From: Zobellia alginiliquefaciens
Lineage (GTDB): Bacteria > Bacteroidota > Bacteroidia > Flavobacteriales > Flavobacteriaceae
Length of the DNA stretch: 64,000 nt
Direction: 5' to 3'
Assembly: GCF_029323795.1 (NCBI RefSeq)
Contig: NZ_CP119758.1
Span: 806,001-870,000, forward strand
Numbering within the stretch: position 1 is the stretch's first letter; every line of letters begins with the position of its first letter. Shown here in pieces: positions 1 to 64,000 of the stretch. Under the pieces are notes generated by a model, which ran no database searches, had not been told where the DNA came from, and saw only the letters and a list, made by a program, of their open reading frames with translations. A program made the translations under genes and the position numbers.

Positions 1-456
1 ATTCCGTTTTTGCGCAGAAAAATCGGTATTGTTTTTCAGGATTTTAAGTTGTTACCGGACCGCACGATCAATAAAAACCTTCATTTTGTTCTTAAAGCTA
101 CAGGTTGGAAAGACAACCACAAAATGAACCAAAAAATAGAGGATGTCCTCAATAAAGTGGGCATGAAAACCAAAGGCTTTAAATTTCCACATCAGCTTTC
201 TGGCGGGGAGCAACAGCGGGTGGCTATCGCCAGGGCACTTCTTAACGACCCTGAGCTCATATTAGCCGATGAACCTACCGGAAACCTAGACCCACAGACC
301 AGCGTAGAGGTTATGAAAGTGCTACAGGAAATACACAAATCCGGCCGTTCTATTTTAATGGCCACCCATGATTATGCCTTGATTTTAAAATATCCATCAA
401 AAACCCTAAAATGCGATGGAAACAAAATCTTTGAAGTTGTACAGCGAGTGGTGTAG
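1..456 (+). CDS. ftsE: Cell-division ABC ATPase FtsE, 5'-truncated
   Basis: The reading frame is open from base 1, so the N-terminus with its Walker A motif lies outside the window. What remains is the C-terminal two thirds of an ABC ATPase: the Q-loop context IGIVFQDFKLL, the signature [15 protein letters not shown], Walker B with D-loop [12 protein letters not shown], and the switch histidine in MATHDYAL. The phrase RRKIGIVFQDFKLLPDR is characteristic of FtsE. With FtsX it couples ATP hydrolysis to peptidoglycan remodelling at the septum. No ftsX follows directly, as is usual in Bacteroidota. LolD-type ATPases are the alternative, but the Q-loop region favours FtsE. Confidence 0.88.
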   Translation: MPFLRRKIGIVFQDFKLLPDRTINKNLHFVLKATGWKDNHKMNQKIEDVLNKVGMKTKGFKFPHQLSGGEQQRVAIARALLNDPELILADEPTGNLDPQTSVEVMKVLQEIHKSGRSILMATHDYALILKYPSKTLKCDGNKIFEVVQRVV

Positions 457-609
457 ATAAACATACCAATTACACATAAAACAACCTTATCCCTACATAA
501 GGGTAACATACAAAGTCTCTAATTTTCATAACTTTAGACAGTCGGCTATGCTATTTTTTTAATGAGCACGTTTTGCCGTGGAAACATAAATTCTTAAAAA
601 CAAGATGTT

Positions 610-1695
610 ATGCCCCATATCAATTTTGCCTGGTGGAATCTTCAAAACTTTTTTGACACGGATGACGACCCTATCTCCAATGACTTCAGCTTTACGCCCG
701 AAGAAGGTTGGACCGATGAAGTCTTCAACATAAAAAAGAGAAATCTTGCCGAAGGTCTAAACCTCATTTGGCCCAATGAACAAATAGACCTACTAACGGT
801 CTGCGAAATTGAAAAAGATACGCTTTTACAAGATTTACTGGATGAAGCAGGCATGAACAACCTAAGTGTGGTTTTTGATGCTTCCGGCACAAGCGATTTA
901 CGAGGTATTGATGTAGCCATGGCATATAATCCAGATAAACTTACCGTAGTATCAAGAACTTCCCACCTCGTGCATTTAAGATACCGGACCCGAGATATTT
1001 TTGAAGTCGTTTTTAAAATAAATGCCACAGGTGAAGAGTTTGTGGTCATAGCATCTCACTGGCCATCCCGTAGTAGAGGGCAATACCATTCCGAACCTTT
1101 GCGTATTGCGGTTGCAGAGCATATAGCCTTCCTTGTGGAAGCACATACCAAAGTGGACTCTACCACTTACGAAACCCTTCAGGCCAATGATGATTTGGCG
1201 GCTATTCAAGCTAAATGGGAAGGCAAAGTTTTGGTTGTGGGTGATTTTAACGATGAGCCTTTTGACCGTAGTATCATTCAACATTTAAAGGCATCCAGGG
1301 ACCTTGACAAGGTTAAAGGAGAGACCAATGACTTTGATAAATTCGTTCACACTTATAAATACCGGGCCAGAGAGACTTTTCTATATAATTTAAGTACCTC
1401 AATAATGAATAAATCGGCTTCTGGAAATACGGGCACTTACTTTTTAAGTGGCTTATATGATGGAACCGTTTTCACCAACCGCTACCAAATGCTAGATCAG
1501 TTGGTGGTTACCCGCGGATTCTTATCCGGTAATGGCATTACCGCAGACATAGGCACTTTTGACATTATTGACGATAATATACTAGCAACCTCTAGCGGAC
1601 GCCCTAGATCATTCAAATACAAATCTTCAAATCCAAACTTTGTACCTAAAGGCTATTCTGACCATTTGCCGCTTAAGTTGAAATTAAATTACTGA
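610..1695 (+). CDS. Endonuclease/exonuclease/phosphatase-superfamily protein
   Basis: This is a 361-residue protein of the DNase I-like (EEP) fold. Visible family motifs are NFAWWNLQNFF at the N-terminus, the core SHWPSRSRGQ, GDFNDEP (metal and phosphate binding, near residue 213) and the C-terminal SDHLPL with the catalytic Asp-His. The catalytic set appears complete, so a phosphodiesterase or nuclease activity is likely, but the substrate (DNA, phospholipid or a small phosphate ester) cannot be read from sequence. No signal peptide is seen. It stands alone, 153 bp after ftsE. Confidence 0.82.
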   Translation: MPHINFAWWNLQNFFDTDDDPISNDFSFTPEEGWTDEVFNIKKRNLAEGLNLIWPNEQIDLLTVCEIEKDTLLQDLLDEAGMNNLSVVFDASGTSDLRGIDVAMAYNPDKLTVVSRTSHLVHLRYRTRDIFEVVFKINATGEEFVVIASHWPSRSRGQYHSEPLRIAVAEHIAFLVEAHTKVDSTTYETLQANDDLAAIQAKWEGKVLVVGDFNDEPFDRSIIQHLKASRDLDKVKGETNDFDKFVHTYKYRARETFLYNLSTSIMNKSASGNTGTYFLSGLYDGTVFTNRYQMLDQLVVTRGFLSGNGITADIGTFDIIDDNILATSSGRPRSFKYKSSNPNFVPKGYSDHLPLKLKLNY

Positions 1696-1734
1696 TATAC
1701 GCTCTTAAAATTAAGGTCAATAATCTGAAACCGG

Positions 1735-1742
1735 TATCTTTA
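1735..1742 (+). promoter_or_regulatory. -7 promoter box of the pseudo-Nudix membrane gene
   Basis: TATCTTTA matches the Bacteroidota -7 consensus TAnnTTTG at seven of eight positions. It lies 46 bp upstream of the ATG at 1789. Its position so near the in-frame TTG at 1759 argues that translation begins at the ATG. Confidence 0.5.
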
Positions 1743-1788
1743 AATTGTAATTAAAGATTTGCCGCTTTGGCATCCTCAAGCCGATATC

Positions 1789-2610
1789 ATGATCTTAAAA
1801 AAACAAACCTACAGACCGGATAAGCCGGTAAACCCATTCATTGGGGCACTATTATTTGTCATTGCCATTATTTTGCTGGCCATTACCGGACCACTGGGTT
1901 TTGTATATGGTATTTTCCACAGCCTATTTACTCGTGGAATAAAAGGAATTGGAGAGTATTTGCTAAAAATTGCCATTTCCGTAGACCAGTTGGGAAACGT
2001 TATGATGCAACATCTAATGAACGTCCTCTGGACCAACAAAAACAGGTACAAATTCGGCAATAGGGATGAAACCATTTCAAGCGCCTTGGGCAGAAACAAA
2101 AAGTTGGGGACCTTGACCGCCGCGGGAAGATTGATGGATAAAATCTTAGATATCATAGACCCTGATCATTCCCTTAATTCCATTGATTATTATGTAGAAC
2201 CGTCCGAAGATATAATAGACCATTTGGCATGGATACACCTTATAGACAAACGGATTCTTTGTTTAAAAAAACTGAACGCCGATACGGATTTCTATTTTAT
2301 TCCAAAAGGGATACGAATAGAAGGGGAAACGGATGCTCAAACACTTTTAACGACCACTAAAGACATGCTCAACATTGATATTGATAGTCTTTCCATGGAA
2401 TTCGTTGGTATCTTTGAGGCACAGGCTTTAGGTAAGAAACCGGGAATTTTATCGCGGATGACCTGTTACACCGCTATGCATTCAGGTGAGTTTTTGCCCG
2501 ATTCGGAATTATATGAAATTGCTTGGCTAACCTATGACCAAAAAGATAAGCTCAGCGAAGTGGACCAGTTAATTTTTGACATTCTCCATCAGAACGGATT
2601 GCTTTCATAA
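1789..2610 (+). CDS. Membrane-anchored protein with a degenerate Nudix-like domain
   Basis: I chose the ATG at 1789 (273 residues) over an upstream TTG because the promoter box lies just before it. Residues about 17-45 are strongly hydrophobic and likely anchor the protein in the inner membrane. A middle block (RYKFGNRDETISSALGRN, GTLTAAGRLMD, IDPDHSLNSIDYY) resembles a recurrent motif in uncharacterised bacterial and phage proteins. The C-terminal half reads like a Nudix fold, with G174 and E180 of the box in place, but the catalytic REUxEE segment is replaced by TTTKDM. I infer a non-hydrolysing Nudix relative; this rests on pattern recognition only. Confidence 0.55.
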   Translation: MILKKQTYRPDKPVNPFIGALLFVIAIILLAITGPLGFVYGIFHSLFTRGIKGIGEYLLKIAISVDQLGNVMMQHLMNVLWTNKNRYKFGNRDETISSALGRNKKLGTLTAAGRLMDKILDIIDPDHSLNSIDYYVEPSEDIIDHLAWIHLIDKRILCLKKLNADTDFYFIPKGIRIEGETDAQTLLTTTKDMLNIDIDSLSMEFVGIFEAQALGKKPGILSRMTCYTAMHSGEFLPDSELYEIAWLTYDQKDKLSEVDQLIFDILHQNGLLS

Positions 2611-2649
2611 AAGCTGTATATTTAGTTTCAATTACCAAACCACCTTAAA

Positions 2650-4122
2650 ATGTTCAAATATTTCACCGGCCTATTTTTCATGATAGGCATAACCTCCCTA
2701 TCCGCTCAAACCGAAAAACCCAATGTACTTTTTATCTGTGTTGATGACCTCCGTACCGAACTTGGCGCTTATGGTAAACACTATGTAAAATCTCCTAATA
2801 TGGACGCTCTTGCTAAAAGCGGAGCTCTTTTTACGAATCACTACGTTCAAGTTCCTACTTGTGGTGCTTCAAGACATGCCATTCTTACTGGAATGCGTCC
2901 GTCAAAACCTGTTCATCTTTCAAACAATGCCATTGTTGAAGAACTTTCTACAAAACCTGAATCATCAGTTCCAGAAACATTTATCCATCGTTTTAAACAA
3001 GTAGGATATCATACGGTAGGCATAGGAAAAATAAGCCATTCGGCGGATGGATACGTCTACGGCTATGAAGAAGAACCAACCACTAAAAAAGAACTTCCCC
3101 ATAGCTGGAGTGACCTAGCATTCGATTCCGGAAAATGGAAAACTGGTTGGAACGCTTTCTTTGCCTATGAAAGCGGTGAGAACAGACAGAGCCTTAAAAA
3201 ACAAGTGAAGCCCTATGAAGCTGGCGAAACCGATGACCAGGGCTATCCTGATGGCTTAACGACCAATCTTGCCATCTCCAAATTAAAAGAACTTAAGAAA
3301 AATGAAGAACCTTTTTTTATGGGCGTCGGTTTTTTTAAACCACACCTTCCTTTTAACGCTCCCAAAAAATACTGGGACCTTTACAATGAAGAAAACTTGC
3401 CAGTTTCCACTAACCCTAATATTCCTGAAAATATCAACCAAAAAAGTCTTCATGCAAGCAGTGAGTTCAATCAGTATGCCCTTGGTGAAGAAAAAGCAGG
3501 TCTGGACAAACAGGTATCCGATGCGTATGCTCGTAAACTGAAACACGCCTATCTCGCCTCCATCAGTTACATAGATGCACAGATAGGGAGGCTTTACCAA
3601 CAATTAAAAGAATTGGAACTCGATAAAAACACCATAATCGTTATTTGGGGAGATCACGGTTGGCATTTAGGCGACCAACGTGTTTGGGGAAAACATACAC
3701 TTTTTGAAAATGCATTGAAAAGCACATTGATTATTAACTCCCCATATTCCCAGCATAAAGCAAAGAAGGTAAGGGCCATTGTGGAAAGCGTAGATATCTA
3801 CCCTACCCTATTAGATATGTGCGGAATTGAGCAAACAAAGTCTACTGACGGTGAAAGCTTTGAAAAACATATAAAATACAATATTCCAGATACTGAAGAA
3901 GTTGCCTACAGTTATTACAAAAATGGAATTTCCATGCGTACAAAAACGTATAGACTGACTAAGTATTTCAGAAATAACGAACCGGAAGTGGAACTTTACG
4001 ACCACCACAAAGGAAATGCCAAGGAGAATAAAAATATTGCAGAGGAGAACCCTGAAATTGTACAAGAATTGATGCCGCTATTAGATAAGGGCAATACCGG
4101 TCTTTTCACAGTTACCGAATAA
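2650..4122 (+). CDS. Secreted sulfatase, iduronate-2-sulfatase-like (family S1)
   Basis: This is a 490-residue protein with a signal peptide ending near SLSAQ (residue 20), so it is periplasmic or surface-exposed. D32-D33 provide metal ligands. C71 in CGASR, followed by HAILTGMRP, is the formylglycine site of type I sulfatases in its C-x-A-x-R variant. GDHGWHLGDQRVWGKHTLFE supplies further active-site residues. The sequence DDLRTELGAYG and VKSPNMDALAKSGALFTNHY resemble iduronate-2-sulfatase-like enzymes used by marine Flavobacteriia on sulfated polysaccharides. No glycoside hydrolase, SusCD pair or maturase is beside it, so the glycan substrate is unknown. Confidence 0.9.
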   Translation: MFKYFTGLFFMIGITSLSAQTEKPNVLFICVDDLRTELGAYGKHYVKSPNMDALAKSGALFTNHYVQVPTCGASRHAILTGMRPSKPVHLSNNAIVEELSTKPESSVPETFIHRFKQVGYHTVGIGKISHSADGYVYGYEEEPTTKKELPHSWSDLAFDSGKWKTGWNAFFAYESGENRQSLKKQVKPYEAGETDDQGYPDGLTTNLAISKLKELKKNEEPFFMGVGFFKPHLPFNAPKKYWDLYNEENLPVSTNPNIPENINQKSLHASSEFNQYALGEEKAGLDKQVSDAYARKLKHAYLASISYIDAQIGRLYQQLKELELDKNTIIVIWGDHGWHLGDQRVWGKHTLFENALKSTLIINSPYSQHKAKKVRAIVESVDIYPTLLDMCGIEQTKSTDGESFEKHIKYNIPDTEEVAYSYYKNGISMRTKTYRLTKYFRNNEPEVELYDHHKGNAKENKNIAEENPEIVQELMPLLDKGNTGLFTVTE

Positions 4123-4200
4123 AATGTGTACATGCCCATATCGTTCGATTACTCTGAAAAGTTTTTGTTACTTTGTCGCTATAAATTTTAAAACCAAATA

Positions 4201-4950
4201 ATGGAAGTTTTAGGTATAGATATAGGAGGTTCTGGCATAAAAGGTGCCATCGTTAATATCGAAACCGGAGAACTGGTTACAGAACGTCATCGTATACCTA
4301 CTCCCGCATCTCGCAAACCAGAAGACATGGCAAATGTTGTTGCGAAGATTGTAAAACATTTTGATTACAAAGGAAAAGTAGGCTGTGGATTCCCTACGGT
4401 CATAAAAAGAGGGATTTGCAAGTCTCCGGGAAATCTTCATAAAAGTTGGCTGAACGTTAATGTAGAAGAGCTTTTCAAGAAAAAAACCGGACTTGATTTT
4501 ACCGTGGTGAACGATGCCGATATTGCCGGCTATGCGTCTATGAACTACGGTACCGGAAAAGATATGGAAGGCCTTGTTATCATGATTACTATTGGGACCG
4601 GACTTGGTAGTGGTGCTTTTCTTGATGGAAAATTGATTCCAAATTTTGAATTGGGGCAGATTCCGTATAAAAAATACAAAAAAATTGAACTTTGGGCAGC
4701 CGGATCTGCTAAGGACCGCGAAGGGCTATCCTATAAAAAATGGGGCAAGCGCTTTAATAAATTCTTAAAATTAGTAGAATTGATCGTTTCTCCGGACACC
4801 ATTCTGTTGGGAGGAGGTGCATCAAAAGATTTTGATGAATTCAAAGATTGCATTACTATTGAAACACCGGTTATACCAGCAGGTTTAAAAAACCATGCTG
4901 GAATTGTAGGAGCAGCCGCAGCGGCTTTTCACAACATATCCTACCACTAA
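4201..4950 (+). CDS. ppgK: Polyphosphate glucokinase (ROK family)
   Basis: This is a 249-residue ROK-fold sugar kinase. The phosphate-binding loop is [14 protein letters not shown] at the N-terminus; the catalytic Asp is in [20 protein letters not shown] and the late GGGASKDF complete the fold. The short length, the absence of the ROK zinc motif and the [12 protein letters not shown] segment fit polyphosphate-dependent glucokinase, which phosphorylates glucose using polyphosphate and/or ATP. It is transcribed alone; TTACTTTG at 4168-4175 is a possible -7 box. A perfect-palindrome terminator follows. Confidence 0.85.
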
Positions 4951-4971
4951 AAAAACAACAAAATATATAAT

Positions 4972-5001
4972 AAAAAAGAGCCTTGATCAAGGCTCTTTTT
5001 T
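4972..5001. terminator. Bidirectional intrinsic terminator
   Basis: A perfect 30-bp palindrome with arms AAAAAAGAGCCTTGA and TCAAGGCTCTTTTTT carries a T-run on both strands. It sits between the convergent ppgK (plus) and DUF6503 lipoprotein (minus) genes and can end both transcripts. Confidence 0.92.
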
Positions 5002-5005
5002 ATTA

Positions 5006-5905
5006 TTATTTTATAGTTGCATTTTCTGGAGGGGAGAAGAAATCATCATCAATATCCTTCACAAAATGAATATCAGAGATATCAATTTGTGTAATGTACT
5101 CACCCTGCTTCCCTTCTTCGGTTGTCCAATGTGTTTTTAGTTCATTGGGCAAAAGCACACCGCTCACATTTACCAATTCACCAACCTCCATAAACTTTTC
5201 AGGATTGTGACCTCCATCCTTAAAATACTCAGGATAAGAAACTATATATCTTGTAGCGGTCAACAAATGTGATTCTTTATCGAACTGAAGAATATAGTAA
5301 TCATCCGGTGCATCTCCGGTACCAGCGGCAAAAGTTACTTTTACCACATCATTCGCTTTATTCTTATACGTTGTTTCCGGCAACAATTCTAGATTTACAC
5401 CTTCACCATCCAGTATAAACGGATGCCCCATTAAATAAAGCGGAGTAAGCGCCCAAAACTTAGTATCATATGCAAAAGCGGTAGAATCCTTAGCTTTCAC
5501 CCAAGCAGTCTCTCCATCCCAGCCAAATGTTGCAGTACTATCCGTAGTGCTTGTATGCACTGCTTTGTTACGCCATGCATCCACCACTTCATAACTATCG
5601 CGCACCGTACTACCATCTAAAGGTTGGTAATTAAAACGAAAAGATAATGCGCCGTTACCGTACCAATTCTTAAGACCTCCATGGGCTTCCATAGCCGCCC
5701 AAACAATTTTACCTGCATCAGTTGCTTCAAGTTTACTTTTAGCCTTCTCCACACGGTTATTGACCCAAGATTCCGGAATCACATAACCATCGGATACTTC
5801 CTGTGCCGCAGTATCCGTCGCTTCTTTCTTAGCCTTAGGCTGTTCGTTACAAGATGACATCAAAATAACAGAAGACAATAATAAACCCGCTAAATATACT
5901 TTCAT
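5006..5905 (-). CDS. DUF6503-like lipoprotein
   Basis: I start translation at the ATG at 5905 (299 residues), because MKVYLAGLLLSSVILMSSC is then a standard lipoprotein signal with the lipobox ending in MSSC; the longer frame adds a charged nine-residue stretch before it. The mature part carries AMEAHGGLKNWYGNGALSFRF and later VVKVTFAAGTGDAPDDYYILQFD, typical of the Bacteroidota DUF6503 family, thought to adopt a lipoprotein-carrier-like beta fold. Likely outer-membrane-attached; function unknown. The family name is from memory. Confidence 0.65.
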   Translation of the reverse strand: MKVYLAGLLLSSVILMSSCNEQPKAKKEATDTAAQEVSDGYVIPESWVNNRVEKAKSKLEATDAGKIVWAAMEAHGGLKNWYGNGALSFRFNYQPLDGSTVRDSYEVVDAWRNKAVHTSTTDSTATFGWDGETAWVKAKDSTAFAYDTKFWALTPLYLMGHPFILDGEGVNLELLPETTYKNKANDVVKVTFAAGTGDAPDDYYILQFDKESHLLTATRYIVSYPEYFKDGGHNPEKFMEVGELVNVSGVLLPNELKTHWTTEEGKQGEYITQIDISDIHFVKDIDDDFFSPPENATIK

Positions 5906-5970
5906 AGATTTTATTTTAATTTTTAAAAACAAGGTAGTCGAACCACGGACTTTAACCTTTCATTATATAT

Positions 5971-6001
5971 CAAAAAAAAAGCCTGAACATTGTTCAGGCT
6001 T
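5971..6001 (-). terminator. Intrinsic terminator of typA
   Basis: Stem arms AGCCTGAAC (5980-5988) and GTTCAGGCT (5992-6000), followed on the minus strand by an unbroken T-run, lie just after the typA stop codon at 6008. Confidence 0.88.
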
Positions 6002-6007
6002 CTCTAT

Positions 6008-7810
6008 TTATGCAATTTTATTTCTCTTTCTGTCTACTTCCGTTAAGTAGATTTTCCTAAGCCGTAGATGATTTGGAGTAACCTCAACGTACTCATCTTT
6101 CTGAATGTATTCCAACGCTTCCTCTAATGAGAATTTAATTGCTGGAACAATCTTAGCTTTATCATCCGCACCTGAAGAACGAACGTTAGAAAGTTTCTTG
6201 GTTTTTGTAATATTAACTGTCATGTCATCGCCACGAGAGTTTTCACCAATAACCTGACCTTCATAAATATCTTCACCTGGATCAACAAAGAATTTACCTC
6301 TATCCTGTAGCTTATCTATTGAATAAGGAATTGCTTTTCCTGTTTCCATAGAAACCAAAGAACCGTTTTGTCTTTGTGGAATATCCCCTTTCATTGGTTG
6401 GTATTCCAAGAAACGGTGTGCCATAATAGCCTCACCCGCCGTAGCGGTCAACAATTGGTTACGAAGACCTATGATACCTCTTGAAGGAATCAAGAACTCA
6501 CAAACCATACGCTCACCTTTAGCCTCCATACTGGTCATTTCACCTTTACGCATAGAAACCATTTCTACCGCTTTTCCAGAAACTGTTTCCGGCAAATCAA
6601 TAGTCAAAGATTCTACTGGCTCACATTTAACACCATCTATTTCTTTAATGATAACCTGTGGCTGACCAATTTGAAGTTCGTAACCTTCACGACGCATAGT
6701 TTCAATTAAAACCGAAAGGTGCAAAACCCCACGACCAAAAACTAAAAACTTATCCGCACTATCCGTTTCGCTTACACGTAACGCCAAGTTCTTTTCCAGT
6801 TCTTTTTGAAGTCTTTCATTAATATGTCTAGAAGTAACGAATTTACCATCCTTTCCAAAGAACGGACTATCGTTAATAGTGAACAACATACTCATTGTTG
6901 GCTCATCTATAGCAATAGTCTTTAAACCTTCTGGGTTTTCAATATCGGCAACGGTATCACCAATTTCAAAACCTTCAATACCTGTAATAGCACAGATATC
7001 TCCTGTTGCCACTTCTTGTACTTTAAGCCTTCCCAGACCTTCAAAAGTAAAAAGCTCTTTTATTTTAGATTTTACTATAGATCCATCTCTCTTTACCAAG
7101 GAAATTTGTTGTCCTTCTTTCAAAGTACCTCTCTGTAATCTACCGATAGCAATACGACCGGTAAAAGAAGAGAAATCCAAAGATGTAATCAACATTTGCG
7201 TATTTCCTTCTTTTGGTTCAAAAGTTGGAATATGCTCAATAACCATATCTAACAATGGCTCTATGTTTTCTGTTTCGTTTTGCCAATCTTCGCTCATCCA
7301 ATTGTTCTTTGCAGAACCATATACGGTAGGGAAATCTAGCTGCCATTCTTCAGCACCCAACTCGAACATTAAGTCAAAAACCTTCTCATGTACTTCTTCT
7401 GGAGTACAGTTTTCTTTATCAACTTTATTGATAACCACACAAGGCTTTAAACCAAGGTCAATTGCTTTTTGAAGTACAAAACGCGTTTGCGGCATTGGTC
7501 CCTCAAAAGCATCTACTAACAACAAAACCCCATCGGCCATGTTCAATACACGCTCTACTTCACCACCAAAATCGGCGTGACCAGGAGTATCGATGATGTT
7601 AATCTTGGTATCTTTATAAACAACGGATACGTTTTTAGAGGTAATGGTAATACCACGTTCACGTTCCAAATCATTATTATCCAAAATTAGGTCTCCTGTG
7701 TTCTGGTTCTCACGAAACAATTGACAGTGATACATAATTTTATCTACCAAGGTGGTTTTACCGTGGTCTACGTGCGCGATGATCGCGATGTTCTTTGTTG
7801 TTGTTGACAT
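6008..7810 (-). CDS. typA: Ribosome-associated GTPase TypA/BipA
   Basis: This is a 600-residue translational GTPase. The G1 motif AHVDHGKTT, switch [17 protein letters not shown], and NKVDKEN (G4) are all present, followed by the EF-G-like domains and the BipA C-terminal region ([23 protein letters not shown]). Its length equals that of typical BipA. It acts on 50S subunit assembly and on translation under cold and stress conditions. The start ATG is preceded by a strong TATCTTTG box about 41 bp upstream. It forms its own transcription unit with its own terminator. Confidence 0.97.
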
Positions 7811-7851
7811 ATGTAATTATTTAATAGCAATCCGCCGCTATTTTAAGCGTG

Positions 7852-7859
7852 CAAAGATA
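7852..7859 (-). promoter_or_regulatory. -7 promoter box of typA
   Basis: Read on the minus strand this is TATCTTTG, a perfect match to the Bacteroidota -7 consensus TAnnTTTG, 41 bp before the typA start. A TTTG at 7883-7886 on the same strand may be the -33 element. Confidence 0.7.
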
Positions 7860-8001
7860 CTCCTATTTTTCTAGCAGTAACACAAACTTATGTTATTTTT
7901 ATGTTGTTGATTTTTAGAGGGTTCGCTGCAATTACATACAACTACTTTAAGCTAGGTCCTTTTTCTTACCAAAACCGCAAGTAAAAATATCCGCACATAA
8001 G

Positions 8002-8541
8002 TTAACGGCGTTTACCCAGTACCCAACCTACTCTTGCACCCAAGAATACACCTAGACCATTATCATATTCGGTATTAAAATACCCTAAGCCACCTTCTAA
8101 ACGGTAGAAAAAACCACCTCTATAGATTCGCTGTAACCCATATACAGGGCCCATACCTAAAACACTTTCCGCTAAATACAAGTCTCCAAAAATTGGATTT
8201 TGATCTTGATACGCCATTAGAATGGCTATATAGTTTCCTGAATTACCAGAGATATTTTTCCCTTTCTCCTGTCTTCTTTCCATATTGTAATAATAGCGAA
8301 ACTGTCCCCTAAATGTTGGAAAAAAACCAAACTCCGTTTCGCACCCACTACATCCTCTTAAACCAAAACCCGCAACAAACTCTATAGTGGCAGTTGTGTT
8401 TTTTCCTAATCCTTTTTCATACAAAATGGCCGGCATGGGCAACCCCAATTGTACTTGATGGTCTTCAACATTTCTTTGGTTCTGTCCATTTGCTAAAATG
8501 GTAAAGGCAAAAAAAACGAACAAGGCGTAGGTGTTTTTCAT
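8002..8541 (-). CDS. Outer-membrane beta-barrel-like protein (tandem copy 1)
   Basis: The ATG at 8541 gives a 179-residue protein with a clean signal peptide (MKNTYALFVFFAFTILANGQ); the longer frame starts with an unlikely polar leader. The mature protein has alternating aromatic strands (FRGQFRYYYNMERRQ, GPVYGLQRIYRGGFFYRLEGGLGYF) and ends GWVLGKRR, as in small outer-membrane barrels. It is a paralogue of the next gene upstream (8660-9226): both share GFFP, GQ-RYY-N-E-RQ, GNS-NY and GLQR-Y-GF. Function unknown. Confidence 0.65.
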   Translation of the reverse strand: MKNTYALFVFFAFTILANGQNQRNVEDHQVQLGLPMPAILYEKGLGKNTTATIEFVAGFGLRGCSGCETEFGFFPTFRGQFRYYYNMERRQEKGKNISGNSGNYIAILMAYQDQNPIFGDLYLAESVLGMGPVYGLQRIYRGGFFYRLEGGLGYFNTEYDNGLGVFLGARVGWVLGKRR

Positions 8542-8659
8542 AAGATGGTTGCGGTATGTATTAAACCTAAACACTCATCAAATATCAAGCCTAAAATTCA
8601 TTTTTCCTAAACTAGTTGTAAGAAAAAATAACTAATCTTTAACCTATATAAATTACATG

Positions 8660-9226
8660 TTAACGCCCTATACACCATCTTTTTTTACTAATAATCCACC
8701 CGATACTCAGATTAGCAACGGGATAAATACCGCCTTCAAACTGCCCTGCGTAGTAAGCTGCACCAACATCAACAGAAAAATTGAATCCCGAATCATAACT
8801 ACGCTGCAAACCTGTTACCAATCCCGCATAACCAAAAGCTCCTTTTACTTCTTCACCATCAATTGTTCTTGTACCTGGAAAAAAAACCGCCACAGCAGGG
8901 GCTACATAATTGGCGGAGTTACCATAAATCTGTCTTCTATTTTGTTGTCGTTTTTCAAAGTTGTGGTAATACCGGTATTGACCGGCCACAGCAGGAAAAA
9001 ACCCCAACTCTTTATAAAGATCGGACCGTAACGGGTCTAAACCGACTTGCATTCCCGCTTTGACATCAAAAGTAGTGTTCGTTCCAAGTGCCATTTCATA
9101 CTCAAAACCAGGGTTTAGGAGATTGACCTTCATTTGTCTTAACTCGCAATTTTTGCCGAACTGGGCATTAGCTTGACAAACAAGTAACAGTAGTAAAAAC
9201 AAGGGTAGGCATTGTTTAAGATACAT
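8660..9226 (-). CDS. Outer-membrane beta-barrel-like protein (tandem copy 2)
   Basis: This 188-residue protein opens with a signal peptide (MYLKQCLPLFLLLLLVCQANAQ). Its mature part aligns along its whole length with the downstream gene at 8002-8541 (shared ELGFFPAVAGQYRYYHNFEKRQ, GNSANYVA, TGLQRSYDSGFNF). It lies about 120 bp upstream on the same strand, so the pair is probably a local duplication and perhaps one operon. It likely sits in the outer membrane. No functional motif is recognised. Confidence 0.65.
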   Translation of the reverse strand: MYLKQCLPLFLLLLLVCQANAQFGKNCELRQMKVNLLNPGFEYEMALGTNTTFDVKAGMQVGLDPLRSDLYKELGFFPAVAGQYRYYHNFEKRQQNRRQIYGNSANYVAPAVAVFFPGTRTIDGEEVKGAFGYAGLVTGLQRSYDSGFNFSVDVGAAYYAGQFEGGIYPVANLSIGWIISKKRWCIGR

Positions 9227-9283
9227 TTAAATTTGGTTTTTATACAATCTTATGTAAAGACAACAGTTAGCCTCATAAAATAG

Positions 9284-9291
9284 TATCTTTG
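9284..9291 (+). promoter_or_regulatory. -7 promoter box of kdsA
   Basis: TATCTTTG is a perfect TAnnTTTG match, 18 nt before the ATG at 9310. It overlaps the in-frame TTG at 9289 and so rules that codon out as the start. Confidence 0.72.
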
Positions 9292-9309
9292 CTCAAAAAT
9301 ATTCGACGA

Positions 9310-10131
9310 ATGGACTTATCCTTAATACCGCAAATAAAACATACTGACAGCAATAACTTTTTTCTACTTTCAGGCCCGTGTGCCATTGAAGGAGAAGAAA
9401 TGGCGCTGCGCATTGCCGAAAAGATTGTTTCGGTTACCGATGCTCTAAAGATTCCGTATGTTTTTAAAGGAAGTTTTAAAAAGGCCAACCGTAGTCGAGT
9501 AGATTCATTCACTGGAATCGGCGATGAGAAAGCCTTAAAAATTCTGCGTAAAGTTTCGGAAACTTTTCATGTTCCGACCATAACCGATATTCACGAAATT
9601 TCCGATGCCGAAATGGCGGCAGAGTATGTTGATGTATTACAAATCCCAGCTTTTTTAGTTCGCCAGACCGATTTGGTTGTAGCCGCAGCAAAAACCGGTA
9701 AAGTGGTCAATCTGAAAAAGGGACAATTTATGAGTCCGGAAAGCATGAAACACGCCGTGACCAAAGTAATCGATTCTGGAAACGAACAAGTCTGGATTAC
9801 CGATCGTGGCACCATGTTCGGTTATCAAGATATGGTGGTTGATTTTAGAGGTATTCCCACTATGAAAGAATACGCCCCTGTAGTGCTTGATGTGACGCAT
9901 TCCCTGCAACAACCTAACCAAGCTTCAGGTGTTACCGGTGGTCGCCCGGAACTGATCAATACCATGGCACGTGCGGGAATTGCCGCAGGTGTGGACGGTA
10001 TTTTTATGGAAACCCATTTTGACCCGGCAAATGCCAAAAGTGATGGCGCCAATATGCTGCACCTAGACCATTTAGAGCGCTTATTGACCAATTTAACCGC
10101 AATTAGAAAAACTGTAAACGGACTTCAGTAG
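9310..10131 (+). CDS. kdsA: 3-deoxy-8-phosphooctulonate (KDO-8-P) synthase
   Basis: This is a 273-residue enzyme of lipopolysaccharide inner-core synthesis: phosphoenolpyruvate plus arabinose-5-phosphate give KDO-8-phosphate in the cytosol. Diagnostic stretches are SGPCAIEGEEMALRIAE, YVFKGSFKKANRSR, FLVRQTDLVVAAAKTGKVVNLKKGQF and DVTHSLQQPN. ITDRGTMFGYQDMVVDFRGI has Asp (D) after IT, where metal-independent KdsA usually has Asn (TERG/NxG context differs between types). The ATG at 9310 follows a TATCTTTG promoter. Length matches the family. Confidence 0.95.
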   Translation: MDLSLIPQIKHTDSNNFFLLSGPCAIEGEEMALRIAEKIVSVTDALKIPYVFKGSFKKANRSRVDSFTGIGDEKALKILRKVSETFHVPTITDIHEISDAEMAAEYVDVLQIPAFLVRQTDLVVAAAKTGKVVNLKKGQFMSPESMKHAVTKVIDSGNEQVWITDRGTMFGYQDMVVDFRGIPTMKEYAPVVLDVTHSLQQPNQASGVTGGRPELINTMARAGIAAGVDGIFMETHFDPANAKSDGANMLHLDHLERLLTNLTAIRKTVNGLQ

Positions 10132-10261
10132 ATTTTTTTTAAATTTCTTTTACCATTGCTTGTTATTACGAAGATTACTGTCGGTTGTTTTTTTCGACAA
10201 GAGGTATATATTGGCAATAATTGACATTTAAGAAAGTTAAGAATAGAGCAAAACCATTCGC

Positions 10262-12229
10262 ATGCGTATTCGATACACTTTATCCTTTCTTTTTATATTG
10301 TCCATCAATCTAATTCAATCTCAGCAACCCGATACTTTTGGGGAAGTATCTACAGAAGAATTGGAAATGACTACGTATTCAAAAGATACAACTGCAAGTG
10401 CCGTGGTTCTATATGAACGCGGCGATAATTATTTCAAGGTCATTGATGATAGAATTAGAATTGTAAAAGAATATCACATTAAAATCAAAATTTTAAATGA
10501 AAGAGGTTTTGATCAGGCAGATATTTCAATTCCACTGAGGAAAACCGAAAAAAATAATGAAAAGCTAGAAGAGTTAAAGGCTATTACCCACAATGGTAAC
10601 AATCGGTTTCAAGTTCTGTCAAAAGACATATATACAAAGGATGTACATGAGTTTAGAACCGAGCGTACCTTTGCTTTTCCCAACGTAAAAAAAGGAAGTG
10701 TACTAGAGTATAAGTACAAACTTATTTCTCCCTATATCTACAATTTCAAGGGGTGGACCTTTCAATCGGATATTCCTAAAATATACAGCGAGTTCAACGC
10801 TAAAATCCCAGGAAATTATGTCTACAATAGGGCCATGATCGGCGAATTAAAATTAGATGTTAATGAAGCCGATGTTAAAAACAATTGTTTTCACATAGAA
10901 GGCTATAGAAGTGCCAGCTGCGAGGTTTTAAAATATGCAATGAACGATATACCTGCATTTGAAATTGCAGAAGAATTTATGCTGGCACCATCTAACTATA
11001 TTTCCCGAATAGATTTTGAGCTTTCGGAATTCACTGATTTTTCAGGATTTACCAATCAATATACCAAAACCTGGAAAGACGTTGACAAAGAATTTAAATC
11101 AGATAAAGACATAGGAAGACAGCTTACCAAAAAAGGTTTTTTTGAAAAACATGTACCCGAAACACTGCTTAACGAACCCAATGAACTAAAGCGGGCAAAG
11201 AATATTTATGCATTTGTTCAAAAACATTATACTTGGAACGAGGAATACGGCATATATGGCAAAGCCCGCGTTAAAGATGCCTTTGATATAGGCCGCGGAA
11301 ATGTTTCTGAAATAAACCTATCTCTTATTAACCTATTGAATGCTGCAGACCTAAAAGCCAATTTAATGTTGATATCTACCCGAAAAAGCGGCCTTCCAAA
11401 AATGAGCCATCCCGTCATGAGCGATTTTAACTATTGTATAGCCAAACTAGATATTGACGGAGAGACCTATTTGTTGGATGCTACCAATAAATATATGGCA
11501 TTTGGCATGCTACCCTACAGAGCTCTAAATTATTATGGTAGGGTAATGGATTTTAAAAAGGACAGTTACTGGTACGAAATAACCCCGAAAAACAACAATA
11601 AACATCAAGTACGTATTCAACTCAACTTTGATGTTGAGAGCAAGAAAGCAATAGGCAAGTTCGCAATTAGCAATACCGGTTACAATGCTTTAATCACCCG
11701 TAAAGAGATAGATAGCTACCGGCATGAAGAAGATTATCTCAAGTATATTGAGAAAGCCGTTAGCGGTGATTTTATGATTACATCGTATGAACGTCAAGAG
11801 GAACTACAGAGCGATACATCCACCTCCGAGCGATTGGAGTTTGAAATACCCAATATTTTAAATGGGGATATGGTTTACTTTAATCCGTTTTTAGTCCGTT
11901 TTTTTTCTGAAAATCCATTCTTATTGGAAAAAAGAACGTATCCTGTAGATTTTGGTTACACACGAATTTACAAATACCTCATGGTCATTAGCGTTCCAGA
12001 TGGGTATGCCGTACACGAACTTCCGGAGTCCAAAACTGTAAAATTAGATAACGGACTTGTTGAAATGAAGTTTCAAACACAAGCAAACGAAAAACATATT
12101 AGCATATTATTCAATCTATCCCTCAACTCAACCCATATAGCTGCGGAAGAGTATAAAAACCTAAAGACCGTATTTAGGCATGTAACGGACGTTCAGAATA
12201 ATTCACTTCTAATATTGAAAAAAATTTAA
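10262..12229 (+). CDS. DUF3857 protein with a degenerate transglutaminase-like domain
   Basis: This is a 655-residue exported protein (signal peptide to about residue 21, NLIQSQ). The N-terminal DUF3857 region (VVLYERGDNYFKVIDDRIRIVKEYHIKIKILNERG; VKKGSVLEYKYKLISPYI) is followed by a transglutaminase-fold core (ELKRAKNIYAFVQKHYTWNEEYG). In active relatives the core carries Cys-His-Asp; here the Cys position reads RGNVSEINL, the His position FNYCIA, and only Asp in YLLDATNKY is recognisable. I infer a non-catalytic periplasmic scaffold or binding protein. It stands alone, convergent with the DUF1801 gene. Confidence 0.75.
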   Translation: MRIRYTLSFLFILSINLIQSQQPDTFGEVSTEELEMTTYSKDTTASAVVLYERGDNYFKVIDDRIRIVKEYHIKIKILNERGFDQADISIPLRKTEKNNEKLEELKAITHNGNNRFQVLSKDIYTKDVHEFRTERTFAFPNVKKGSVLEYKYKLISPYIYNFKGWTFQSDIPKIYSEFNAKIPGNYVYNRAMIGELKLDVNEADVKNNCFHIEGYRSASCEVLKYAMNDIPAFEIAEEFMLAPSNYISRIDFELSEFTDFSGFTNQYTKTWKDVDKEFKSDKDIGRQLTKKGFFEKHVPETLLNEPNELKRAKNIYAFVQKHYTWNEEYGIYGKARVKDAFDIGRGNVSEINLSLINLLNAADLKANLMLISTRKSGLPKMSHPVMSDFNYCIAKLDIDGETYLLDATNKYMAFGMLPYRALNYYGRVMDFKKDSYWYEITPKNNNKHQVRIQLNFDVESKKAIGKFAISNTGYNALITRKEIDSYRHEEDYLKYIEKAVSGDFMITSYERQEELQSDTSTSERLEFEIPNILNGDMVYFNPFLVRFFSENPFLLEKRTYPVDFGYTRIYKYLMVISVPDGYAVHELPESKTVKLDNGLVEMKFQTQANEKHISILFNLSLNSTHIAAEEYKNLKTVFRHVTDVQNNSLLILKKI

Positions 12230-12246
12230 GACCGAAGTTTAGCTTG

Positions 12247-12606
12247 TCACTTATAAAATTTCTCATCCTTAACTGAATAAGCCTCCTTTAGTACATCCGT
12301 TAATATATTGTTATCGATTTCTTCAAGTGAAGTATATCGCAAAGACTTCATTACTTTACGACCTTTGTTGACTAGATGTTCTTGATGTTTTGTTAGATAA
12401 GCGGCCTTCCAAAAACCCAGGTCTATATAATCTTTACTTTGGTTTAAATAACAAAAGGGCGTTTCATTGATATAATAAAACGGAATTCTATATTTGAACT
12501 TTAAATCAGCATCGGGTACCGTTCGCTCGATAACGGATTGCAAATGCAATAAAATACTTCTAAAAGGCTCAGATTTGTTCAAGATGTAGTTTTCTGCAGG
12601 ATTCAT
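12247..12606 (-). CDS. DUF1801-domain protein
   Basis: This 119-residue protein shows the DUF1801/YdhG-like pattern: ILLHLQSVIERTVPDADLKFKYRIPFYYINETPFCYLN near the N-terminus, then DYIDLGFWKAAYLT and a terminal helix. Members are small cytosolic proteins with an iron-chaperone-like (frataxin-related) fold annotation, but the biochemical role is not established. It is convergent with the DUF3857 gene (17 bp between stops). Confidence 0.75.
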   Translation of the reverse strand: MNPAENYILNKSEPFRSILLHLQSVIERTVPDADLKFKYRIPFYYINETPFCYLNQSKDYIDLGFWKAAYLTKHQEHLVNKGRKVMKSLRYTSLEEIDNNILTDVLKEAYSVKDEKFYK

Positions 12607-12685
12607 AGGTTAAAATTAAAACCGATAACAACAAATATAGGTAGCTTCCGTTGTACTTTATAGACCAAATCTCTATTATTTTTTC

Positions 12686-13357
12686 ATGATTATCAGCACT
12701 TTAACAAATAACCTATTTCATAAGCGATTATTATTATTAACCGCATTAGGCTGTGCTCTTTTAGCGTTGCGGGTGTATGTTACCCAATCAATTGATTTTA
12801 CATTTTTATTATGGAATCTTTTTTTAGCGCTAATCCCTCTTTTTTTATCAAAGCAATTTTTATTTAATGTTCGCGTAAATAAATCCAAAGGCTTCCGTAT
12901 TCTTATTCTATTTTTCTGGGTACTCTTTTTACCTAATAGCCCCTATATTATAACAGATTTTGTGCATTTAGATGACAACCAACCTACTTTCTGGTTAGAC
13001 CTATTGCTATTTTTTGTTTTTGCCCTTAACGGACTTGTATTGGGTGTTTTATCCATGATGGATGTTTTTAGTTTTCTAAGAAAGCGAAACCATCCGGTTT
13101 TGGCCAATGCCATCCTGCTCTTTGTAAGTTTGCTTAGCGGATATGGTGTTTTTCTTGGACGATTTTTACGTTTTAACTCATGGGACATTGTCAGCAAACC
13201 ATTAGTTCTGGCCCACAGCCTTTTTAACTCTCTATTCTTGGTGGATGCCTGGTTATGGATTTTTGGTTTTGGCAGTTTTATCTGGGTTTCATTTTGGGCC
13301 CTGAAACCCTTCTTACGTGGTCATGGCACCATGACCATCAGTAACCAGAAAGTTTAA
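12686..13357 (+). CDS. DUF1361 integral membrane protein
   Basis: This is a 223-residue, very hydrophobic protein with about six membrane helices. The conserved DUF1361 core WVLFLPNSPYIITDFVHL lies in the first half, followed by WLDLLLFFVFALNGLVLGVLSM and GVFLGRFLRFNSWDIV. The function of the family is unknown. It is divergent from the DUF1801 gene, with 79 bp between starts. Confidence 0.82.
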   Translation: MIISTLTNNLFHKRLLLLTALGCALLALRVYVTQSIDFTFLLWNLFLALIPLFLSKQFLFNVRVNKSKGFRILILFFWVLFLPNSPYIITDFVHLDDNQPTFWLDLLLFFVFALNGLVLGVLSMMDVFSFLRKRNHPVLANAILLFVSLLSGYGVFLGRFLRFNSWDIVSKPLVLAHSLFNSLFLVDAWLWIFGFGSFIWVSFWALKPFLRGHGTMTISNQKV

Positions 13358-13541
13358 ACTTACTTGTCTCTATTAGAAAGATGTAACCTATTTTGTACCA
13401 TAAAAGGATATGTTTAAAGGGTTCCCTTGGACTCTTAACCGACTATAAAGTAAAAAAGGCAGTCATATCTTAATGACAACTTATGTATTCGATTATTGGA
13501 CCACTCTAAAGCAGCGATAGGATATAGAGAAAGTGGTAATA

Positions 13542-13814
13542 CTAATTAAAATTGTCCAAGGCTAACTTCATTTCACGCTCAAAGGAAGGCTTAATCTGCT
13601 GCAGGTATTGCAAAGGTGTATCATCTGAAAGGGTAACCCTTTTAGTCTTTAGGTCTACATCAAAATGGAAACAAGAAAAATCCGAACATGATTTTACATC
13701 AAAGTTCGCTATAAGGAACTTGGTAATTATTGGACGGAACTCATACTCAAGCTCTATACAAATACGATGTAATTTCTCATCGATTTCGCGACCAGTAATC
13801 CAATTGAATGTCAT
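13542..13814 (-). CDS. Small conserved hypothetical protein
   Basis: I place the start at the ATG at 13814 (90 residues, MTFNWITGREIDEKLHR). The protein is acidic and soluble, with an alpha-then-beta pattern (RICIELEYEFRPIITKFLIANFDV, FSCFHFDVDLKTKRVTLSDDTPLQYLQQIKPSFEREMKLAL). I do not recognise the family. It lies immediately downstream of, and on the same strand as, the saccharopine-dehydrogenase-like gene, and could be co-transcribed with it. Confidence 0.55.
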   Translation of the reverse strand: MTFNWITGREIDEKLHRICIELEYEFRPIITKFLIANFDVKSCSDFSCFHFDVDLKTKRVTLSDDTPLQYLQQIKPSFEREMKLALDNFN

Positions 13815-13896
13815 AAGTTCTCGTTTTCTAAAGCTTAGCAATATATAAAATATTAACAGTAACTTAACGAAAACTAAACCTTTTTTTAATTCATCG

Positions 13897-15096
13897 TTAA
13901 CCCGCTATATAATTGGACAAGTAGCTGTAACGCTCCGTTAGTTTACCATCTTTCGTCATTCGTGCTCGCTCCAATACACCATCTTTATCATCATTAAAGA
14001 ATGCTGGAATTACATTTTTAATAAATGCCTGTCCAAATCCTTCACTCGCATCTTGTGGAATTTCACAGGGCAAATTATCAACGGCCATAACGGCAATAGC
14101 GGAATCATTTTTAAAATCCGTTTCCTTTTCTGTTTTAGGATCATACCCATAAATGGGATCAGCGATTGTTGATGGTTTTATGGTGGTCGCAACTGGCCCA
14201 TCTATATCACAACTAACATCGGCAACCACTTTTATTTTAAAATCTTCTTTTTTGGCATCTTCTCGTGTGAAGAGATACGGCGCTCCTTGTCCATAAAAAT
14301 GCCCTGCAATAAAAAAGTCCGATACTTGGGTAAAGCGATAAAAATTACTCTTGTATTCTTCCGGGTTCGCAAAAAAATCAGCTTTATTACCTCTTACTCC
14401 GTCTTTTCGTTTGTTGTAATCCGAAGCATCAATTTGGCAGTATACAGGCTCATCAAAAGAATCTTCCAAATATTCGGTGACATTCACTTTTTTAATATTC
14501 ATGGCATCCAACATCTCTCTTGCGCCATTACCCACTCTTCCCCTACCGGTAAGAATTATTTTAATGTTAGGTAACCTTATTTTATTCAGCTCAGCAATCA
14601 GTTCTTGCTGATTGGCTAGGTTTTCAGCCTTTGGTAATTCGTACAAATTAAATTTAAGCCCATAAGCACGTAACCCGTTATATGCCCCTACAATACCAGC
14701 ATAACGACCAAAAGCTACCAAGCGTTGTTCGTTTTGATTGGTAATGACCTCATGGTCATAAAGCTCTATATTCTTCTCCAATATGGCACGTAACAAGTCT
14801 CGGTTATACGGTTGCTCCTTTATGGTATGGGAAAAGAAAAAGTATTTTTTATTCGGAATTAGATTTTTAATCGGCACTTCTTTTACTCCTAACAAAACAT
14901 CACACTCTTCCATTTTGGCAGCAACCTCTATTCCTTTTTCCCGGTATTCTTCATCCGAAAAAACTCGGATTGGTGACGGTTCCACCACTATTTGGGCATC
15001 AGAATGGCGAGATAAGACTTTTTGGCAGGCTTCAGGCGATAGAACAACGCGACGGTCTGGTGGAGTTTTACGCTCTTGAATGATTCCGAACTTCAT
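13897..15096 (-). CDS. Saccharopine dehydrogenase-like NAD(P)-dependent oxidoreductase
   Basis: This is a 399-residue member of the alanine dehydrogenase/transhydrogenase/LYS1 fold. The N-terminus (FGIIQERKTPPDRRVVLSPE) is the substrate domain signature, AFGRYAGIVGAYNGLRAYG links the domains, and IKIILTGRGRVGNGAREML is the Rossmann loop. Late VADVSCDIDGPVATTIKPSTI is typical of NAD-dependent saccharopine dehydrogenase-like enzymes. It likely acts in lysine metabolism or a related amino-acid dehydrogenation; the exact substrate is uncertain. Confidence 0.8.
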   Translation of the reverse strand: MKFGIIQERKTPPDRRVVLSPEACQKVLSRHSDAQIVVEPSPIRVFSDEEYREKGIEVAAKMEECDVLLGVKEVPIKNLIPNKKYFFFSHTIKEQPYNRDLLRAILEKNIELYDHEVITNQNEQRLVAFGRYAGIVGAYNGLRAYGLKFNLYELPKAENLANQQELIAELNKIRLPNIKIILTGRGRVGNGAREMLDAMNIKKVNVTEYLEDSFDEPVYCQIDASDYNKRKDGVRGNKADFFANPEEYKSNFYRFTQVSDFFIAGHFYGQGAPYLFTREDAKKEDFKIKVVADVSCDIDGPVATTIKPSTIADPIYGYDPKTEKETDFKNDSAIAVMAVDNLPCEIPQDASEGFGQAFIKNVIPAFFNDDKDGVLERARMTKDGKLTERYSYLSNYIAG

Positions 15097-15191
15097 GTGT
15101 ACAGGCTTTTATAACTTGTGAATGGACTATGGTTTCAAATGTAACTTTTGATTGCAGCCTATCAAAACTTTTTTTGGAATACTTTTTGGGG

Positions 15192-15199
15192 TATCTTTG
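15192..15199 (+). promoter_or_regulatory. -7 promoter box of ssrA
   Basis: TATCTTTG, a perfect TAnnTTTG match, lies 36 nt before the mature 5' end of the tmRNA, leaving a short precursor leader to be removed by RNase P. Confidence 0.68.
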
Positions 15200-15235
15200 C
15201 CGACCGCAATAGTTTTGGCTGTTGCGGATATTTAT

Positions 15236-15630
15236 GGGGCCGACTGGTTTTGACAGCGAGACCAATGGCATTGTAAGCATGTTGAGCGCTGGGGTACAGC
15301 TCATTAATATCATACTTCACACTTTTAATTGGCGAAAACAATTACGCTCTTGCCGCATAATCTGAATTATAGTAAGATTTGCCTCGTTCCGACAAGGTCG
15401 GAAAGCGAGATGTCTCTGAACAGCCCTTGTTGGCGGCGGTTCATTTAGAGGCACCAGAAAAGTCAACATAAGGTCGTTATTGCTTTGGTAGCGGCACCAA
15501 AACTTTAAGAAGCTAAGTGTATATTAGGCCGTTTCCGGTCAGATATGCATCGAAAATCAATCGGAAACTAAACATGTAGAAAGCTCTGTAATTGCTTGTT
15601 TGGACGAGGGTTCGACTCCCTCCGGCTCCA
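15236..15630 (+). ncRNA. ssrA: Transfer-messenger RNA (tmRNA)
   Basis: The 5' end GGGGCCGACTGG pairs with the 3' end CGGCTCC, giving a seven-pair acceptor stem whose third pair is G-U, the alanyl-tRNA synthetase identity element. A T-arm sequence GGTTCGACTCC precedes it, and the discriminator base is A15630. CCA is not encoded (CTC follows), so it must be added by nucleotidyltransferase. The internal reading frame encodes the tag GENNYALAA. With SmpB it rescues ribosomes stalled on broken mRNAs and marks the peptides for proteolysis. A promoter box lies upstream and a terminator follows. Confidence 0.95.
15331..15360 (+). other. tmRNA tag-peptide reading frame
   Basis: The resume codon GGC at 15331 begins a frame reading G-E-N-N-Y-A-L-A-A then TAA. 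It ends in the LAA degron recognised by ClpXP-type proteases and is a typical Bacteroidota tag (an alanine charged on the tmRNA itself precedes it). Confidence 0.93.
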
Positions 15631-15635
15631 CTCAG

Positions 15636-15669
15636 AAACCTCGTAACACCAATGTTTACGAGGTTTTTT
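15636..15669 (+). terminator. Intrinsic terminator of ssrA
   Basis: Stem arms AAACCTCGTAA (15636-15646) and TTACGAGGTTT (15656-15666) are followed by a T-run, a few bases after the tmRNA 3' end. Confidence 0.9.
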
Positions 15670-15727
15670 ATTTCTAGGTAACAGAATCGTTGACCGAACT
15701 ACATATCAAATAAAATACGCCAAAGAA

Positions 15728-16633
15728 TCATATCCACTCGGCATCAATACCAAGAATAACGAATTCATCACATATATGTTCTTGTGCGTAACACAAGGTG
15801 GCTTTCTTTAAATTGGGAAAATGCTTCACATCATCGCTCCGTTCAATATCCCAATATTCTACCGCTCCCCCAGAAAAAGGTGATAGGTTCATATAAATAT
15901 CGTTTCCGCCATCTTGATAGATTTCAGTAATCTCCGGAGCCAAACGTTTGGGAATAGGCAAATCTTTAAAATACTGGGTTACTTCAGCTATGGGCTCATA
16001 ACCTTCTTCGTCAATATCTATTTCACGACCCTTATACCAATCTGCAAACTCATACAAATCAAATTTCGGTTTCAACAGTCCTTTCATATACATCAATTCT
16101 TCAATGATGGAAAGTTTAAAGCCAAAATCCGTAAACTCAATTTCTTCTTCATCGAGCGGCTTAATGGTGTATTTGTCTTCCGGTATTCCCGCGCCTCGCA
16201 CGTATGGTTTGTGAATGCTCACTTCAATGGCGCATACAACGTCTTTCGATATGCTAAACCAAGCACTTAATCCGTTTTGCACCAAAGCTCCGGAATCGTC
16301 CCCTTTGAATGTTGTAATCCGTTCATCCTCATGGGTTTTGTAATATTGAAGAATATCTTCACCATTGTAATTGAATGTTCCGCTAAAAACTACTTTAGGA
16401 CTGAAATCATAGGTTGAAATTTCCAATTCAAATCCCAAGGAATCTACCGAATCCCCATCGGATGAATACCCGATAATCCCCAAATTTTCCCAAACAAAAA
16501 GTGTCTTATTTTTTCCTTTATGCTCTTTACAGTCAGGGGAAATACACGTTTTTAAAGTTGCAAGGGGTATAGGGAATTCTACCGCAACGGAGTTAATTTG
16601 AAAGCTATCCGAAGAAAATTCTATGTGAACCAT
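15728..16633 (-). CDS. DUF6892-like protein, possible immunity or conflict-related
   Basis: This is a 301-residue soluble protein. The N-terminal half (FQINSVAVEFPIPLATLKTCI, then beta-rich VFSGTFNYNGEDI) resembles a small beta domain seen with DUF6892. The C-terminal half (FTDFGFKLSIIEELMYMKGLLKPKFDLYEF; LAPEITEIYQDGGNDIYMNLSPF) matches my memory of DUF6892. It follows the SUKH gene by 20 bp on the same strand and so is under the operator at 17170. Proteins of this type occur beside SUKH proteins in polymorphic-toxin neighbourhoods, but no toxin is seen here. Function unknown. Confidence 0.6.
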   Translation of the reverse strand: MVHIEFSSDSFQINSVAVEFPIPLATLKTCISPDCKEHKGKNKTLFVWENLGIIGYSSDGDSVDSLGFELEISTYDFSPKVVFSGTFNYNGEDILQYYKTHEDERITTFKGDDSGALVQNGLSAWFSISKDVVCAIEVSIHKPYVRGAGIPEDKYTIKPLDEEEIEFTDFGFKLSIIEELMYMKGLLKPKFDLYEFADWYKGREIDIDEEGYEPIAEVTQYFKDLPIPKRLAPEITEIYQDGGNDIYMNLSPFSGGAVEYWDIERSDDVKHFPNLKKATLCYAQEHICDEFVILGIDAEWI

Positions 16634-16653
16634 AAGTGTTTGTAATTATTATA

Positions 16654-17097
16654 TTATAACGGTTTTTGAGTTCTTAAAAGTTCCGAAAAAGACTTGGATA
16701 TTAATGCTACTTCGCCCCCATCGTGGTAATATGCCCAAACCGTAAATTTGCATTCGGGGTCTAAATATAGGTAATCGCCATTCTCCTCACCTATTACAAA
16801 ACCTTTGGCTACGCGCTCTAATTTTACAGAGCGAAAATGTGCTGAAGGTGCCGTGAGCTCCATCCCTACTTCTTCTTGAACTTGTGTGTACAGTTTTAAA
16901 CATTCGTAGTTGGCTGCTTCACCTACTCCTTTCATTTCCCATCGTTTTAGCAATGCCTCAGTTCCCATTAGATTCCAAGTGCGCTTATCCCATCTACTAT
17001 TATTTTTCAGTGGTGCACCTTTTGGGTTTTCCTGAAGAAACTTTAAGTATTTCAGCGGTAATCTTTGCTGAAAAACATCGCTCATTTCCAATTTCAT
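16654..17097 (-). CDS. SUKH (SMI1/KNR4-like) protein
   Basis: This 147-residue protein has the end pattern of the SUKH superfamily: FVIGEENGDYLYLDPECKFTVWAYYHDGGEVALISKSFSELL, preceded by a helical N-terminus LPLKYLKFLQENPKGAP. SUKH proteins are immunity proteins to nucleases and other toxins, or peptide-binding scaffolds. It is the first gene of a two-gene minus-strand operon with the DUF6892-like gene, divergent from the coiled-coil/vWA operon. Its control region (17140-17185) carries one of the island's shared operators. Confidence 0.72.
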   Translation of the reverse strand: MKLEMSDVFQQRLPLKYLKFLQENPKGAPLKNNSRWDKRTWNLMGTEALLKRWEMKGVGEAANYECLKLYTQVQEEVGMELTAPSAHFRSVKLERVAKGFVIGEENGDYLYLDPECKFTVWAYYHDGGEVALISKSFSELLRTQKPL

Positions 17098-17139
17098 AAG
17101 TACTGTTTAATTGATTTGACAGGATGTAAATATGAACTA

Positions 17140-17185
17140 CAAAGATGCGCGTAGGGTTTAAAATATCACTCACCGTTTTCAGTGA
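17140..17185 (-). promoter_or_regulatory. Island operator 1 plus -7 box, for the SUKH operon
   Basis: On the minus strand the 16-mer TCACTGAAAACGGTGA (17170-17185) is followed after exactly 22 nt by CATCTTTG (17140-17147), one base off TAnnTTTG. The ATG at 17097 lies 42 nt further on. The 16-mer is also within a larger perfect dyad: AATATCACT at 17162-17170 and AGTGATATT at 17181-17189. Confidence 0.7.
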
Positions 17186-17222
17186 TATTGAGATGAACTC
17201 ATTACTACGCTAAATACTAAAA

Positions 17223-17268
17223 TCACCCTTTTCAGGGATATAGAAAATCAAGGTTCAACATAGCTTTG
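17223..17268 (+). promoter_or_regulatory. Island operator 2 plus -7 box, for the vWA operon
   Basis: The 16-mer TCACCCTTTTCAGGGA (17223-17238) is followed after exactly 22 nt by TAGCTTTG (17261-17268), a perfect TAnnTTTG match, and 16 nt later by the ATG at 17285. The operator centre would fall near -44, a class II activator position replacing the -33 box. Confidence 0.72.
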
Positions 17269-17284
17269 TCCCAAAGAAATTTTC

Positions 17285-17635
17285 ATGGAAGACAAAATAA
17301 CGAATGCCGCTTTCTTAGAATCGCTAAAGCGCAACAACGAAAAAATAAGAGACGACCGTGCAAGTGCCATTGCCGAAGATGCGCAACTAATGTACAAGCG
17401 TGAAACGGAAGACTTGGCGTTGTCTTTAAAACGACTGAAACGTGAGCAGGAAAATATGTTAGATATGAGCCCGACAGATGCGAACAGTTTGGTCTTAGCT
17501 TCAGATTTTGATGCGAAGGACTATGTTGCCAAAGACTTAGAGATGTCAGTTAAAATCAGAAATCTGGAAATTAAATTAGAACTGGCAAAGAAGCGCTACG
17601 CGTATTTGTTCGGTGGACAAATAAATGAACTGTAA
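17285..17635 (+). CDS. Small coiled-coil protein, first gene of the vWA operon
   Basis: This 116-residue protein is mostly charged helix (FLESLKRNNEKIRDDRASAIAEDAQLMYKRETEDLALSLKRLKREQENML and IRNLEIKLELAKKRYAYLFG), separated by a short linker with NSLVLASDFDAKDYVAKDLEMS. No family is recognised. Only 2 bp separate it from the vWA gene, so the two are probably translated together and may bind each other. It is directly under operator 2. Confidence 0.65.
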   Translation: MEDKITNAAFLESLKRNNEKIRDDRASAIAEDAQLMYKRETEDLALSLKRLKREQENMLDMSPTDANSLVLASDFDAKDYVAKDLEMSVKIRNLEIKLELAKKRYAYLFGGQINEL

Positions 17636-17637
17636 TT

Positions 17638-18495
17638 ATGGGAGGAGGAAGATTTAGTCACGAGGCATATTCAAAACTTAGAACATCTAAAGGCTACAGC
17701 AACAAATCTAGGGACGAGATATTTACCGCTTCACAATTAGACCCCGAAATGGACCCCGCCAACGTAATTGTTAGGGAGTCTAGAGATTCAAAAGAGCATC
17801 CAGAAACTGTTTCCATCATTGTAGGTTTAGATGTAACGGGCAGTATGGGCTTTGTGCCAGAACTTATTGTAAAAGAAGCTTTGCCAGATTTAATCGGCTC
17901 GTTAATGGAAGCCGGTATAGAGCATCCACAAGTACTTTTTCTAGGTTTGGGAGATTTCGTTTATGACCATGCACCGTTACAAGTAGGGCAGTTTGAATCT
18001 TCTGCCGAATTACTTGACCGTTGGTTAACCCGTGTATATCTAGAAGGCGGCGGTGGCGGTAATAATCAAGAAGGCTACAACTTGGCGCATATATTTGCGG
18101 CACGTCATACTTCTATAGATTGCTGGGAGAAAAGAAAGCAAAAAGGCTTTTTGTTCACCATTGGCGATGAACCGGTTTTCCCTACGATTCCCGCAGCGAT
18201 TATAAAAAAATACACTGCCGCAGAGGAAGCCGAAACCATTACAACCGAGGCTATTATCAATGAAGCTCAAGAAAAATACAATGTTTTTCATATGCACCTA
18301 GAGCACAGCGAATGGTCTAAATCCCCAAATAGAAAAGGTAACTGGAAAGAATTACTTGGTGAGCATTTTATTGTGATGCCCGATTACAAAAAAGTAGCCA
18401 AACGGATTGCGGAATTAGTGATTCAACACCATACACCAACTACGGGCAACACTACTTCGGGCATTTCCGATACCGAAGTTGAAGATATGTTATAA
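17638..18495 (+). CDS. vWA-domain protein
   Basis: This is a 285-residue protein with a von Willebrand A fold in its middle. SIIVGLDVTGSMG carries the MIDAS metal site as D65-x-T67-x-S69 (Thr for the first Ser). GGGGGNNQEGYNLAHIFAARH supplies the second loop and LFTIGDEPVFP the third beta-strand region. The N-terminal 60 residues are polar. No signal peptide or membrane helix is seen, so it is cytosolic. vWA proteins usually pair with MoxR AAA+ ATPases; none is visible in this window. The stop codon abuts the start of the PurA-like gene directly. Confidence 0.8.
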   Translation: MGGGRFSHEAYSKLRTSKGYSNKSRDEIFTASQLDPEMDPANVIVRESRDSKEHPETVSIIVGLDVTGSMGFVPELIVKEALPDLIGSLMEAGIEHPQVLFLGLGDFVYDHAPLQVGQFESSAELLDRWLTRVYLEGGGGGNNQEGYNLAHIFAARHTSIDCWEKRKQKGFLFTIGDEPVFPTIPAAIIKKYTAAEEAETITTEAIINEAQEKYNVFHMHLEHSEWSKSPNRKGNWKELLGEHFIVMPDYKKVAKRIAELVIQHHTPTTGNTTSGISDTEVEDML

Positions 18496-19629
18496 ATGCA
18501 GCAATGTAGTATAGTTATAGATTTAGGTTTTGGCGATGCCGGTAAAGGGTTAACGACCGATTTTCTAGCATCGCAACAACCTGAACAAAGTATTGTGGTC
18601 CGGTTTTCTGGCGGACACCAAATTGGGCACACCGTAACCACGGATGCACTTACACATACCTTTAGCAATTTTGGTTCGGGTACCCTCGTTGGCGTTCCCA
18701 CCTTTTACACGGAGCATACTACGGTATTTCCGCCTGCCATTTTACAAGAGGGTAACTTTCTAAAAAAGTACAAGCCGCAACTGTATGTTCACCCGTTGGC
18801 AATGATTACTACCATGTATGACATTGCCTATAACAGGGCTTTGGAAAAACAGCAAAACCACGGTTCTTGTGGTCTGGGTTTTGGCACAACAATCGCCAGA
18901 AATAAAGAGGAGGTTTATTTCTTTGCCAACGATTTACAGTTCAATTGGGTCGCAAAACAGCGACTAAAAAGTATACGAACGTACTACGAAACCAAGCTGT
19001 TGCACCAACCCAAAAGCGTTCAAGAATACTACTTCAACGAACTTAGCACCTATGACGAAGATTACTTTTTAGAAACCTGTTCGGCTATTGAACCCTTTTA
19101 TCAATTGGTAAGGCTACCAGAAATAGCGGCACACTTTGAACATTTTATTTTTGAGGGCAGCCAAGGTATTCTTTTAGATACGCAACATGGTTTTCACCCG
19201 CATACCACTTGGAGTTACACGACTTCTAAAAATGCCATTCAACTTATTAAAGACCATTTGGGTCCCACTGCTACTGTGCGTATTTTCTATGTAACACGTT
19301 GTTATCAAACCAGGCACGGCAACGGACCCATGTCCGAAACCCAATCGGTTACGCTTAAAAATAACGATAACGAGGCGAATGAAACCAATGAGTTTCAAGG
19401 TGAATTCAGAACCAAAGGCTTGGATCCAGAACTACTAAATTATGCCCTGCAATGTGATGCTATTCATCATCAAGATCTACTCATCGAGAAGAATTTGATG
19501 ATTACCTGTCTAGATCAACTACCAAGTTTTTCACCTGCTGATTTAATTGAAAACTTAGCTCCCAATTTTTCATCGGTGCACGGTAGTTACGGACCTATGC
19601 GTAAGTTCATTAAGCAATTACCTGTTTAA
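18496..19629 (+). CDS. Divergent adenylosuccinate synthetase paralogue
   Basis: This 377-residue protein is of the PurA family but shorter (housekeeping PurA has about 420-430 residues). The P-loop GDEGKGK reads GDAGKGL with the catalytic Asp kept (D14); GGHNAGHT reads GGHQIGHT with the catalytic His kept (H45); FEGAQGTLLDIDHGTYP reads FEGSQGILLDTQHGFHP; GAGPFPTE reads GNGPMSET. So the chemistry (GTP-dependent activation of IMP-like substrate, aspartate transfer) may persist with altered specificity. Its ATG directly follows the vWA stop codon. I infer a specialised nucleotide-ligating or nucleotide-sensing role rather than bulk AMP synthesis. Confidence 0.8.
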   Translation: MQQCSIVIDLGFGDAGKGLTTDFLASQQPEQSIVVRFSGGHQIGHTVTTDALTHTFSNFGSGTLVGVPTFYTEHTTVFPPAILQEGNFLKKYKPQLYVHPLAMITTMYDIAYNRALEKQQNHGSCGLGFGTTIARNKEEVYFFANDLQFNWVAKQRLKSIRTYYETKLLHQPKSVQEYYFNELSTYDEDYFLETCSAIEPFYQLVRLPEIAAHFEHFIFEGSQGILLDTQHGFHPHTTWSYTTSKNAIQLIKDHLGPTATVRIFYVTRCYQTRHGNGPMSETQSVTLKNNDNEANETNEFQGEFRTKGLDPELLNYALQCDAIHHQDLLIEKNLMITCLDQLPSFSPADLIENLAPNFSSVHGSYGPMRKFIKQLPV

Positions 19630-19675
19630 ATTTTCAATTCCGACATCACTTAAATTTCTGTTTAAAAAATTAAAA

Positions 19676-19721
19676 TCACCCTTTTCGGGGATAGCCTCTC
19701 CATTATTCTCAGGTACCTTAG
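19676..19721 (+). promoter_or_regulatory. Island operator 3 plus -7-like box, for the SMI1-to-kinase operon
   Basis: The 16-mer TCACCCTTTTCGGGGA (19676-19691) differs from operator 2 by one base (A to G at position 12). After exactly 22 nt comes TACCTTAG (19714-19721), one base off TAnnTTTG. The possible GTG (19738) and ATG (19744) starts follow at 16 and 22 nt. Confidence 0.7.
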
Positions 19722-19743
19722 CGGCATCAATAAATAAGTGAAG

Positions 19744-20799
19744 ATGAGAAACAGAATTGCGTTTTCAGAGCATGTGGAACAAATGAAATGGGAAGATTTT
19801 CATTTTGATGTGATGCCGGTCAACACCTTACCTCCGTTAGAAGACCCAGACGATATTGACAATAGTTTTACATTTTGCGATGCGCTATTAGATGCATTTA
19901 AAGAGGCTACAGGTAAAGAGGTTTTAAAACTTCTCTTTATAACTCCAGAAGACATATCCAATTCCAAGTACTTCGGCATCGCTTATTTAGAAGGCAAGGA
20001 AATCTTTACAGCTGAAATAGAAAACACATCTTTGTTCAACGAATGGTTCTCCGTTGTTGATGAGCGAACGAGCAGAAACGAAATCACCACCTCAAAAGTG
20101 TATTTTTTTGGTGCCAACTCTTTTAGTTGTCAGCCAATTTCCAACTTTAAAAACAATATAGTTTTTGATAAGACCGGCGTATTTATTTCGGAGAAAATAC
20201 CCAATGAATATATTGCGGAAAAATTAGCGAAGGAAAAAGCGGACTTTATAGCTCCGTTTATTCAATTAGAAGCTGAAAGCCGTTTTGAGAAAGTAGTGCA
20301 ACAATTTGTGCAATTGGTCCATACGAAAGGACTCACTATTATTCCGCCTAAAAACAATGATGCTATTTATGCGGAGTTTGAGGCTGCTGCCGGATATCCT
20401 TTCCCGACTATCATAAAAGAATTTTTAACCCTACATAACGGTGTGCAAAACTCAGCGATTATGGGTGCCGAGAAAATTTTTCAAGAATGGAAAGATTGGC
20501 AAAGGATATATAACGATTGGACGCAAAAGGAGTTGTTGGATACCTACAGTACCAACGAAGGCAAAACATTACTAATGTACACTACGCCATATTGGATTCC
20601 GTTTTTTGATTTGCAGAACGGTAATTTTTTGGCGTTCGATTTTGCTCCGGACAAAAAAGGTACTGCGGGACAAATCATCCGTTTTGGTGCGGACCAAGAA
20701 ATTGGTTACATACAGGCTGATAGTCTCGATATATTTTTAGCGAGTTTAATGGATGACGAAGGCGATATTCAAGACTATGAATGGTTCAGAAGTGAATAA
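19744..20799 (+). CDS. SMI1/KNR4 (SUKH-1) protein with an extra N-terminal domain
   Basis: The ATG at 19744 gives 351 residues; a GTG at 19738 is an alternative. Residues about 180-340 form a classic SMI1/KNR4 domain: LTIIPPKNNDAIYAEFEAAAGYPFPTIIKEFLTLHNGVQ, then WIPFFDLQNGNFLAFDFAP and the terminal SLDIFLASLM. The first 150 residues form a separate acidic alpha/beta domain that I do not recognise (FTFCDALLDAFKEATG, FFGANSFSCQP). SUKH proteins act as immunity proteins or scaffolds. It opens the second plus-strand operon and sits behind operator 3. Confidence 0.8.
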   Translation: MRNRIAFSEHVEQMKWEDFHFDVMPVNTLPPLEDPDDIDNSFTFCDALLDAFKEATGKEVLKLLFITPEDISNSKYFGIAYLEGKEIFTAEIENTSLFNEWFSVVDERTSRNEITTSKVYFFGANSFSCQPISNFKNNIVFDKTGVFISEKIPNEYIAEKLAKEKADFIAPFIQLEAESRFEKVVQQFVQLVHTKGLTIIPPKNNDAIYAEFEAAAGYPFPTIIKEFLTLHNGVQNSAIMGAEKIFQEWKDWQRIYNDWTQKELLDTYSTNEGKTLLMYTTPYWIPFFDLQNGNFLAFDFAPDKKGTAGQIIRFGADQEIGYIQADSLDIFLASLMDDEGDIQDYEWFRSE

Positions 20800-20855
20800 T
20801 CCAACCATAAACTACCACTAAAATCAATTTACAACCTACCAGAACATCTAATTAC

Positions 20856-23330
20856 ATGTTAGAAATTTTCAAGAATAAAGTAATTCCGAAGTTAGACCTC
20901 AAGGAGCTGGAAGCACCTAATACAAAAGCTTTACTACAGGTTTTAGAATTACAAGACTGCCAAAACACCGAAGTATTTGAGCAACTAAAAAATAGTTTGG
21001 ACAATCAAAACATTGAAACTGTTTTTACTGAGGATTTGGCACAACAAATCTTTTATCATCCAGAAATTTATGCCGATGAAAAAGAGGGAGCAGCATTCGT
21101 AATTTCTTGGCTTCCACTATTAGAAAACGGGTTTTATCCTGATAAAAAAAGCACAGAAAAACTGATTGCATTTCTGTATTTTAATCTTGGTTTTCTTCAA
21201 AGTGAAGCTATTTCAGAGGATGAGCTAACACAAATTTTCAGCGTTTTAAAAACATTGGTGCACAGCGAATCTTCCGCTTCACTGCCCGTTGCGCGTTTTT
21301 TGATGCATCGTACTCTTGATATTCGCGATTGTGTGAATTCAGATTTTATCATACAGAATTGCATAACTCATGAGATTCTTGCTGGAACCTATTCCGTTCG
21401 CAATGCAGATAAAACATTTTCAAAATATCCCTTCAGAATTAACAACGAATTTGTTCAGCATTTTTACGAAGGAGATTGGCATGTATTGGTAAACACTATG
21501 CACCAAATGCTGCCAGTTGGAAAAGTATATCTGCCGGGCGCTTACAATGTAATGCAAGCTTGGTTGAGTGAAGAACTAGCTGCCTTTTATCAGGAAAATA
21601 CAGAACTGGCACATGCAGCGCATAATGCCTTAAACGAACGGTTCTTATTTGTAGAGGATGAAGGTTTAGCCTTATTAAACCTACAGACTTCTGAAGGTAT
21701 TTTTCCGTTAATCACTGCTTTAGGCAGTAAACAATGGGATGCTGGCGACGTACTTCTTTTCAATAACCGAGATAAAAACATACCACAAGAACAACTGGAC
21801 CAATGTTATAAAAGGTTTTTAGATTGGTTAAAAGCCGATAGAGGTAGCAATTTTTACACAGAAGCTTTTCAAGAGTTCGGAAAGCATATTCTAACGGAAG
21901 AAAATTCCGCCGTACTTCCAGTCGACTTTATTCCGTTTTGGTTTGAAAAGTGTAATCCTAAAACAGGTATAGCAGACCAAATTGAACTATACAACAGTTT
22001 ATTTTCTAGATTTCTAAAGGCAAATTCAGACGGAAAACTTCCGGTGGTTCGTTTGGGTAATGAAAACGTTCAGCTTACGGGTGAACATCTCATTACAGAA
22101 GTATTTCAAATTACCGACAACCTGACTAACTGGATTTCAGGCTTTGCATCATCGAACATATCTGACCCTCTAAATCAGTTTTTGATTCTAGCATTTTATG
22201 ATGCTCGTGAAACTTTATCATCACTTTTCAGTTTAGAAAACCAAGAGGGTCTATTCGGTTATCTAGAAAAAATGGCATATTCCGCCAAAGAAGCAACGGA
22301 AGAAATCAGAAAAAATAGCCTTCCCCTACTCGTTAAAACTTTAGCGGCACTATTCGCAGAAACCAATAATTTTACCCGTGTTAATAAAATTTGGGCATTA
22401 AAAAGCATAGACGACAGTGTATTGAACTTGTGTAATGATTATGCGCAATTGCAGTATGTAAATGAAAATCGCCCTTTGTTCTTGGGTCTGCTGCAAAGCT
22501 GGTATAATTTCTTAAGCGACTACTATTATAGTTTGGGCAGCGAGTCGGTTTGGGTGCCACATATGCTGAATACACAAGGTAGACGCAGTGCCGCCTACCT
22601 TAATGAATTGGATGAAAATGTAACATCTTTCGTGAACAAGGCTTTAATGCATCTTTTTGATTTCCATAAAAAGAGTAAGCAGAAAGCTGAATCCAACGAG
22701 TTCTTTCAGTCCATCCAAACGGATATTGAAAACTACCTCGAGGACTTCCTAAAAGAATTAATGGAGCACAACCTTGCAAAAGAAACGGCAGAAAACATGT
22801 ACATCTACAGTAAAGCACACTTTGCGCATCGCAAAACATTACAAGAAGCAGTTAATAAATTCCAGGACTACCATAAGGAAGTAGAACCAAAATCTGAGAA
22901 AGCTGTACTTATTGAACAGCTACAGACATCTGAAATTGATTTTTCACAAGTAGCGTTCGACCCCAAATATGCCAATGCGGTACTACACAATTTAGAAAAT
23001 TATAAAACCGAAGGAACCTGCGACAGCAAACTGCTTGAGGTTTTGGATACCAACACAACAGCATTTAAAACCTGGTTGGCAGAAGAACCTATCATTGAAG
23101 CTAAATTTATACAAGCCCTTTACATGACCTTGCTAGATAAAGATCTAGCACCTGAAACCCCGTTGGAACCCTATGGTAATTTATGCAGAAGCTTGTTCGT
23201 ACAACTGGCAAAAGGCAGTAAAATGGCAAGCTCTTACGAGATGGGACTAAAGGCAATGGCAAATTCCGGAGCCTATCCAGAAAACTTAACAACTGCTTTA
23301 TTGCAGGTAGTTAACGACTTAAAAGCTTAG
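20856..23330 (+). CDS. Large all-helical protein of unknown family
   Basis: This is an 824-residue soluble protein predicted by eye to be almost entirely alpha-helical, with acidic helices throughout and no signal peptide, membrane helix or P-loop. Notable stretches are AAFVISWLPLLENGFYPDKKSTEKLIAFLYFNLGF and, near the C-terminus, GSKMASSYEMGLKAMANSGAYPENLTTALLQVV. It could be a HEAT- or TPR-like solenoid, but I cannot define repeats with confidence. It is 56 bp after the SMI1 gene and 3 bp before the DUF1266-like gene, within the operon that ends in the two-component system. Confidence 0.6.
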   Translation: MLEIFKNKVIPKLDLKELEAPNTKALLQVLELQDCQNTEVFEQLKNSLDNQNIETVFTEDLAQQIFYHPEIYADEKEGAAFVISWLPLLENGFYPDKKSTEKLIAFLYFNLGFLQSEAISEDELTQIFSVLKTLVHSESSASLPVARFLMHRTLDIRDCVNSDFIIQNCITHEILAGTYSVRNADKTFSKYPFRINNEFVQHFYEGDWHVLVNTMHQMLPVGKVYLPGAYNVMQAWLSEELAAFYQENTELAHAAHNALNERFLFVEDEGLALLNLQTSEGIFPLITALGSKQWDAGDVLLFNNRDKNIPQEQLDQCYKRFLDWLKADRGSNFYTEAFQEFGKHILTEENSAVLPVDFIPFWFEKCNPKTGIADQIELYNSLFSRFLKANSDGKLPVVRLGNENVQLTGEHLITEVFQITDNLTNWISGFASSNISDPLNQFLILAFYDARETLSSLFSLENQEGLFGYLEKMAYSAKEATEEIRKNSLPLLVKTLAALFAETNNFTRVNKIWALKSIDDSVLNLCNDYAQLQYVNENRPLFLGLLQSWYNFLSDYYYSLGSESVWVPHMLNTQGRRSAAYLNELDENVTSFVNKALMHLFDFHKKSKQKAESNEFFQSIQTDIENYLEDFLKELMEHNLAKETAENMYIYSKAHFAHRKTLQEAVNKFQDYHKEVEPKSEKAVLIEQLQTSEIDFSQVAFDPKYANAVLHNLENYKTEGTCDSKLLEVLDTNTTAFKTWLAEEPIIEAKFIQALYMTLLDKDLAPETPLEPYGNLCRSLFVQLAKGSKMASSYEMGLKAMANSGAYPENLTTALLQVVNDLKA

Positions 23331-23333
23331 AGA

Positions 23334-23993
23334 ATGACAGCAGAAATAACATCAAAAATTCAAGATCAACTCAACCTTTCTGCCTTGGTTTTGATGAACA
23401 ATTATAAAAAGGCGGACCTAAATAGTTGGTACGGATTTGATATTGAAGATCATCTACAATTAAAAAATGTAGAGCGTATTGCCAAGCTACACGGTATACT
23501 TTCTGGCGTACATCTTCGTAACAGTTTGCATCGTTACGAAACAGGTGAAACGGCATCTAACCCTTTTGAAAAACTGGCAATGGAGTTGCGTAACGATACT
23601 ACCAATACTTTTGAAGCCAAGTTCAATGCCATAAAGAACCCTACGAGCAAAAATGCCTATAAACTGGTTTGGAGATACCGTTTTAGCCTTAAAGATCAAA
23701 AGCTGTACGGTTATGAGTTTGCCTATTACGTTTCTCTAATGCGCATAGGTGGCGCTCTCGGTTTTATAAAGCCCGAAGAAATAGCAATGCGTTTGGAAGA
23801 CGTGGACGCTCGAATGAAAAAAGCATTTTCTAGTTGGGGCGAATTTCACCGAAATGTGTGTATTGGCGATGAGTTTATACGCGGGGCTTCAGAACCTGAC
23901 ATTAGTAAATACCCCGGTACCGAAACCCTTTGGGAATGCTACCAACGATTGAATATTCACCATGCCGACAGGTTTAAAGAATGGAACATATGA
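23334..23993 (+). CDS. DUF1266-like protein
   Basis: This is a 219-residue protein. Residues about 125-200 (YGYEFAYYVSLMRIGGALGFIKPEEIAMRLEDVDARMKKAFSSWGEFHRNVCIGDEFIRGA) carry the DUF1266 pattern of a D/E-rich helix pair ending in AFSSWxEF. The start of the protein (SWYGFDIEDHLQLKNVERIAKLHGILSG) also fits. DUF1266 proteins are uncharacterised and often found near toxin or stress genes. The 3' end overlaps the TPR gene in an ATGA arrangement, so translation is likely coupled. Confidence 0.65.
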   Translation: MTAEITSKIQDQLNLSALVLMNNYKKADLNSWYGFDIEDHLQLKNVERIAKLHGILSGVHLRNSLHRYETGETASNPFEKLAMELRNDTTNTFEAKFNAIKNPTSKNAYKLVWRYRFSLKDQKLYGYEFAYYVSLMRIGGALGFIKPEEIAMRLEDVDARMKKAFSSWGEFHRNVCIGDEFIRGASEPDISKYPGTETLWECYQRLNIHHADRFKEWNI

Positions 23994-26239
23994 GCTTAAC
24001 AAGAAAAGAGGTCGTACAATATATAGAACAAGCGCATAGCCTTTTAAGCGAAAAAAAGTTTGCCGAGTTAAACCCGGTTATTACGGCTATACAAGATAAT
24101 TTAGATGTTCTGGGATATTCGTACCCATCGGATAATGCAAGGTATTACCGCTTTTTCATGTTGTATATGGGTGCTTTTGAAAAGGTGAATATAGAGGTGA
24201 TGCATTCATATGTAGAAGCGCTTGAGCAGGTTGGTCAAGTATTGGCTTCCGATTATGAATACATCTGCAGCTATTACCAAACATGTCCGGAAGCGGTTTA
24301 TGAAAAAGCGCTACAAAAGTATCCGTATAACGAAACACTTCACATACATTATGCCTTAAAATTACAGGTAGAAAAGCGATATACCGAAGCCATTGCCGTG
24401 CTGAAATACATTCTGGAATGTTACCCAGCCACTACCGAAGCACGATTTTTACTATGGAAAATTCAATCGGCTCAACTAGACGATTTAGTGACCTCAACCG
24501 AGGAAGCAGATTGTTATCAATTGCTGGATTTAGCCTCTGCAACCCATAATCTACAAGTCTTAAAGGGACTACAACTAGACACGCGTTTAGACAAGAAGAC
24601 TAAATTACTCACCTATATTCAAGTTGCCATATGGGAGAACAGGTCGGTTGAAGTGATCGAGCTTTGGAAGAGCGAATGGAAAACGCTAGACCTTACGGAC
24701 CAGAGCCGTTATGTATTGGCAGACTATGCCAAGGCTTTTATGATTTATGATCTGGTTCCCCAAATATTAAAAGCTCCCCAGAAACCAGATTTTCCGGAAA
24801 CCGATTTCACCAACTTTTCCGAATACAAAGTCTTTATGGAGGCACTTGTCAATTCCGGCTGGCAACTGGCGCAGCATCATTATTTGTTGTTGGGGAATGC
24901 CGCATATTTTCACTCCAATAACAGCAATGCGGTAGAAATTTGCTTAAAACAAGGTTTGGCGCTCAACGAGAAAAATCCGTTGTTGTTAAACCTGAAAGCA
25001 ATGTACCTTAAAAGCCTAAATAAATATCAAGAAGCTGGGGCAATCTACCATGAGGCGTTTAGAAACGGACTCACCATGGATAATTATTTGCTGTATTTAA
25101 TTGAACTGAACAACAGAATTGAAAGTTACCAGGGCGTTCTAGATACTGTAAAGCAATTTCATATAAGACATACGCCCACATTAAAATCCATGTTTTTCAA
25201 GGCAAGGGCTTTGTTTAAATTCCACCGAGATGATGAAGCATTGGCAGTACTGAACGAAGCGCTTCAAGATTTTCCGTTACACTCCCGCTCCTATGCTCCG
25301 TGGATGCTCCACTACCGTATGATCATCAATAAAAGAAAACGAAATTACACCCAGTATTTCATAGATCAACAAGCAGAAATCAATTACTACGTTGATGGGG
25401 ACGACGACTATTTCAACACGACCAACCTTGCCGTTGAAACCATTTTTGAACAGGGCGAATACGAGGAATGTTACAAGTACGCCATTTACAATCACGAACA
25501 GGGAAAACTGGCAGAAGAACTATATCCTATTTTTCAATGGATTTGTTTTTACGATTTTCTACTTGAGAAACCAGAGGATTTACAAGATGTAACGGAAGCA
25601 AACATAAATCAACAACCGGAAACCTTTGAAGATTTCAGAAATAATGGTTTAATCTATTGGATGTTGGACAATCACACTGCAGCTGCAGAATCGTTAATGA
25701 TAGCCGCATCAAAAGCCATCAACAAGGCGCTCTATCTAAAACTAGCGTTGACTTGTGCCAAGGAGGGCTTTAACAATTCACTCTGCCTCACTATTATCGA
25801 AACCATACAAAAAGAAGTTCCTGAAGCACGCGAGTTCAAAACGGACTATACCTACGCCAACATTTTAAATGATGAACAACGACATCAAGAAGCCTACGAT
25901 GCCCTTCTAAATGTACTAAAAAGCTATCCGGAACGTGCGTTTTTTGAATTCCCGAAAGATTTCAATTACCTGTTGCACACTTTAAAAAACAACGCCAAAG
26001 CATTGGAAGATATGGGTGGGTATAACAAATATATTTCCATGCTTTTAAGTAGGGACAATCCTATCGAAAATCAACTGAGGGAGCAGCAAGAATTAGCAAA
26101 ATCGCAAAGCGAAGAAGACCTTTTTCTACAGCACAACCTCATGGAAAACCTAGCACGATTAAATTTTGAAATGCACCCAGAGGAACAAGAGGAATTAAAG
26201 GAAATGAAAAAGCGTATTAAGGCTGCCCATTTCGCTTAA
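23990..26239 (+). CDS. TPR-solenoid protein
   Basis: I prefer the ATG at 23990 (MSLTRKEVVQY), which overlaps the previous stop as ATGA; an in-frame ATG at 23981 is an alternative. The 749-residue protein carries multiple TPR-like helix pairs, for example YEKALQKYPYNETLHIHYALKLQVEKRYTEAIAVLKYILECYPATTEARFLLW and LLLNLKAMYLKSLNKYQEAGAIYHEAFRNG. No signal peptide is seen. It likely acts as a cytosolic protein-protein scaffold within the island. The last part (LREQQELAKSQSEEDLFLQHNLMENLARL) is coiled. Confidence 0.75.
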   Translation: MSLTRKEVVQYIEQAHSLLSEKKFAELNPVITAIQDNLDVLGYSYPSDNARYYRFFMLYMGAFEKVNIEVMHSYVEALEQVGQVLASDYEYICSYYQTCPEAVYEKALQKYPYNETLHIHYALKLQVEKRYTEAIAVLKYILECYPATTEARFLLWKIQSAQLDDLVTSTEEADCYQLLDLASATHNLQVLKGLQLDTRLDKKTKLLTYIQVAIWENRSVEVIELWKSEWKTLDLTDQSRYVLADYAKAFMIYDLVPQILKAPQKPDFPETDFTNFSEYKVFMEALVNSGWQLAQHHYLLLGNAAYFHSNNSNAVEICLKQGLALNEKNPLLLNLKAMYLKSLNKYQEAGAIYHEAFRNGLTMDNYLLYLIELNNRIESYQGVLDTVKQFHIRHTPTLKSMFFKARALFKFHRDDEALAVLNEALQDFPLHSRSYAPWMLHYRMIINKRKRNYTQYFIDQQAEINYYVDGDDDYFNTTNLAVETIFEQGEYEECYKYAIYNHEQGKLAEELYPIFQWICFYDFLLEKPEDLQDVTEANINQQPETFEDFRNNGLIYWMLDNHTAAAESLMIAASKAINKALYLKLALTCAKEGFNNSLCLTIIETIQKEVPEAREFKTDYTYANILNDEQRHQEAYDALLNVLKSYPERAFFEFPKDFNYLLHTLKNNAKALEDMGGYNKYISMLLSRDNPIENQLREQQELAKSQSEEDLFLQHNLMENLARLNFEMHPEEQEELKEMKKRIKAAHFA

Positions 26240-26264
26240 AGGTGGTAATTTTGCCCATTCTTAA

Positions 26265-28241
26265 ATGAAGCTAATTACACTACATAAAATTCTCATCGTC
26301 TTCCTGTTTTTAGGGGCTTACACGAATAGTTGGTCACAAAACAAAGATGAAAACAAGCTAATGGACTCGCTTTCACACGTTTATCAAAAAAACGTGTATT
26401 CGCAGCCCATATTAGCCAAGGAAGCTGCACAAAAATGGCTTGAAGAAAGTGAAAAATTAGGGCTGAAAATACATACTATCAGGGCGCATTATGCACTGGC
26501 GAATCTGGGCAATATTTCGGGCGATTATAAAACTGCCGTAAGTGAAACCCAAAAAACCATAGCACTGCTAAAAGAGCTAGAGATGGAAAACGGCTTGGCG
26601 GCAAGCTATAATATTTTGGCGTTGGGTTATAAAAATCTTGGCAATTACCCCAAAGCAATGGAAAGCTTTTTGGAGTGTTTACGGTATGCCGAGAAAATGG
26701 ACGACACCCAGCAAGAAGCGAATGCCTACCAAAATATAGCTACCCTTTACGTTTTACAAAAGGAGTATAAAAAGGCGACCGAAAATTTAGACCGTGCCGC
26801 TGACCTCTACCGAGAATTGGGCGATGATGACGGTGTATTGGTGACCCTCTTCAATTATGCGAGTATTTTAAAAGAGCAAGGAAAATATGATGCAGCTCGC
26901 GAGCATTTTAAAACCGTTCTAGACTATCGTGAAAAAGAAGGGAACAAAGCGGTAATTGCGTATATCAACATGAATCTTTCTCAAATGTTGGTCAAAGAGA
27001 ACAAGTATAAAGAAGCGGTTATTTCTTTAAAGAAAACCTTGTCCCTTTTAAAGGAAGTCGATTTTAAATCGGATATGGTCATTATTCTGAACGACCTGGG
27101 TTTATGCGAAAGTAAATTAGGGCATACCAAACAAGCCATTTCCTATTTTGAACAAGCTTTGGAAATGGGCGAAGAACAATCCATCAGACAATACAAATCG
27201 GACATCTACAAGAACCTTTCTCAACTATACCAAGATGAGGGTGATTACAAAAAGGCACTAGCATTTTACGAAAAAGGGGTGAGTACCCTTTCGCAGCAAA
27301 ACTCATTGGATAAAGAAAAATATGTTGCCGAGCTACAAGAGCGGTATGAAACACAATTGAAAGAAACGCGAATAGATTTACTTGAAAAAGAACAAAAACT
27401 GGGCGAAGCCGAACTGCAAAAAGCTGAACTTACGGTAAAAAGACAACGTATTATTAGAAATGCCTTTATTGCAGGTTTCATTTTGGTCCTGATTTCGCTG
27501 CTTATCCTGCGTCACCAATATTTTAAGCGATTGAAGGTTCAGCAAGAATTGAGCATGCAGCGCGAAGAAAATGCCGACCAGAAAATAAACCAGATGATCA
27601 AAGATTACAAGTTATCTGCGGTAGAAAAATATCAGCAAGGGCAAGATGAAGAACGTGCACGCCTGGCACGAGAGATCCACGATGGCATAGGCAGTGATTT
27701 GGCAGGAATTAAAATTGCTTTTGAGCATTACATAGAAGACCAACAAGAAAAACCGCAGACCAAAAGAATATTAACGGCAATAAATAATGCCTGTACCGAT
27801 GTGCGCGGACTCTCGCATCAATTGCATCCGCCAGCTTTTGCCGCACTGGGTTTTACGAATTTCTTGAGCGATTTTATAGACCAGATTTCCAAAAGCGCCA
27901 CCATAGATTTTCAAACGTTTTTTTATCCGGAGGAAGATATCAATCAATTGCCCGATGCCCTTCTTGCCGATGTCTACCGTGTGGTACAAGAATTGGTCAA
28001 CAACATTCTTAAACATGCCGAAGCTACCAATGCAGAAGTGCAGCTTACCAAGCACGAAGACCACTTGAATATTGTGGTAAACGATAATGGAAAAGGCTTC
28101 CATGAACATAAAAAACAAGGTATAGGACTGCGAAATATAAAAGAACGCTTACAAAAAATGAAAGGTTCTTTAGATATCGATAGCAGTGCAAGCAGCGGAA
28201 CATCCATAACCATAGATATTCCTTTAAAACAGACATCGTGA
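26265..28241 (+). CDS. TPR-containing sensor histidine kinase (HisKA_3 type)
   Basis: This is a 658-residue kinase. A signal peptide or anchor (to about residue 25, NSWSQ) precedes six or more TPR repeats in residues about 50-370, a coiled segment, and one membrane helix at about 396-416 (AFIAGFILVLISLLIL). The cytosolic kinase has H472 in ARLAREIHDGIGSDLAG and an ATPase domain with the N-box VVQELVNNILKHAEA and DNGKGF...GIGLRNIKERL. It is the NarX-like class that pairs with LuxR-type regulators, and overlaps the next gene by four bases. The TPR sensor presumably reads a periplasmic protein or peptide cue. Confidence 0.93.
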   Translation: MKLITLHKILIVFLFLGAYTNSWSQNKDENKLMDSLSHVYQKNVYSQPILAKEAAQKWLEESEKLGLKIHTIRAHYALANLGNISGDYKTAVSETQKTIALLKELEMENGLAASYNILALGYKNLGNYPKAMESFLECLRYAEKMDDTQQEANAYQNIATLYVLQKEYKKATENLDRAADLYRELGDDDGVLVTLFNYASILKEQGKYDAAREHFKTVLDYREKEGNKAVIAYINMNLSQMLVKENKYKEAVISLKKTLSLLKEVDFKSDMVIILNDLGLCESKLGHTKQAISYFEQALEMGEEQSIRQYKSDIYKNLSQLYQDEGDYKKALAFYEKGVSTLSQQNSLDKEKYVAELQERYETQLKETRIDLLEKEQKLGEAELQKAELTVKRQRIIRNAFIAGFILVLISLLILRHQYFKRLKVQQELSMQREENADQKINQMIKDYKLSAVEKYQQGQDEERARLAREIHDGIGSDLAGIKIAFEHYIEDQQEKPQTKRILTAINNACTDVRGLSHQLHPPAFAALGFTNFLSDFIDQISKSATIDFQTFFYPEEDINQLPDALLADVYRVVQELVNNILKHAEATNAEVQLTKHEDHLNIVVNDNGKGFHEHKKQGIGLRNIKERLQKMKGSLDIDSSASSGTSITIDIPLKQTS

Positions 28242-28873
28242 AGAAAATCAACATCATTATTGCAGACGACCATTTAATGTTTCTTGAGGGCATCAACACT
28301 ATTTTAGGCGACATGCCCGAGATAGGTGAAGTACACCTCGCTACGGAAGGAAAACAGGTGGTGCGGTTGTTGAACCAGTTTGAAATAGGATTGATTATCA
28401 GTGATATCAATATGCCAAAAATGGACGGTATTGAATTGTTGACCGAGATAAAAAAGAAACACAGTACCGTAAAAATTATCATGTTGAGCATGTTAGATAA
28501 TCATAGAACGGTACACAAGGTCATTCAAAAAGGTGCCGACGGATTCGTTCCTAAATTCACCAGTAAAGAAGAATTGCAAAAAGCGGTACGCACGGTTTTA
28601 GACGGCGAGCAATACTTTTCTGAAGTCATTAAACAGCGATATATGGAAAGTATTTTTGAGCGTAAAAAGTATAAGAATATTGAGCTTTCCCCACGAGAAA
28701 AAGAAGTGCTCTCGTTATTGGCAGACGAACTGACCTCTAAAGAAATATCGGAGAAGCTTTTTATATCGGTCAATACCGTAGAAACGCACAGAAAAAACAT
28801 TCTTCTTAAAACAGGCTCAAAAACAACGACTGGAGCCGTAAAATACGCCATTGAATCTGGCTTGTTCGACTAA
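28238..28873 (+). CDS. LuxR/NarL-type response regulator
   Basis: This is a 211-residue regulator starting at a GTG that overlaps the kinase stop (GTGA). The receiver domain has acidic residues D10-D11, phospho-acceptor D56 (LIISDINMPKMDG) and the conserved Lys after GADGFVPKF. The C-terminal LuxR helix-turn-helix reads SPREKEVLSLLADELTSKEISEKLFISVNTVETHRKNILLK. Regulators of this class bind short dyads as dimers. It is the only transcription factor in the island, so it is the prime candidate for binding the eight TCAC-N8-GTGA-like operators, including the one for its own operon. Confidence 0.93.
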   Translation: MKKINIIIADDHLMFLEGINTILGDMPEIGEVHLATEGKQVVRLLNQFEIGLIISDINMPKMDGIELLTEIKKKHSTVKIIMLSMLDNHRTVHKVIQKGADGFVPKFTSKEELQKAVRTVLDGEQYFSEVIKQRYMESIFERKKYKNIELSPREKEVLSLLADELTSKEISEKLFISVNTVETHRKNILLKTGSKTTTGAVKYAIESGLFD

Positions 28874-28885
28874 ACTCAGCCACTT

Positions 28886-29878
28886 TTACATTTGAATCCC
28901 TTCGGCTTCAACCCGTAATTTGATGAGTTCTAAAGTCTCATCATAGCTAATTTTATCGTTTTCCTGAGATATCATTTCCCCAAAATATAAATGCCCCGTA
29001 TCTATATCGTAATAGGTAACATAGAGTCCGGTTAAAGGGTTTTGCCATTTCTCGTTTTTGTCATTATCTATCGTTGTATCGTTAAGGTATTGTACCCAAG
29101 CAATTTTAGACAATGCCGTTTTATCCAAGATAATTTTTCTATACGATTCGTCTATTTCATAATTGGGATACAACTTGTCCAAATCGGACTGCACACGCTC
29201 TTTTATCTTATTTTCTATAGCATCAAAATCGCTCATTTTTGACGAAAGCATAAACATTTGCGGCTGCCATTGATTTTCAATATTCTCTAGCGGAATATCA
29301 ATATATCCTTCGGGATGGGCTTCGGTCTTGATAAACAAAGACATAGTGTAGGGAATATCCAACTCCTCATAAGAGCTGTTCAACCTTGCGACAAACCTAT
29401 CTATCAAATCATGTAAAGCAGCTGTTTTTATTTTCCCGGTAATAAAAATTTCAAACCTATCGTTCTCAAAATTGATTTCTTTAATTTCATTTATAAAATC
29501 GGCTTTTACTTTTTGTCGCGTTTCATAGCGTTTGCGTTCTCTTTCGTAGAGGTCCGCAATTTTTAAGTTTTCCGTTCCATAGTACGATAAGGTATCATTC
29601 TCCAACAGCTCTTTCGGGTTTACATGGCAGTAGAATTCAATTTCAGGTATTTCTTTATGGAAAATAACTACGGTAAACATATTCGGATTCATAGTAGCGG
29701 CATTAAAAAACCGATTCAATTCCCTAAAACCTAGCTCGCCGTTGTGTTCTTTTTCTAAGTATTGCTCCAAATTGTCAGCTGCTTTGTTGGTCGAGATTCC
29801 CCCCATAAAACGAGAAAAATTGTTTACGAAAATGAAAAACAGCAAAATTAAAACGCCTATAATAATCAATGTTTTCAT
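28886..29878 (-). CDS. Single-pass membrane protein of unknown function
   Basis: This 330-residue protein starts with a membrane helix (LIIIGVLILLFFIFVNNF, residues about 3-20) and has an acidic alpha/beta remainder. ADNLEQYLEKEHNGELGFRELNRFFNAATMNPNMFTVVIFH and LYPNYEIDESYRKIILD stand out; I do not recognise a family. It is convergent with the response regulator (12 bp between stops, no clear terminator) and has its own island operator at 29927, so it belongs to the same regulon. Confidence 0.6.
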   Translation of the reverse strand: MKTLIIIGVLILLFFIFVNNFSRFMGGISTNKAADNLEQYLEKEHNGELGFRELNRFFNAATMNPNMFTVVIFHKEIPEIEFYCHVNPKELLENDTLSYYGTENLKIADLYERERKRYETRQKVKADFINEIKEINFENDRFEIFITGKIKTAALHDLIDRFVARLNSSYEELDIPYTMSLFIKTEAHPEGYIDIPLENIENQWQPQMFMLSSKMSDFDAIENKIKERVQSDLDKLYPNYEIDESYRKIILDKTALSKIAWVQYLNDTTIDNDKNEKWQNPLTGLYVTYYDIDTGHLYFGEMISQENDKISYDETLELIKLRVEAEGIQM

Positions 29879-29896
29879 ACCTGAAATTTTATAAAG

Positions 29897-29942
29897 TGAA
29901 GTTAGAACGATTGCCTGCCTTACACCTCACGGAATTCCGTGA
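29897..29942 (-). promoter_or_regulatory. Island operator 4 plus -7-like box, for the 330-aa membrane gene
   Basis: The perfect palindrome TCACGGAATTCCGTGA (29927-29942; 18 bp with flanks) is followed on the minus strand after exactly 22 nt by TAACTTCA (29897-29904), matching the TA and TT of TAnnTTTG. The ATG at 29878 follows 18 nt later. Confidence 0.62.
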
Positions 29943-29952
29943 GTTTTACTTT

Positions 29953-29998
29953 TCACTTAATAGGGGTGCTTAGAAACTAACGCCTTAAAATACCTTTG
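29953..29998 (+). promoter_or_regulatory. Degenerate island operator 5 plus -7 box, for the 131-aa gene
   Basis: TCACTTAATAGGGGTG (29953-29968) keeps the TCAC half but has a poor right half. It lies exactly 22 nt before TACCTTTG (29991-29998), a perfect -7 match. I found it by measuring back from the -7 box, so it is the weakest of the eight. Confidence 0.45.
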
Positions 29999-30030
29999 AA
30001 GTATTCAAAATTACATCTAAAATATTCATC

Positions 30031-30426
30031 ATGGGATTACAAGAAAAAAGAGCTGCTAAGGCAATTGAAGAACAATATGTAGGGGATTACCAAACCGAAA
30101 TTAATGAAATAGTAGGTAAAGAATTACCGATTAACATTAACTGGGATACCTTTGAAATGGATTATATAAAATTTGTACCAAGCGTTTGTTTACAGCGTGT
30201 TACAGATGCTTTCAAAGAAGTTTGTACCGACGATTTAGGTAAAGAAGCCATTGCGGAAAGTATTAACAAGATTGAAGTGTATTGCATAGCCAATGAGGGT
30301 GCAGAAGACAAAAAAGAACTGAAGATAGCAGATGGTGTTTTCTCACTTACAGCTTGCTGGGGAGGTCACCACAGTGGATATTTCTCTGATTTGGTCATTA
30401 GAGAATTCTTGGAGAACAATCTTTAA
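30031..30426 (+). CDS. Small protein sharing a domain with the 229-aa neighbour
   Basis: This 131-residue protein is acidic and soluble. Residues about 25-112 (VGKELPININWDT, ACTDDLGKEAIAESINKIEVYC with V for A, KKELKIADGVFSL) align with residues 131-210 of the 229-residue protein encoded at 30521-31210 (LGKAITINYAYEE, ATDTLAKEAFVNAIAKISFK, LENELLSISIDV). I do not recognise a named family for this shared domain. It has its own promoter and ends at a bidirectional terminator. Confidence 0.65.
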   Translation: MGLQEKRAAKAIEEQYVGDYQTEINEIVGKELPININWDTFEMDYIKFVPSVCLQRVTDAFKEVCTDDLGKEAIAESINKIEVYCIANEGAEDKKELKIADGVFSLTACWGGHHSGYFSDLVIREFLENNL

Positions 30427-30459
30427 GAATATTGGTCTGTAAAGACTATGTTGTTAGTA

Positions 30460-30490
30460 AAAAAGGAAAGCCTAATTGGCTTTCCTTTTT
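30460..30490. terminator. Bidirectional intrinsic terminator
   Basis: Arms AAAAAGGAAAGCC (30460-30472) and GGCTTTCCTTTTT (30478-30490) with a TAATT loop, and T-runs on both strands, separate the convergent 131-aa and 229-aa genes. Confidence 0.9.
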
Positions 30491-30520
30491 TTTGTTTACT
30501 GCAATTTTGACCTTTACAGG

Positions 30521-31210
30521 CTACAAGCATTTTTCTATACGATCTTGCAATTTAGTTTTTGATGCGACACTCTTTAGCCCTTTTGAAACATCTATGGAAA
30601 TAGAAAGCAGTTCATTTTCCAGGCTCACGTTATTCGCTTCCTCCAGTTTAAAAGAGATTTTGGCAATCGCATTTACGAACGCTTCTTTGGCAAGTGTATC
30701 GGTGGCTATGGATTCTAATGTGCCCTCTAAAATTGAGATTGATTTCTTGGCATAGAACTTCTCTACATCGTCTGGCTTTTCCTCATACGCATAGTTGATC
30801 GTAATTGCTTTCCCCAACATCTTTTCTGCTGATTGCTCTAAATCTCTAATCTCCTTTTTAAGTTGAAGTAGAGTCGGCACATCATCTGCATTCGGCGTAA
30901 AAGGAATGTTACCATCTGAAAATTGATATAGGTAATTTTCAATATTCCCTAGCGAGATCGAAACAATGGAATGCAACTCCACGTATTGTAAATCTGGTTT
31001 GTGGTCGTACCAATTACCGAGTAAAACGATGCTTTTTTCCGTGTCATAATTAATGAAGTACCCAGAGACATTACCTCTACTGGTACCGATTGACACGTTG
31101 GGCATTTGGGGTTTTTCCTTATTTCGTTCTTCGTCCGCTATTCCTTGAAGGGTTTTGAGCACCTGAGAAATTTCTAGTACAGGTAGCTGCAGCATTGTCT
31201 TAAAATCCAT
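30521..31210 (-). CDS. Two-domain protein, C-terminal domain shared with the 131-aa neighbour
   Basis: This 229-residue protein has a beta-rich first part (IGTSRGNVSGYFINYDTEKSIVLLGNWYDHKPDLQYVELHSIVSISLGNI) that looks like a small barrel (inference), a short helical linker, and at residues 131-210 the domain also present in the 131-residue protein. No signal peptide is seen. It has a dedicated promoter with island operator 6 and is convergent with its paralogue across the terminator at 30460. Function unknown. Confidence 0.62.
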   Translation of the reverse strand: MDFKTMLQLPVLEISQVLKTLQGIADEERNKEKPQMPNVSIGTSRGNVSGYFINYDTEKSIVLLGNWYDHKPDLQYVELHSIVSISLGNIENYLYQFSDGNIPFTPNADDVPTLLQLKKEIRDLEQSAEKMLGKAITINYAYEEKPDDVEKFYAKKSISILEGTLESIATDTLAKEAFVNAIAKISFKLEEANNVSLENELLSISIDVSKGLKSVASKTKLQDRIEKCL

Positions 31211-31233
31211 AATTCTGTTTTAATTTAAAACAG

Positions 31234-31279
31234 CAAAGATGGATCGTATAGCGCTAAAATTACTACCCGTTTTCAGTGA
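31234..31279 (-). promoter_or_regulatory. Island operator 6 plus -7 box, for the 229-aa gene
   Basis: On the minus strand TCACTGAAAACGGGTA (31264-31279) differs from operator 1 at two bases near its end. After exactly 22 nt comes CATCTTTG (31234-31241), identical to the -7 box of operator 1. The ATG at 31210 follows 23 nt later. Confidence 0.72.
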
Positions 31280-31297
31280 TATTATATACTTATTCCA

Positions 31298-33688
31298 TTA
31301 GAAGTATGTATTCACATGATTACTAAACTCCTTTTTCAAGATAGTATAACCAGGTGTAATTAAATATTTATACTTCTCAGGAGACATATTGCTACCTTTA
31401 AATTTTGAAATGTAATACTTGAGCTCTTTCAATTTTAATTTCTGAAAATATTCAGGAACACTATACTTAAATGAACACCCGTCAATACTTAAACGCGTAA
31501 GCTTAGGTAAATCCGCAATCCAAGTTGGCAGGTGATCAAAATCTATATTATCTACATACAACGTCTCTAGATTTTGTAGCTTTTTTAGGTATTCTGGAAC
31601 TGCCTTCATATGATAACCAAAGTTTAATTCCGTAAGGTCAAGGGATGTTATATTCTCGGGAACATTGTCTACATCATCATGTATACCATTAAAGTGTATT
31701 TTTTTTAACCTAGTAAACTTGGCTAACTTTTCATACCCTTCCATATTAAAATCATAGCACAATGAAAGACTAAAGTTTTTAAGCGCAGGGGCTTCTAACG
31801 GTTCAAAAGTTGCCAAAGAACTTCTAGAAACATGTAAATTTTCTAATTGGTTCAATCTCACCTCAGGAAAAGAATTGGCAACCCTATAATGTTCTAGAAA
31901 TATGGTTTTTAAATTAGGTGTATTACCCAAAATAACTTCCAAGTTTCCTGCGTTATATAACTTTAATTTTAACTCCTTTAATTGTTTGGCAGGAAAGCTG
32001 TTTATTGGCAAATTACTCTGATTATTGTTCGCTAAACACAAGCGCTCCAATTTGGTACAGTACTTTAAAACATCTTGAAAGTGAGCTGTTGTGCCATATG
32101 ATTTTAGCTCTTTAAGCTTTTCAGGTTCTGGCAAATACTGTGTTAAGTCTTCTTCAGAAAACTGTTCACCACCAGTTATAGACCATAGTAATTTTGAAAC
32201 AACAAAATGACAAAAAAAGTTCTTTAAATCTTGTATCGGTACGCTATCTAAATACGTCCGCTCTGTTCTAATAAGCCGGTTACCCGAAACAAGTTCCTTA
32301 ATTCCCACAATTTTAAAGTCATTAATTCTAGCAGGCAGGCTGTTCGTATACAGTACCAAATTAGAACAATCACTTATTTCCAAAACTGCTAAGCTCTCTA
32401 TATTCCTTAAATCTTCTGGTAGTGTTTCTACATCTGCATTTACAATTTTTATATGTGATAATTGAGAACATTTACCCAGGTGTCGCCATAGAATTTCGCT
32501 GTTTTTCAACTGAAACACTTCAATACTTTCCAATGATTTTAATTGTTCCAAGCCCACGGTTATGCTTGAAAAATCATATAACTCAGTAACCTTCAACTTT
32601 TTTAACTTTGGAAAATTTTCAGGATGGTTCAATACATATTCCAGTAAAGAAATGTTTGAAATTGATAATTCTGTATTTTCAAAAACAGTATTTCCATTAC
32701 TAATCTGAACATTTTCATCTAACCGCACAGACCTAATATTTGGTAAAAACAGATACTTATCTTCAATACAATGAATCTGCGGAAGTTTTTGCAACCGCAA
32801 CATCCATAGATTATGCAACATTAATTCTGCGGATGGTAATTCTGCTACATCTGCACAATCGAAAATCGATAATTTTTCCAATCTATTGAGCGAAACAATG
32901 GATTTCGGTATTTTTTTGATGTTTTTTAGGCGATAAAACCCTATTTCCTTTATGTTTTCAGGAAACAAAAGTTCTGAAATATCTTCAAGAGCCGCGTCAT
33001 AAAAATTTAATTCAACCAATTTCGTAAGCTTATGAAACCTATTAGGTAATGCAAAAGGCTGCTCACCTTCCTTTATACTTAGCGTCAACGAAAATTCTTT
33101 TAGGGATTTTAAATTGAAGAAGCTAATGGGAAGCTGCTGTAAATGTTCCAGATCCAATTCTAGTTCCTCCAAGTTTTCCAAACCCCCAATAGTTTCGGGC
33201 AATTTTTGGTAACTACCTTCTATTTCTAGGCTTTTGATTGTTTTAATATTGCAAAATTGCTCTAAAATGTTGTCTTGCAAATCGATTTCAATTATGAGTT
33301 TTTCTATTCCCTCAAATCTTTGAATTACTGCAGGTTGTTCTTCTAACTTCTCTGCAAGGGTTTCATTCACAAAAACCTGTAAAAAGCCTAGCTTGCCATA
33401 TAATTTACCTAATGGAAATAGCGGGTCTTTTAAAGTGAAATTGATAAATGAGTTTAGTATTTTTTCACTGTCATCTCCCTTTTCCGGTAACTTACTTCTA
33501 GTCTTAAAAGCAGCATTAATCTCTACCGTACCATATTTTTCTATGTATTCAGCAATTTCATTAATGGTTTCCTTGTCCCTGGTCATTTTGCCCACTAGAA
33601 AAAGCTCATAGAGAAAAGCTTCAGGGAAATTATCATCCGTTTGTATATGTTTATAATAGGTGGAAAGGTAATTTTTATTGAATTCCAT
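31298..33688 (-). CDS. Leucine-rich-repeat protein, paralogue of the 40-kb LRR gene
   Basis: This 796-residue protein has an 80-residue N-terminal cap (FPEAFLYELFLVGKMTRDKETINEIAEYIEKYGT) and many irregular LRR units such as LENLEELELDLEHLQQLPISFFNLKSL and LKKLQNLETLYVDNIDFDHLPTWIADLPKLTRL. It has no signal peptide. The cap and the C-terminus (YFQKLKLKELKYYISKFKGSNMSPEKYKYL) match the protein encoded at 40003-42516. It likely reads a partner protein. It is the last gene of a minus-strand run from the DUF4132 gene, though 93 bp separates it from the preceding gene and no island operator is seen before it. Confidence 0.8.
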   Translation of the reverse strand: MEFNKNYLSTYYKHIQTDDNFPEAFLYELFLVGKMTRDKETINEIAEYIEKYGTVEINAAFKTRSKLPEKGDDSEKILNSFINFTLKDPLFPLGKLYGKLGFLQVFVNETLAEKLEEQPAVIQRFEGIEKLIIEIDLQDNILEQFCNIKTIKSLEIEGSYQKLPETIGGLENLEELELDLEHLQQLPISFFNLKSLKEFSLTLSIKEGEQPFALPNRFHKLTKLVELNFYDAALEDISELLFPENIKEIGFYRLKNIKKIPKSIVSLNRLEKLSIFDCADVAELPSAELMLHNLWMLRLQKLPQIHCIEDKYLFLPNIRSVRLDENVQISNGNTVFENTELSISNISLLEYVLNHPENFPKLKKLKVTELYDFSSITVGLEQLKSLESIEVFQLKNSEILWRHLGKCSQLSHIKIVNADVETLPEDLRNIESLAVLEISDCSNLVLYTNSLPARINDFKIVGIKELVSGNRLIRTERTYLDSVPIQDLKNFFCHFVVSKLLWSITGGEQFSEEDLTQYLPEPEKLKELKSYGTTAHFQDVLKYCTKLERLCLANNNQSNLPINSFPAKQLKELKLKLYNAGNLEVILGNTPNLKTIFLEHYRVANSFPEVRLNQLENLHVSRSSLATFEPLEAPALKNFSLSLCYDFNMEGYEKLAKFTRLKKIHFNGIHDDVDNVPENITSLDLTELNFGYHMKAVPEYLKKLQNLETLYVDNIDFDHLPTWIADLPKLTRLSIDGCSFKYSVPEYFQKLKLKELKYYISKFKGSNMSPEKYKYLITPGYTILKKEFSNHVNTYF

Positions 33689-33781
33689 AATATGCGTAAA
33701 AAAGTAAGAAGGCAGCTATTAAATCTCTTCCGATACAAGTAAAAAAAATGGTGCTATTTAATTGAATGACTATTCCGCTCC

Positions 33782-34144
33782 TTAATTTATAGCCGTCATT
33801 CTTTTTAAAATAATGGGCACGAACAAAGCAAATTTAGCATTGAATTCTTCTTGCGATGCAGCCGTGTTTATGGTCTTCACCATACTGCCCCAACTGTTGA
33901 AAAGTGCTTCTTCGGTAGTTGAACCATCGGTATCCATATTCATGGCTTTTACCAGTTTAAAATTTTCATCTTCATTGTAAAAACCGGTGGTCTTTACTGT
34001 TTCAAAAATATTCTCTAGGATGCTTTGCGTAGCCAATAGTTCGGTTACGTTAAGCGTTGTTTCTTGTGATGTTTTGATAGCTTCAAAAACGTCTATCATT
34101 AAATTCTGTACCTCATCATTGATGCTTGGGTCTAAATATGTCAA
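33782..34144 (-). CDS. Small helical protein in the DUF4132 operon
   Basis: This 120-residue acidic protein reads as helices throughout (IDVFEAIKTSQETTLNVTELLATQSILENIFETVKTTG; EEEALFNSWGSMVKTINTAASQEEFNAKFALFVPIILKRM, first E's approximate). I do not recognise it. It lies 69 bp downstream of the 137-residue gene and 93 bp upstream of the LRR gene on the same strand. Given the order, it is probably co-transcribed with the DUF4132 gene. Confidence 0.55.
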   Translation of the reverse strand: MTYLDPSINDEVQNLMIDVFEAIKTSQETTLNVTELLATQSILENIFETVKTTGFYNEDENFKLVKAMNMDTDGSTTEEALFNSWGSMVKTINTAASQEEFNAKFALFVPIILKRMTAIN

Positions 34145-34213
34145 AATTGTATGTGTTTTAGTTGTTTGTTCATGTGCTGTATGTAAGTTATGCCTTGCCG
34201 GTATTTCCGAGTT

Positions 34214-34627
34214 CTACCAGTACGTACCTACTAAAAATGTCATGCGGATAAAGGCGATAACACTTTCTGAGTTGAGTTCTATGGGTGCTTTTAAATCGGT
34301 TACCTCATCATCATCTATGAATACAACGAAGAGTCCATCTTTAAAGGCGAGCAATACATTGTCAATTGCTTTTTGTTCATCGGCTAGGTCTTTATTTGCC
34401 AAATCGCCAAAATCTACTTTTCCGCTTTGTGCTTGGTCTTGAATTTCTGCGGGACTTAAAAAACCGACCACATTGACTTCCGTTCTTTTTTTGTTGAAAG
34501 CCGCTACCTGATTTTTTACGCAACCGATTAAAAGTTCTTCTAGATTTTGCGGAGTTTCTTCTAAGGTAAAAGGCACTTGTTTTACCTTTTTTTTGCCCAG
34601 TCTTTTTAGCTGTAAGGTGATTTCCAT
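34214..34627 (-). CDS. Small partner protein downstream of the DUF4132 gene
   Basis: I start at the ATG at 34627 (137 residues, MEITLQLKRLGKKKVKQVPF); the longer frame would run through the intergenic repeat at 34635-34740. The protein has a beta start, helices (LEELLIGCVKNQVAAFNKKRTEVNVVGFL), then GKVDFGDLANKDLADEQKAIDNVLLAFKDGLFVVFIDDDEV and FIRMTFLVGTYW at its end. From memory, similar small proteins stand next to DUF5724/DUF4132 genes in other bacteria. The role is unknown; a direct partner is inferred. Confidence 0.65.
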   Translation of the reverse strand: MEITLQLKRLGKKKVKQVPFTLEETPQNLEELLIGCVKNQVAAFNKKRTEVNVVGFLSPAEIQDQAQSGKVDFGDLANKDLADEQKAIDNVLLAFKDGLFVVFIDDDEVTDLKAPIELNSESVIAFIRMTFLVGTYW

Positions 34628-34634
34628 TGGTTTT

Positions 34635-34740
34635 TGTTTTGTTTTTGCGTTAGGGATTGTCGTGGAAAGCCCACAGTGCGATAGCACGCGGACTTGCAAC
34701 AAAAGCCCGACCCCACCTAAGTGGGGTAACGCCCTTATCA
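34635..34740 (-). repeat. Intergenic repeat-like element with a G+C-rich hairpin
   Basis: The gap between the DUF4132 stop and the 137-aa start is unlike its A+T-rich surroundings. It contains the inverted repeat ACCCCAC-CTAA-GTGGGGT (34711-34728) and, beside it, a GTCGGG-type stretch with GTGCGATAGCACGC (34676-34689). It resembles the dispersed palindromic elements often seen between genes in Flavobacteriia (memory; no second copy is visible in this window). It may attenuate transcription inside the operon. Confidence 0.4.
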
Positions 34741-34747
34741 TTTACTT

Positions 34748-37700
34748 TTAGCTGTTTATCTGTGCCAAAATTGTTGGATCTTGTATTTTATTGTCTTCTG
34801 ATAGCAACTTCATTTTTGAAATGATTTCCGCAGATTTTGGGTCGTCGTCAACGAAGGGTAAAAACATGCGCCCTCTGTGCTGACTGTGCACGGGAATGAT
34901 GGACAACGACAAGCCGTTTTTACTCACCTGACCGCTACCCAAATGTATGCTGTACTCGCCCAACGTTCCCTGTATAAATATGTGGCGCTCTTTGACCGTT
35001 ATGTTGCTGAGCTTGAACAGTTTTGCCGATTCTTCGGCTAGGGCTGCGCGCATTTGCATAGTACTGTGGCTCGCCTCTGGGTCTACGCCGCCAACGTGGG
35101 CAACACTTACCACAAGGTCCATATCTCTCATGATCTCGCTAAAAACCACGGGCGGAATATCGGTCAACGGAATGCGCTCGTGGGTTTCAATGGAATGGAA
35201 ACACACTTCCTCTAGCGTTGGCGCCTCTACATCTGACGGGGAATACCAGTCTGCCATGGCGTACATGGTGGCGATGAAACCACGTTTGTGATATACTTTC
35301 TGCAAGCCTTCTTCCCTACTCACCGTCCAGCCGCGACCTCTTAACAGTGCTACCGTTTGCTTGGGCTGAATTTGGTGCCCTTGGTAGCGCTCAGACCTAT
35401 TGCTGTGCTCGCGCTCATCTTCGGTGAGTAAATATAACTCTCTGAATACTTGCTTGAAAGGCTGCACCAAACGCTCTGCAAAGAGGTGTTTTTGGTACAC
35501 ATCCCACTCCACCGCTGTGTATAAATGTGATGCATGGGCAATGACCAACTCGTCTTCTTCTTGCAGTTTATGGGTTTTGCCAGATACATCACTAAGGCTA
35601 CCATCGGTATAAAAACCGGAAATTTCCTTTTCGGGAGCGAACAGCACCAACTTGCTCAACATCACTTTTACGATAGGATGCAGCATCATGTTATGAATCT
35701 CCAAAGCGGTAAACTTATCTTCGTTTACCATGGCATTTTCTAAGGACAAACGGGTTCTGCTATATTGCCTAGATAAATAGGTTTTGCTTTCCTTAAGCGC
35801 GACTACCTGCTTGTCTTTCCTCAGTTTAGCAGGAATCGATTTTAAGGATTTATCGCCTTTGGTAACTTTAATTTCGGCTTTACCCAGGTCGTTGATGACC
35901 AAGGCAATCTCTGTATCTTCAATAGTTAACACCGCATTTTCCATAATGGTCTGGGTTGCTTTCGCCTCCATTGCCCAACTGAAACGTACACGATCTTGGT
36001 AACCGGCATTTCTAGATAAATTATCTAGGGCAATTTCTACCGCAGCCTTTTCGCTTTCTTGGCGCTGTGCCCCAAACTGCTTGCTTTCTTTTAGGAAATC
36101 TTGCAATAGGTTGTACCGCTTCAACAAATCTTTTTCAGGTACGGTTTTGCTCAACGGAATCAACCCTAAGGCACGCACATAATCCTTATCTCGCTTATCC
36201 TTGATTTTCTTTAAGGTCTCGGTAATTTTCACCTCGCCCAACATTACGCTGGAATATAATTTTACCAATCTGTGTGCATTACCATCGGTAATATATTTGG
36301 CGGCATCGTGCAGTATTTTCCAGTTGGCTTTACCCAAACTGCCGTACACTTTATTGAACCAATCGATATCTATGGCACCCAATGAAAAGTCGGACTTTGG
36401 AATGTTGGAATACCTAGAAATAATGGTTTCTTTCTCGCTGCTCATATAATCAGAGGCGTGGGCTTGAAACCACCAAACGGCATCTTCCAGTTTTTCCAAT
36501 CCTAAATATTCACCAATAACACCTGCCCATTGTGTGGCGTAGCACGCCACTTCTATCAGTCGTTTTTTGGGTATTTTATGTTCGTCAGCCAATGCTACAA
36601 AATCGGCATAACTCTCGGTTTCCTTAAAGGTTGTTTTCTTTAAAATAGAGCTAAAAAGCGACCTTTTGCTATTGCCATAATAACTGTAGCCACGCTCAAA
36701 GGTTTCTTTTCCCAAACGTTGCAATACCTTAAAAACATAGTCTACCCCTTCTACGGTATGTATAGGAAAAACAAATTCCGTTGCCGGAGTTACCAAATCG
36801 CCCCGCTCCAGCTCGGTTTCCAACAAGTTTGTTTTTAAGGGTAAAAACACATGTTTGGGAACGGGATTTTCTGCAATAGTACTCCTGCGGAATCTATAGT
36901 TAGAACCACCATCAATGATAGACATGAGCTCGTTGGAATATAATGCTTGAAAAAGAAGGTCATCGTCATTGATCAATCCTTCTTTATATAATTTTAAGGT
37001 CACCTCAATATCTGGAAACTTCAGGTTGCCCGAATTTCGTTTCTCCCTGGTTATTTCCTTTATTTCGGTTATCTCATCTGGATGACCAAGGTCTTGCGCT
37101 ACCAAATACATATGAAGGTCCCAATATCTTTTTAGGTCTTCTTTAGAAAGTAATTCAATTTCATTTGCACTTAAATTACCTGCAAACGTAGTTATAATAT
37201 GCGCCCAATTCGCCGTAATGGAATGGTGGTAACCACTTAATTGAAACTGTAAATTTCGTAACCTTTCCGGAAAGGTAGCGACCATATCCTCAAAGACATC
37301 CAACTTATACGAAACAACGGCACTTCTATCTGCGTACGCTTTAAAAAGACGCCCAATAATGGTACTATAGGTTCTTATTTTGGTGTAATAGTTTTCATTG
37401 TCGTTAAGGTGCAGCCCTGTTAAATCGGGAAAAAACTGTTTCATAAAAGGTACCAGTTCTTCATACTGCCCAAAGGGATAACTTTTATGGTTTAGATAAC
37501 GCAAGACGGCACTCATTTCAAAATCGTTCAGCTGGCTTTTCTCGTACCAAGCCACCCAAATATTTGACAATGGCAAATTATGTAAACGGTCTTCTGCCGT
37601 GGCATGCTCGTCTAGTCTTTTAATATCATGAAGCCCACGGTTAATAAAAGTAGTATCGGTTTCACCTTGGTAGCCTTCCATCTGGTATTCATATTTTCCG

Positions 37701-39742
37701 TTTTCGTTCACCAAAGCAATTAGACTGTTAACGGTGGCTATGATTTTATTGACATCGATAATATCCTTAAACTTAAAATTCGAGGATATGGAGCCTTTAA
37801 TACCCAATTTATCCAAGAAACTAGATTTAACTTCAAAGCGCGGTTGCGGTTGGTACACGTCACTTAGATTATCATAATCGATAGCTCCAAAACCATTACT
37901 GAAATTGTATTCATCCTTATTTTTAACGAACTTATTTAACAGTACCTGTTCGTTTTTGGAGATTTTAGGTCGCTCGTTAAAGGCGGCTACTTGCGCTTCA
38001 ACAAAATCTGGATATCTGTTCTCGGCATCTAAAATGGTGAGTATCTCCAAACCTGCCAATCGTTGGTCTATACTTTTTGCCGTTACCAGATTAGTGGCAC
38101 TTGTTTTTACATCATCATTAGGCAAACTGACCAGTAGTTGAATTACTGCGGTACGCATACTTTTACCTTTGCGTTTCAGCAAATCTTCTGCAATCTCCAA
38201 ATCTGTATCATATAAATACATCTTTCGGAAAATGTTGAGTCCCGTTGCCATAACACACTCGTTTCTATTGTACACCGCCTTTCTTGCCAATGCCCTACGC
38301 CACGAGTATTTATCGTAGTCCAACTTTACTTTTTTCTCATCGGTCTTATATTGGTGAAACGCATAACTGTAATGTATTGGAAAAACTTTACGAATGTAGG
38401 TTTCCCTAAATTCCGATGGCAATTCATCTAAATCATTTGCCATTAGCTCCAGCTGTTGTTCCGTAGCTTCATGCAATAAAAACTGATAGAAATATTGTGA
38501 GCTAGGGGTAAAACTCCACCAAGAAAAAATCTTGCTTTCATATGTTTTTCCCTTATTCCCAACTGTTTTTGCAACCTCGAACAGTTTTACGAACGTATCA
38601 TTATCCAACTGCATTTCCGGTAAGTTTACCGCCATCCAATGGTCTAGCGCATAATCTTTCCCTAATTCTTGTATGAAATAAGGGACCAAAGAATCATTGG
38701 TACGCTCGGTTTTACTCATAAAGTAGAGCGCTAGAATCTTCTTATTTCTATCTGCTGAAGAATACACGATATCCAAGGCTTTGGCATTGGCTTTATCCGC
38801 ATCTAAAATACCGATAGCCCATAATGCCACCAGTACCTCAATATTATCTTTGCTCTGCAGCAGCGTATCTACTTCCTTCAAGTTTAAAATCAGTGAATGC
38901 GCCAATTCTAAAATACGATTGATGACCGATTTCTTTGGGGCGTCCCAATTTAATCCGAACCAAGTGTTTACCGCCCGTACCACACTACTGAAACGGGTAA
39001 GGTCGTTCTCCAACACCACATTGATCATGTATTTTAAAGACTGGAGTCCCGCTTCATCCATAGATTCCAAAATGGACTGTCGCAAACCTTCTTGGCGCTG
39101 TGCCGCCAACAATAATTTACCCACCATTTCCCAATGCTTTTCATCTTCCGACAGTAATAAGGCTTTGATAATATCTTGACTTACACCTCCAATTTCATCT
39201 TCGCCTTGAATAATATCGTTCAATAATTCATTGAACATATCTCCGCTATTCTGCAAAACAATAGCTAAAAAAACACTGTTAGAATGTGGGTAATACGTGC
39301 TGTATTGAAAATGTTCTTGTAAGGTGAGTCCGCAAAAACCAGAACGGCTAGCGCTTAAAAAATTACTGAATATCGTTAGTTTATTCTGTAAAATATCTTC
39401 ACTGGGTTGAGACCTAAAAGCTTTACGACCATAGCTTCTTTGGTAAGGCATGGTATTAATAAAATCCCACATGGCAGCTAAGTACGGTGCTTGTACCAAA
39501 CCAAATAATTGCATACCCAAACGCATGCCTTCTTCCGTTGCCCAAGGGTTGATTGTTAAAGGATCATCAAACTCATTAATGAAGTCGTTAATATTATAAT
39601 ACTCATACTTCTCCCTCTTTATTCGCCCTAAAATTTGCCCAAGCCTTCTGTAGGGTTGAGAAAAGGAACGAAATTCAAAACGGTCTACTGCTGGTTTTTG
39701 ATGTTGACCTATATATTTATGAGCTTCTTCTGCTGGAATCAT
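34748..39742 (-). CDS. Giant DUF5724/DUF4132 protein (MolR/YehI-like)
   Basis: This is a 1664-residue cytosolic protein. The first 1100 residues are a HEAT-like helical solenoid of the DUF5724 type. The DUF4132 region follows (KIKDKRDKDYVRALGLIPLS, LLKRYNLLQDFLKESKQFGAQRQ, then LYTAVEWDVYQKHLFAERLVQPFKQVFRELYLLT). The C-terminus (GLQKVYHKRGFIATMYAMADWYSP) is also typical. E. coli MolR/YehI shares DUF4132 and, from memory, is encoded near the MoxR ATPase YehL and vWA protein YehP, which makes the vWA gene at 17.6 kb relevant. No enzymatic motif is evident. It heads the minus-strand operon, with operator 7 at a distance of 139 nt. Confidence 0.82.
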   Translation of the reverse strand: MIPAEEAHKYIGQHQKPAVDRFEFRSFSQPYRRLGQILGRIKREKYEYYNINDFINEFDDPLTINPWATEEGMRLGMQLFGLVQAPYLAAMWDFINTMPYQRSYGRKAFRSQPSEDILQNKLTIFSNFLSASRSGFCGLTLQEHFQYSTYYPHSNSVFLAIVLQNSGDMFNELLNDIIQGEDEIGGVSQDIIKALLLSEDEKHWEMVGKLLLAAQRQEGLRQSILESMDEAGLQSLKYMINVVLENDLTRFSSVVRAVNTWFGLNWDAPKKSVINRILELAHSLILNLKEVDTLLQSKDNIEVLVALWAIGILDADKANAKALDIVYSSADRNKKILALYFMSKTERTNDSLVPYFIQELGKDYALDHWMAVNLPEMQLDNDTFVKLFEVAKTVGNKGKTYESKIFSWWSFTPSSQYFYQFLLHEATEQQLELMANDLDELPSEFRETYIRKVFPIHYSYAFHQYKTDEKKVKLDYDKYSWRRALARKAVYNRNECVMATGLNIFRKMYLYDTDLEIAEDLLKRKGKSMRTAVIQLLVSLPNDDVKTSATNLVTAKSIDQRLAGLEILTILDAENRYPDFVEAQVAAFNERPKISKNEQVLLNKFVKNKDEYNFSNGFGAIDYDNLSDVYQPQPRFEVKSSFLDKLGIKGSISSNFKFKDIIDVNKIIATVNSLIALVNENGKYEYQMEGYQGETDTTFINRGLHDIKRLDEHATAEDRLHNLPLSNIWVAWYEKSQLNDFEMSAVLRYLNHKSYPFGQYEELVPFMKQFFPDLTGLHLNDNENYYTKIRTYSTIIGRLFKAYADRSAVVSYKLDVFEDMVATFPERLRNLQFQLSGYHHSITANWAHIITTFAGNLSANEIELLSKEDLKRYWDLHMYLVAQDLGHPDEITEIKEITREKRNSGNLKFPDIEVTLKLYKEGLINDDDLLFQALYSNELMSIIDGGSNYRFRRSTIAENPVPKHVFLPLKTNLLETELERGDLVTPATEFVFPIHTVEGVDYVFKVLQRLGKETFERGYSYYGNSKRSLFSSILKKTTFKETESYADFVALADEHKIPKKRLIEVACYATQWAGVIGEYLGLEKLEDAVWWFQAHASDYMSSEKETIISRYSNIPKSDFSLGAIDIDWFNKVYGSLGKANWKILHDAAKYITDGNAHRLVKLYSSVMLGEVKITETLKKIKDKRDKDYVRALGLIPLSKTVPEKDLLKRYNLLQDFLKESKQFGAQRQESEKAAVEIALDNLSRNAGYQDRVRFSWAMEAKATQTIMENAVLTIEDTEIALVINDLGKAEIKVTKGDKSLKSIPAKLRKDKQVVALKESKTYLSRQYSRTRLSLENAMVNEDKFTALEIHNMMLHPIVKVMLSKLVLFAPEKEISGFYTDGSLSDVSGKTHKLQEEDELVIAHASHLYTAVEWDVYQKHLFAERLVQPFKQVFRELYLLTEDEREHSNRSERYQGHQIQPKQTVALLRGRGWTVSREEGLQKVYHKRGFIATMYAMADWYSPSDVEAPTLEEVCFHSIETHERIPLTDIPPVVFSEIMRDMDLVVSVAHVGGVDPEASHSTMQMRAALAEESAKLFKLSNITVKERHIFIQGTLGEYSIHLGSGQVSKNGLSLSIIPVHSQHRGRMFLPFVDDDPKSAEIISKMKLLSEDNKIQDPTILAQINS

Positions 39743-39851
39743 ATGATGCTATTCTTTATGCTTTTTTATTCTGAAATAACGACTTGACAACTATTGCCTA
39801 CATATAAACTATCGCGGCACAATGTTATTTTATAGTCGCAAATTAATTATG

Positions 39852-39897
39852 GCAAGGTAGCCGGATTTCAACTTTTCCTTCTAACGGAATTTGGGGA
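39852..39897 (-). promoter_or_regulatory. Island operator 7 plus -7-like box, for the DUF4132 operon
   Basis: On the minus strand TCCCCAAATTCCGTTA (39882-39897) is followed after exactly 22 nt by TACCTTGC (39852-39859), keeping the TA and TT of TAnnTTTG. The ATG at 39742 is 109 nt further, a longer leader than at the other sites. Confidence 0.5.
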
Positions 39898-39932
39898 TTT
39901 TTTCGACTACAGGATTTTTTTGGTTCTTAATA

Positions 39933-39978
39933 TCACGGAATGCAGTGACAAAAATTCGGATGCATTTAGAAAACTTTG
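39933..39978 (+). promoter_or_regulatory. Island operator 8 plus -7 box, for the 837-aa LRR gene
   Basis: TCACGGAATGCAGTGA (39933-39948) differs from palindromic operator 4 at two bases. After exactly 22 nt comes AAACTTTG (39971-39978), one base off TAnnTTTG; the ATG at 40003 follows 24 nt later. Confidence 0.7.
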
Positions 39979-40002
39979 TACATCTAAACTATTACGTGTG
40001 TT

Positions 40003-42516
40003 ATGCCGAATACAAACGAAACTCCTCAATTCGATTTTTTTGAGATAGATGCATCTTTTGAAGCAATTAAAAAGAGTGCCAGCTACCCTGAAGATTTTTA
40101 CTATGAAATTTTTGTTATAGCAAAAACCACGGCTAACAAAGAAATTAGAACGGAGTGTACCAACATTATAAAAAAGCAAGCACCGGAGAATTTACAGGAG
40201 GCATTTAAAAGCCGGAAAAAGATAAGTCAAAAAGGAGGTGTGAAATCCGTAGACTCCAGATTGGTTGCGATGTTGGAATACGGATTACTTTCTGATGAAC
40301 TAGACCTATTTAAACTACACTCGTTATTATTCAAAGAACCCGAATTAGGGCTATTCAATTTCACCAAAAACTTTTTAGACCGTTTGGTAGAACACCCGAA
40401 TATATTAGGCAGATTCAACGGGATTCAAAAATTAGAAATCTCTCTAAAAGATGAGGGAAACGGCTATAATTCTATTCTAGAGTATTTACCACAATTAACG
40501 ACTTTAGAAGAACTGGAAATAAAGGCAGATTTTGAGCAACTACCAGAAGAGTCGGGCAACCTTGTCAATTTGAAGCAAATGAAGCTGAACATGCCTTACT
40601 TAAAGCAAATACCTTCTTCAATAGGTAAACTAAAAGCACTAGAAGAATTCAACTTTAAAGGCGATTACTCTTTTGGAGGCGATGATAACAATACCTATTT
40701 AAAAGATTTCAATTGGCTCTCACACCTCACAAGTTTAAAAGTGCTAAAGCTGCAAAATGTAGGAGTAAAAGATTTGTCTGAAGTTGTATTTCCATCCACT
40801 TTGAACAAGATAGATTTGTTCGGTTTAGATGAGCTTACAGCATTGCCAAAGGAAATGAAAAACTTACCAAAACTAGAAAAATTTAAAGTAGTTTCAGACA
40901 GTTTAGCAACCTTGCCAACAGGGTTTGAAGCAATGCCAGAGTTAAAGCTGTTTGAACTTATAGCCCCTAAAATAACAACCATTTCTGCAGATTTCTTTTT
41001 TGGTTTTGAATCGAAACCGAATTTGGTGACAAAAATTGGCAATCGTAATGTAGACATTGCCCCAATGACTAAAAAATCAAGCCGAAAAGAACTGAATTTA
41101 GACACACCCAAACTGCTAAATTATGTATTGGACAATGCGGAGTTTTTTCCAGAATTGACAAACATTTCAATTGATTGCGAAGCTCCGGAAACAAAGCATA
41201 CAAACACCTTGGCAGCATTTAAAAACATAGCCAAAATAACCTATAAACTAGTACTCAACTTAGATTGGATTTTTGATAAAATAAATGAATCGGAAACAAT
41301 AGAAAGCGTCACCCTGTATAAAAACACTTCGTATGCCACACCTGTAGACGAAGCACCTAGTTCGGCTATTATACCCGCCGCTCTTTCTAAAATTAAAAAA
41401 CTAAAACAGTTCACCGTTCAGTTTGAGAATCATTTGGAATTAAATACGGATGCATTGCCAATACATACAGAGCAGCTGACCATAAAAGGGTTAAAAGAAA
41501 TTGTTCCTGGAAAAACGAAGCGTTCGGCAACTCAAGTGTATGTTGAAAATACGCCCATATTCAATTTAAAAGAGTTTTATAATGTTGTGGATGCCGAACG
41601 GATGGACTTAGGTAAAAACAACTCCTATATCGCAGGTGAATCGGGATTCGGGTTTCTTAAAAATCCAGAGGACATTAAGAAATACGAATATACCGGTCCC
41701 GCTTCAAATGTTACGGAGCTGTTCAAAACTTGTCCGAATTTAGAGCGTCTTTTTATTGAATTCCCAGAAGACAAACCAGAATTCTGCGCGGGACTTTCTG
41801 TTTATAAAAACTCAAAATTAAAATCCTTACAACTCAATAATTACAAAGGAGATAGCGCCTCATTGCAGTCAGTTTTGGAGCAAACTCCCAATCTTGAACA
41901 TCTGGAACTAAGAGAATGTAAGGGTATTCAAAATCTTCCAAAGGTGAATTTACAGAAGCTAAAAATACTAGAACTTTACAGCTGTGATGTTCAAACCGTA
42001 GCTGCCTTAGAGGTTCCAAAAATAGAAGCCTTTAAAGTTAATTTCTGTGATGACTTTGGATATGATGCAGTTGAGACCATCACCCAATGGAAAACCTTAA
42101 AATATCTTTGGTTAGAACATATATCCAAAGAAATGAAAACCTACCCAGAAGCAATTGCCACTTTAAATCTGGATACACTTTTAATAAGCGAAAAGAATAG
42201 CAAAAGAGAAATACCACAATGGTTAGGCACTATGAAATCGCTTCGTGTTTTGGGAATAGAAGGTTTTAAACAAAGTACGCTACCCATAGAATTAGCAACG
42301 CTCACCCAATTGGAAGTTTTGAGTATAACCGGTTGTGAATTTCAAGAGCGCATACCGGAAGAGTTCAAAAATCTTAATTTAAAGAAATTGATTTACTGGA
42401 CCTCTAAATTTTCGGGCAGTAATATGAAGTATGAACTATACGAGCCACTTGTAGGCAAGTGTATTCCTCAAAGGTATCTCGATGATGAGGATAAAATAAC
42501 TCCTTTTACGTTGTGA
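40003..42516 (+). CDS. Leucine-rich-repeat protein, paralogue of the 31-kb LRR gene
   Basis: This 837-residue cytosolic LRR protein has the same layout as the one at 31298-33688: the N-terminal cap YPEDFYYEIFVIAKTTANKEIRTECTNIIKK, irregular LRR units (LTTLEELEIKADFEQLPEESGNLVNLKQMKLNM) and the C-terminal FKNLNLKKLIYWTSKFSGSNMKYELYEPL. The pair flanks the DUF4132 operon, in opposite directions. The differing repeat surfaces suggest different binding partners. It is monocistronic behind operator 8. Confidence 0.82.
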   Translation: MPNTNETPQFDFFEIDASFEAIKKSASYPEDFYYEIFVIAKTTANKEIRTECTNIIKKQAPENLQEAFKSRKKISQKGGVKSVDSRLVAMLEYGLLSDELDLFKLHSLLFKEPELGLFNFTKNFLDRLVEHPNILGRFNGIQKLEISLKDEGNGYNSILEYLPQLTTLEELEIKADFEQLPEESGNLVNLKQMKLNMPYLKQIPSSIGKLKALEEFNFKGDYSFGGDDNNTYLKDFNWLSHLTSLKVLKLQNVGVKDLSEVVFPSTLNKIDLFGLDELTALPKEMKNLPKLEKFKVVSDSLATLPTGFEAMPELKLFELIAPKITTISADFFFGFESKPNLVTKIGNRNVDIAPMTKKSSRKELNLDTPKLLNYVLDNAEFFPELTNISIDCEAPETKHTNTLAAFKNIAKITYKLVLNLDWIFDKINESETIESVTLYKNTSYATPVDEAPSSAIIPAALSKIKKLKQFTVQFENHLELNTDALPIHTEQLTIKGLKEIVPGKTKRSATQVYVENTPIFNLKEFYNVVDAERMDLGKNNSYIAGESGFGFLKNPEDIKKYEYTGPASNVTELFKTCPNLERLFIEFPEDKPEFCAGLSVYKNSKLKSLQLNNYKGDSASLQSVLEQTPNLEHLELRECKGIQNLPKVNLQKLKILELYSCDVQTVAALEVPKIEAFKVNFCDDFGYDAVETITQWKTLKYLWLEHISKEMKTYPEAIATLNLDTLLISEKNSKREIPQWLGTMKSLRVLGIEGFKQSTLPIELATLTQLEVLSITGCEFQERIPEEFKNLNLKKLIYWTSKFSGSNMKYELYEPLVGKCIPQRYLDDEDKITPFTL

Positions 42517-42606
42517 TTATCAGAAGTGTTTACACACAATTTGCTCGTTAAAACCTAGCGAAACAAGCGTTTCCTAGCCGAAAAAAATACAGCGTAAACC
42601 TTAACC

Positions 42607-43347
42607 CTACAACAACGGTCTCAAGGTCTCCCAAACGGTACTGGCAACAATTTTATGGCCTTCTACGGTAGGGTGAATGCCATCAGGTTGATTTAAGGAA
42701 GCAATCCCACCCACATCTTTCAGAATAAAAGGAATAAAGGCAATGTTATTCTTTTCGGCGATTTCCTCAAAAAGTTGTTTGAATTCCGTGGTATATTCCT
42801 GGCCCATATTAGGGGGTAATTGCATACCGGCAAGCACGATTTTGATATTCGGACTTTTACCTCGCACCACATCAATTATTGCTTGTAGGTTGGAGCGTGT
42901 TTCCGATAAATCCACACCACGTAAGCCGTCATTGGCCCCCAGTTCCAATACAAAAATATCGAGGTCTTGTTTGACTACCCAATCAATTCGGCTTCTGCCT
43001 CCAGCGGTGGTTTCACCACTTACCCCGGAATTGATAACCGTATAATCCAATCCTAAGGAGTCAATTTTTTCCTGTACAACTGCCGGGTAAGCCTCATTGG
43101 TATCATCAAGACCATAGCCCGCCGTAATACTGTCCCCAAAAAACAGAATACTCTTCGTTTCAGTATCTGTCGTTGCGATACTTTCCGTCTGTTCAGAAGT
43201 TTGCTGAACCTCATCCGTTTTTTCTTTTTTCGCTTCGCCACAAGAAAGGAACAATAACGCCAGAAAAAAATAACTAAACTTTATGAGTTTCAGCTCAATC
43301 GACGTTGGTAAATTAAAGTGAAAATCTTTATTATGCGCCTTGAACAT
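42607..43347 (-). CDS. SGNH-family arylesterase/lysophospholipase, lipoprotein (TesA-like)
   Basis: This is a 246-residue SGNH hydrolase. The block I motif FFGDSITAGYGL holds the catalytic Ser, SGVSGETTAGG block II, LELGANDGLRG block III, and DGIHPTVEGHKIVA the Asp-His pair. Signal YFFLALLFLSC ends in a lipobox, so it is probably a periplasmic lipoprotein; an acidic, low-complexity linker follows the Cys. E. coli TesA is the model: thioesterase, lysophospholipase and arylesterase activity. Its start is only 23 bp from that of the divergent ABC ATPase, the classic tesA/ybbA arrangement. Confidence 0.88.
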   Translation of the reverse strand: MFKAHNKDFHFNLPTSIELKLIKFSYFFLALLFLSCGEAKKEKTDEVQQTSEQTESIATTDTETKSILFFGDSITAGYGLDDTNEAYPAVVQEKIDSLGLDYTVINSGVSGETTAGGRSRIDWVVKQDLDIFVLELGANDGLRGVDLSETRSNLQAIIDVVRGKSPNIKIVLAGMQLPPNMGQEYTTEFKQLFEEIAEKNNIAFIPFILKDVGGIASLNQPDGIHPTVEGHKIVASTVWETLRPLL

Positions 43348-43370
43348 GAACAGTTATTTAAATTTAGATA

Positions 43371-44060
43371 ATGTCAAATATATTAAAGATTACCGGTTTG
43401 GAAAAGACATACACCAGCGGTAACAAGCAATTAACAGTTCTTCAAGACATCTCCTTCCACGTTGAGAAAGGCCAGACCTTTTCAATTGTTGGTCCATCGG
43501 GAAGTGGTAAGACCACTTTACTGGGGTTATGCGCCGGTTTGGACGCTCCTAATGCGGGTTCCGTAGAATTATGCGGACAAGATTTGAACACGCTTAACGA
43601 AGACGAACGCGCCCAACTACGTAATAAGGAAGTCGGTTTTATATTCCAAAATTTTCAGTTGCTGCCCACACTTACCGCTCTGGAAAACGTGAGTGTTCCT
43701 TTGGAATTGCAGGGTGCCAAGGATGCAACTCAAAAAAGCACGGATTTATTGGAAAAAGTAGGACTGAAAGACCGTTTACATCATTATCCCTCGCAGTTAT
43801 CCGGCGGGGAACAGCAGCGTGTGGCATTGGCAAGAGCTTTTGCAAATGCGCCTTCCATCTTATTTGCAGATGAACCTACGGGAAATCTAGATACCGAAAC
43901 CGGTGAAAAGGTGATTCAGTTATTGCTGGACCTGAACAAAGAAAACGGCACCACCTTGGTCATCATAACCCATGATTTGGAATTGGCCAACCGTACGCAG
44001 CAAATATTGCAGCTTAAAGGTGGGAAAATAGTAACCAATCAACCTACTACGGCATTTTGA
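43371..44060 (+). CDS. ABC transporter ATP-binding protein (YbbA/LolD-like)
   Basis: This 229-residue ABC ATPase of the MacB/LolD/FtsE class carries Walker [11 protein letters not shown]-loop [11 protein letters not shown], signature [15 protein letters not shown], Walker [13 protein letters not shown] and H-loop VIITHD. Its stop overlaps the start of the permease gene (ATGA), so the two form one complex. In E. coli the homologous pair YbbA-YbbP sits beside tesA, as here. It likely extracts or moves a lipid or lipoprotein substrate from the membrane; the substrate is unknown. Confidence 0.9.
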
Positions 44061-46603
44061 AGAATTCTACATCCAACGAAAGTTTACGGACACCTTGGCT
44101 CTTTAAAATGGCTTTGCGCGATGCCAAAGCCAGTAAAGTGCGATTGTTACTATTTATGGCTTCCATTATTTTGGGCATTGCAGCGGTCGTTTCCATTCAG
44201 CTGTTCAGCACCAATTTAAAGGACAACATACAGCGCCAGTCCAAAGCGTTAATGGGTGCTGATTTTAAAATCGACTCAAAGCAAATACCTACGGAACGGG
44301 CACAGGCTATTATAGATTCGTTACAGCCAGATGCGTATGAAGTTAACTTTGTCTCCATGGCCGTTTTCCCTAAGAACGGCGGCACCAAACTCGTAAAGGT
44401 CCAAGGTCTGGAAGGTGATTTTCCGTTTTATGGGGAAATAGATACGCAACCGACTTCCGTTGCCGGCACTTACCAAGAGTCGGGCGGAGCACTGGTAGAT
44501 GCTACGCTGATGCTTCAATTTGATATTCATCCAGGGGATTCAATAAAAATAGGCGAACTGACCATTCCTATTGCGGGTGAGGTAAAAGCGATTCCGGGCA
44601 GTACCGCCATTTCAACTTCCGTGGCGCCTCCTGTTATCATTCCCTATCGCTATATTGAGGCTACAAAACTGCTACAATTCGGCAGTCGAAAAGAATATCA
44701 ATATTACTACAAGGTACAGGATACCGTCAATCTAAAACAACTGCAGGACAAACTAGAGCCCGAACTGGAATTGGAAAATGCTGATTTGGATACCCATACC
44801 AGCACCACGAACCGTTTGGGGAGGCGCTATGACAATGTGGGCAAGTTTCTGAACTTAGCTGCCTTTATCGCTTTACTCTTAGGATGTATCGGTATTGCCA
44901 GTTCGGTACATATCTACATCAAAGAGAAATTAAAAGCTATCGCTATTTTAAAATGTATGGGTGCTTCCCGACTTCAGAGTTTTCTGATTTTCCTGATTCA
45001 GATTGCCGGAATAGGAGCAATTGGTGGTCTCATCGGGTCGTTGATCGGGATTGGCATACAGGAGTTATTTCCGTATTTGCTCAAAGAGTTTTTACCCTTT
45101 GACCTTGAAATTACCATTTCCGTACAACCATTGATTATTGGGGTGTTGCTCGGGCTGTTTATGTCCGTTTTATTTGCACTTCTTCCCCTATTAAGAACCT
45201 GGTACGTATCGCCTTTGGATGTTTTAAGGGTTGATGAAAATTCGTCTCAAGAACCACAATCCATACGATTATTGGTATTTGGGGCCATTCTGGTATTCTT
45301 ATTTTTATTTTCCTTTTGGCTGATCAGAGATGCCATGTATGCCTTGGCATTTGTTGGTGGTACTCTTGTTACGTTTACAGTTCTGGGGCTTGTAGCTTCG
45401 CTTTTTACAAAGTTGGTAAAACGCTTTTTTCCCAAGCATTGGAGCTTTACCGCACGGCAAAGTTTACTCAACCTTTTCAGGCCCAATAACCAAACGGTTG
45501 TTTTGGTGGTCGCTATTGGTTTGGGAACGTTCTTGATAAGCACCTTATATTTTACAAAAGATATTCTGTTGGCAAAAGCCGAAGTTGGAGATACTTCAGA
45601 AGCGGCCAATATGATAATTTTGGATATTCAACCGGAACAGCGCGATTCGGTTGCACAAACTATAAACGGCAAAGGTTTTCCCGTACTTAAGAATATTCCT
45701 TTGGTGACCATGCGAATGCACAACATTAACGGCACATCCGTAAATGAACTGCGAAAAGACACTACAAAACAAATACGCCGTTGGATTCTGAACCACGAAT
45801 TTAGGACCACCTACCGTGATTCGCTTACCTCTTCTGAAAATTTGCTGGAAGGCGAATGGACGCCAGAAATAAAAACAGGCGAACCTATCTCTATATCCAT
45901 TTCGGATAATCTGGCCAGAGATGCAAAACTGGGCATTGGCGACCCAGTTGTATTTAATGTGCAAGGTGTTTTAATGGAAACCACGGTGGGGAGCATCCGT
46001 GAAGTAGACTGGGCACAGATGCAGCTTAATTTTTCCATATTGTTTCCTAAAGGGGTTTTGGAACAAGCACCACAGTTCAACGTGTTTACAAGTACTATTC
46101 CGGACGAAAAAGGTTCGGCACTTTTGCAACGCGACTTGGTTGCGAAATTCCCGAACTTGACCATCATAGACCTGAGACAGGTTTCCTCCTTGCTGGAAGA
46201 CATATTGGACCAAGTATCCTGGGTCATCAATTTTATGGCGTTTTTTAGCATTTTTACGGGTATTATCGTACTTATTGGCTCGGTTAGAACCAGTAAATAC
46301 CAACGTATTAAGGAAAGCGTGTTGCTCCGTACGTTGGGCGCCAAAAACAATCAGATTTTAAAGATATCCGCTTTGGAATATGTGTTTTTAGGCTTGTTAG
46401 GAAGTTTGGTCGGAATTATACTAGCATTAATAAGTAGTCTATGTTTGGCCCTATTTGTTTTCAAGGAACCCTTTGTGCCGTCATATATTCCGTTTGTGGT
46501 GTTCTTACCGGGAATTACGCTGCTCGTCTTGATCATCGGTCTAAGTAATATTCAAACCGTGTTGCGTAGTTCGCCTTTGGAGGTGTTACGAAAAGAAGGA
46601 TAA
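44057..46603 (+). CDS. FtsX-like ABC permease (YbbP-like), with two FtsX/MacB domains
   Basis: This 848-residue permease begins with an anchoring helix (LLLFMASIILGIAAVVSI), then a periplasmic domain, an FtsX module (FLNLAAFIALLLGCIGIASSVHIYIKEKLKAIAILKCMGAS), a second periplasmic domain, and a C-terminal FtsX module (FMAFFSIFTGIIVLIGSVRTSKYQRIKESVLLRTLGAKN). The duplication matches E. coli YbbP. It ends 170 bp before a bidirectional terminator. Confidence 0.9.
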   Translation: MKNSTSNESLRTPWLFKMALRDAKASKVRLLLFMASIILGIAAVVSIQLFSTNLKDNIQRQSKALMGADFKIDSKQIPTERAQAIIDSLQPDAYEVNFVSMAVFPKNGGTKLVKVQGLEGDFPFYGEIDTQPTSVAGTYQESGGALVDATLMLQFDIHPGDSIKIGELTIPIAGEVKAIPGSTAISTSVAPPVIIPYRYIEATKLLQFGSRKEYQYYYKVQDTVNLKQLQDKLEPELELENADLDTHTSTTNRLGRRYDNVGKFLNLAAFIALLLGCIGIASSVHIYIKEKLKAIAILKCMGASRLQSFLIFLIQIAGIGAIGGLIGSLIGIGIQELFPYLLKEFLPFDLEITISVQPLIIGVLLGLFMSVLFALLPLLRTWYVSPLDVLRVDENSSQEPQSIRLLVFGAILVFLFLFSFWLIRDAMYALAFVGGTLVTFTVLGLVASLFTKLVKRFFPKHWSFTARQSLLNLFRPNNQTVVLVVAIGLGTFLISTLYFTKDILLAKAEVGDTSEAANMIILDIQPEQRDSVAQTINGKGFPVLKNIPLVTMRMHNINGTSVNELRKDTTKQIRRWILNHEFRTTYRDSLTSSENLLEGEWTPEIKTGEPISISISDNLARDAKLGIGDPVVFNVQGVLMETTVGSIREVDWAQMQLNFSILFPKGVLEQAPQFNVFTSTIPDEKGSALLQRDLVAKFPNLTIIDLRQVSSLLEDILDQVSWVINFMAFFSIFTGIIVLIGSVRTSKYQRIKESVLLRTLGAKNNQILKISALEYVFLGLLGSLVGIILALISSLCLALFVFKEPFVPSYIPFVVFLPGITLLVLIIGLSNIQTVLRSSPLEVLRKEG

Positions 46604-46659
46604 TTATATGATGATTTGTTTAGTCTAAAATACAAATTCAATCAAATTTCAAAACTTCA

Positions 46660-46719
46660 TTATATGCCAAAACATATAATTAGTAACATTAGCCCCATTT
46701 TATATGTCAAAGCATATAA
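46660..46719. repeat. Two near-identical palindromes in the post-permease gap
   Basis: The two 20-bp elements at 46660-46679 and 46700-46719 each consist of TTATATG, six bases, CATATAA; the inner six differ only slightly (CCAAAA and TCAAAG). They are 40 bp apart start to start. A half-site TTATATG also occurs at 46604-46610, overlapping the permease stop. They could be regulator-binding sites or a hairpin-forming repeat. No gene start lies within reach on either strand except possibly a short RNA ending at the terminator. Confidence 0.72.
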
Positions 46720-46772
46720 AACACATATCAGAAACACCTACTAAAATCAATACTATAAAAATCATCAACAAA

Positions 46773-46805
46773 AAAGCCCCGTAAACATTTTGTTTACGGG
46801 GCTTT
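46773..46805. terminator. Bidirectional intrinsic terminator
   Basis: Arms AAAGCCCCGTAAAC (46773-46786) and GTTTACGGGGCTTT (46792-46805) separate the convergent permease and MORN genes; A/T runs flank it on both sides. Confidence 0.9.
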
Positions 46806-46831
46806 ATATTCGCTATAGATAAGAACGTACT

Positions 46832-47674
46832 TTACCTATCGTTAATTTCCACAAGTTTGTCATCGCTCCATTCGCCACCGGCTACCAAATCGCCATCAGA
46901 ATCAAAGAATTTACCGGTTCCGCTACGTTTATCCTCTTTCCATTGGCCAGCGTACTTTTCGCCGTTTGGCCAGTAATACGTACCAAATCCGCTGCGTTTA
47001 TCGTTTTTGTAGGTACCAATGTAATATTCGCCATCAGGCCAGTAGAACGTTCCTTCGCCATCGCGCTGGTTGTCCGCCCATTGCCCTTCGTAACGACTGC
47101 CGCTATCCAAAAGTGCAATTCCGTAACCGTTGGCTTTTCCATTTTTTACCTTGCCAACATAGTGCATTAAGTTGCCTTTCGCACTTTTAAATTTTAGGTA
47201 TTGGCCAGAAGATTTATCCTTCATCTGTTTCTTCAAACGGGCCAATTGTACTTTGGTTTTCTCCAGTGAAAAGTTTAAAGAATCATATTTACGTACTTCA
47301 CTTGCCGTAGCTCTGGTTGGTTTTGGCAAACTGTCCAATTCCGCTTTTAACGAATCTTCTTTTGGTCGGGCTCCGGACTTCACTTGTGCCAATTTCTGCG
47401 CCAAGGCAATACGTAACGGAATTCCCATTTTATTTTCTTCCCTCACCTTTAAAGAGGCCGTATACGATTCAATTGCCGAATCATATTTACCTTCCAACAA
47501 CATAGAATCTATAATAGCCAATTTCTCATATTCGTCCAGTTCTTCGGAAATCTGCCCTTGTTGTACCTGGGCTTCCTCCAACTGCTGCTTCAACGAATTC
47601 GATTTTATAAAATAGAACAAAGAACAACCGATACTAGCGGCCAAAATCACATAAATTGCAATATTCTTTTTCAT
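46832..47674 (-). CDS. Membrane-anchored MORN-repeat protein
   Basis: This 280-residue protein has an N-terminal membrane helix (IAIYVILAASIGCSLFYFI), a long coiled coil (about residues 28-155) and four to five MORN repeats at the C-terminus: KVKNGKANGYGIALLDSG, RYEGQWADNQRDGEGTFYW, YYIGTYKNDKRSGFGTYYW, KYAGQWKEDKRSGTGKFF. MORN repeats bind membranes or scaffold proteins. It is the last gene of an operon with the DUF2490 and MORN-like genes upstream on the minus strand. Confidence 0.85.
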   Translation of the reverse strand: MKKNIAIYVILAASIGCSLFYFIKSNSLKQQLEEAQVQQGQISEELDEYEKLAIIDSMLLEGKYDSAIESYTASLKVREENKMGIPLRIALAQKLAQVKSGARPKEDSLKAELDSLPKPTRATASEVRKYDSLNFSLEKTKVQLARLKKQMKDKSSGQYLKFKSAKGNLMHYVGKVKNGKANGYGIALLDSGSRYEGQWADNQRDGEGTFYWPDGEYYIGTYKNDKRSGFGTYYWPNGEKYAGQWKEDKRSGTGKFFDSDGDLVAGGEWSDDKLVEINDR

Positions 47675-47702
47675 GGTTTCTTGGTTTTATGTTTTATACG
47701 GC

Positions 47703-48533
47703 TTAATCGTCTAGATGGATCGATGGTAATTTCTTTTTCACCCTTCTGAAATCCGGGGAATAGTACATATGAAAGCGCATCGTCCAGGTTTGTTTAAAAT
47801 ATCCCGCATTGACCAAATCCTGTCCTTGGGAGTACATTAATCCGGCAGCAAAAGTCAGTCTTGGAGTAGCGATATAACCAAAAGTGGTCGTCAATCGTAA
47901 ATCTTCCATGGCACTGCCCACAACCTCTTTTCCGCTTTGCATAATCAGTTCCGCTTCCGGGGAAACGTAAAAAGTCTTGGGCTTTAGTTTGTGGCTGTTT
48001 AAAGGCACTTTTGCCCGGAACATATAACGCCATCTATTTCTGTAGATGTAATCACTGTTCTCTACAAAACTCTGCGTCCACCTATGTTCTATTCGGATAC
48101 GATGGTAAATCATTGCGGTATATAGCGGCTGTGCAAATTGATACTGATGCCAAATACGCCATTCGGGAACCACGTTTCTATCTTCGGAATCCTCATCTGT
48201 ATTAAAATTGATACGCACTACCCCACCCAAACTAAAGTTCACCTTTTTAGAATAAATGTACCCAATGGCGTGGCGGTTATAAATTTGACCGATCTGACCA
48301 ATAAACGGGGTTTCTTCCGTTTCTTGAAAACGAAAATGGGTCTGTGCATCCCAAAACAAACGTTTTCCTATTCTTATTTTACCGTAGGTATTCACCCAAA
48401 CTTTAGTGGTCGGGTCTTTGTATTGTGATGATTCCGGTAAATATACTTTTTCCTCTTCTTGCGCCATGACGCTTCCGGTTACCACCAAGAGCGACATTAC
48501 GAGCCAAATAAAATTATTTCTTCTGCTTTCCAT
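47703..48533 (-). CDS. DUF2490 outer-membrane protein
   Basis: This 276-residue protein carries a signal peptide (to about residue 24, SVMAQ) and a beta-barrel-like rest with the DUF2490 pattern: VWVNTYGKIRIGKRLFWDAQTHFRFQE, EWRIWHQYQFAQPLYTAMIYHRIRIEHRW, YIYRNRWRYMFRAKVPL, and a final aromatic strand. It is expected in the outer membrane. It is 2 bp from the upstream MORN-like gene and 28 bp from the downstream one, so all three form an operon. Confidence 0.82.
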   Translation of the reverse strand: MESRRNNFIWLVMSLLVVTGSVMAQEEEKVYLPESSQYKDPTTKVWVNTYGKIRIGKRLFWDAQTHFRFQETEETPFIGQIGQIYNRHAIGYIYSKKVNFSLGGVVRINFNTDEDSEDRNVVPEWRIWHQYQFAQPLYTAMIYHRIRIEHRWTQSFVENSDYIYRNRWRYMFRAKVPLNSHKLKPKTFYVSPEAELIMQSGKEVVGSAMEDLRLTTTFGYIATPRLTFAAGLMYSQGQDLVNAGYFKQTWTMRFHMYYSPDFRRVKKKLPSIHLDD

Positions 48534-48535
48534 GT

Positions 48536-50470
48536 CTATTTCTCTTTGGCGGTTGATTGCTCATGAAGCAGTTTCATAATCTCATTGGGGTTCTTCTCCC
48601 TACGCAATTTGCGTTCTAGTTTTTTGGTATCCTCTTCCCTAAGTTTCACCATACGATCGTTGGTATGTGTAATCTGCTCGGTAAGCTTTTTTGCATTCTC
48701 ACAATCCACTTGAGTTGCTTGTATCAGAAAATCAGGAAGGAGTATTTCGCTGTAGGCGGAAGTAACTCTCTTTTTCACCCCTTCTTGCATTACCGTTGCC
48801 ATAAAGGGGTTCCAAATGGCATCTTCGTACAGTACTTTTATTTCTTCGGATGTAGCGGGAAGGTTGCCAAGAACACCCGTTAATTCCTGTAATTCTCCCA
48901 AGCATACTTTCAGCTTGTTACCAAAAGCCAATTTCTCTTCGGGCTTGTTCAAGGAAGCATATTCCCCTAAGGACTTGTCCGCGAGCTTTTTTAAGTTGTT
49001 TAGCGGAGCATTGTATAGCAACGGCAGTGCAGGCAGCAAAGAATCTATTTGGGTTACCAAACTATCGTTCTCCGCAATCAAGTCTTTTTCCAGTCCGTTT
49101 AGGGCCTGTAGTCGTGCCTCGTTCGTCAATCGGTCGGATAAGGATTCCATAAGCTCATGTAAACTTAGCTTGGCGTATTCGGCTATTGCGGCGACCGTTT
49201 TAGTGGAGTTGCCATTAAAATTGAATTCACCCGTATTGGCCAATACAAAAGTTCTTGTGTTTTGAGCCGTATCCGTTACAACTTCAATATTCGTATTGGG
49301 CTTTCCGGACGGCCACAATTGTTGCATCAATTTGGGAAGCTCCATATATTCCAGAATATCTTCCTCCTTATACTTTACAAAAGTGTGAAGCGGTTGTAGA
49401 AAATCGGCATCTATTTTTTTGACCACTTCATATCTATACTGCGCATCGGCATCGGAGCGGCGTACAATATTCAAGTGACTGTTATTTAAAAGGGTATCGC
49501 TGATGGATTTTGCCGCTTTAAAATCTTGGGCAATTTGGTCAATATCTGCTTTCTGCTGGGCATCCAATGCATAAAAAGGGACTTTCACCTGAAAATTAGG
49601 AGTCAAGTCCGTTGATCCCATTTTGTTTAAAATGCCGTTCAATCTTGAATAGTAACCGTCGTTCTCGGCCAACAGCTGGGCAACATCACTTTTAAAATCA
49701 ATAGAATTTTCAGAAGTTATGGTTGCTTTTAAAAGGTCTATATATCCTTGATTTAGTGCAATCGTTTTGTAAGAGTCGTGCGAAGTAAAAACATTAATTT
49801 CTTTGGATATCCCATCCGTGGTCCAATTGATTTTCTGTAGCAGCCCCTCGTCAAAAATCCAGTTTTCGGTATCTTCTAGGTCATTAGATGCGTAGGAGGT
49901 CCATTCGTCATGCGCTAGCCCGTTTCTTAGAAAGCGGCCCACGAGCACCGTACTATCGTTTTCCATCTGAAAACTTTGTTGGGGCACGCCATTTTCAAAA
50001 TTGATGATACTGCTAAAAAGTGTGGTTTCTACTTCGGAGGATTTAATACGGTTTACTTCATACGACCATTTTCCATGGGGCTTTCCGTTTAAAATAGTTC
50101 CCCTTCCCTCCTCTTGTTGGCCACTGACCAACACGCGGTATTCGTAACCTACAAGCTTACTTTCGCTCTCCGTTTGAAACTCGCCAAACTGAAAAAGCCA
50201 AGGTCCCGTTGGGGTGCCTTTATCAAAACTGCCTTCCATTAAAAAAGAAGTATCCGCTTCTTCCAATAAGGCATTGAGGTTGCTACTTTGTAATTGAAAA
50301 GTACCATCGTAGAGGGTGTCCTGTTCCGTTACTACATAGGTGTAGGCAGCTTTCCCCTTGTAGGCACCAACTTCTAGCGGGCCATTGTATTGTTGCTTCT
50401 CCTGACCATACGAATGGCACAGGAACACCAGGGAAATTAAAAGAACAAGCCGTTTTTTAAAATAGATCAT
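48536..50470 (-). CDS. Secreted MORN-like repeat protein
   Basis: The ATG at 50470 gives 644 residues with a clear signal peptide (IYFKKRLVLLISLVFLCHSYG); the upstream extension lacks signal character. The first part carries degenerate MORN units (GSFDKGTPTGPWLFQFGEF, GRGTILNGKPHGKWSYEV); the remainder is mainly helical with coiled-coil stretches and a terminal charged helix (VKLREEDTKKLERKLRREKNPNEIM). It is the first gene of the three-gene operon. Function is not known; an envelope scaffold is inferred. Confidence 0.7.
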   Translation of the reverse strand: MIYFKKRLVLLISLVFLCHSYGQEKQQYNGPLEVGAYKGKAAYTYVVTEQDTLYDGTFQLQSSNLNALLEEADTSFLMEGSFDKGTPTGPWLFQFGEFQTESESKLVGYEYRVLVSGQQEEGRGTILNGKPHGKWSYEVNRIKSSEVETTLFSSIINFENGVPQQSFQMENDSTVLVGRFLRNGLAHDEWTSYASNDLEDTENWIFDEGLLQKINWTTDGISKEINVFTSHDSYKTIALNQGYIDLLKATITSENSIDFKSDVAQLLAENDGYYSRLNGILNKMGSTDLTPNFQVKVPFYALDAQQKADIDQIAQDFKAAKSISDTLLNNSHLNIVRRSDADAQYRYEVVKKIDADFLQPLHTFVKYKEEDILEYMELPKLMQQLWPSGKPNTNIEVVTDTAQNTRTFVLANTGEFNFNGNSTKTVAAIAEYAKLSLHELMESLSDRLTNEARLQALNGLEKDLIAENDSLVTQIDSLLPALPLLYNAPLNNLKKLADKSLGEYASLNKPEEKLAFGNKLKVCLGELQELTGVLGNLPATSEEIKVLYEDAIWNPFMATVMQEGVKKRVTSAYSEILLPDFLIQATQVDCENAKKLTEQITHTNDRMVKLREEDTKKLERKLRREKNPNEIMKLLHEQSTAKEK

Positions 50471-50776
50471 TCGGCAATTTTGGTATATAATTGGTTCGTC
50501 TTGGTAGTAAAATACGGAGCTCAGCCCCATATGGACGTTTGCCTGAAGCCTTTTTGACGAATACGGAAACCTCTACGTCTATTTTTACGGATTTATCAGA
50601 CAATCAACCACTTCCATTAAAAATTAGGGCAAACCTGCTCATTTTCAAACGGATGTGAAAAAATGTATCTATCACATCGGGCTACATCCATTTTCAAAAT
50701 TATTATCAAGCTAGAATAATTGACTCCCTTCCATTTTTTACCTTTACGTATTCCCAACACTTCAACCCAAAATATC
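50471..50776. other. Non-coding gap
   Basis: About 300 bp between the divergent MORN operon and ATP-grasp gene. I see no reading frame of note, hairpin terminator, repeat, or perfect TAnnTTTG box. Promoters for both genes are expected here but cannot be assigned. Confidence 0.5.
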
Positions 50777-51832
50777 GTGCAAAAAATAGCTATTCTATAT
50801 CAGGCCAAACTACCCCCAATAAAAGATGGGGTGCAGAAACCAATGAAACCTGGTGGATATTCAGACAGTGGGGCGGATATTGCTTGTGCGCTACATAAAC
50901 ACGGCATACAAATAGTAACACCTGTAGATGAACCCAATATAGAAACCTATTTGGATTGGGTATTTCCGGATACCAAAGAAGGCATTGAAAAAGCCTTGGA
51001 AAAAGGAGCCAATACATTTTGGCTGAATACCGTTTTGTACAAAGAACATGAGATCACACATTTCTTTGACCGTGATGTCCGGTTTGTTGGGCAACTACCA
51101 GAGGAGGTAGATATGTATGACGACAAATATTTTACGAACGAATTTTTAAGAAATAACAACATTGCCATTCCAAGGACCCAACTAATTTCAAGTGAAAATT
51201 TTACCGATTATTCGCTTGAAATGGATTTCCCTCTGGTCGTTAAACCCTTAAGAGGTAGGGGAAGCCAAGGTGTATCTTTAGTAAAGAACCCTACAGAACT
51301 GAACATTCAACTCAACGCGATATTCTCAGGCGAAGCATACGGCACAGTAGTGTATGTAGAGGAGTTTTTAAACGGTCAGGAAATTACGGTAACCGTAATG
51401 CCTGCGGGTACGTATACCATCAATGACCAAGAGATACGTTACAAAAAACCCTGGTGCCTACCGGCCGTTAAAAGGTTCAACCATAAAGACGGTATTGCCC
51501 CCTACAACGGTACGGTGGCGGTCATGCAAAATAGCTCGGTTCTGGATGAGGATGAACTGAATTCTAAAGAAGTTGAAAAGGCATACGCCCAATGCGAAAA
51601 AGCGGGCGAACTCCTGAAGATAAAGGCCCCTATTCGTATAGATTGCCGCGCGGATATAAAAGGGAATTACTTTTTGTTCGATTTGAATATGAAACCCAAT
51701 ATGACCGGACCTTCACGACCCAACAGGCAAAACCAAGATAGTTTAACCTTACTGGCCGCAAGAAAAATAGGTTGGGACTATATAGATCTTTTAAGAAATA
51801 TGCTTAAACAAGCTTGGAAAACCCATAGCTGA
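50777..51832 (+). CDS. ATP-grasp ligase, D-alanine-D-alanine ligase-like
   Basis: The start is uncertain: a GTG at 50777 (351 residues, VQKIAILYQAK) begins the conserved N-terminus, and a TTG at 50720 would add 19 residues; there is no upstream ATG. The ATP-grasp fold shows VVKPLRGRGSQGVSLVKN (phosphate-binding loop), VYVEEFLNGQEITVTV and FDLNMKPNMTGPSRPNR (metal-binding loop). Such enzymes join a carboxylate to an amine through an acyl phosphate; the substrate is unknown. The VOC gene follows after 13 bp. Confidence 0.75.
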   Translation: MQKIAILYQAKLPPIKDGVQKPMKPGGYSDSGADIACALHKHGIQIVTPVDEPNIETYLDWVFPDTKEGIEKALEKGANTFWLNTVLYKEHEITHFFDRDVRFVGQLPEEVDMYDDKYFTNEFLRNNNIAIPRTQLISSENFTDYSLEMDFPLVVKPLRGRGSQGVSLVKNPTELNIQLNAIFSGEAYGTVVYVEEFLNGQEITVTVMPAGTYTINDQEIRYKKPWCLPAVKRFNHKDGIAPYNGTVAVMQNSSVLDEDELNSKEVEKAYAQCEKAGELLKIKAPIRIDCRADIKGNYFLFDLNMKPNMTGPSRPNRQNQDSLTLLAARKIGWDYIDLLRNMLKQAWKTHS

Positions 51833-51845
51833 CCATGAATAAATT

Positions 51846-52517
51846 ATGCAGATCAAAGAATTAAAAATATATAGCTCAAAGATTAAAGCGCAAACCCACT
51901 TCTATACCCAAATTTTAGGATTGAGGGTTCTACGCCAAAGTGATAAAAATGTGGTTTTGCAACTGGGGAAATCCATTCTCCACATAGCCTATGCACCTAA
52001 AACAACACCGTACCATTTTGCCATTAATATTCCCGCAAACCAGGAAACTGAAGCGTTAGACTGGCTGAAAGCAAAAGTGAAGATATTGACAAATGGCAGC
52101 AAAGAAATACAGGATTTTGAATTTTGGAATGCCAAAGCCATTTACTTTTATGATCCAGACCACAATATAGTGGAGCTTATTGCCCGGAAAAACTTGAACA
52201 ATGCTTCCGACCAAAAATTTAACGCCGATCAGTTTCTTGAGATTTCGGAAATAGGATTGCCTACCCATGATATTGAAAAAGAATTCATTGAACTACATAC
52301 GAGTACCGGAATTGAAATCTACGATGGAGGGTTTAGTAGGTTCTGTGCCATTGGCGATGAACACGGACTTTTTATATGCATTAACAAAAGCGTAAAAGAC
52401 TGGTTCCCCACGAATGACAAGGCTTTTTCTTCCGATTTTGAAATAAAACTTACCGAGAAAGGCAAAGCGTACCAAATTACCTATAAAAATGAAGAACTAA
52501 AGACCGTAAAAGATTAG
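51846..52517 (+). CDS. VOC/glyoxalase-superfamily protein
   Basis: This 223-residue protein has one clear VOC module: IKELKIYSSKIKAQTHFYTQILGLRVLRQ, then FDPDHNIVELI-like FYDPDHNIVELIARK at about residue 110. A second, weaker module follows (ISEIGLPTHDIEKEFIELH, FCAIGDEHGLFICIN). VOC proteins are metal-dependent lyases, isomerases or dioxygenases, or antibiotic-binding proteins. It probably works with the ATP-grasp enzyme encoded 13 bp upstream. Confidence 0.75.
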   Translation: MQIKELKIYSSKIKAQTHFYTQILGLRVLRQSDKNVVLQLGKSILHIAYAPKTTPYHFAINIPANQETEALDWLKAKVKILTNGSKEIQDFEFWNAKAIYFYDPDHNIVELIARKNLNNASDQKFNADQFLEISEIGLPTHDIEKEFIELHTSTGIEIYDGGFSRFCAIGDEHGLFICINKSVKDWFPTNDKAFSSDFEIKLTEKGKAYQITYKNEELKTVKD

Positions 52518-52761
52518 TTTATAAAAGCGTATCCGCACTGAAAACACGGATAACAAAGAAAAGAGTTCATAAAAACCCACGTTATACCCGTAATTTCTTA
52601 CACTTTAACGAGTAAAACAGTAGATGACCGCAATTGTAAAAAGAACACTTGTTTTTAGTATTGCTATTTTACGATATTTAAGGTGTGTAGGAAAATAGTG
52701 TTGGGGTTTGAGTGAAACACGAAAATAACCCTATTAATATACTGCTTATAACAAATTGGAT

Positions 52762-55539
52762 ATGAACATACCTGTTTCTTTCAAAAAGATAATTGAAAAA
52801 AATCAAAGATTAAATGGAATAGTCAACTATACTATTTCACAATATGATACAATTCTTAGGGAAAACAATTTATACTTTTTTGAAGAATATACTGACCATG
52901 GAATAAAGCATATAGAATCTGTATTAACTTCAACAGTTAATATCGTTCCCAAGGAAACTCAAGAATTATTTCTACAAGATGACTCTAGTTCAGTCTCTAT
53001 ATATGTTCTAGCTACAATTTTACATGATATTGGCATGCACATAACTCCTGAAGGATTTTATTCTTTAGTTTCAGGAGAATATGATGATTTAAGAGTCACA
53101 GAAATTGATAATAAAACTTGGAAAGAATTATGGAATGATTATTTGGATGATGCAAGGAGGTTTGGAGATATCGAAAAGAAAAATATTATTGGAAATCCAT
53201 CTTGGGACTTTAAAATTCCTGAAATTGAAAACAAGGATAAATTAACGGGAGAAGACAAAAAATTAATAGGTGAATTTATTAGGAGAAATCACCCACGAAT
53301 TGCTCATGAAATAGCATTAAGAGGTTTTCCTACCAAACAAGGTCATATTGCATTTGCTTCAGAATTAGATTATGACCTTAGAAATTTATGCGGTTTAGTA
53401 GCCAGAAGTCATGGGGTTAACATTAGGAGTCTTTTTGAATATTTAGAATTAAAATTTCAGGATACTTGGGCAAAGCCTTATAACATTGAGATTATATATT
53501 TGATGATACTATTGAGGATTGCAGATTATTTTCAAATTGACTCTGCAAGAACTCCCGAAGTAACCGTTAAACTGAAATCTTTTAATTCCCCAATTTCTCA
53601 AATCGAACACTTCAAACATTTAGATGTAAAATATGTCCAACCTTATAATAAGGATCCTGAAACTCTAATCTTACAATGTGAACCAAGAAATAGCTATATA
53701 TTTATTAAGTTGAAGGAGTTATTTGAGGATATACAAAAAGAATTGGATAAAAGCTGGGCAATATTAGGTGAAATTTATGGTAAAGAACTAAAAGAAAAAC
53801 AGCCTAAAATCTGTTATAGACGAATAAAATCAAATATCGATAACGTAAATGAATATTCAAAGAAGGTAAATTATATACCTGAAAAAATAGTTTTTAATGT
53901 TTCTAATGAATTGCCAAAATTATTAATAGGTCCTTTATATGGGAATGACCCAACATATGGAGTTAGAGAACTTCTTCAAAATGCTGTTGATTCTTGCAGA
54001 GAGCGTGAGTTTCTTGAAAATTCCGAATATACTGGTTTAGTGAAAATTAGTTTATACTCGGAAGCTGATAAATACTTCTTTAAAATTGAGGACAATGGTT
54101 TTGGAATGAATCTTGGTGTTATCAAAAACTATTTTCTAGAGGTCGGTTCTTCATTGAGAAAGAGTTCTATATGGAAAAAGAATTTCTCAAATAAAGAAGG
54201 ACAGTCTAAAATTCAAAGAAGTGGAAGATTCGGAATAGGTGTTTTAGCTTCTTTTTTACTTGGAAATAAATTGTGTTTAGAAACAAAAGATTCCAATTCA
54301 AGCAATGGATTATCCTTTACAACTGATTTAAACAGTGAACAAATAGAAATAACCAAAATAAAAAAAGAATCTGTAGGTACAACTATCATTATACAAATTG
54401 AAAAAGAAGTTTTAGAAGAGTTAAAAAATAGTTCTTACAGCTTTGATAAATGGTACTTACAAAACAACCCTAAAGTTGAATACTTTGATAAAACAGGGAC
54501 ATTCACAGAATTTGGAGATATAGAAAAAACTCCAGGATTTACAGATGAATTAATTGCTTCATCATGGAGGGAATTAAAAGTTGACGGATTTAATAAAATC
54601 ATATGGACTTATGACAAATCGTTTTGTAAAAAAATGTATGGTTCTACACGTAGTGGTAAATTTATTTCTAATGGTATTTTAATCCCTAAAGTTAAAAGTT
54701 TTAGCTGGAATGATATTACCATACCTTTCATTTCTGTTTTCGACTTTGATGGAAACCTTCCATTAAATTTAAGTAGAAATGATTTAGATAGCGGTGTAAT
54801 CCCTTTTCAAAAGAAACTAAAGTTAGAAATTTATAAAGATATAATCGCAAAGCTTCTTAACACTAAAATTGAGTTTCCTTTAAATATTGAGAAATTCAAA
54901 AATCAAACATTTTATCATCCTGCAATAGGAGATATTAAACTTGCTTTTTCAAAAGAGGGGTTTATTCTTAAAGAAAAATTCTTTAGTGAAAAGAACTCTA
55001 AAAGAACGATACTGTATTTTTTTCCAAAAACGGGTTTTAAGTCTTTTGAGAATTTCGATATTAAAGATGCTTTTATTTACCTGAGAAATGAAGAAGATTT
55101 GGCAATGACCAGTTTTCAATACAATGCAAACATTCGAGAGTATAATGGTGGTGCTAAACTTTATATCAGCAGGCCAATGTACAATAAGTTATTTGATAAT
55201 AATTATAATAGATATCCAAAAGCAGTCAGGAGAGACCACATAGAACTAAATTCTGATAGTGACTTTACCGAAATCTCATATAATTACCCTGCTAGCTCTT
55301 CAGAATTAAATTTAAACGATTTAAAAAATAATTTACACCAATGCAACTGTATAATTGAATCTAAGTTAAAAACAATAGATGATTCAATAGGTAAGAACTC
55401 ATCCAAAATATTTAGTGAATTGTTAAATAAATATTTTAATAAAATTAGTATTATTCCATATTCACTTCAAGAAAGAAAAGAAACATTTAATTTAGCCTTT
55501 AGTGAATTAGATTACTATATGAAAAAATACACAGACTAA
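52762..55539 (+). CDS. HD-domain/Hsp90-like ATPase fusion protein
   Basis: I use the ATG at 52762 (925 residues). The N-terminal HD phosphohydrolase domain shows H46 and H50 in YTDHGIKHIES and the H88-D89 pair in ILHDIGMH. A second region is a GHKL (Hsp90/MutL/kinase-like) ATPase: N407 in ELLQNAVDS, D444 in EDNGFGM and G488 in GRFGIGVLASF. The C-terminal 350 residues are unassigned. The gene is visibly more A+T-rich than its neighbours and stands alone, suggesting acquisition. HD plus Hsp90-like fusions occur in bacterial defence-related contexts, but function here is inferred only. Confidence 0.85.
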   Translation: MNIPVSFKKIIEKNQRLNGIVNYTISQYDTILRENNLYFFEEYTDHGIKHIESVLTSTVNIVPKETQELFLQDDSSSVSIYVLATILHDIGMHITPEGFYSLVSGEYDDLRVTEIDNKTWKELWNDYLDDARRFGDIEKKNIIGNPSWDFKIPEIENKDKLTGEDKKLIGEFIRRNHPRIAHEIALRGFPTKQGHIAFASELDYDLRNLCGLVARSHGVNIRSLFEYLELKFQDTWAKPYNIEIIYLMILLRIADYFQIDSARTPEVTVKLKSFNSPISQIEHFKHLDVKYVQPYNKDPETLILQCEPRNSYIFIKLKELFEDIQKELDKSWAILGEIYGKELKEKQPKICYRRIKSNIDNVNEYSKKVNYIPEKIVFNVSNELPKLLIGPLYGNDPTYGVRELLQNAVDSCREREFLENSEYTGLVKISLYSEADKYFFKIEDNGFGMNLGVIKNYFLEVGSSLRKSSIWKKNFSNKEGQSKIQRSGRFGIGVLASFLLGNKLCLETKDSNSSNGLSFTTDLNSEQIEITKIKKESVGTTIIIQIEKEVLEELKNSSYSFDKWYLQNNPKVEYFDKTGTFTEFGDIEKTPGFTDELIASSWRELKVDGFNKIIWTYDKSFCKKMYGSTRSGKFISNGILIPKVKSFSWNDITIPFISVFDFDGNLPLNLSRNDLDSGVIPFQKKLKLEIYKDIIAKLLNTKIEFPLNIEKFKNQTFYHPAIGDIKLAFSKEGFILKEKFFSEKNSKRTILYFFPKTGFKSFENFDIKDAFIYLRNEEDLAMTSFQYNANIREYNGGAKLYISRPMYNKLFDNNYNRYPKAVRRDHIELNSDSDFTEISYNYPASSSELNLNDLKNNLHQCNCIIESKLKTIDDSIGKNSSKIFSELLNKYFNKISIIPYSLQERKETFNLAFSELDYYMKKYTD

Positions 55540-55774
55540 TAATTGTAACCTTTTAAACAAACCCATAATTAATAAAATAAAAAAGTCTTCAGCCTAAAAC
55601 TTTTCCCATTCCCAAAAAACAAAAACCCACCATCCACACAAAATAACGGCCTACCTATACAAAACCGCTTAGCGCGTTCCCTTCTTCTTTTTATATTGCC
55701 ACCTCTATTCCCTCTACCGAATATCATCATGTAACGCATTGCGAACTTTAGTCGCAATATAACTACTCCAAAAA

Positions 55775-56137
55775 ATGAATGTTCAACTACGTAGAGCCTA
55801 TATCTCCAGCGCAATTGCACTAATTGCCGCACTCTTATTACAATCTTGTTACACCACCCGTTTGGTAAGCACACACGGCGTGCCCATGCCTCCTGAAACC
55901 ATGGAAGGCCAAGATTGGTACCGCGATAAAATGTACGGAGAATATACGGCTGTAGTAAAAACCTCCGTGCTTACGGATGGTATGATGATCAAAGTTCCCA
56001 AAGACAAATGTGAATCCGGAAAACTGTTTTCGGTTGAATTCACGGACACTTTTGGTGGCAACCTTTTGTACTTAGTAACTTTTGGAAGCCGTAGAAAAGT
56101 GAAGATAAAATATGTATGTATGCTACCTGATCTTTAA
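55775..56137 (+). CDS. Small lipoprotein upstream of the FAD oxidase
   Basis: This 120-residue protein has a lipoprotein signal with the Cys at residue 25 (LLLQSC). The mature part is short and beta-rich (YGEYTAVVKTSVLTDGMMIKVPKD, LLYLVTFGSRRKVKIKYVC). No family is recognised. The stop is 4 bp before the ATG of the FAD oxidase, so the two are probably co-translated. It may anchor or serve the enzyme at the membrane (inference). Confidence 0.65.
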   Translation: MNVQLRRAYISSAIALIAALLLQSCYTTRLVSTHGVPMPPETMEGQDWYRDKMYGEYTAVVKTSVLTDGMMIKVPKDKCESGKLFSVEFTDTFGGNLLYLVTFGSRRKVKIKYVCMLPDL

Positions 56138-56141
56138 TATT

Positions 56142-57779
56142 ATGGCCAAGACAAGTGAATTATTAGTTGGAAAATGGGATACGTTGCACGAGAACGGGGC
56201 TTTTGACCTGAAGCGTCAATATATTACCCGTCACGAACATAAAGCCACTATGCCCAGCAGGGTGCTGCGCTATAACGACGCAGCGGAAGAAATGCAGCGA
56301 TTGATTAAAAAATGTGAAACGGAAAATGAGGGTTTCCGTGCGTACGGCTCGCGTTGGTCTATGTCCAAAATTGCGCATCAAAAAGATAATATGCATCAAA
56401 ATAATTTGATGTATCTAGACCTTGAAATAGAGGAAAGCGATATGCACCCTGATTCTGAATACGCGCATGAAAATATTTTCTTTTTTGAATGCGGAAGTAC
56501 CATAAAACGCATTTCGCAAAAATTGAACGAATACGGTAAATCCTTAAAAACCACAGGTGCCAGTAACGGGCAGACTATTGCCGGTTGTATTTCCACCGGT
56601 GTACATGGGTCCGCTTTTGATATTGGTGCGGTACAGGATTATATTGTAGGCTTGAACATCCTTACGGGACCAAATGCTGAAGATAATGTGTATCTGGAAC
56701 GGCATACCCAACCCAGTTTAAACGATGCTTTTGCTCAAAGTATTAACGCTAGGGTCATTAGGAACGACGACCTTTTTAATGCCGCGTTGGTGGGTTTAGG
56801 GAGTTTTGGATTTATTCATGGCGTTGCCCTAGAAGCGGAAGACCTTTTTTTGTTGGATAGATATGTGAGAAGAATCGATAAAGACCTGGCCCTGTCCTTA
56901 TCCCAAACTTTAGATTTTAAGAATTCCGAGTTTAAAATTGATAACGAAGTAGATGAAAATGGAAAACCTAGCAGACCGTACCACTATAAAGTTTTTATTA
57001 ACCCTTATGTGGACGAAGACCAATATGTAATAGAGGCCATGTACAAGAAAAAGTACACTCTGGCCTACCCGGACCCGTTTACTAAAATTGAAAAATCGCT
57101 TTATAAAGACCTTATTTATTTGCTGATCAAATTCAGTGAGAAATTCCCGAAAAGTATTCCGTGGTTTATAAAAAGTCTACAAAAAAGCATTCTACCGGAA
57201 ATTACCAAGGACGAAGAAAAAATTAGGGCTACGCTCTACGAAACCTTTTGGGATGCCGGTTACAAAGGCCCTGCTTTTGCCTGTTCTATGGGCGTTGCCA
57301 TTGAAGATTCCGAAAGGGCATTGAACGCGCTGGTAAAAATGACCAAAGACCATCCTATTCCCGGAATTTTTGCCATGCGCTACGTGAACCAAACCGAAGC
57401 CACTTTGGGTTTTACCAAATTCCATAAAACCTGCGTTATTGAGATTGACGGCATCCAATGGAATAAATCCGATAAAATTCCCAGTCTGGAAGAATATGGT
57501 CGGTTTATGATAGAGGCAATGCAAGCTGAAAATATTCCGTTTACCGTGCATTGGGGCAAAAGCATGGACTATGCGTTTCCCAATCTAGCCCACCACATGT
57601 ACGGCAACAACACAGACCAATGGATGAAATGTAGAAGTTGGCTGCTATCCGAGAAAATGGCGAACGTATTTTCCAACGAATTTATTACCACATTAGGATT
57701 GGAAACGTATCATAATGTGCCTAACGATTTTATTGAGTCTTTGGATAAAAGCGGGCAGCCATTGCATTTTATTGTTTAG
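56142..57779 (+). CDS. FAD-linked oxidase, PCMH-type (lactone oxidase-like)
   Basis: The ATG at 56142 gives 545 residues; a longer frame would overlap the lipoprotein gene. The FAD-binding PCMH domain shows FRAYGSRWSMSKIA, SLKTTGASNGQTIAGCISTGVHGSAFDIGAVQDYIVGL, and a later LVGLGSFGFIHGVALEAE, the usual features of sugar-lactone or alcohol oxidases. A C-terminal substrate domain follows (FTVHWGKSMDYAFPNLAHHM). No signal peptide is seen, so it is cytosolic; the substrate is unknown. It is followed by a 276-bp gap before the membrane NTPase gene. Confidence 0.85.
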   Translation: MAKTSELLVGKWDTLHENGAFDLKRQYITRHEHKATMPSRVLRYNDAAEEMQRLIKKCETENEGFRAYGSRWSMSKIAHQKDNMHQNNLMYLDLEIEESDMHPDSEYAHENIFFFECGSTIKRISQKLNEYGKSLKTTGASNGQTIAGCISTGVHGSAFDIGAVQDYIVGLNILTGPNAEDNVYLERHTQPSLNDAFAQSINARVIRNDDLFNAALVGLGSFGFIHGVALEAEDLFLLDRYVRRIDKDLALSLSQTLDFKNSEFKIDNEVDENGKPSRPYHYKVFINPYVDEDQYVIEAMYKKKYTLAYPDPFTKIEKSLYKDLIYLLIKFSEKFPKSIPWFIKSLQKSILPEITKDEEKIRATLYETFWDAGYKGPAFACSMGVAIEDSERALNALVKMTKDHPIPGIFAMRYVNQTEATLGFTKFHKTCVIEIDGIQWNKSDKIPSLEEYGRFMIEAMQAENIPFTVHWGKSMDYAFPNLAHHMYGNNTDQWMKCRSWLLSEKMANVFSNEFITTLGLETYHNVPNDFIESLDKSGQPLHFIV

Positions 57780-58055
57780 ATGGATTGGCTATGATGCTCG
57801 GTATTGAAGAAAACTGCCATTCGCACAAAATTCCGTACAAGTTATACAACACTACAACAGTCAGGAAGCAAAATCGTTAATTTAGGATTTTACTTACCGA
57901 ACGGTAAGCGCATTTTTACAACAAATAAAGGTTCCCTAAAAATAGAAACTGGCTATACACTGTCCTTGAAATTATTTTTCAATTGGTACATAGCTTAAAA
58001 TACATGATGGCCTCCATTGTGAACACCTCATTTTCTAATTCTTATTGCAGAACCT

Positions 58056-61000
58056 ATGCCCACTACTTCTTCTTTAGGAAATTCTTTACGTAGGCCCTTT
58101 ACAGCAAATAAACGGCTCTTTACCCTGCTTACCGTAGCCTTTATAATTATTGGTGTTTTCTTTGCCATCTACTACTCTCATATTAAGAATAACGAACACC
58201 ATTATCGTGAGTCTAAACTTCACAGTTTAGATGCCAATTTTGATATTATATCAAAACAACTTAATAACGATTTTCAGAAGTATTATGCTACGGAATACAA
58301 CACTATTTCCAAAAGCAAAGAGGTAATTACTGAACTTAAATCAAAGAACAAGGAGTTAACGGACCTAAAGTGGAATGACCTATTGAAAACTGCCAATAAG
58401 ATAACTCCATTAACTAGAGCCACAAAAAAAAGTGTATCAGAAAAGAAAGAAGACCAAGATTTAATAGATCAAGGAGATTCTATTACCAAGAACAAAATAA
58501 GGCCTAAAGTGTGGAATGCCCTTAAGCACAAAATAAGGGAGAGCACACCATTTGACCAGGAGTTTGATGAATATATAGTCATTTTTAAAAAAGCTCCAGA
58601 GCCTAACCAAAATAAACAAGGGGACTCCACCATTGAACTGAGTTCCCTAAAGGGGCGAATTATACTTCCTGACAGTCTTAATACGCTCAATCCCTTTAAC
58701 ATTGGCATGTCTATAGGCATTCCTAAAAACGATGAAGTTTATCAGCTTTTTGGGCGGAAATACGTCTATGAAACCCCTTTGGACTCCAATGTACACTATG
58801 ATATTGAAATATATGGATTAATTGAAACGGAACGGTACAATGAGGCCGTCAGAAAATTAGACCCGTGGATAATTGCACTGTTAACCACCTTCTTATTACT
58901 TGGCCTTTTTGGAATGCCCTATTTCAAAATGCTCTTTATTGCCGAAGATGAGCGGCTATCCAGTAATGACGTTATACTATCCGGCATATCCGTAATTATT
59001 GGTGCCCCAATTTTAATACTTGTGTTCTTCTCCCTTATGAACCATTATTACGATTACTACTACAAGTTTCCAGACAGACTTGACTATTTCAGTAAAGAAA
59101 TAAAAACTCGTTTTGAGGCTGAAAACACAAGTAATGTAACTTCTCTTTATGAGATGTCCTTATCAAACGAAGAACAAATTAGAGATACTCTAGCTAGCCT
59201 ACAAAATAGCGATAGTATATCTGTTCCAATTTCAGAGGTGAATGGAATCTACCGAGAAAACCACAAGTTCATTTCTAAAATTGATACCACTACTGGGGAA
59301 GTAAAGTATCACATTAGGCTCATTGACAAAAACAACATTAAGAACACCACAAACCTCGGAAGCCGACCTTACTATACGGATTATGTTGATTCTAAAAATA
59401 TCTGGTTTCAAAATACATCCGCCAACAAAATTAAATATATCATGCGGCCTGTGGTGTCCATTGAAGACCAAAGTGAAGAAGCCATCTATTTACTTAAAAA
59501 CAAGCAGGACTCCATCCCGGGTTATAGGGTGGGTGCCGCTCAATTGAAGTCCTTGCATGAGGCCATTTTACCCTTTGGCTTTCAGTTTGCCGTAGTAGAC
59601 GAAGATGGAGAGGTTTGGTTTCATTCAAAAAAAGGCAGGGCTACTTTAGAAAATTTTCTAAATGTAAGTCGATATAACAGTAAAATAAAGGCAGCCATGC
59701 AAGCAAGGATTAAGGCCAAGGGCATGGTAAATTATAGAGATGAAGGACAACTATACAGTATAAGCCCCATATCCAACACAAATTTAAGTGTAATTGTCCT
59801 TTATGATATTGCACTGCTGCGCACTAAAGTTTCCGAAGTTTTAGCCCTTTCCTGCATTGGTATTGTAATGGCCTTGATTTTAATATTGATTATTACCATC
59901 CTATCGCTCATTATAAGAAACCCTAAGCTAGGACTCTATAAATATGATCGCTTCTTGTTCGAGTTTTTAACTCCAAAAAAGTCCTTAAAAACCTCCTACA
60001 TTCTTCTTTCGATAGTACTAATGGGGTTAGTTTCAATTGCTTTTTTAATCAGTTTTCACATAGGGGCCGTCACGGCTTACATCCTCTGTCTTCTTCTCGC
60101 CATATATGCTTACCTCATCATATTCTACACTTTGCATCCCTACAGAAGCAATGGCGATTTTAAGTTTAAGGTACGGGACCTTATTATAGTACTGGCCATA
60201 ATTTTCCTCAATATCCTCACTTGTAAGGTAAACGATAATGAAGTGAACTATGTGCTTCCTTCCCTTCTAGCGCAAACCGTGTTATTAGTTTTTATCTACA
60301 TCAACAAATCATCCAAAAACATAAAATTCGTTACCCCTCTCCAAGGCCAAGTCCATGCCTTTATACAGAACATTGGGAACTGGAAAGGTGGTATACGCAT
60401 GGGTTACAGGTATTGGTATGCCCTATTTCTATTCTGTTGGCTGCTTTTATCTACCATATTTCCAGCGTATGTGATTTTTAAAAACGCCAAGATTTTAAAC
60501 GATGACATATGGTCCAAGGCGAATAAAATTGATATGGCCAGACAGTTTGTGGATAAAGAAAAATTGCTTGAAACCAGTTTACCTGCCTTTAAAAATCAAA
60601 AAGAACAATTTAATCAACTTCACAAGGACCACTTAAAACTTGGTCAATATCACGAAACATTTGCCCTGGAGGAAATTACCGACGGCAAAACGCTTGGAGC
60701 CAATAAGAAGAATACATTCCTAGAGGATTTCCTCTGGCAAATACGGCCAACGTTTGACGTGCGCATCAACGAATTTCAAGGTATGGTCTATGACTATGCG
60801 CAAGATCTATCCTGGACCAGTAATAAAAATGAAAATACATTTCAAATTAATTATTTGGATAGCGATAAAAAGGTTGGAATTACTGAAAATGCTCCAGAAA
60901 ACCAGAAACATCCGCTACCTATTAAATTCATTATTCTAGTTAGTATTGGAGTTGTCATCATATTGGCTGTTCTGTTTTCATTGATTCTGTTTTTTTCAGA

Positions 61001-62231
61001 TCGTTTCTTTGCTTTCCGCTTTCGTCATTTAGAACCCAACGATTTCGACACAAATCAAAAAGAAGGATATATTGAAAAATTTGGGCAAATTCTCCACGAT
61101 GAAAAATCCAACTCAGGGTTGCTTCTTATCGGACCGCCCTTTTGCGGAAAACAGACCTTTGCCAAAGAAATTCTAACGGATGCCGGTTACCAGAGCATAG
61201 CCACACTTTCTATGTTGCAACTAGAGAATATGCCAATGGAATCTGACATTGGGGACCACCTTGGTATTCTTTCCAGCAGCTATAAAAATGGACAAAATGA
61301 TTTTCGTCATGAGGATTATGAAGCCTTCGTAATAGAGCATTTGGAACATAACATTAAATCATTTGATGCCAATCATACCAAACTCAGAGTTATCCTCTTT
61401 TTAATCTCTCAACGTAAACGTATTATTCTGGTCTCGGAGGTTTACCCCAGTCAGATTTTTTCCATGTATGAATCCGCTCAAGGAGAAGCCGAACATTCCT
61501 TGGGAAAACTTCAAGACGACTTTAATTCTTGGCGAAACATTTTAAGTGCGTTTCCCCAAGTCTTGATAGGTATCACTAAAAACACGGAAAAAGTAGTTAA
61601 GAAATTAAATTTCGGACTTACACGGAATCAGAGTCCATCCGCAGATGATATTTCCGTACTTACAGATGAATTGGGATATAGCAAATTTCTCCCCACTCTA
61701 GCACCTGTTATTTTGGTCAAGTCCCTTTATGACACGCCTCATACCGTAAACCAACCGCATCGCCTAGACCGGCAGCGCATGGTTATGCATACCCAAAATC
61801 TGGCCCATGGCTACTATAATGATATTTGGAACACCTTACCCACACGTGAGCGCTATCTGCTTTACGATCTAGCTAAAGATGGCTTTATGAACATAAAGAA
61901 TAGAAACTCGCTCTTTTCACTCATGAAAAAAGGACTAATAGTATGGAACGACCGTCCTAAAATTTTCAATTACAGCTTTAAGAATTTTATAATGACCTCG
62001 GTATCACTAAATGAAGCCTTACGTCTAGAAAACAAAAACCGTGGCAAGGGTACTTGGGCCAACACCCGTATTCTAATTTATCTGGTCATTATAACCGTCA
62101 TTATATTCATTGGTTTAGGAAAGCCGGAACTACTAAAAGATTTTGAAACCCTGGTGGGCACACTGGGCGGACTAGGCGTTTTAATCCCCCTAATTAGCAA
62201 ATTATTGGCCTCTGGAGGTCAAAAATTATAA
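58056..62231 (+). CDS. Large membrane protein with a C-terminal P-loop domain
   Basis: This 1391-residue protein has a membrane helix at about 21-42, an extracytoplasmic region, helices near 275 and 312-337, a second extracytoplasmic, Cache-like region (FGFQFAVVDEDGEVWFHSKKG), and further helices between 595 and 975. A cytosolic P-loop domain begins with GPPFCGKQT at 1026-1034, where Gln occupies the first Ser/Thr site, and a Walker B-like RIILVSEV. A helix-turn-helix-like segment (RERYLLYDLAKDGFMN) and two helices close the protein. It may be a signalling NTPase that reads an external ligand. It lies 18 bp before the metzincin gene. Confidence 0.72.
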   Translation: MPTTSSLGNSLRRPFTANKRLFTLLTVAFIIIGVFFAIYYSHIKNNEHHYRESKLHSLDANFDIISKQLNNDFQKYYATEYNTISKSKEVITELKSKNKELTDLKWNDLLKTANKITPLTRATKKSVSEKKEDQDLIDQGDSITKNKIRPKVWNALKHKIRESTPFDQEFDEYIVIFKKAPEPNQNKQGDSTIELSSLKGRIILPDSLNTLNPFNIGMSIGIPKNDEVYQLFGRKYVYETPLDSNVHYDIEIYGLIETERYNEAVRKLDPWIIALLTTFLLLGLFGMPYFKMLFIAEDERLSSNDVILSGISVIIGAPILILVFFSLMNHYYDYYYKFPDRLDYFSKEIKTRFEAENTSNVTSLYEMSLSNEEQIRDTLASLQNSDSISVPISEVNGIYRENHKFISKIDTTTGEVKYHIRLIDKNNIKNTTNLGSRPYYTDYVDSKNIWFQNTSANKIKYIMRPVVSIEDQSEEAIYLLKNKQDSIPGYRVGAAQLKSLHEAILPFGFQFAVVDEDGEVWFHSKKGRATLENFLNVSRYNSKIKAAMQARIKAKGMVNYRDEGQLYSISPISNTNLSVIVLYDIALLRTKVSEVLALSCIGIVMALILILIITILSLIIRNPKLGLYKYDRFLFEFLTPKKSLKTSYILLSIVLMGLVSIAFLISFHIGAVTAYILCLLLAIYAYLIIFYTLHPYRSNGDFKFKVRDLIIVLAIIFLNILTCKVNDNEVNYVLPSLLAQTVLLVFIYINKSSKNIKFVTPLQGQVHAFIQNIGNWKGGIRMGYRYWYALFLFCWLLLSTIFPAYVIFKNAKILNDDIWSKANKIDMARQFVDKEKLLETSLPAFKNQKEQFNQLHKDHLKLGQYHETFALEEITDGKTLGANKKNTFLEDFLWQIRPTFDVRINEFQGMVYDYAQDLSWTSNKNENTFQINYLDSDKKVGITENAPENQKHPLPIKFIILVSIGVVIILAVLFSLILFFSDRFFAFRFRHLEPNDFDTNQKEGYIEKFGQILHDEKSNSGLLLIGPPFCGKQTFAKEILTDAGYQSIATLSMLQLENMPMESDIGDHLGILSSSYKNGQNDFRHEDYEAFVIEHLEHNIKSFDANHTKLRVILFLISQRKRIILVSEVYPSQIFSMYESAQGEAEHSLGKLQDDFNSWRNILSAFPQVLIGITKNTEKVVKKLNFGLTRNQSPSADDISVLTDELGYSKFLPTLAPVILVKSLYDTPHTVNQPHRLDRQRMVMHTQNLAHGYYNDIWNTLPTRERYLLYDLAKDGFMNIKNRNSLFSLMKKGLIVWNDRPKIFNYSFKNFIMTSVSLNEALRLENKNRGKGTWANTRILIYLVIITVIIFIGLGKPELLKDFETLVGTLGGLGVLIPLISKLLASGGQKL

Positions 62232-62249
62232 TAACTAAATACACATATC

Positions 62250-63023
62250 ATGGGAAAGAAAACAAATTCACAAGAGCTATTCGCTCAAAAAAGCAAAGAA
62301 GAATTAATGGAAAACGGGCAATCTGGCGTACACATGTACGGAGATAACTTTATTTGTGCCACGGACCGCTCGGGACATTCCACCCCGGGTGACCGATCTC
62401 CGCTTGAAATTTTGGTGGACGCCAGTGAAGGGTTCATTCCTCTTTGGGCACAACATCAGGTTTTACGTTGGACTTTTGACGAAACTGCCTTATATTATTA
62501 TCAGAACCCTGAAGGTATAAAAACCTATGTTCGGGAATTGTTGGGTGAGGCGTTATTGGGTTGGGGCGATGCGGTACCCGTTCGTTTTAGTGAGAATGCG
62601 GACAATTCCGATTTTCAGATACACGTGTCGCCGTCCGATAATTGTAATGCCCACGGATGCGTTTTGGCAAGTGCCTTTTTTCCGGATAGTGGAAGACATC
62701 AATTGGTGATATATCCAAAAATGTTCGAACAGAGTAAACAAGAACAATTAGAGACCATGATGCACGAATTGGGTCATATTTTTGGGCTTCGCCATTTTTT
62801 CGCAAAAATCAGTGAACAGGCATGGCCATCGGAAATATTTGGCGAACACAAACCTTTTTCTATCATGAATTACGGTGCAGAAAGTATGATGACCGAAGAA
62901 GATATCAGGGATTTAAAAAAGCTCTATGAAATGGCCTGGAACAAATGTATAGTGGATATTAATGGTACACCCATTCATTTGGTCATGCCTTTTCATACCA
63001 TCAACACGGCTGTTGTGGTATAA
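62250..63023 (+). CDS. Metzincin-type zinc protease without signal peptide
   Basis: This 257-residue protein carries the zinc site HELGHIFGLRH (three His plus the catalytic Glu) and a Met-turn SIMNYGAES, as in matrixins and other metzincins. The domain starts near WTFDETALYYY. The N-terminus (MGKKTNSQELFAQKSKEEL) is polar, so the protein looks cytosolic, which is unusual for metzincins, most of which are secreted. It follows the membrane P-loop gene by 18 bp and precedes a secreted-protein gene; a role as a regulated effector is inferred. Confidence 0.82.
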   Translation: MGKKTNSQELFAQKSKEELMENGQSGVHMYGDNFICATDRSGHSTPGDRSPLEILVDASEGFIPLWAQHQVLRWTFDETALYYYQNPEGIKTYVRELLGEALLGWGDAVPVRFSENADNSDFQIHVSPSDNCNAHGCVLASAFFPDSGRHQLVIYPKMFEQSKQEQLETMMHELGHIFGLRHFFAKISEQAWPSEIFGEHKPFSIMNYGAESMMTEEDIRDLKKLYEMAWNKCIVDINGTPIHLVMPFHTINTAVVV

Positions 63024-63054
63024 CAGACAAAACTATATCCTAAAAGAACCCCTC

Positions 63055-64000
63055 ATGAAAAAAATAATACTAATAGTATGGTTTATGTGCCTCTTTTATT
63101 CTTCAATTGAGGCACAGGAAACCATTACGTTCAAAGCCGATTTGGCAAAAAAAGAATTAGAACATGTAAGTACGGACGACCTTAATGCGAATGAGTTTTA
63201 TGATTTAAAAATCTTAGGTATCAACACTGCCTTTGTTGAGATTGTGGTTGAAACTACGGATTACAGTTTAACCTCCAGCACACCGGATTTACTAAAATCG
63301 CTTTTACTTAAAATTCCTGATTCCGGTATTTTAGGTTTTATATCCCAAGAAAGTTCTGGCCCCAAATATAACCTTGTTTACAAGCAGGCGTTAGAACATG
63401 TTAAAAAACTCGATTCACTTACTGAACGTGCCAATGCCCTTTATGAAGTCTCCAATGACAATGCGGAATTTAGAACACTGGATATGGTGAAAGGCATTCA
63501 AAAGAAAGCTCAACTTCATTTACGGGAACTCAGCCAAGTTTTTAATAGAACTGCAGATATCCTAAAACCCAAAAATGTAGATTATGATGTCTTGAGAAAC
63601 AATGTGGCCCAATCCTACCATTACATTCAAAGTGCAAAACACTATTATAAAACGCTGATCGAGAACTCTGACCTGAGTATAGATTCTAGTGTGGCCAATG
63701 AATTAATTCTATACTCTTCCTATTTGGAAGTGCTGAGCGAAACTATAGATTTGGAAACCAGTTTAAGGTATTTTGATTTTCTTGTGGGTTCTACGGAGAT
63801 GAAGAACTACGAGCAATTTCCAGAATTACTAAAGGCATCTAAAGACGTTATGGAAGCAAAAATAACGCTGATCAATACGTTTACGAACGATACTATTTTT
63901 ACTAAAAAAATCGACTTTTTCACAAAGAAAGGTGGTTTTAAGTTCGATTTTTCAACGGGATTCTTTTATAACAACCTCAACGAAAAGTCGTACTATTTGG
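63055..64000 (+). CDS. Secreted protein of unknown function, 3'-truncated
   Basis: The frame is open from the ATG at 63055 (MKKIILIVWFMCLFYSSIEAQ, a signal peptide) to the window end. At least 315 residues are present. The mature part is acidic and rich in long helices (FRTLDMVKGIQKKAQLHLRELSQVFNRTADILK; NNVAQSYHYIQSAKHYYKTLIEN), then turns beta near the end (GGFKFDFSTGFFYNNLNEKSYYL). The late aromatic pattern could be the start of an outer-membrane barrel. Family unknown. It is 31 bp from the metzincin gene, so probably in one operon. Confidence 0.75.
   Translation, partial: MKKIILIVWFMCLFYSSIEAQETITFKADLAKKELEHVSTDDLNANEFYDLKILGINTAFVEIVVETTDYSLTSSTPDLLKSLLLKIPDSGILGFISQESSGPKYNLVYKQALEHVKKLDSLTERANALYEVSNDNAEFRTLDMVKGIQKKAQLHLRELSQVFNRTADILKPKNVDYDVLRNNVAQSYHYIQSAKHYYKTLIENSDLSIDSSVANELILYSSYLEVLSETIDLETSLRYFDFLVGSTEMKNYEQFPELLKASKDVMEAKITLINTFTNDTIFTKKIDFFTKKGGFKFDFSTGFFYNNLNEKSYYL

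Follow-up and report, generated by a model that had tools for sequence, protein, structure and literature searches.

Within the 64,000-nucleotide stretch of the Zobellia alginiliquefaciens genome that we analyzed (the window), one gene encodes an HD domain fused to an Hsp90-like ATPase, raising the question of what such a protein does and how its gene came to lie there (Table 1). The open reading frame is intact, running from an ATG at 52762 to a stop codon ending at 55539 with no internal stops. An earlier note described its codons as strongly A/T-ending compared with flanking genes, and this is evident from both measures of base composition: GC is 0.286, against 0.398±0.025 (minimum 0.329) in the 38 other ORFs of the window, and GC3 is 0.195, against 0.366±0.043 (minimum 0.284), so that each lies below the minimum of the other ORFs. 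Because 4 of these 38 ORFs diverge more in overall synonymous-codon use (KL 0.204 for the gene), we describe the oddity as an A/T-ending bias. The gene also stands alone, as had been claimed: the gaps of 244 bp on its left (52518–52761) and 235 bp on its right (55540–55774) hold no operon partner.

Table 1. Coordinates of the features at the locus, as window positions
Feature	Position	Strand	Basis and remarks
HD–Hsp90-like fusion gene	52762..55539	+	ORF and translation, Pfam domains, GC 0.286; ATG start, 925 aa
Glyoxalase-like gene, left flank	51846..52517	+	GC 0.376; at the site in only 1/5 compared congeners
Conserved gene, 120 aa, right flank, site anchor	55775..56137	+	ORF list and congener comparison
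Variable slot	52736..55613	.	blastn of window stretch 47000–62300 vs congeners
Leader, 5' part	52568..52735	+	87% identity to G001 (52568–52735) and 93% to G002 (52589–52736), same site; further copies
Imperfect inverted repeat GCAATTGT-N7-ACACTTG(C/T), also GCAATTGT-N7-ACACTTGC	52630..52652	.	Inside leader
HD domain (Pfam HD-CE), residues 40–330	52879..53751	+	Pfam E 1.2e-39; invariant ligands; model alignment
Hsp90-type ATPase (GHKL) domain, residues 371–575	53872..54486	+	HATPase_c_3; hhalign; fold alignment; N, G1, G2 boxes complete
Hsp90-middle-like segment (probable), residues ~555–705	54424..54876	+	TRAP1 fold alignment; weak profile match
Loop GNLPLNLSRNDL with invariant R672	54751..54786	+	15-protein alignment; profile comparison
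C-terminal segment, residues ~706–925 (~220)	54877..55536	+	No Pfam match; mostly low pLDDT

We compared the site among congeners. The fusion gene had no match in any of the eight searched, and both flanks were readable in five of them, the other three sites not being judgeable. At three of the five readable sites (G004, G006 and G007) there is no cargo, and the other two are filled differently, with Hachiman in G002 and two unassigned ORFs in G001. The view that the gene was probably acquired is thus supported by its A+T bias, its absence from 8/8 congeners and a site that is empty or otherwise occupied in 5/5, and the alternative of a genus-core gene of ordinary codon use is ruled out across the nine genomes. 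Transposon ends were considered and rejected, as no recognizable repeats bracket the slot. The slot resembles the core defence hotspots (cDHS) of Pseudomonas aeruginosa, which have conserved flanks, changing defence cargo and lower GC in the accessible part of their description (PMC10250203). Unlike what that part describes (PMC10250203), a conserved non-coding leader lies directly against the cargo of the window slot and is repeated at several sites.

This leader reaches ~400 bp elsewhere. Only ~150–170 bp are left before the fusion gene and the remainder is absent; because of this shortening, its role for the fusion gene is uncertain. We counted at least 16 copies in 10 genomes, 15 of them within the genus, and in 16/16 the following ORF runs in the leader's direction. 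Besides the window copy, the same genome has a second leader cargo at genome position ~883 kb. As the family-wide search scored two candidates per genome, copies in other genera may be under-counted. The 16 exclude 25–29-bp matches near lipoprotein genes, a 27-bp match in L126, 22–55-bp matches in seven other family genomes (E 7.7e-5 to 8.3e-4) and a leader-like stretch of ~100 bp in G007. Inside the leader lies an inverted repeat whose pattern, GCAATTGTAAAANNNACACTT, has 11 exact matches in nine genomes of the genus, all 11 within leader copies; it is present in 11/15 genus copies, being absent from the four copies of G005 and G008, and was not found in other genera of a 397-genome family sample. 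Two exact matches in viral contigs are only 23 bp long and were taken as chance, and the leader itself had no match in plasmid or phage records. For comparison with an integron cassette array, which would have an integrase and repeated attC-like hairpins, loci were scanned for the hairpin sequence at the leader's end; each leader has a single copy, and the cargo genes there have none between them. Rfam at gathering scores gave no match in window positions 50500–57000 or in loci L116, L118 and L119. RNAalifold (33 pairs, 3 double-sided changes, covariation term +0.49) gave no support for a structured RNA, and a leader peptide was rejected, the apparent ~23-codon ORF of several copies being lost, by eye, in L153 and L154.

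What follows the leader varies. The PADLOC scan took in some cargo of 14 leader copies, and 8/14, as a raw share, had strong matches (E below 1e-70). These comprise Hachiman, Thoeris, Shedu, a DndC-like protein and four PADLOC candidate systems. The cargo of G006 has a weak match only (E 5.1e-6), and the scanned ORFs of five copies (the window, G001 site 1, G004, G008 site 2 and G002 site 3) have none. AbiE-like genes lie downstream of another leader copy. Tentatively, we propose that the leader is a module dedicated to the genus that has spread to several chromosomal sites, behind which unrelated anti-phage systems may be swapped in under one common control, with the HD–Hsp90 fusion as one cargo and a new effector type; this reading seems to us quite possible, if short of probable. 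The module would consist of an inverted-repeat operator, a promoter and a 5' UTR that stops right ahead of the start codon. The leader is the most novel part of the locus. If one conserved 5' element does precede unrelated defence systems at several sites, it offers a handle on cargo exchange at hotspots and on shared regulation of defence. The leader is also useful for probing: the five cargos whose scanned ORFs gave no PADLOC match (fusion gene included) become ranked candidates.

We then asked what the fusion protein itself contains. Its N-terminal part matches Pfam HD-CE (PF24391) far above the curated cut-off (137.1 bits against 27), covering model positions 1–263 of 263. It holds the full H-HD-H-H-D ligand set (H46/H50, H88-D89, H177, H217 and D255). 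In an alignment of 15 proteins, H46, H50, H88, D89 and H177 are identical in all 14 rows that cover them, and H217 and D255 in 15/15. A model of the HD part alone (residues 1–345) aligns by VIA-align with an exopolyphosphatase (Z 12.5, 178 residues, 3.0 Å), followed by a tRNA processing enzyme (Z 9.4) and cyclic-nucleotide phosphodiesterases (Z ~7.5–8.6), a fold match that is not decisive, as Z values of 8–12.5 discriminate poorly for a helical domain. Foldseek with the same model (pLDDT 68.4) gave no significant match (best E 0.39), and searching PDB sequences with the HD alignment gave a best match at E 0.23, which was rejected. Searches of the open-access literature returned no functional description of HD-CE, the papers matching the name being unrelated by their titles. 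The substrate of the HD domain is not readable from sequence.

The HD domain is followed by a GHKL ATPase, as the earlier note had recognized, and both Pfam (HATPase_c_3, residues 401–537, E 1.5e-8) and the alignment agree that its boxes are complete: an N box, ELLQNAVD (E403, N407 and D410), a G1 box, DNGFGM (444–449), and a G2 box, GRFGIG (488–493). E403 and N407 are identical in 15/15 aligned proteins and D410 in 14/15. The domain matches HtpG by hhalign (probability 99.6, E 6.3e-24), and its model aligns with the N-domain of Escherichia coli HtpG (Z 18.4, 178 residues, 3.9 Å). As the full-length model (925 residues, from a 5-sequence alignment) has a mean pLDDT of 58.9, we interpret only its Hsp90 part. 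Here TRAP1 (4z1f) aligns with residues 371–697 (Z 16.9, 259 residues, 4.0 Å); the profile match of the middle segment alone is weak (E 0.09–0.12), and its loop, GNLPLNLSR, is of the LPLNLSR type, with DIPLNVSR and similar sequences as the HtpG counterpart. Judged from model and loop, residues ~555–705 are probably Hsp90-middle-like. The large C-terminus, previously described as unassigned, remains so for residues ~706–925 but not for ~555–705. Residues 700–925 have no significant profile match to HtpG (E 0.13) and the model there is of low confidence; matches of distant relatives end near residue 700–722. The protein is like Hsp90/HtpG in its N-terminal ATPase fold, its loop and its probable middle domain, but differs in having an HD domain in front and no recognized HtpG C-terminal domain, and in being accessory.

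In a 395-genome sample of the phylum, seven other genomes encode the HD–ATPase architecture with E below 1e-128 over residues ~1–700; weaker fusions occur as well. PADLOC returned no family for the fusion protein at E up to 0.1 (5027 models) and no match for five neighboring genes within 50720–62231. Two further relatives, L159 with 35% and L160 with 31% identity, are on viral contigs, where both are encoded on the other strand from the larger ORFs nearby. In L075, a relative sits directly downstream of genes scoring as A, B and C of the PADLOC candidate system PDC-M28, followed by HNH and UDG genes; none of these PDC-M28 genes is at the window locus. By eye, L076 has three similar-looking genes. 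Inspected in the same way, the relatives in L072, L074, L077, L029 and L030 have no visible defence neighbor; that of L029, the closest, has a weak PADLOC match in its ATPase region only (E 4.4e-4). In two distant HD–ATPase relatives, L082 (E 1.9e-11) and L032 (E 6.5e-8), the HD region matches the C-terminal region of RT_UG24, a PADLOC defence reverse transcriptase, whereas the fusion protein itself does not reach the E 0.1 match level and lacks a reverse transcriptase domain.

From the domain order, the intact catalytic residues, the gain at the slot, a leader common to defence systems and the contexts of relatives, all directly observed, we lean slightly towards a model in which the gene is a horizontally acquired single-gene anti-phage system, with an Hsp90-like clamp gating an HD phosphohydrolase. 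The Hsp90-like part would bind and hydrolyze ATP, and would probably dimerize as a clamp, like other GHKL proteins. This clamp may hold the HD domain inactive or recognize a phage product as its trigger. Upon infection, a change in clamp state would let the HD domain hydrolyze a phosphate bond in a nucleotide, possibly a dNTP, an NTP or a signalling nucleotide, and phage replication might be starved or the cell halted. A precedent for an ATPase–effector pairing of this sort is VcSduA, described below. A defence role in general appears likely from genomic context, and the earlier note's suggestion of a candidate defence protein, a predicted function, is strengthened by Hachiman in the G002 slot, the leader cargos, the viral-contig relatives and the PDC-M28 adjacency. 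If the model is right, an Hsp90-type clamp with an HD hydrolase would be a new sensor–effector pairing in bacterial immunity, in a gene small enough for direct testing. Neither an HD–Hsp90 defence fusion nor such a leader was found among the papers listed from the open-access literature, which is weak evidence of absence as subscription papers and preprints lie outside that scope.

The same genomic evidence for defence would fit an HD domain that is instead a metal-dependent nuclease, acting on DNA or RNA, with the clamp loading or opening it on phage nucleic acid. The HD domain of Cas3 is a metal-dependent nuclease, and the full ligand set is in place here. VcSduA (type I-D Shedu) joins a GHKL ATPase to a nuclease, with both activities needed and a clamp-like middle domain coupled to the hydrolytic effector in one protein, going by the accessible part of the paper (PMC12137116). 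Our protein differs from it in that its effector is an HD domain, placed N-terminally, and SduA_C (DUF4263) is absent (Pfam, E up to 1). We consider a nuclease rather unlikely, given that the model's fold neighbors, at poorly discriminating Z values, are mainly phosphohydrolases (exopolyphosphatase and phosphodiesterases) and that Pfam finds no nucleic-acid-binding domain.

Those same fold neighbors, along with the stand-alone gene, would suit a stress or signalling regulator, with the HD domain clearing an alarmone or cyclic nucleotide, the Hsp90 part serving as a sensor of ATP or client proteins, and the defence location being coincidental. Such a coincidence is improbable for a sporadic, A+T-rich gene that has relatives on viral contigs and shares its slot and leader with defence cargo. 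More improbable still is that the gene is part of a selfish cassette, a toxin-like effector with built-in control kept without anti-phage benefit: the cargo at the slot is replaceable and AbiE-like genes follow one leader copy, but the slot has no partner gene and, of the leader cargos scanned, 8/14 have strong matches to defence models.

Beyond the phylum, the gene of the viral relative has no match in E. coli genomes. Plasmid and phage records hold no match covering 80% of the query, most of those listed being ATPase-level. A few of them have the look of distant HD–ATPase fusions, namely a match on a Priestia megaterium plasmid (25.6% identity, 56% coverage) and two in Lachnospira (Eubacterium) eligens records (21% identity, 54% coverage).

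The window gene encodes 925 aa in an uninterrupted reading frame beginning at ATG; an in-frame TTG two codons 5' of it is the mechanical start in our ORF list. Pfam places HD-CE at residues 40–330 (E 1.2e-39) and HATPase_c_3 at residues 401–537 (E 1.5e-8), scores far beyond anything expected by chance. Across 15 aligned proteins, the HD ligands H46, H50, H88, D89 and H177 are invariant in all 14 rows that cover them, and H217 and D255 in 15/15. On the ATPase side, D410 is invariant in 14/15, and E403, N407, the G1 residues D444, G446, G448 and M449, the G2 residues F490, G491 and G493, and R672 in every row. Domains and conserved residues confirm what the earlier note had observed, namely a fusion of an HD domain to an Hsp90-like ATPase.

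Profile comparison matched residues 368–560 to HtpG (probability 99.6, E 6.3e-24). Using a full-length model of low confidence (mean pLDDT 58.9), Foldseek against the PDB ranked HtpG and TRAP1 first (E 8.7e-10), and VIA-align matched the E. coli HtpG N-domain (Z 18.4, 178 residues) and TRAP1 (4z1f; Z 16.9, 259 residues, 4.0 Å, model residues 371–697). The protein's GNLPLNLSRNDL resembles the HtpG loop DIPLNVSR, a type of motif that is present in 11 of 13 HtpG-like sequences inspected; in Hsp90, this loop carries the catalytic arginine. Because the putative middle-domain segment scores only E 0.09–0.12 against HtpG by profile alone, we regard an Hsp90 middle domain in the segment carrying GNLPLNLSRNDL as probable, not proven. 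An HD-only model (pLDDT 68.4) gave no significant Foldseek match; with VIA-align, it reached Z 12.5 against exopolyphosphatase, Z 9.4 against a tRNA processing enzyme and Z up to 8.6 against cyclic-nucleotide phosphodiesterases. These model-based matches are consistent with an HD hydrolase but, since such scores discriminate poorly between helical domains, not decisive. Fold and domain assignments stop at about residue 705, and residues ~706–925 lie outside them.

A protein search did not find the window protein in any of the eight congeners; seven of 51 other relatives have protein matches, mostly HtpG-like by size and range, and one of the seven (G026) has a distant HD–ATPase fusion. To compare the site itself, we aligned window 47000–62300 by blastn with its orthologous counterpart in each of five congeners, leaving out G003, G005 and G008, whose right flank had no match. 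The slot is empty in G007 (flanks 52503 and 55685 separated by 227 bp), G006 (422 bp between 50622 and 55692) and G004 (114 bp between 50622 and 55629). In G001 and G002, other DNA stands in place of window 52735/52736 to 55613/55614, comprising HamA and HamB, i.e. Hachiman, in G002 (PADLOC E 1.5e-121 and 1.4e-246), and ORFs of 269 and 224 aa, neither with a family match, in G001. The gene is mobile, and presence across congeners at this site, the kind of check that the earlier note had proposed, supports its reading of the gene as probably acquired: the search gave no match in eight of eight congeners, with three of five sites empty and two holding other cargo. Variation extends to the left side of the slot, where ATP-grasp and glyoxalase-like genes are present in the window genome and G007 and missing in G001, G002, G004 and G006.

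The less expected result of our analysis is the leader, a non-coding element upstream of the cargo. Just 5' of the cargo, the window is 87% identical to G001 over 52568–52735 and 93% identical to G002 over 52589–52736; blastn did not find the leader at the three empty sites (G004, G006, G007). With a full copy from locus L118 as query, we found 15 matches, including shortened copies, in 9/9 genomes of the genus, and one long match in another genus (G018; 78% over 318 bp), a total of 16 copies in 10 genomes. They occupy at least four sites, labelled by us and told apart by eye from their neighbour genes. Pairing site 2 of G000, G001, G002 and G003 in turn with its seven counterparts showed a left flank colinear as far as the leader in seven genomes; in G007, ~1.5 kb with two ORFs intervenes, with a ~100-bp leader-like stretch in front, possibly two cassettes in tandem. 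No common stretch of >40 bp follows 3' of the leader for at least ~1.1 kb in the comparisons made; further on, conserved right-hand genes return in several genomes. The next ORF (at least 130 aa) is co-directional with the leader in 16/16 copies, and starts 4–33 bp past the leader end in eight of the ten copies whose match reaches that end; at G008 site 4 the distance is 297 bp, and in G018 it is 334 bp.

The leader contains GCAATTGT-N7-ACACTTGC. Across the nine genus genomes, GCAATTGTAAAANNNACACTT as a pattern has 11 occurrences, always within leader copies, and is absent from the four copies of G005 and G008; the reversed control pattern had no occurrence, and no other genus in a 397-genome family sample had GCAATTGTAAAANNNACACTT. 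In the window, the leader is cut down to its first ~150–170 bp, and in G003 and G006 to ~130 bp. Most full leaders end in a hairpin-like GGTTATACGGCATATGCCTTGTATCC, one per leader, some 20-40 nt ahead of the cargo start codon. Site-1 leaders also carry a sequence of 25–29 bp around TTACACTTTAACGAGTAAAA that forms an inverted repeat (TTTTAC…GTAAAA) of its own and recurs, in six genomes, between genes ahead of one for a small lipoprotein-like product. The leader may have a regulatory role, anchor recombination, or do both. Hotspots flanked by conserved genes have been described before (PMC10250203); a leader of this kind was not found in our open-access literature search, nor in the available text of that paper.

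Positions of features, with leader sites (s) and PADLOC matches of their cargo. G000, window genome; G001–G008, congeners; L numbers, individual loci
Feature	Genome or locus	Position	Content
HD–Hsp90-like fusion gene	window	52762–55539 (+)	
ATP-grasp and glyoxalase-like genes	window	50720-52517	
TTACACTTTAACGAGTAAAA sequence	window	52592-52618	listed loci: L117, L120, L122, L125, L127, L128
tmRNA gene	window	15236-15631	tag GENNYALAA
Full leader (query)	L118	6857–7262	
Hairpin-like GGTTATACGGCATATGCCTTGTATCC	L118	7212-7248 and equivalents	
Leader site 1 (window site)	G000, G001, G002		G002: Hachiman
Leader site 2, beside TetR-like and ABC-transporter-like genes	G000, G001, G002, G003, G004, G006, G007, G008		G000: PDC-M71A/B; G001: SduA (second ORF); G002: PDC-M30A/B; G003: DndC-like protein (second ORF); G007: ThsA/ThsB
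Leader site 3	G002		
Other leader places, neighbours partly shared	G005, G008, G018		G008 s4: PDC-S54, then LmuB-like and AbiEi/AbiEii genes; G005 47-bp remnant: PDC-M49A
Second G000 leader copy	L116	7256-12016 (genome ~883255, about 25 kb downstream of window gene)	leader, PDC-M71A/B (kinase, TPR protein), HNH gene
G007 site 2	L123, reverse strand	~5655-7300, oriented	leader-like ~100 bp, ORFs of 128 and 284 aa, full leader, Thoeris
Small defence island	L153	1635-8603	leader, PDC-S54, LmuB-like ATPase, AbiEi/AbiEii pair
Relative with PDC-M28 genes	L075	5477-13638	
Relative with PDC-M28-like genes	L076	6452-12894	
Relatives with RT_UG24-like HD region	L082; L032	8032-10464; 5116-8535	
Relative on viral contig	L159	5998-8805	

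We scanned one to four cargo ORFs per copy with PADLOC in 14 copies, all but G005 s4 and G018. Strong matches (E <1e-70) were found in 8/14. Five neighbouring window genes had no PADLOC match at all. G006 s2 matched PDC-M24B weakly (E 5.1e-6); the window gene, the ORFs scanned at G001 s1, G008 s2 and G002 s3, and the first ORF at G004 s2 (DUF6119) had no PADLOC match. In G018, the 531-aa ORF 3' of the leader is a reverse transcriptase (Pfam). This defence setting strengthens the defence reading of the earlier note, with the gene a candidate in function.

The window gene has GC 0.286 and GC3 0.195, against 0.398±0.025 (minimum 0.329) and 0.366±0.043 (minimum 0.284) in 38 other window ORFs. At 0.204 bits per codon, its synonymous-codon divergence is exceeded by four of the 38, so in overall codon use other genes deviate more; of the earlier claim, the strongly A/T-ending codons stand. 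GC in six other leader cargos measured resembles that of the window gene (0.284–0.318). The nearest relative found, 67% identical over residues 1–924, comes from Gillisia lutea and has an equally A+T-rich gene (GC 0.279), which lies at a contig end that gives a view of its downstream side only.

The protein's build is the already known type of ATPase sensor plus hydrolytic effector. HD dGTPases deplete dNTPs in phage defence. For VcSduA, a GHKL ATPase–nuclease fusion, phage protection requires both activities, and its authors propose an effector controlled by the ATPase (PMC12137116). By analogy with this precedent, the Hsp90-like clamp would gate the HD hydrolase; the trigger, substrate, dimer and outcome of such a system we infer.

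In a 395-genome phylum sample, relatives that align with residues ~1–700 (E 8e-229 to 8.5e-129) occur in at least seven other genomes, alongside weaker HD–ATPase fusions; 207 genomes have a match, most of those among the matches listed being HtpG-like by size and range. One relative (L075) lies directly downstream of genes scored as PDC-M28A, B and C and upstream of HNH and UDG genes, and another (L076) lies downstream of three genes that look similar by eye; the HD–Hsp90 relative, HNH and UDG are possible further PDC-M28 components. L082's relative adjoins ABC-3C genes, L081's is near a sub-threshold TIR match, and no defence neighbour was seen by eye at L029, L030, L072, L074 and L077. The HD regions at L082 and L032 match the C-terminal part of the PADLOC defence reverse transcriptase RT_UG24 (E 1.9e-11 and 6.5e-8), so an HD domain of this type may serve another defence architecture. 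IMG/VR contigs carry two relatives, L159 (935 aa) and L160 (1041 aa). On L159, a 52-kb contig, the relative and the larger ORFs around it, which by eye are temperate-phage genes for lysis and replication, lie on opposite strands. A protein-kinase-like ORF, also identified by eye, lies near it.
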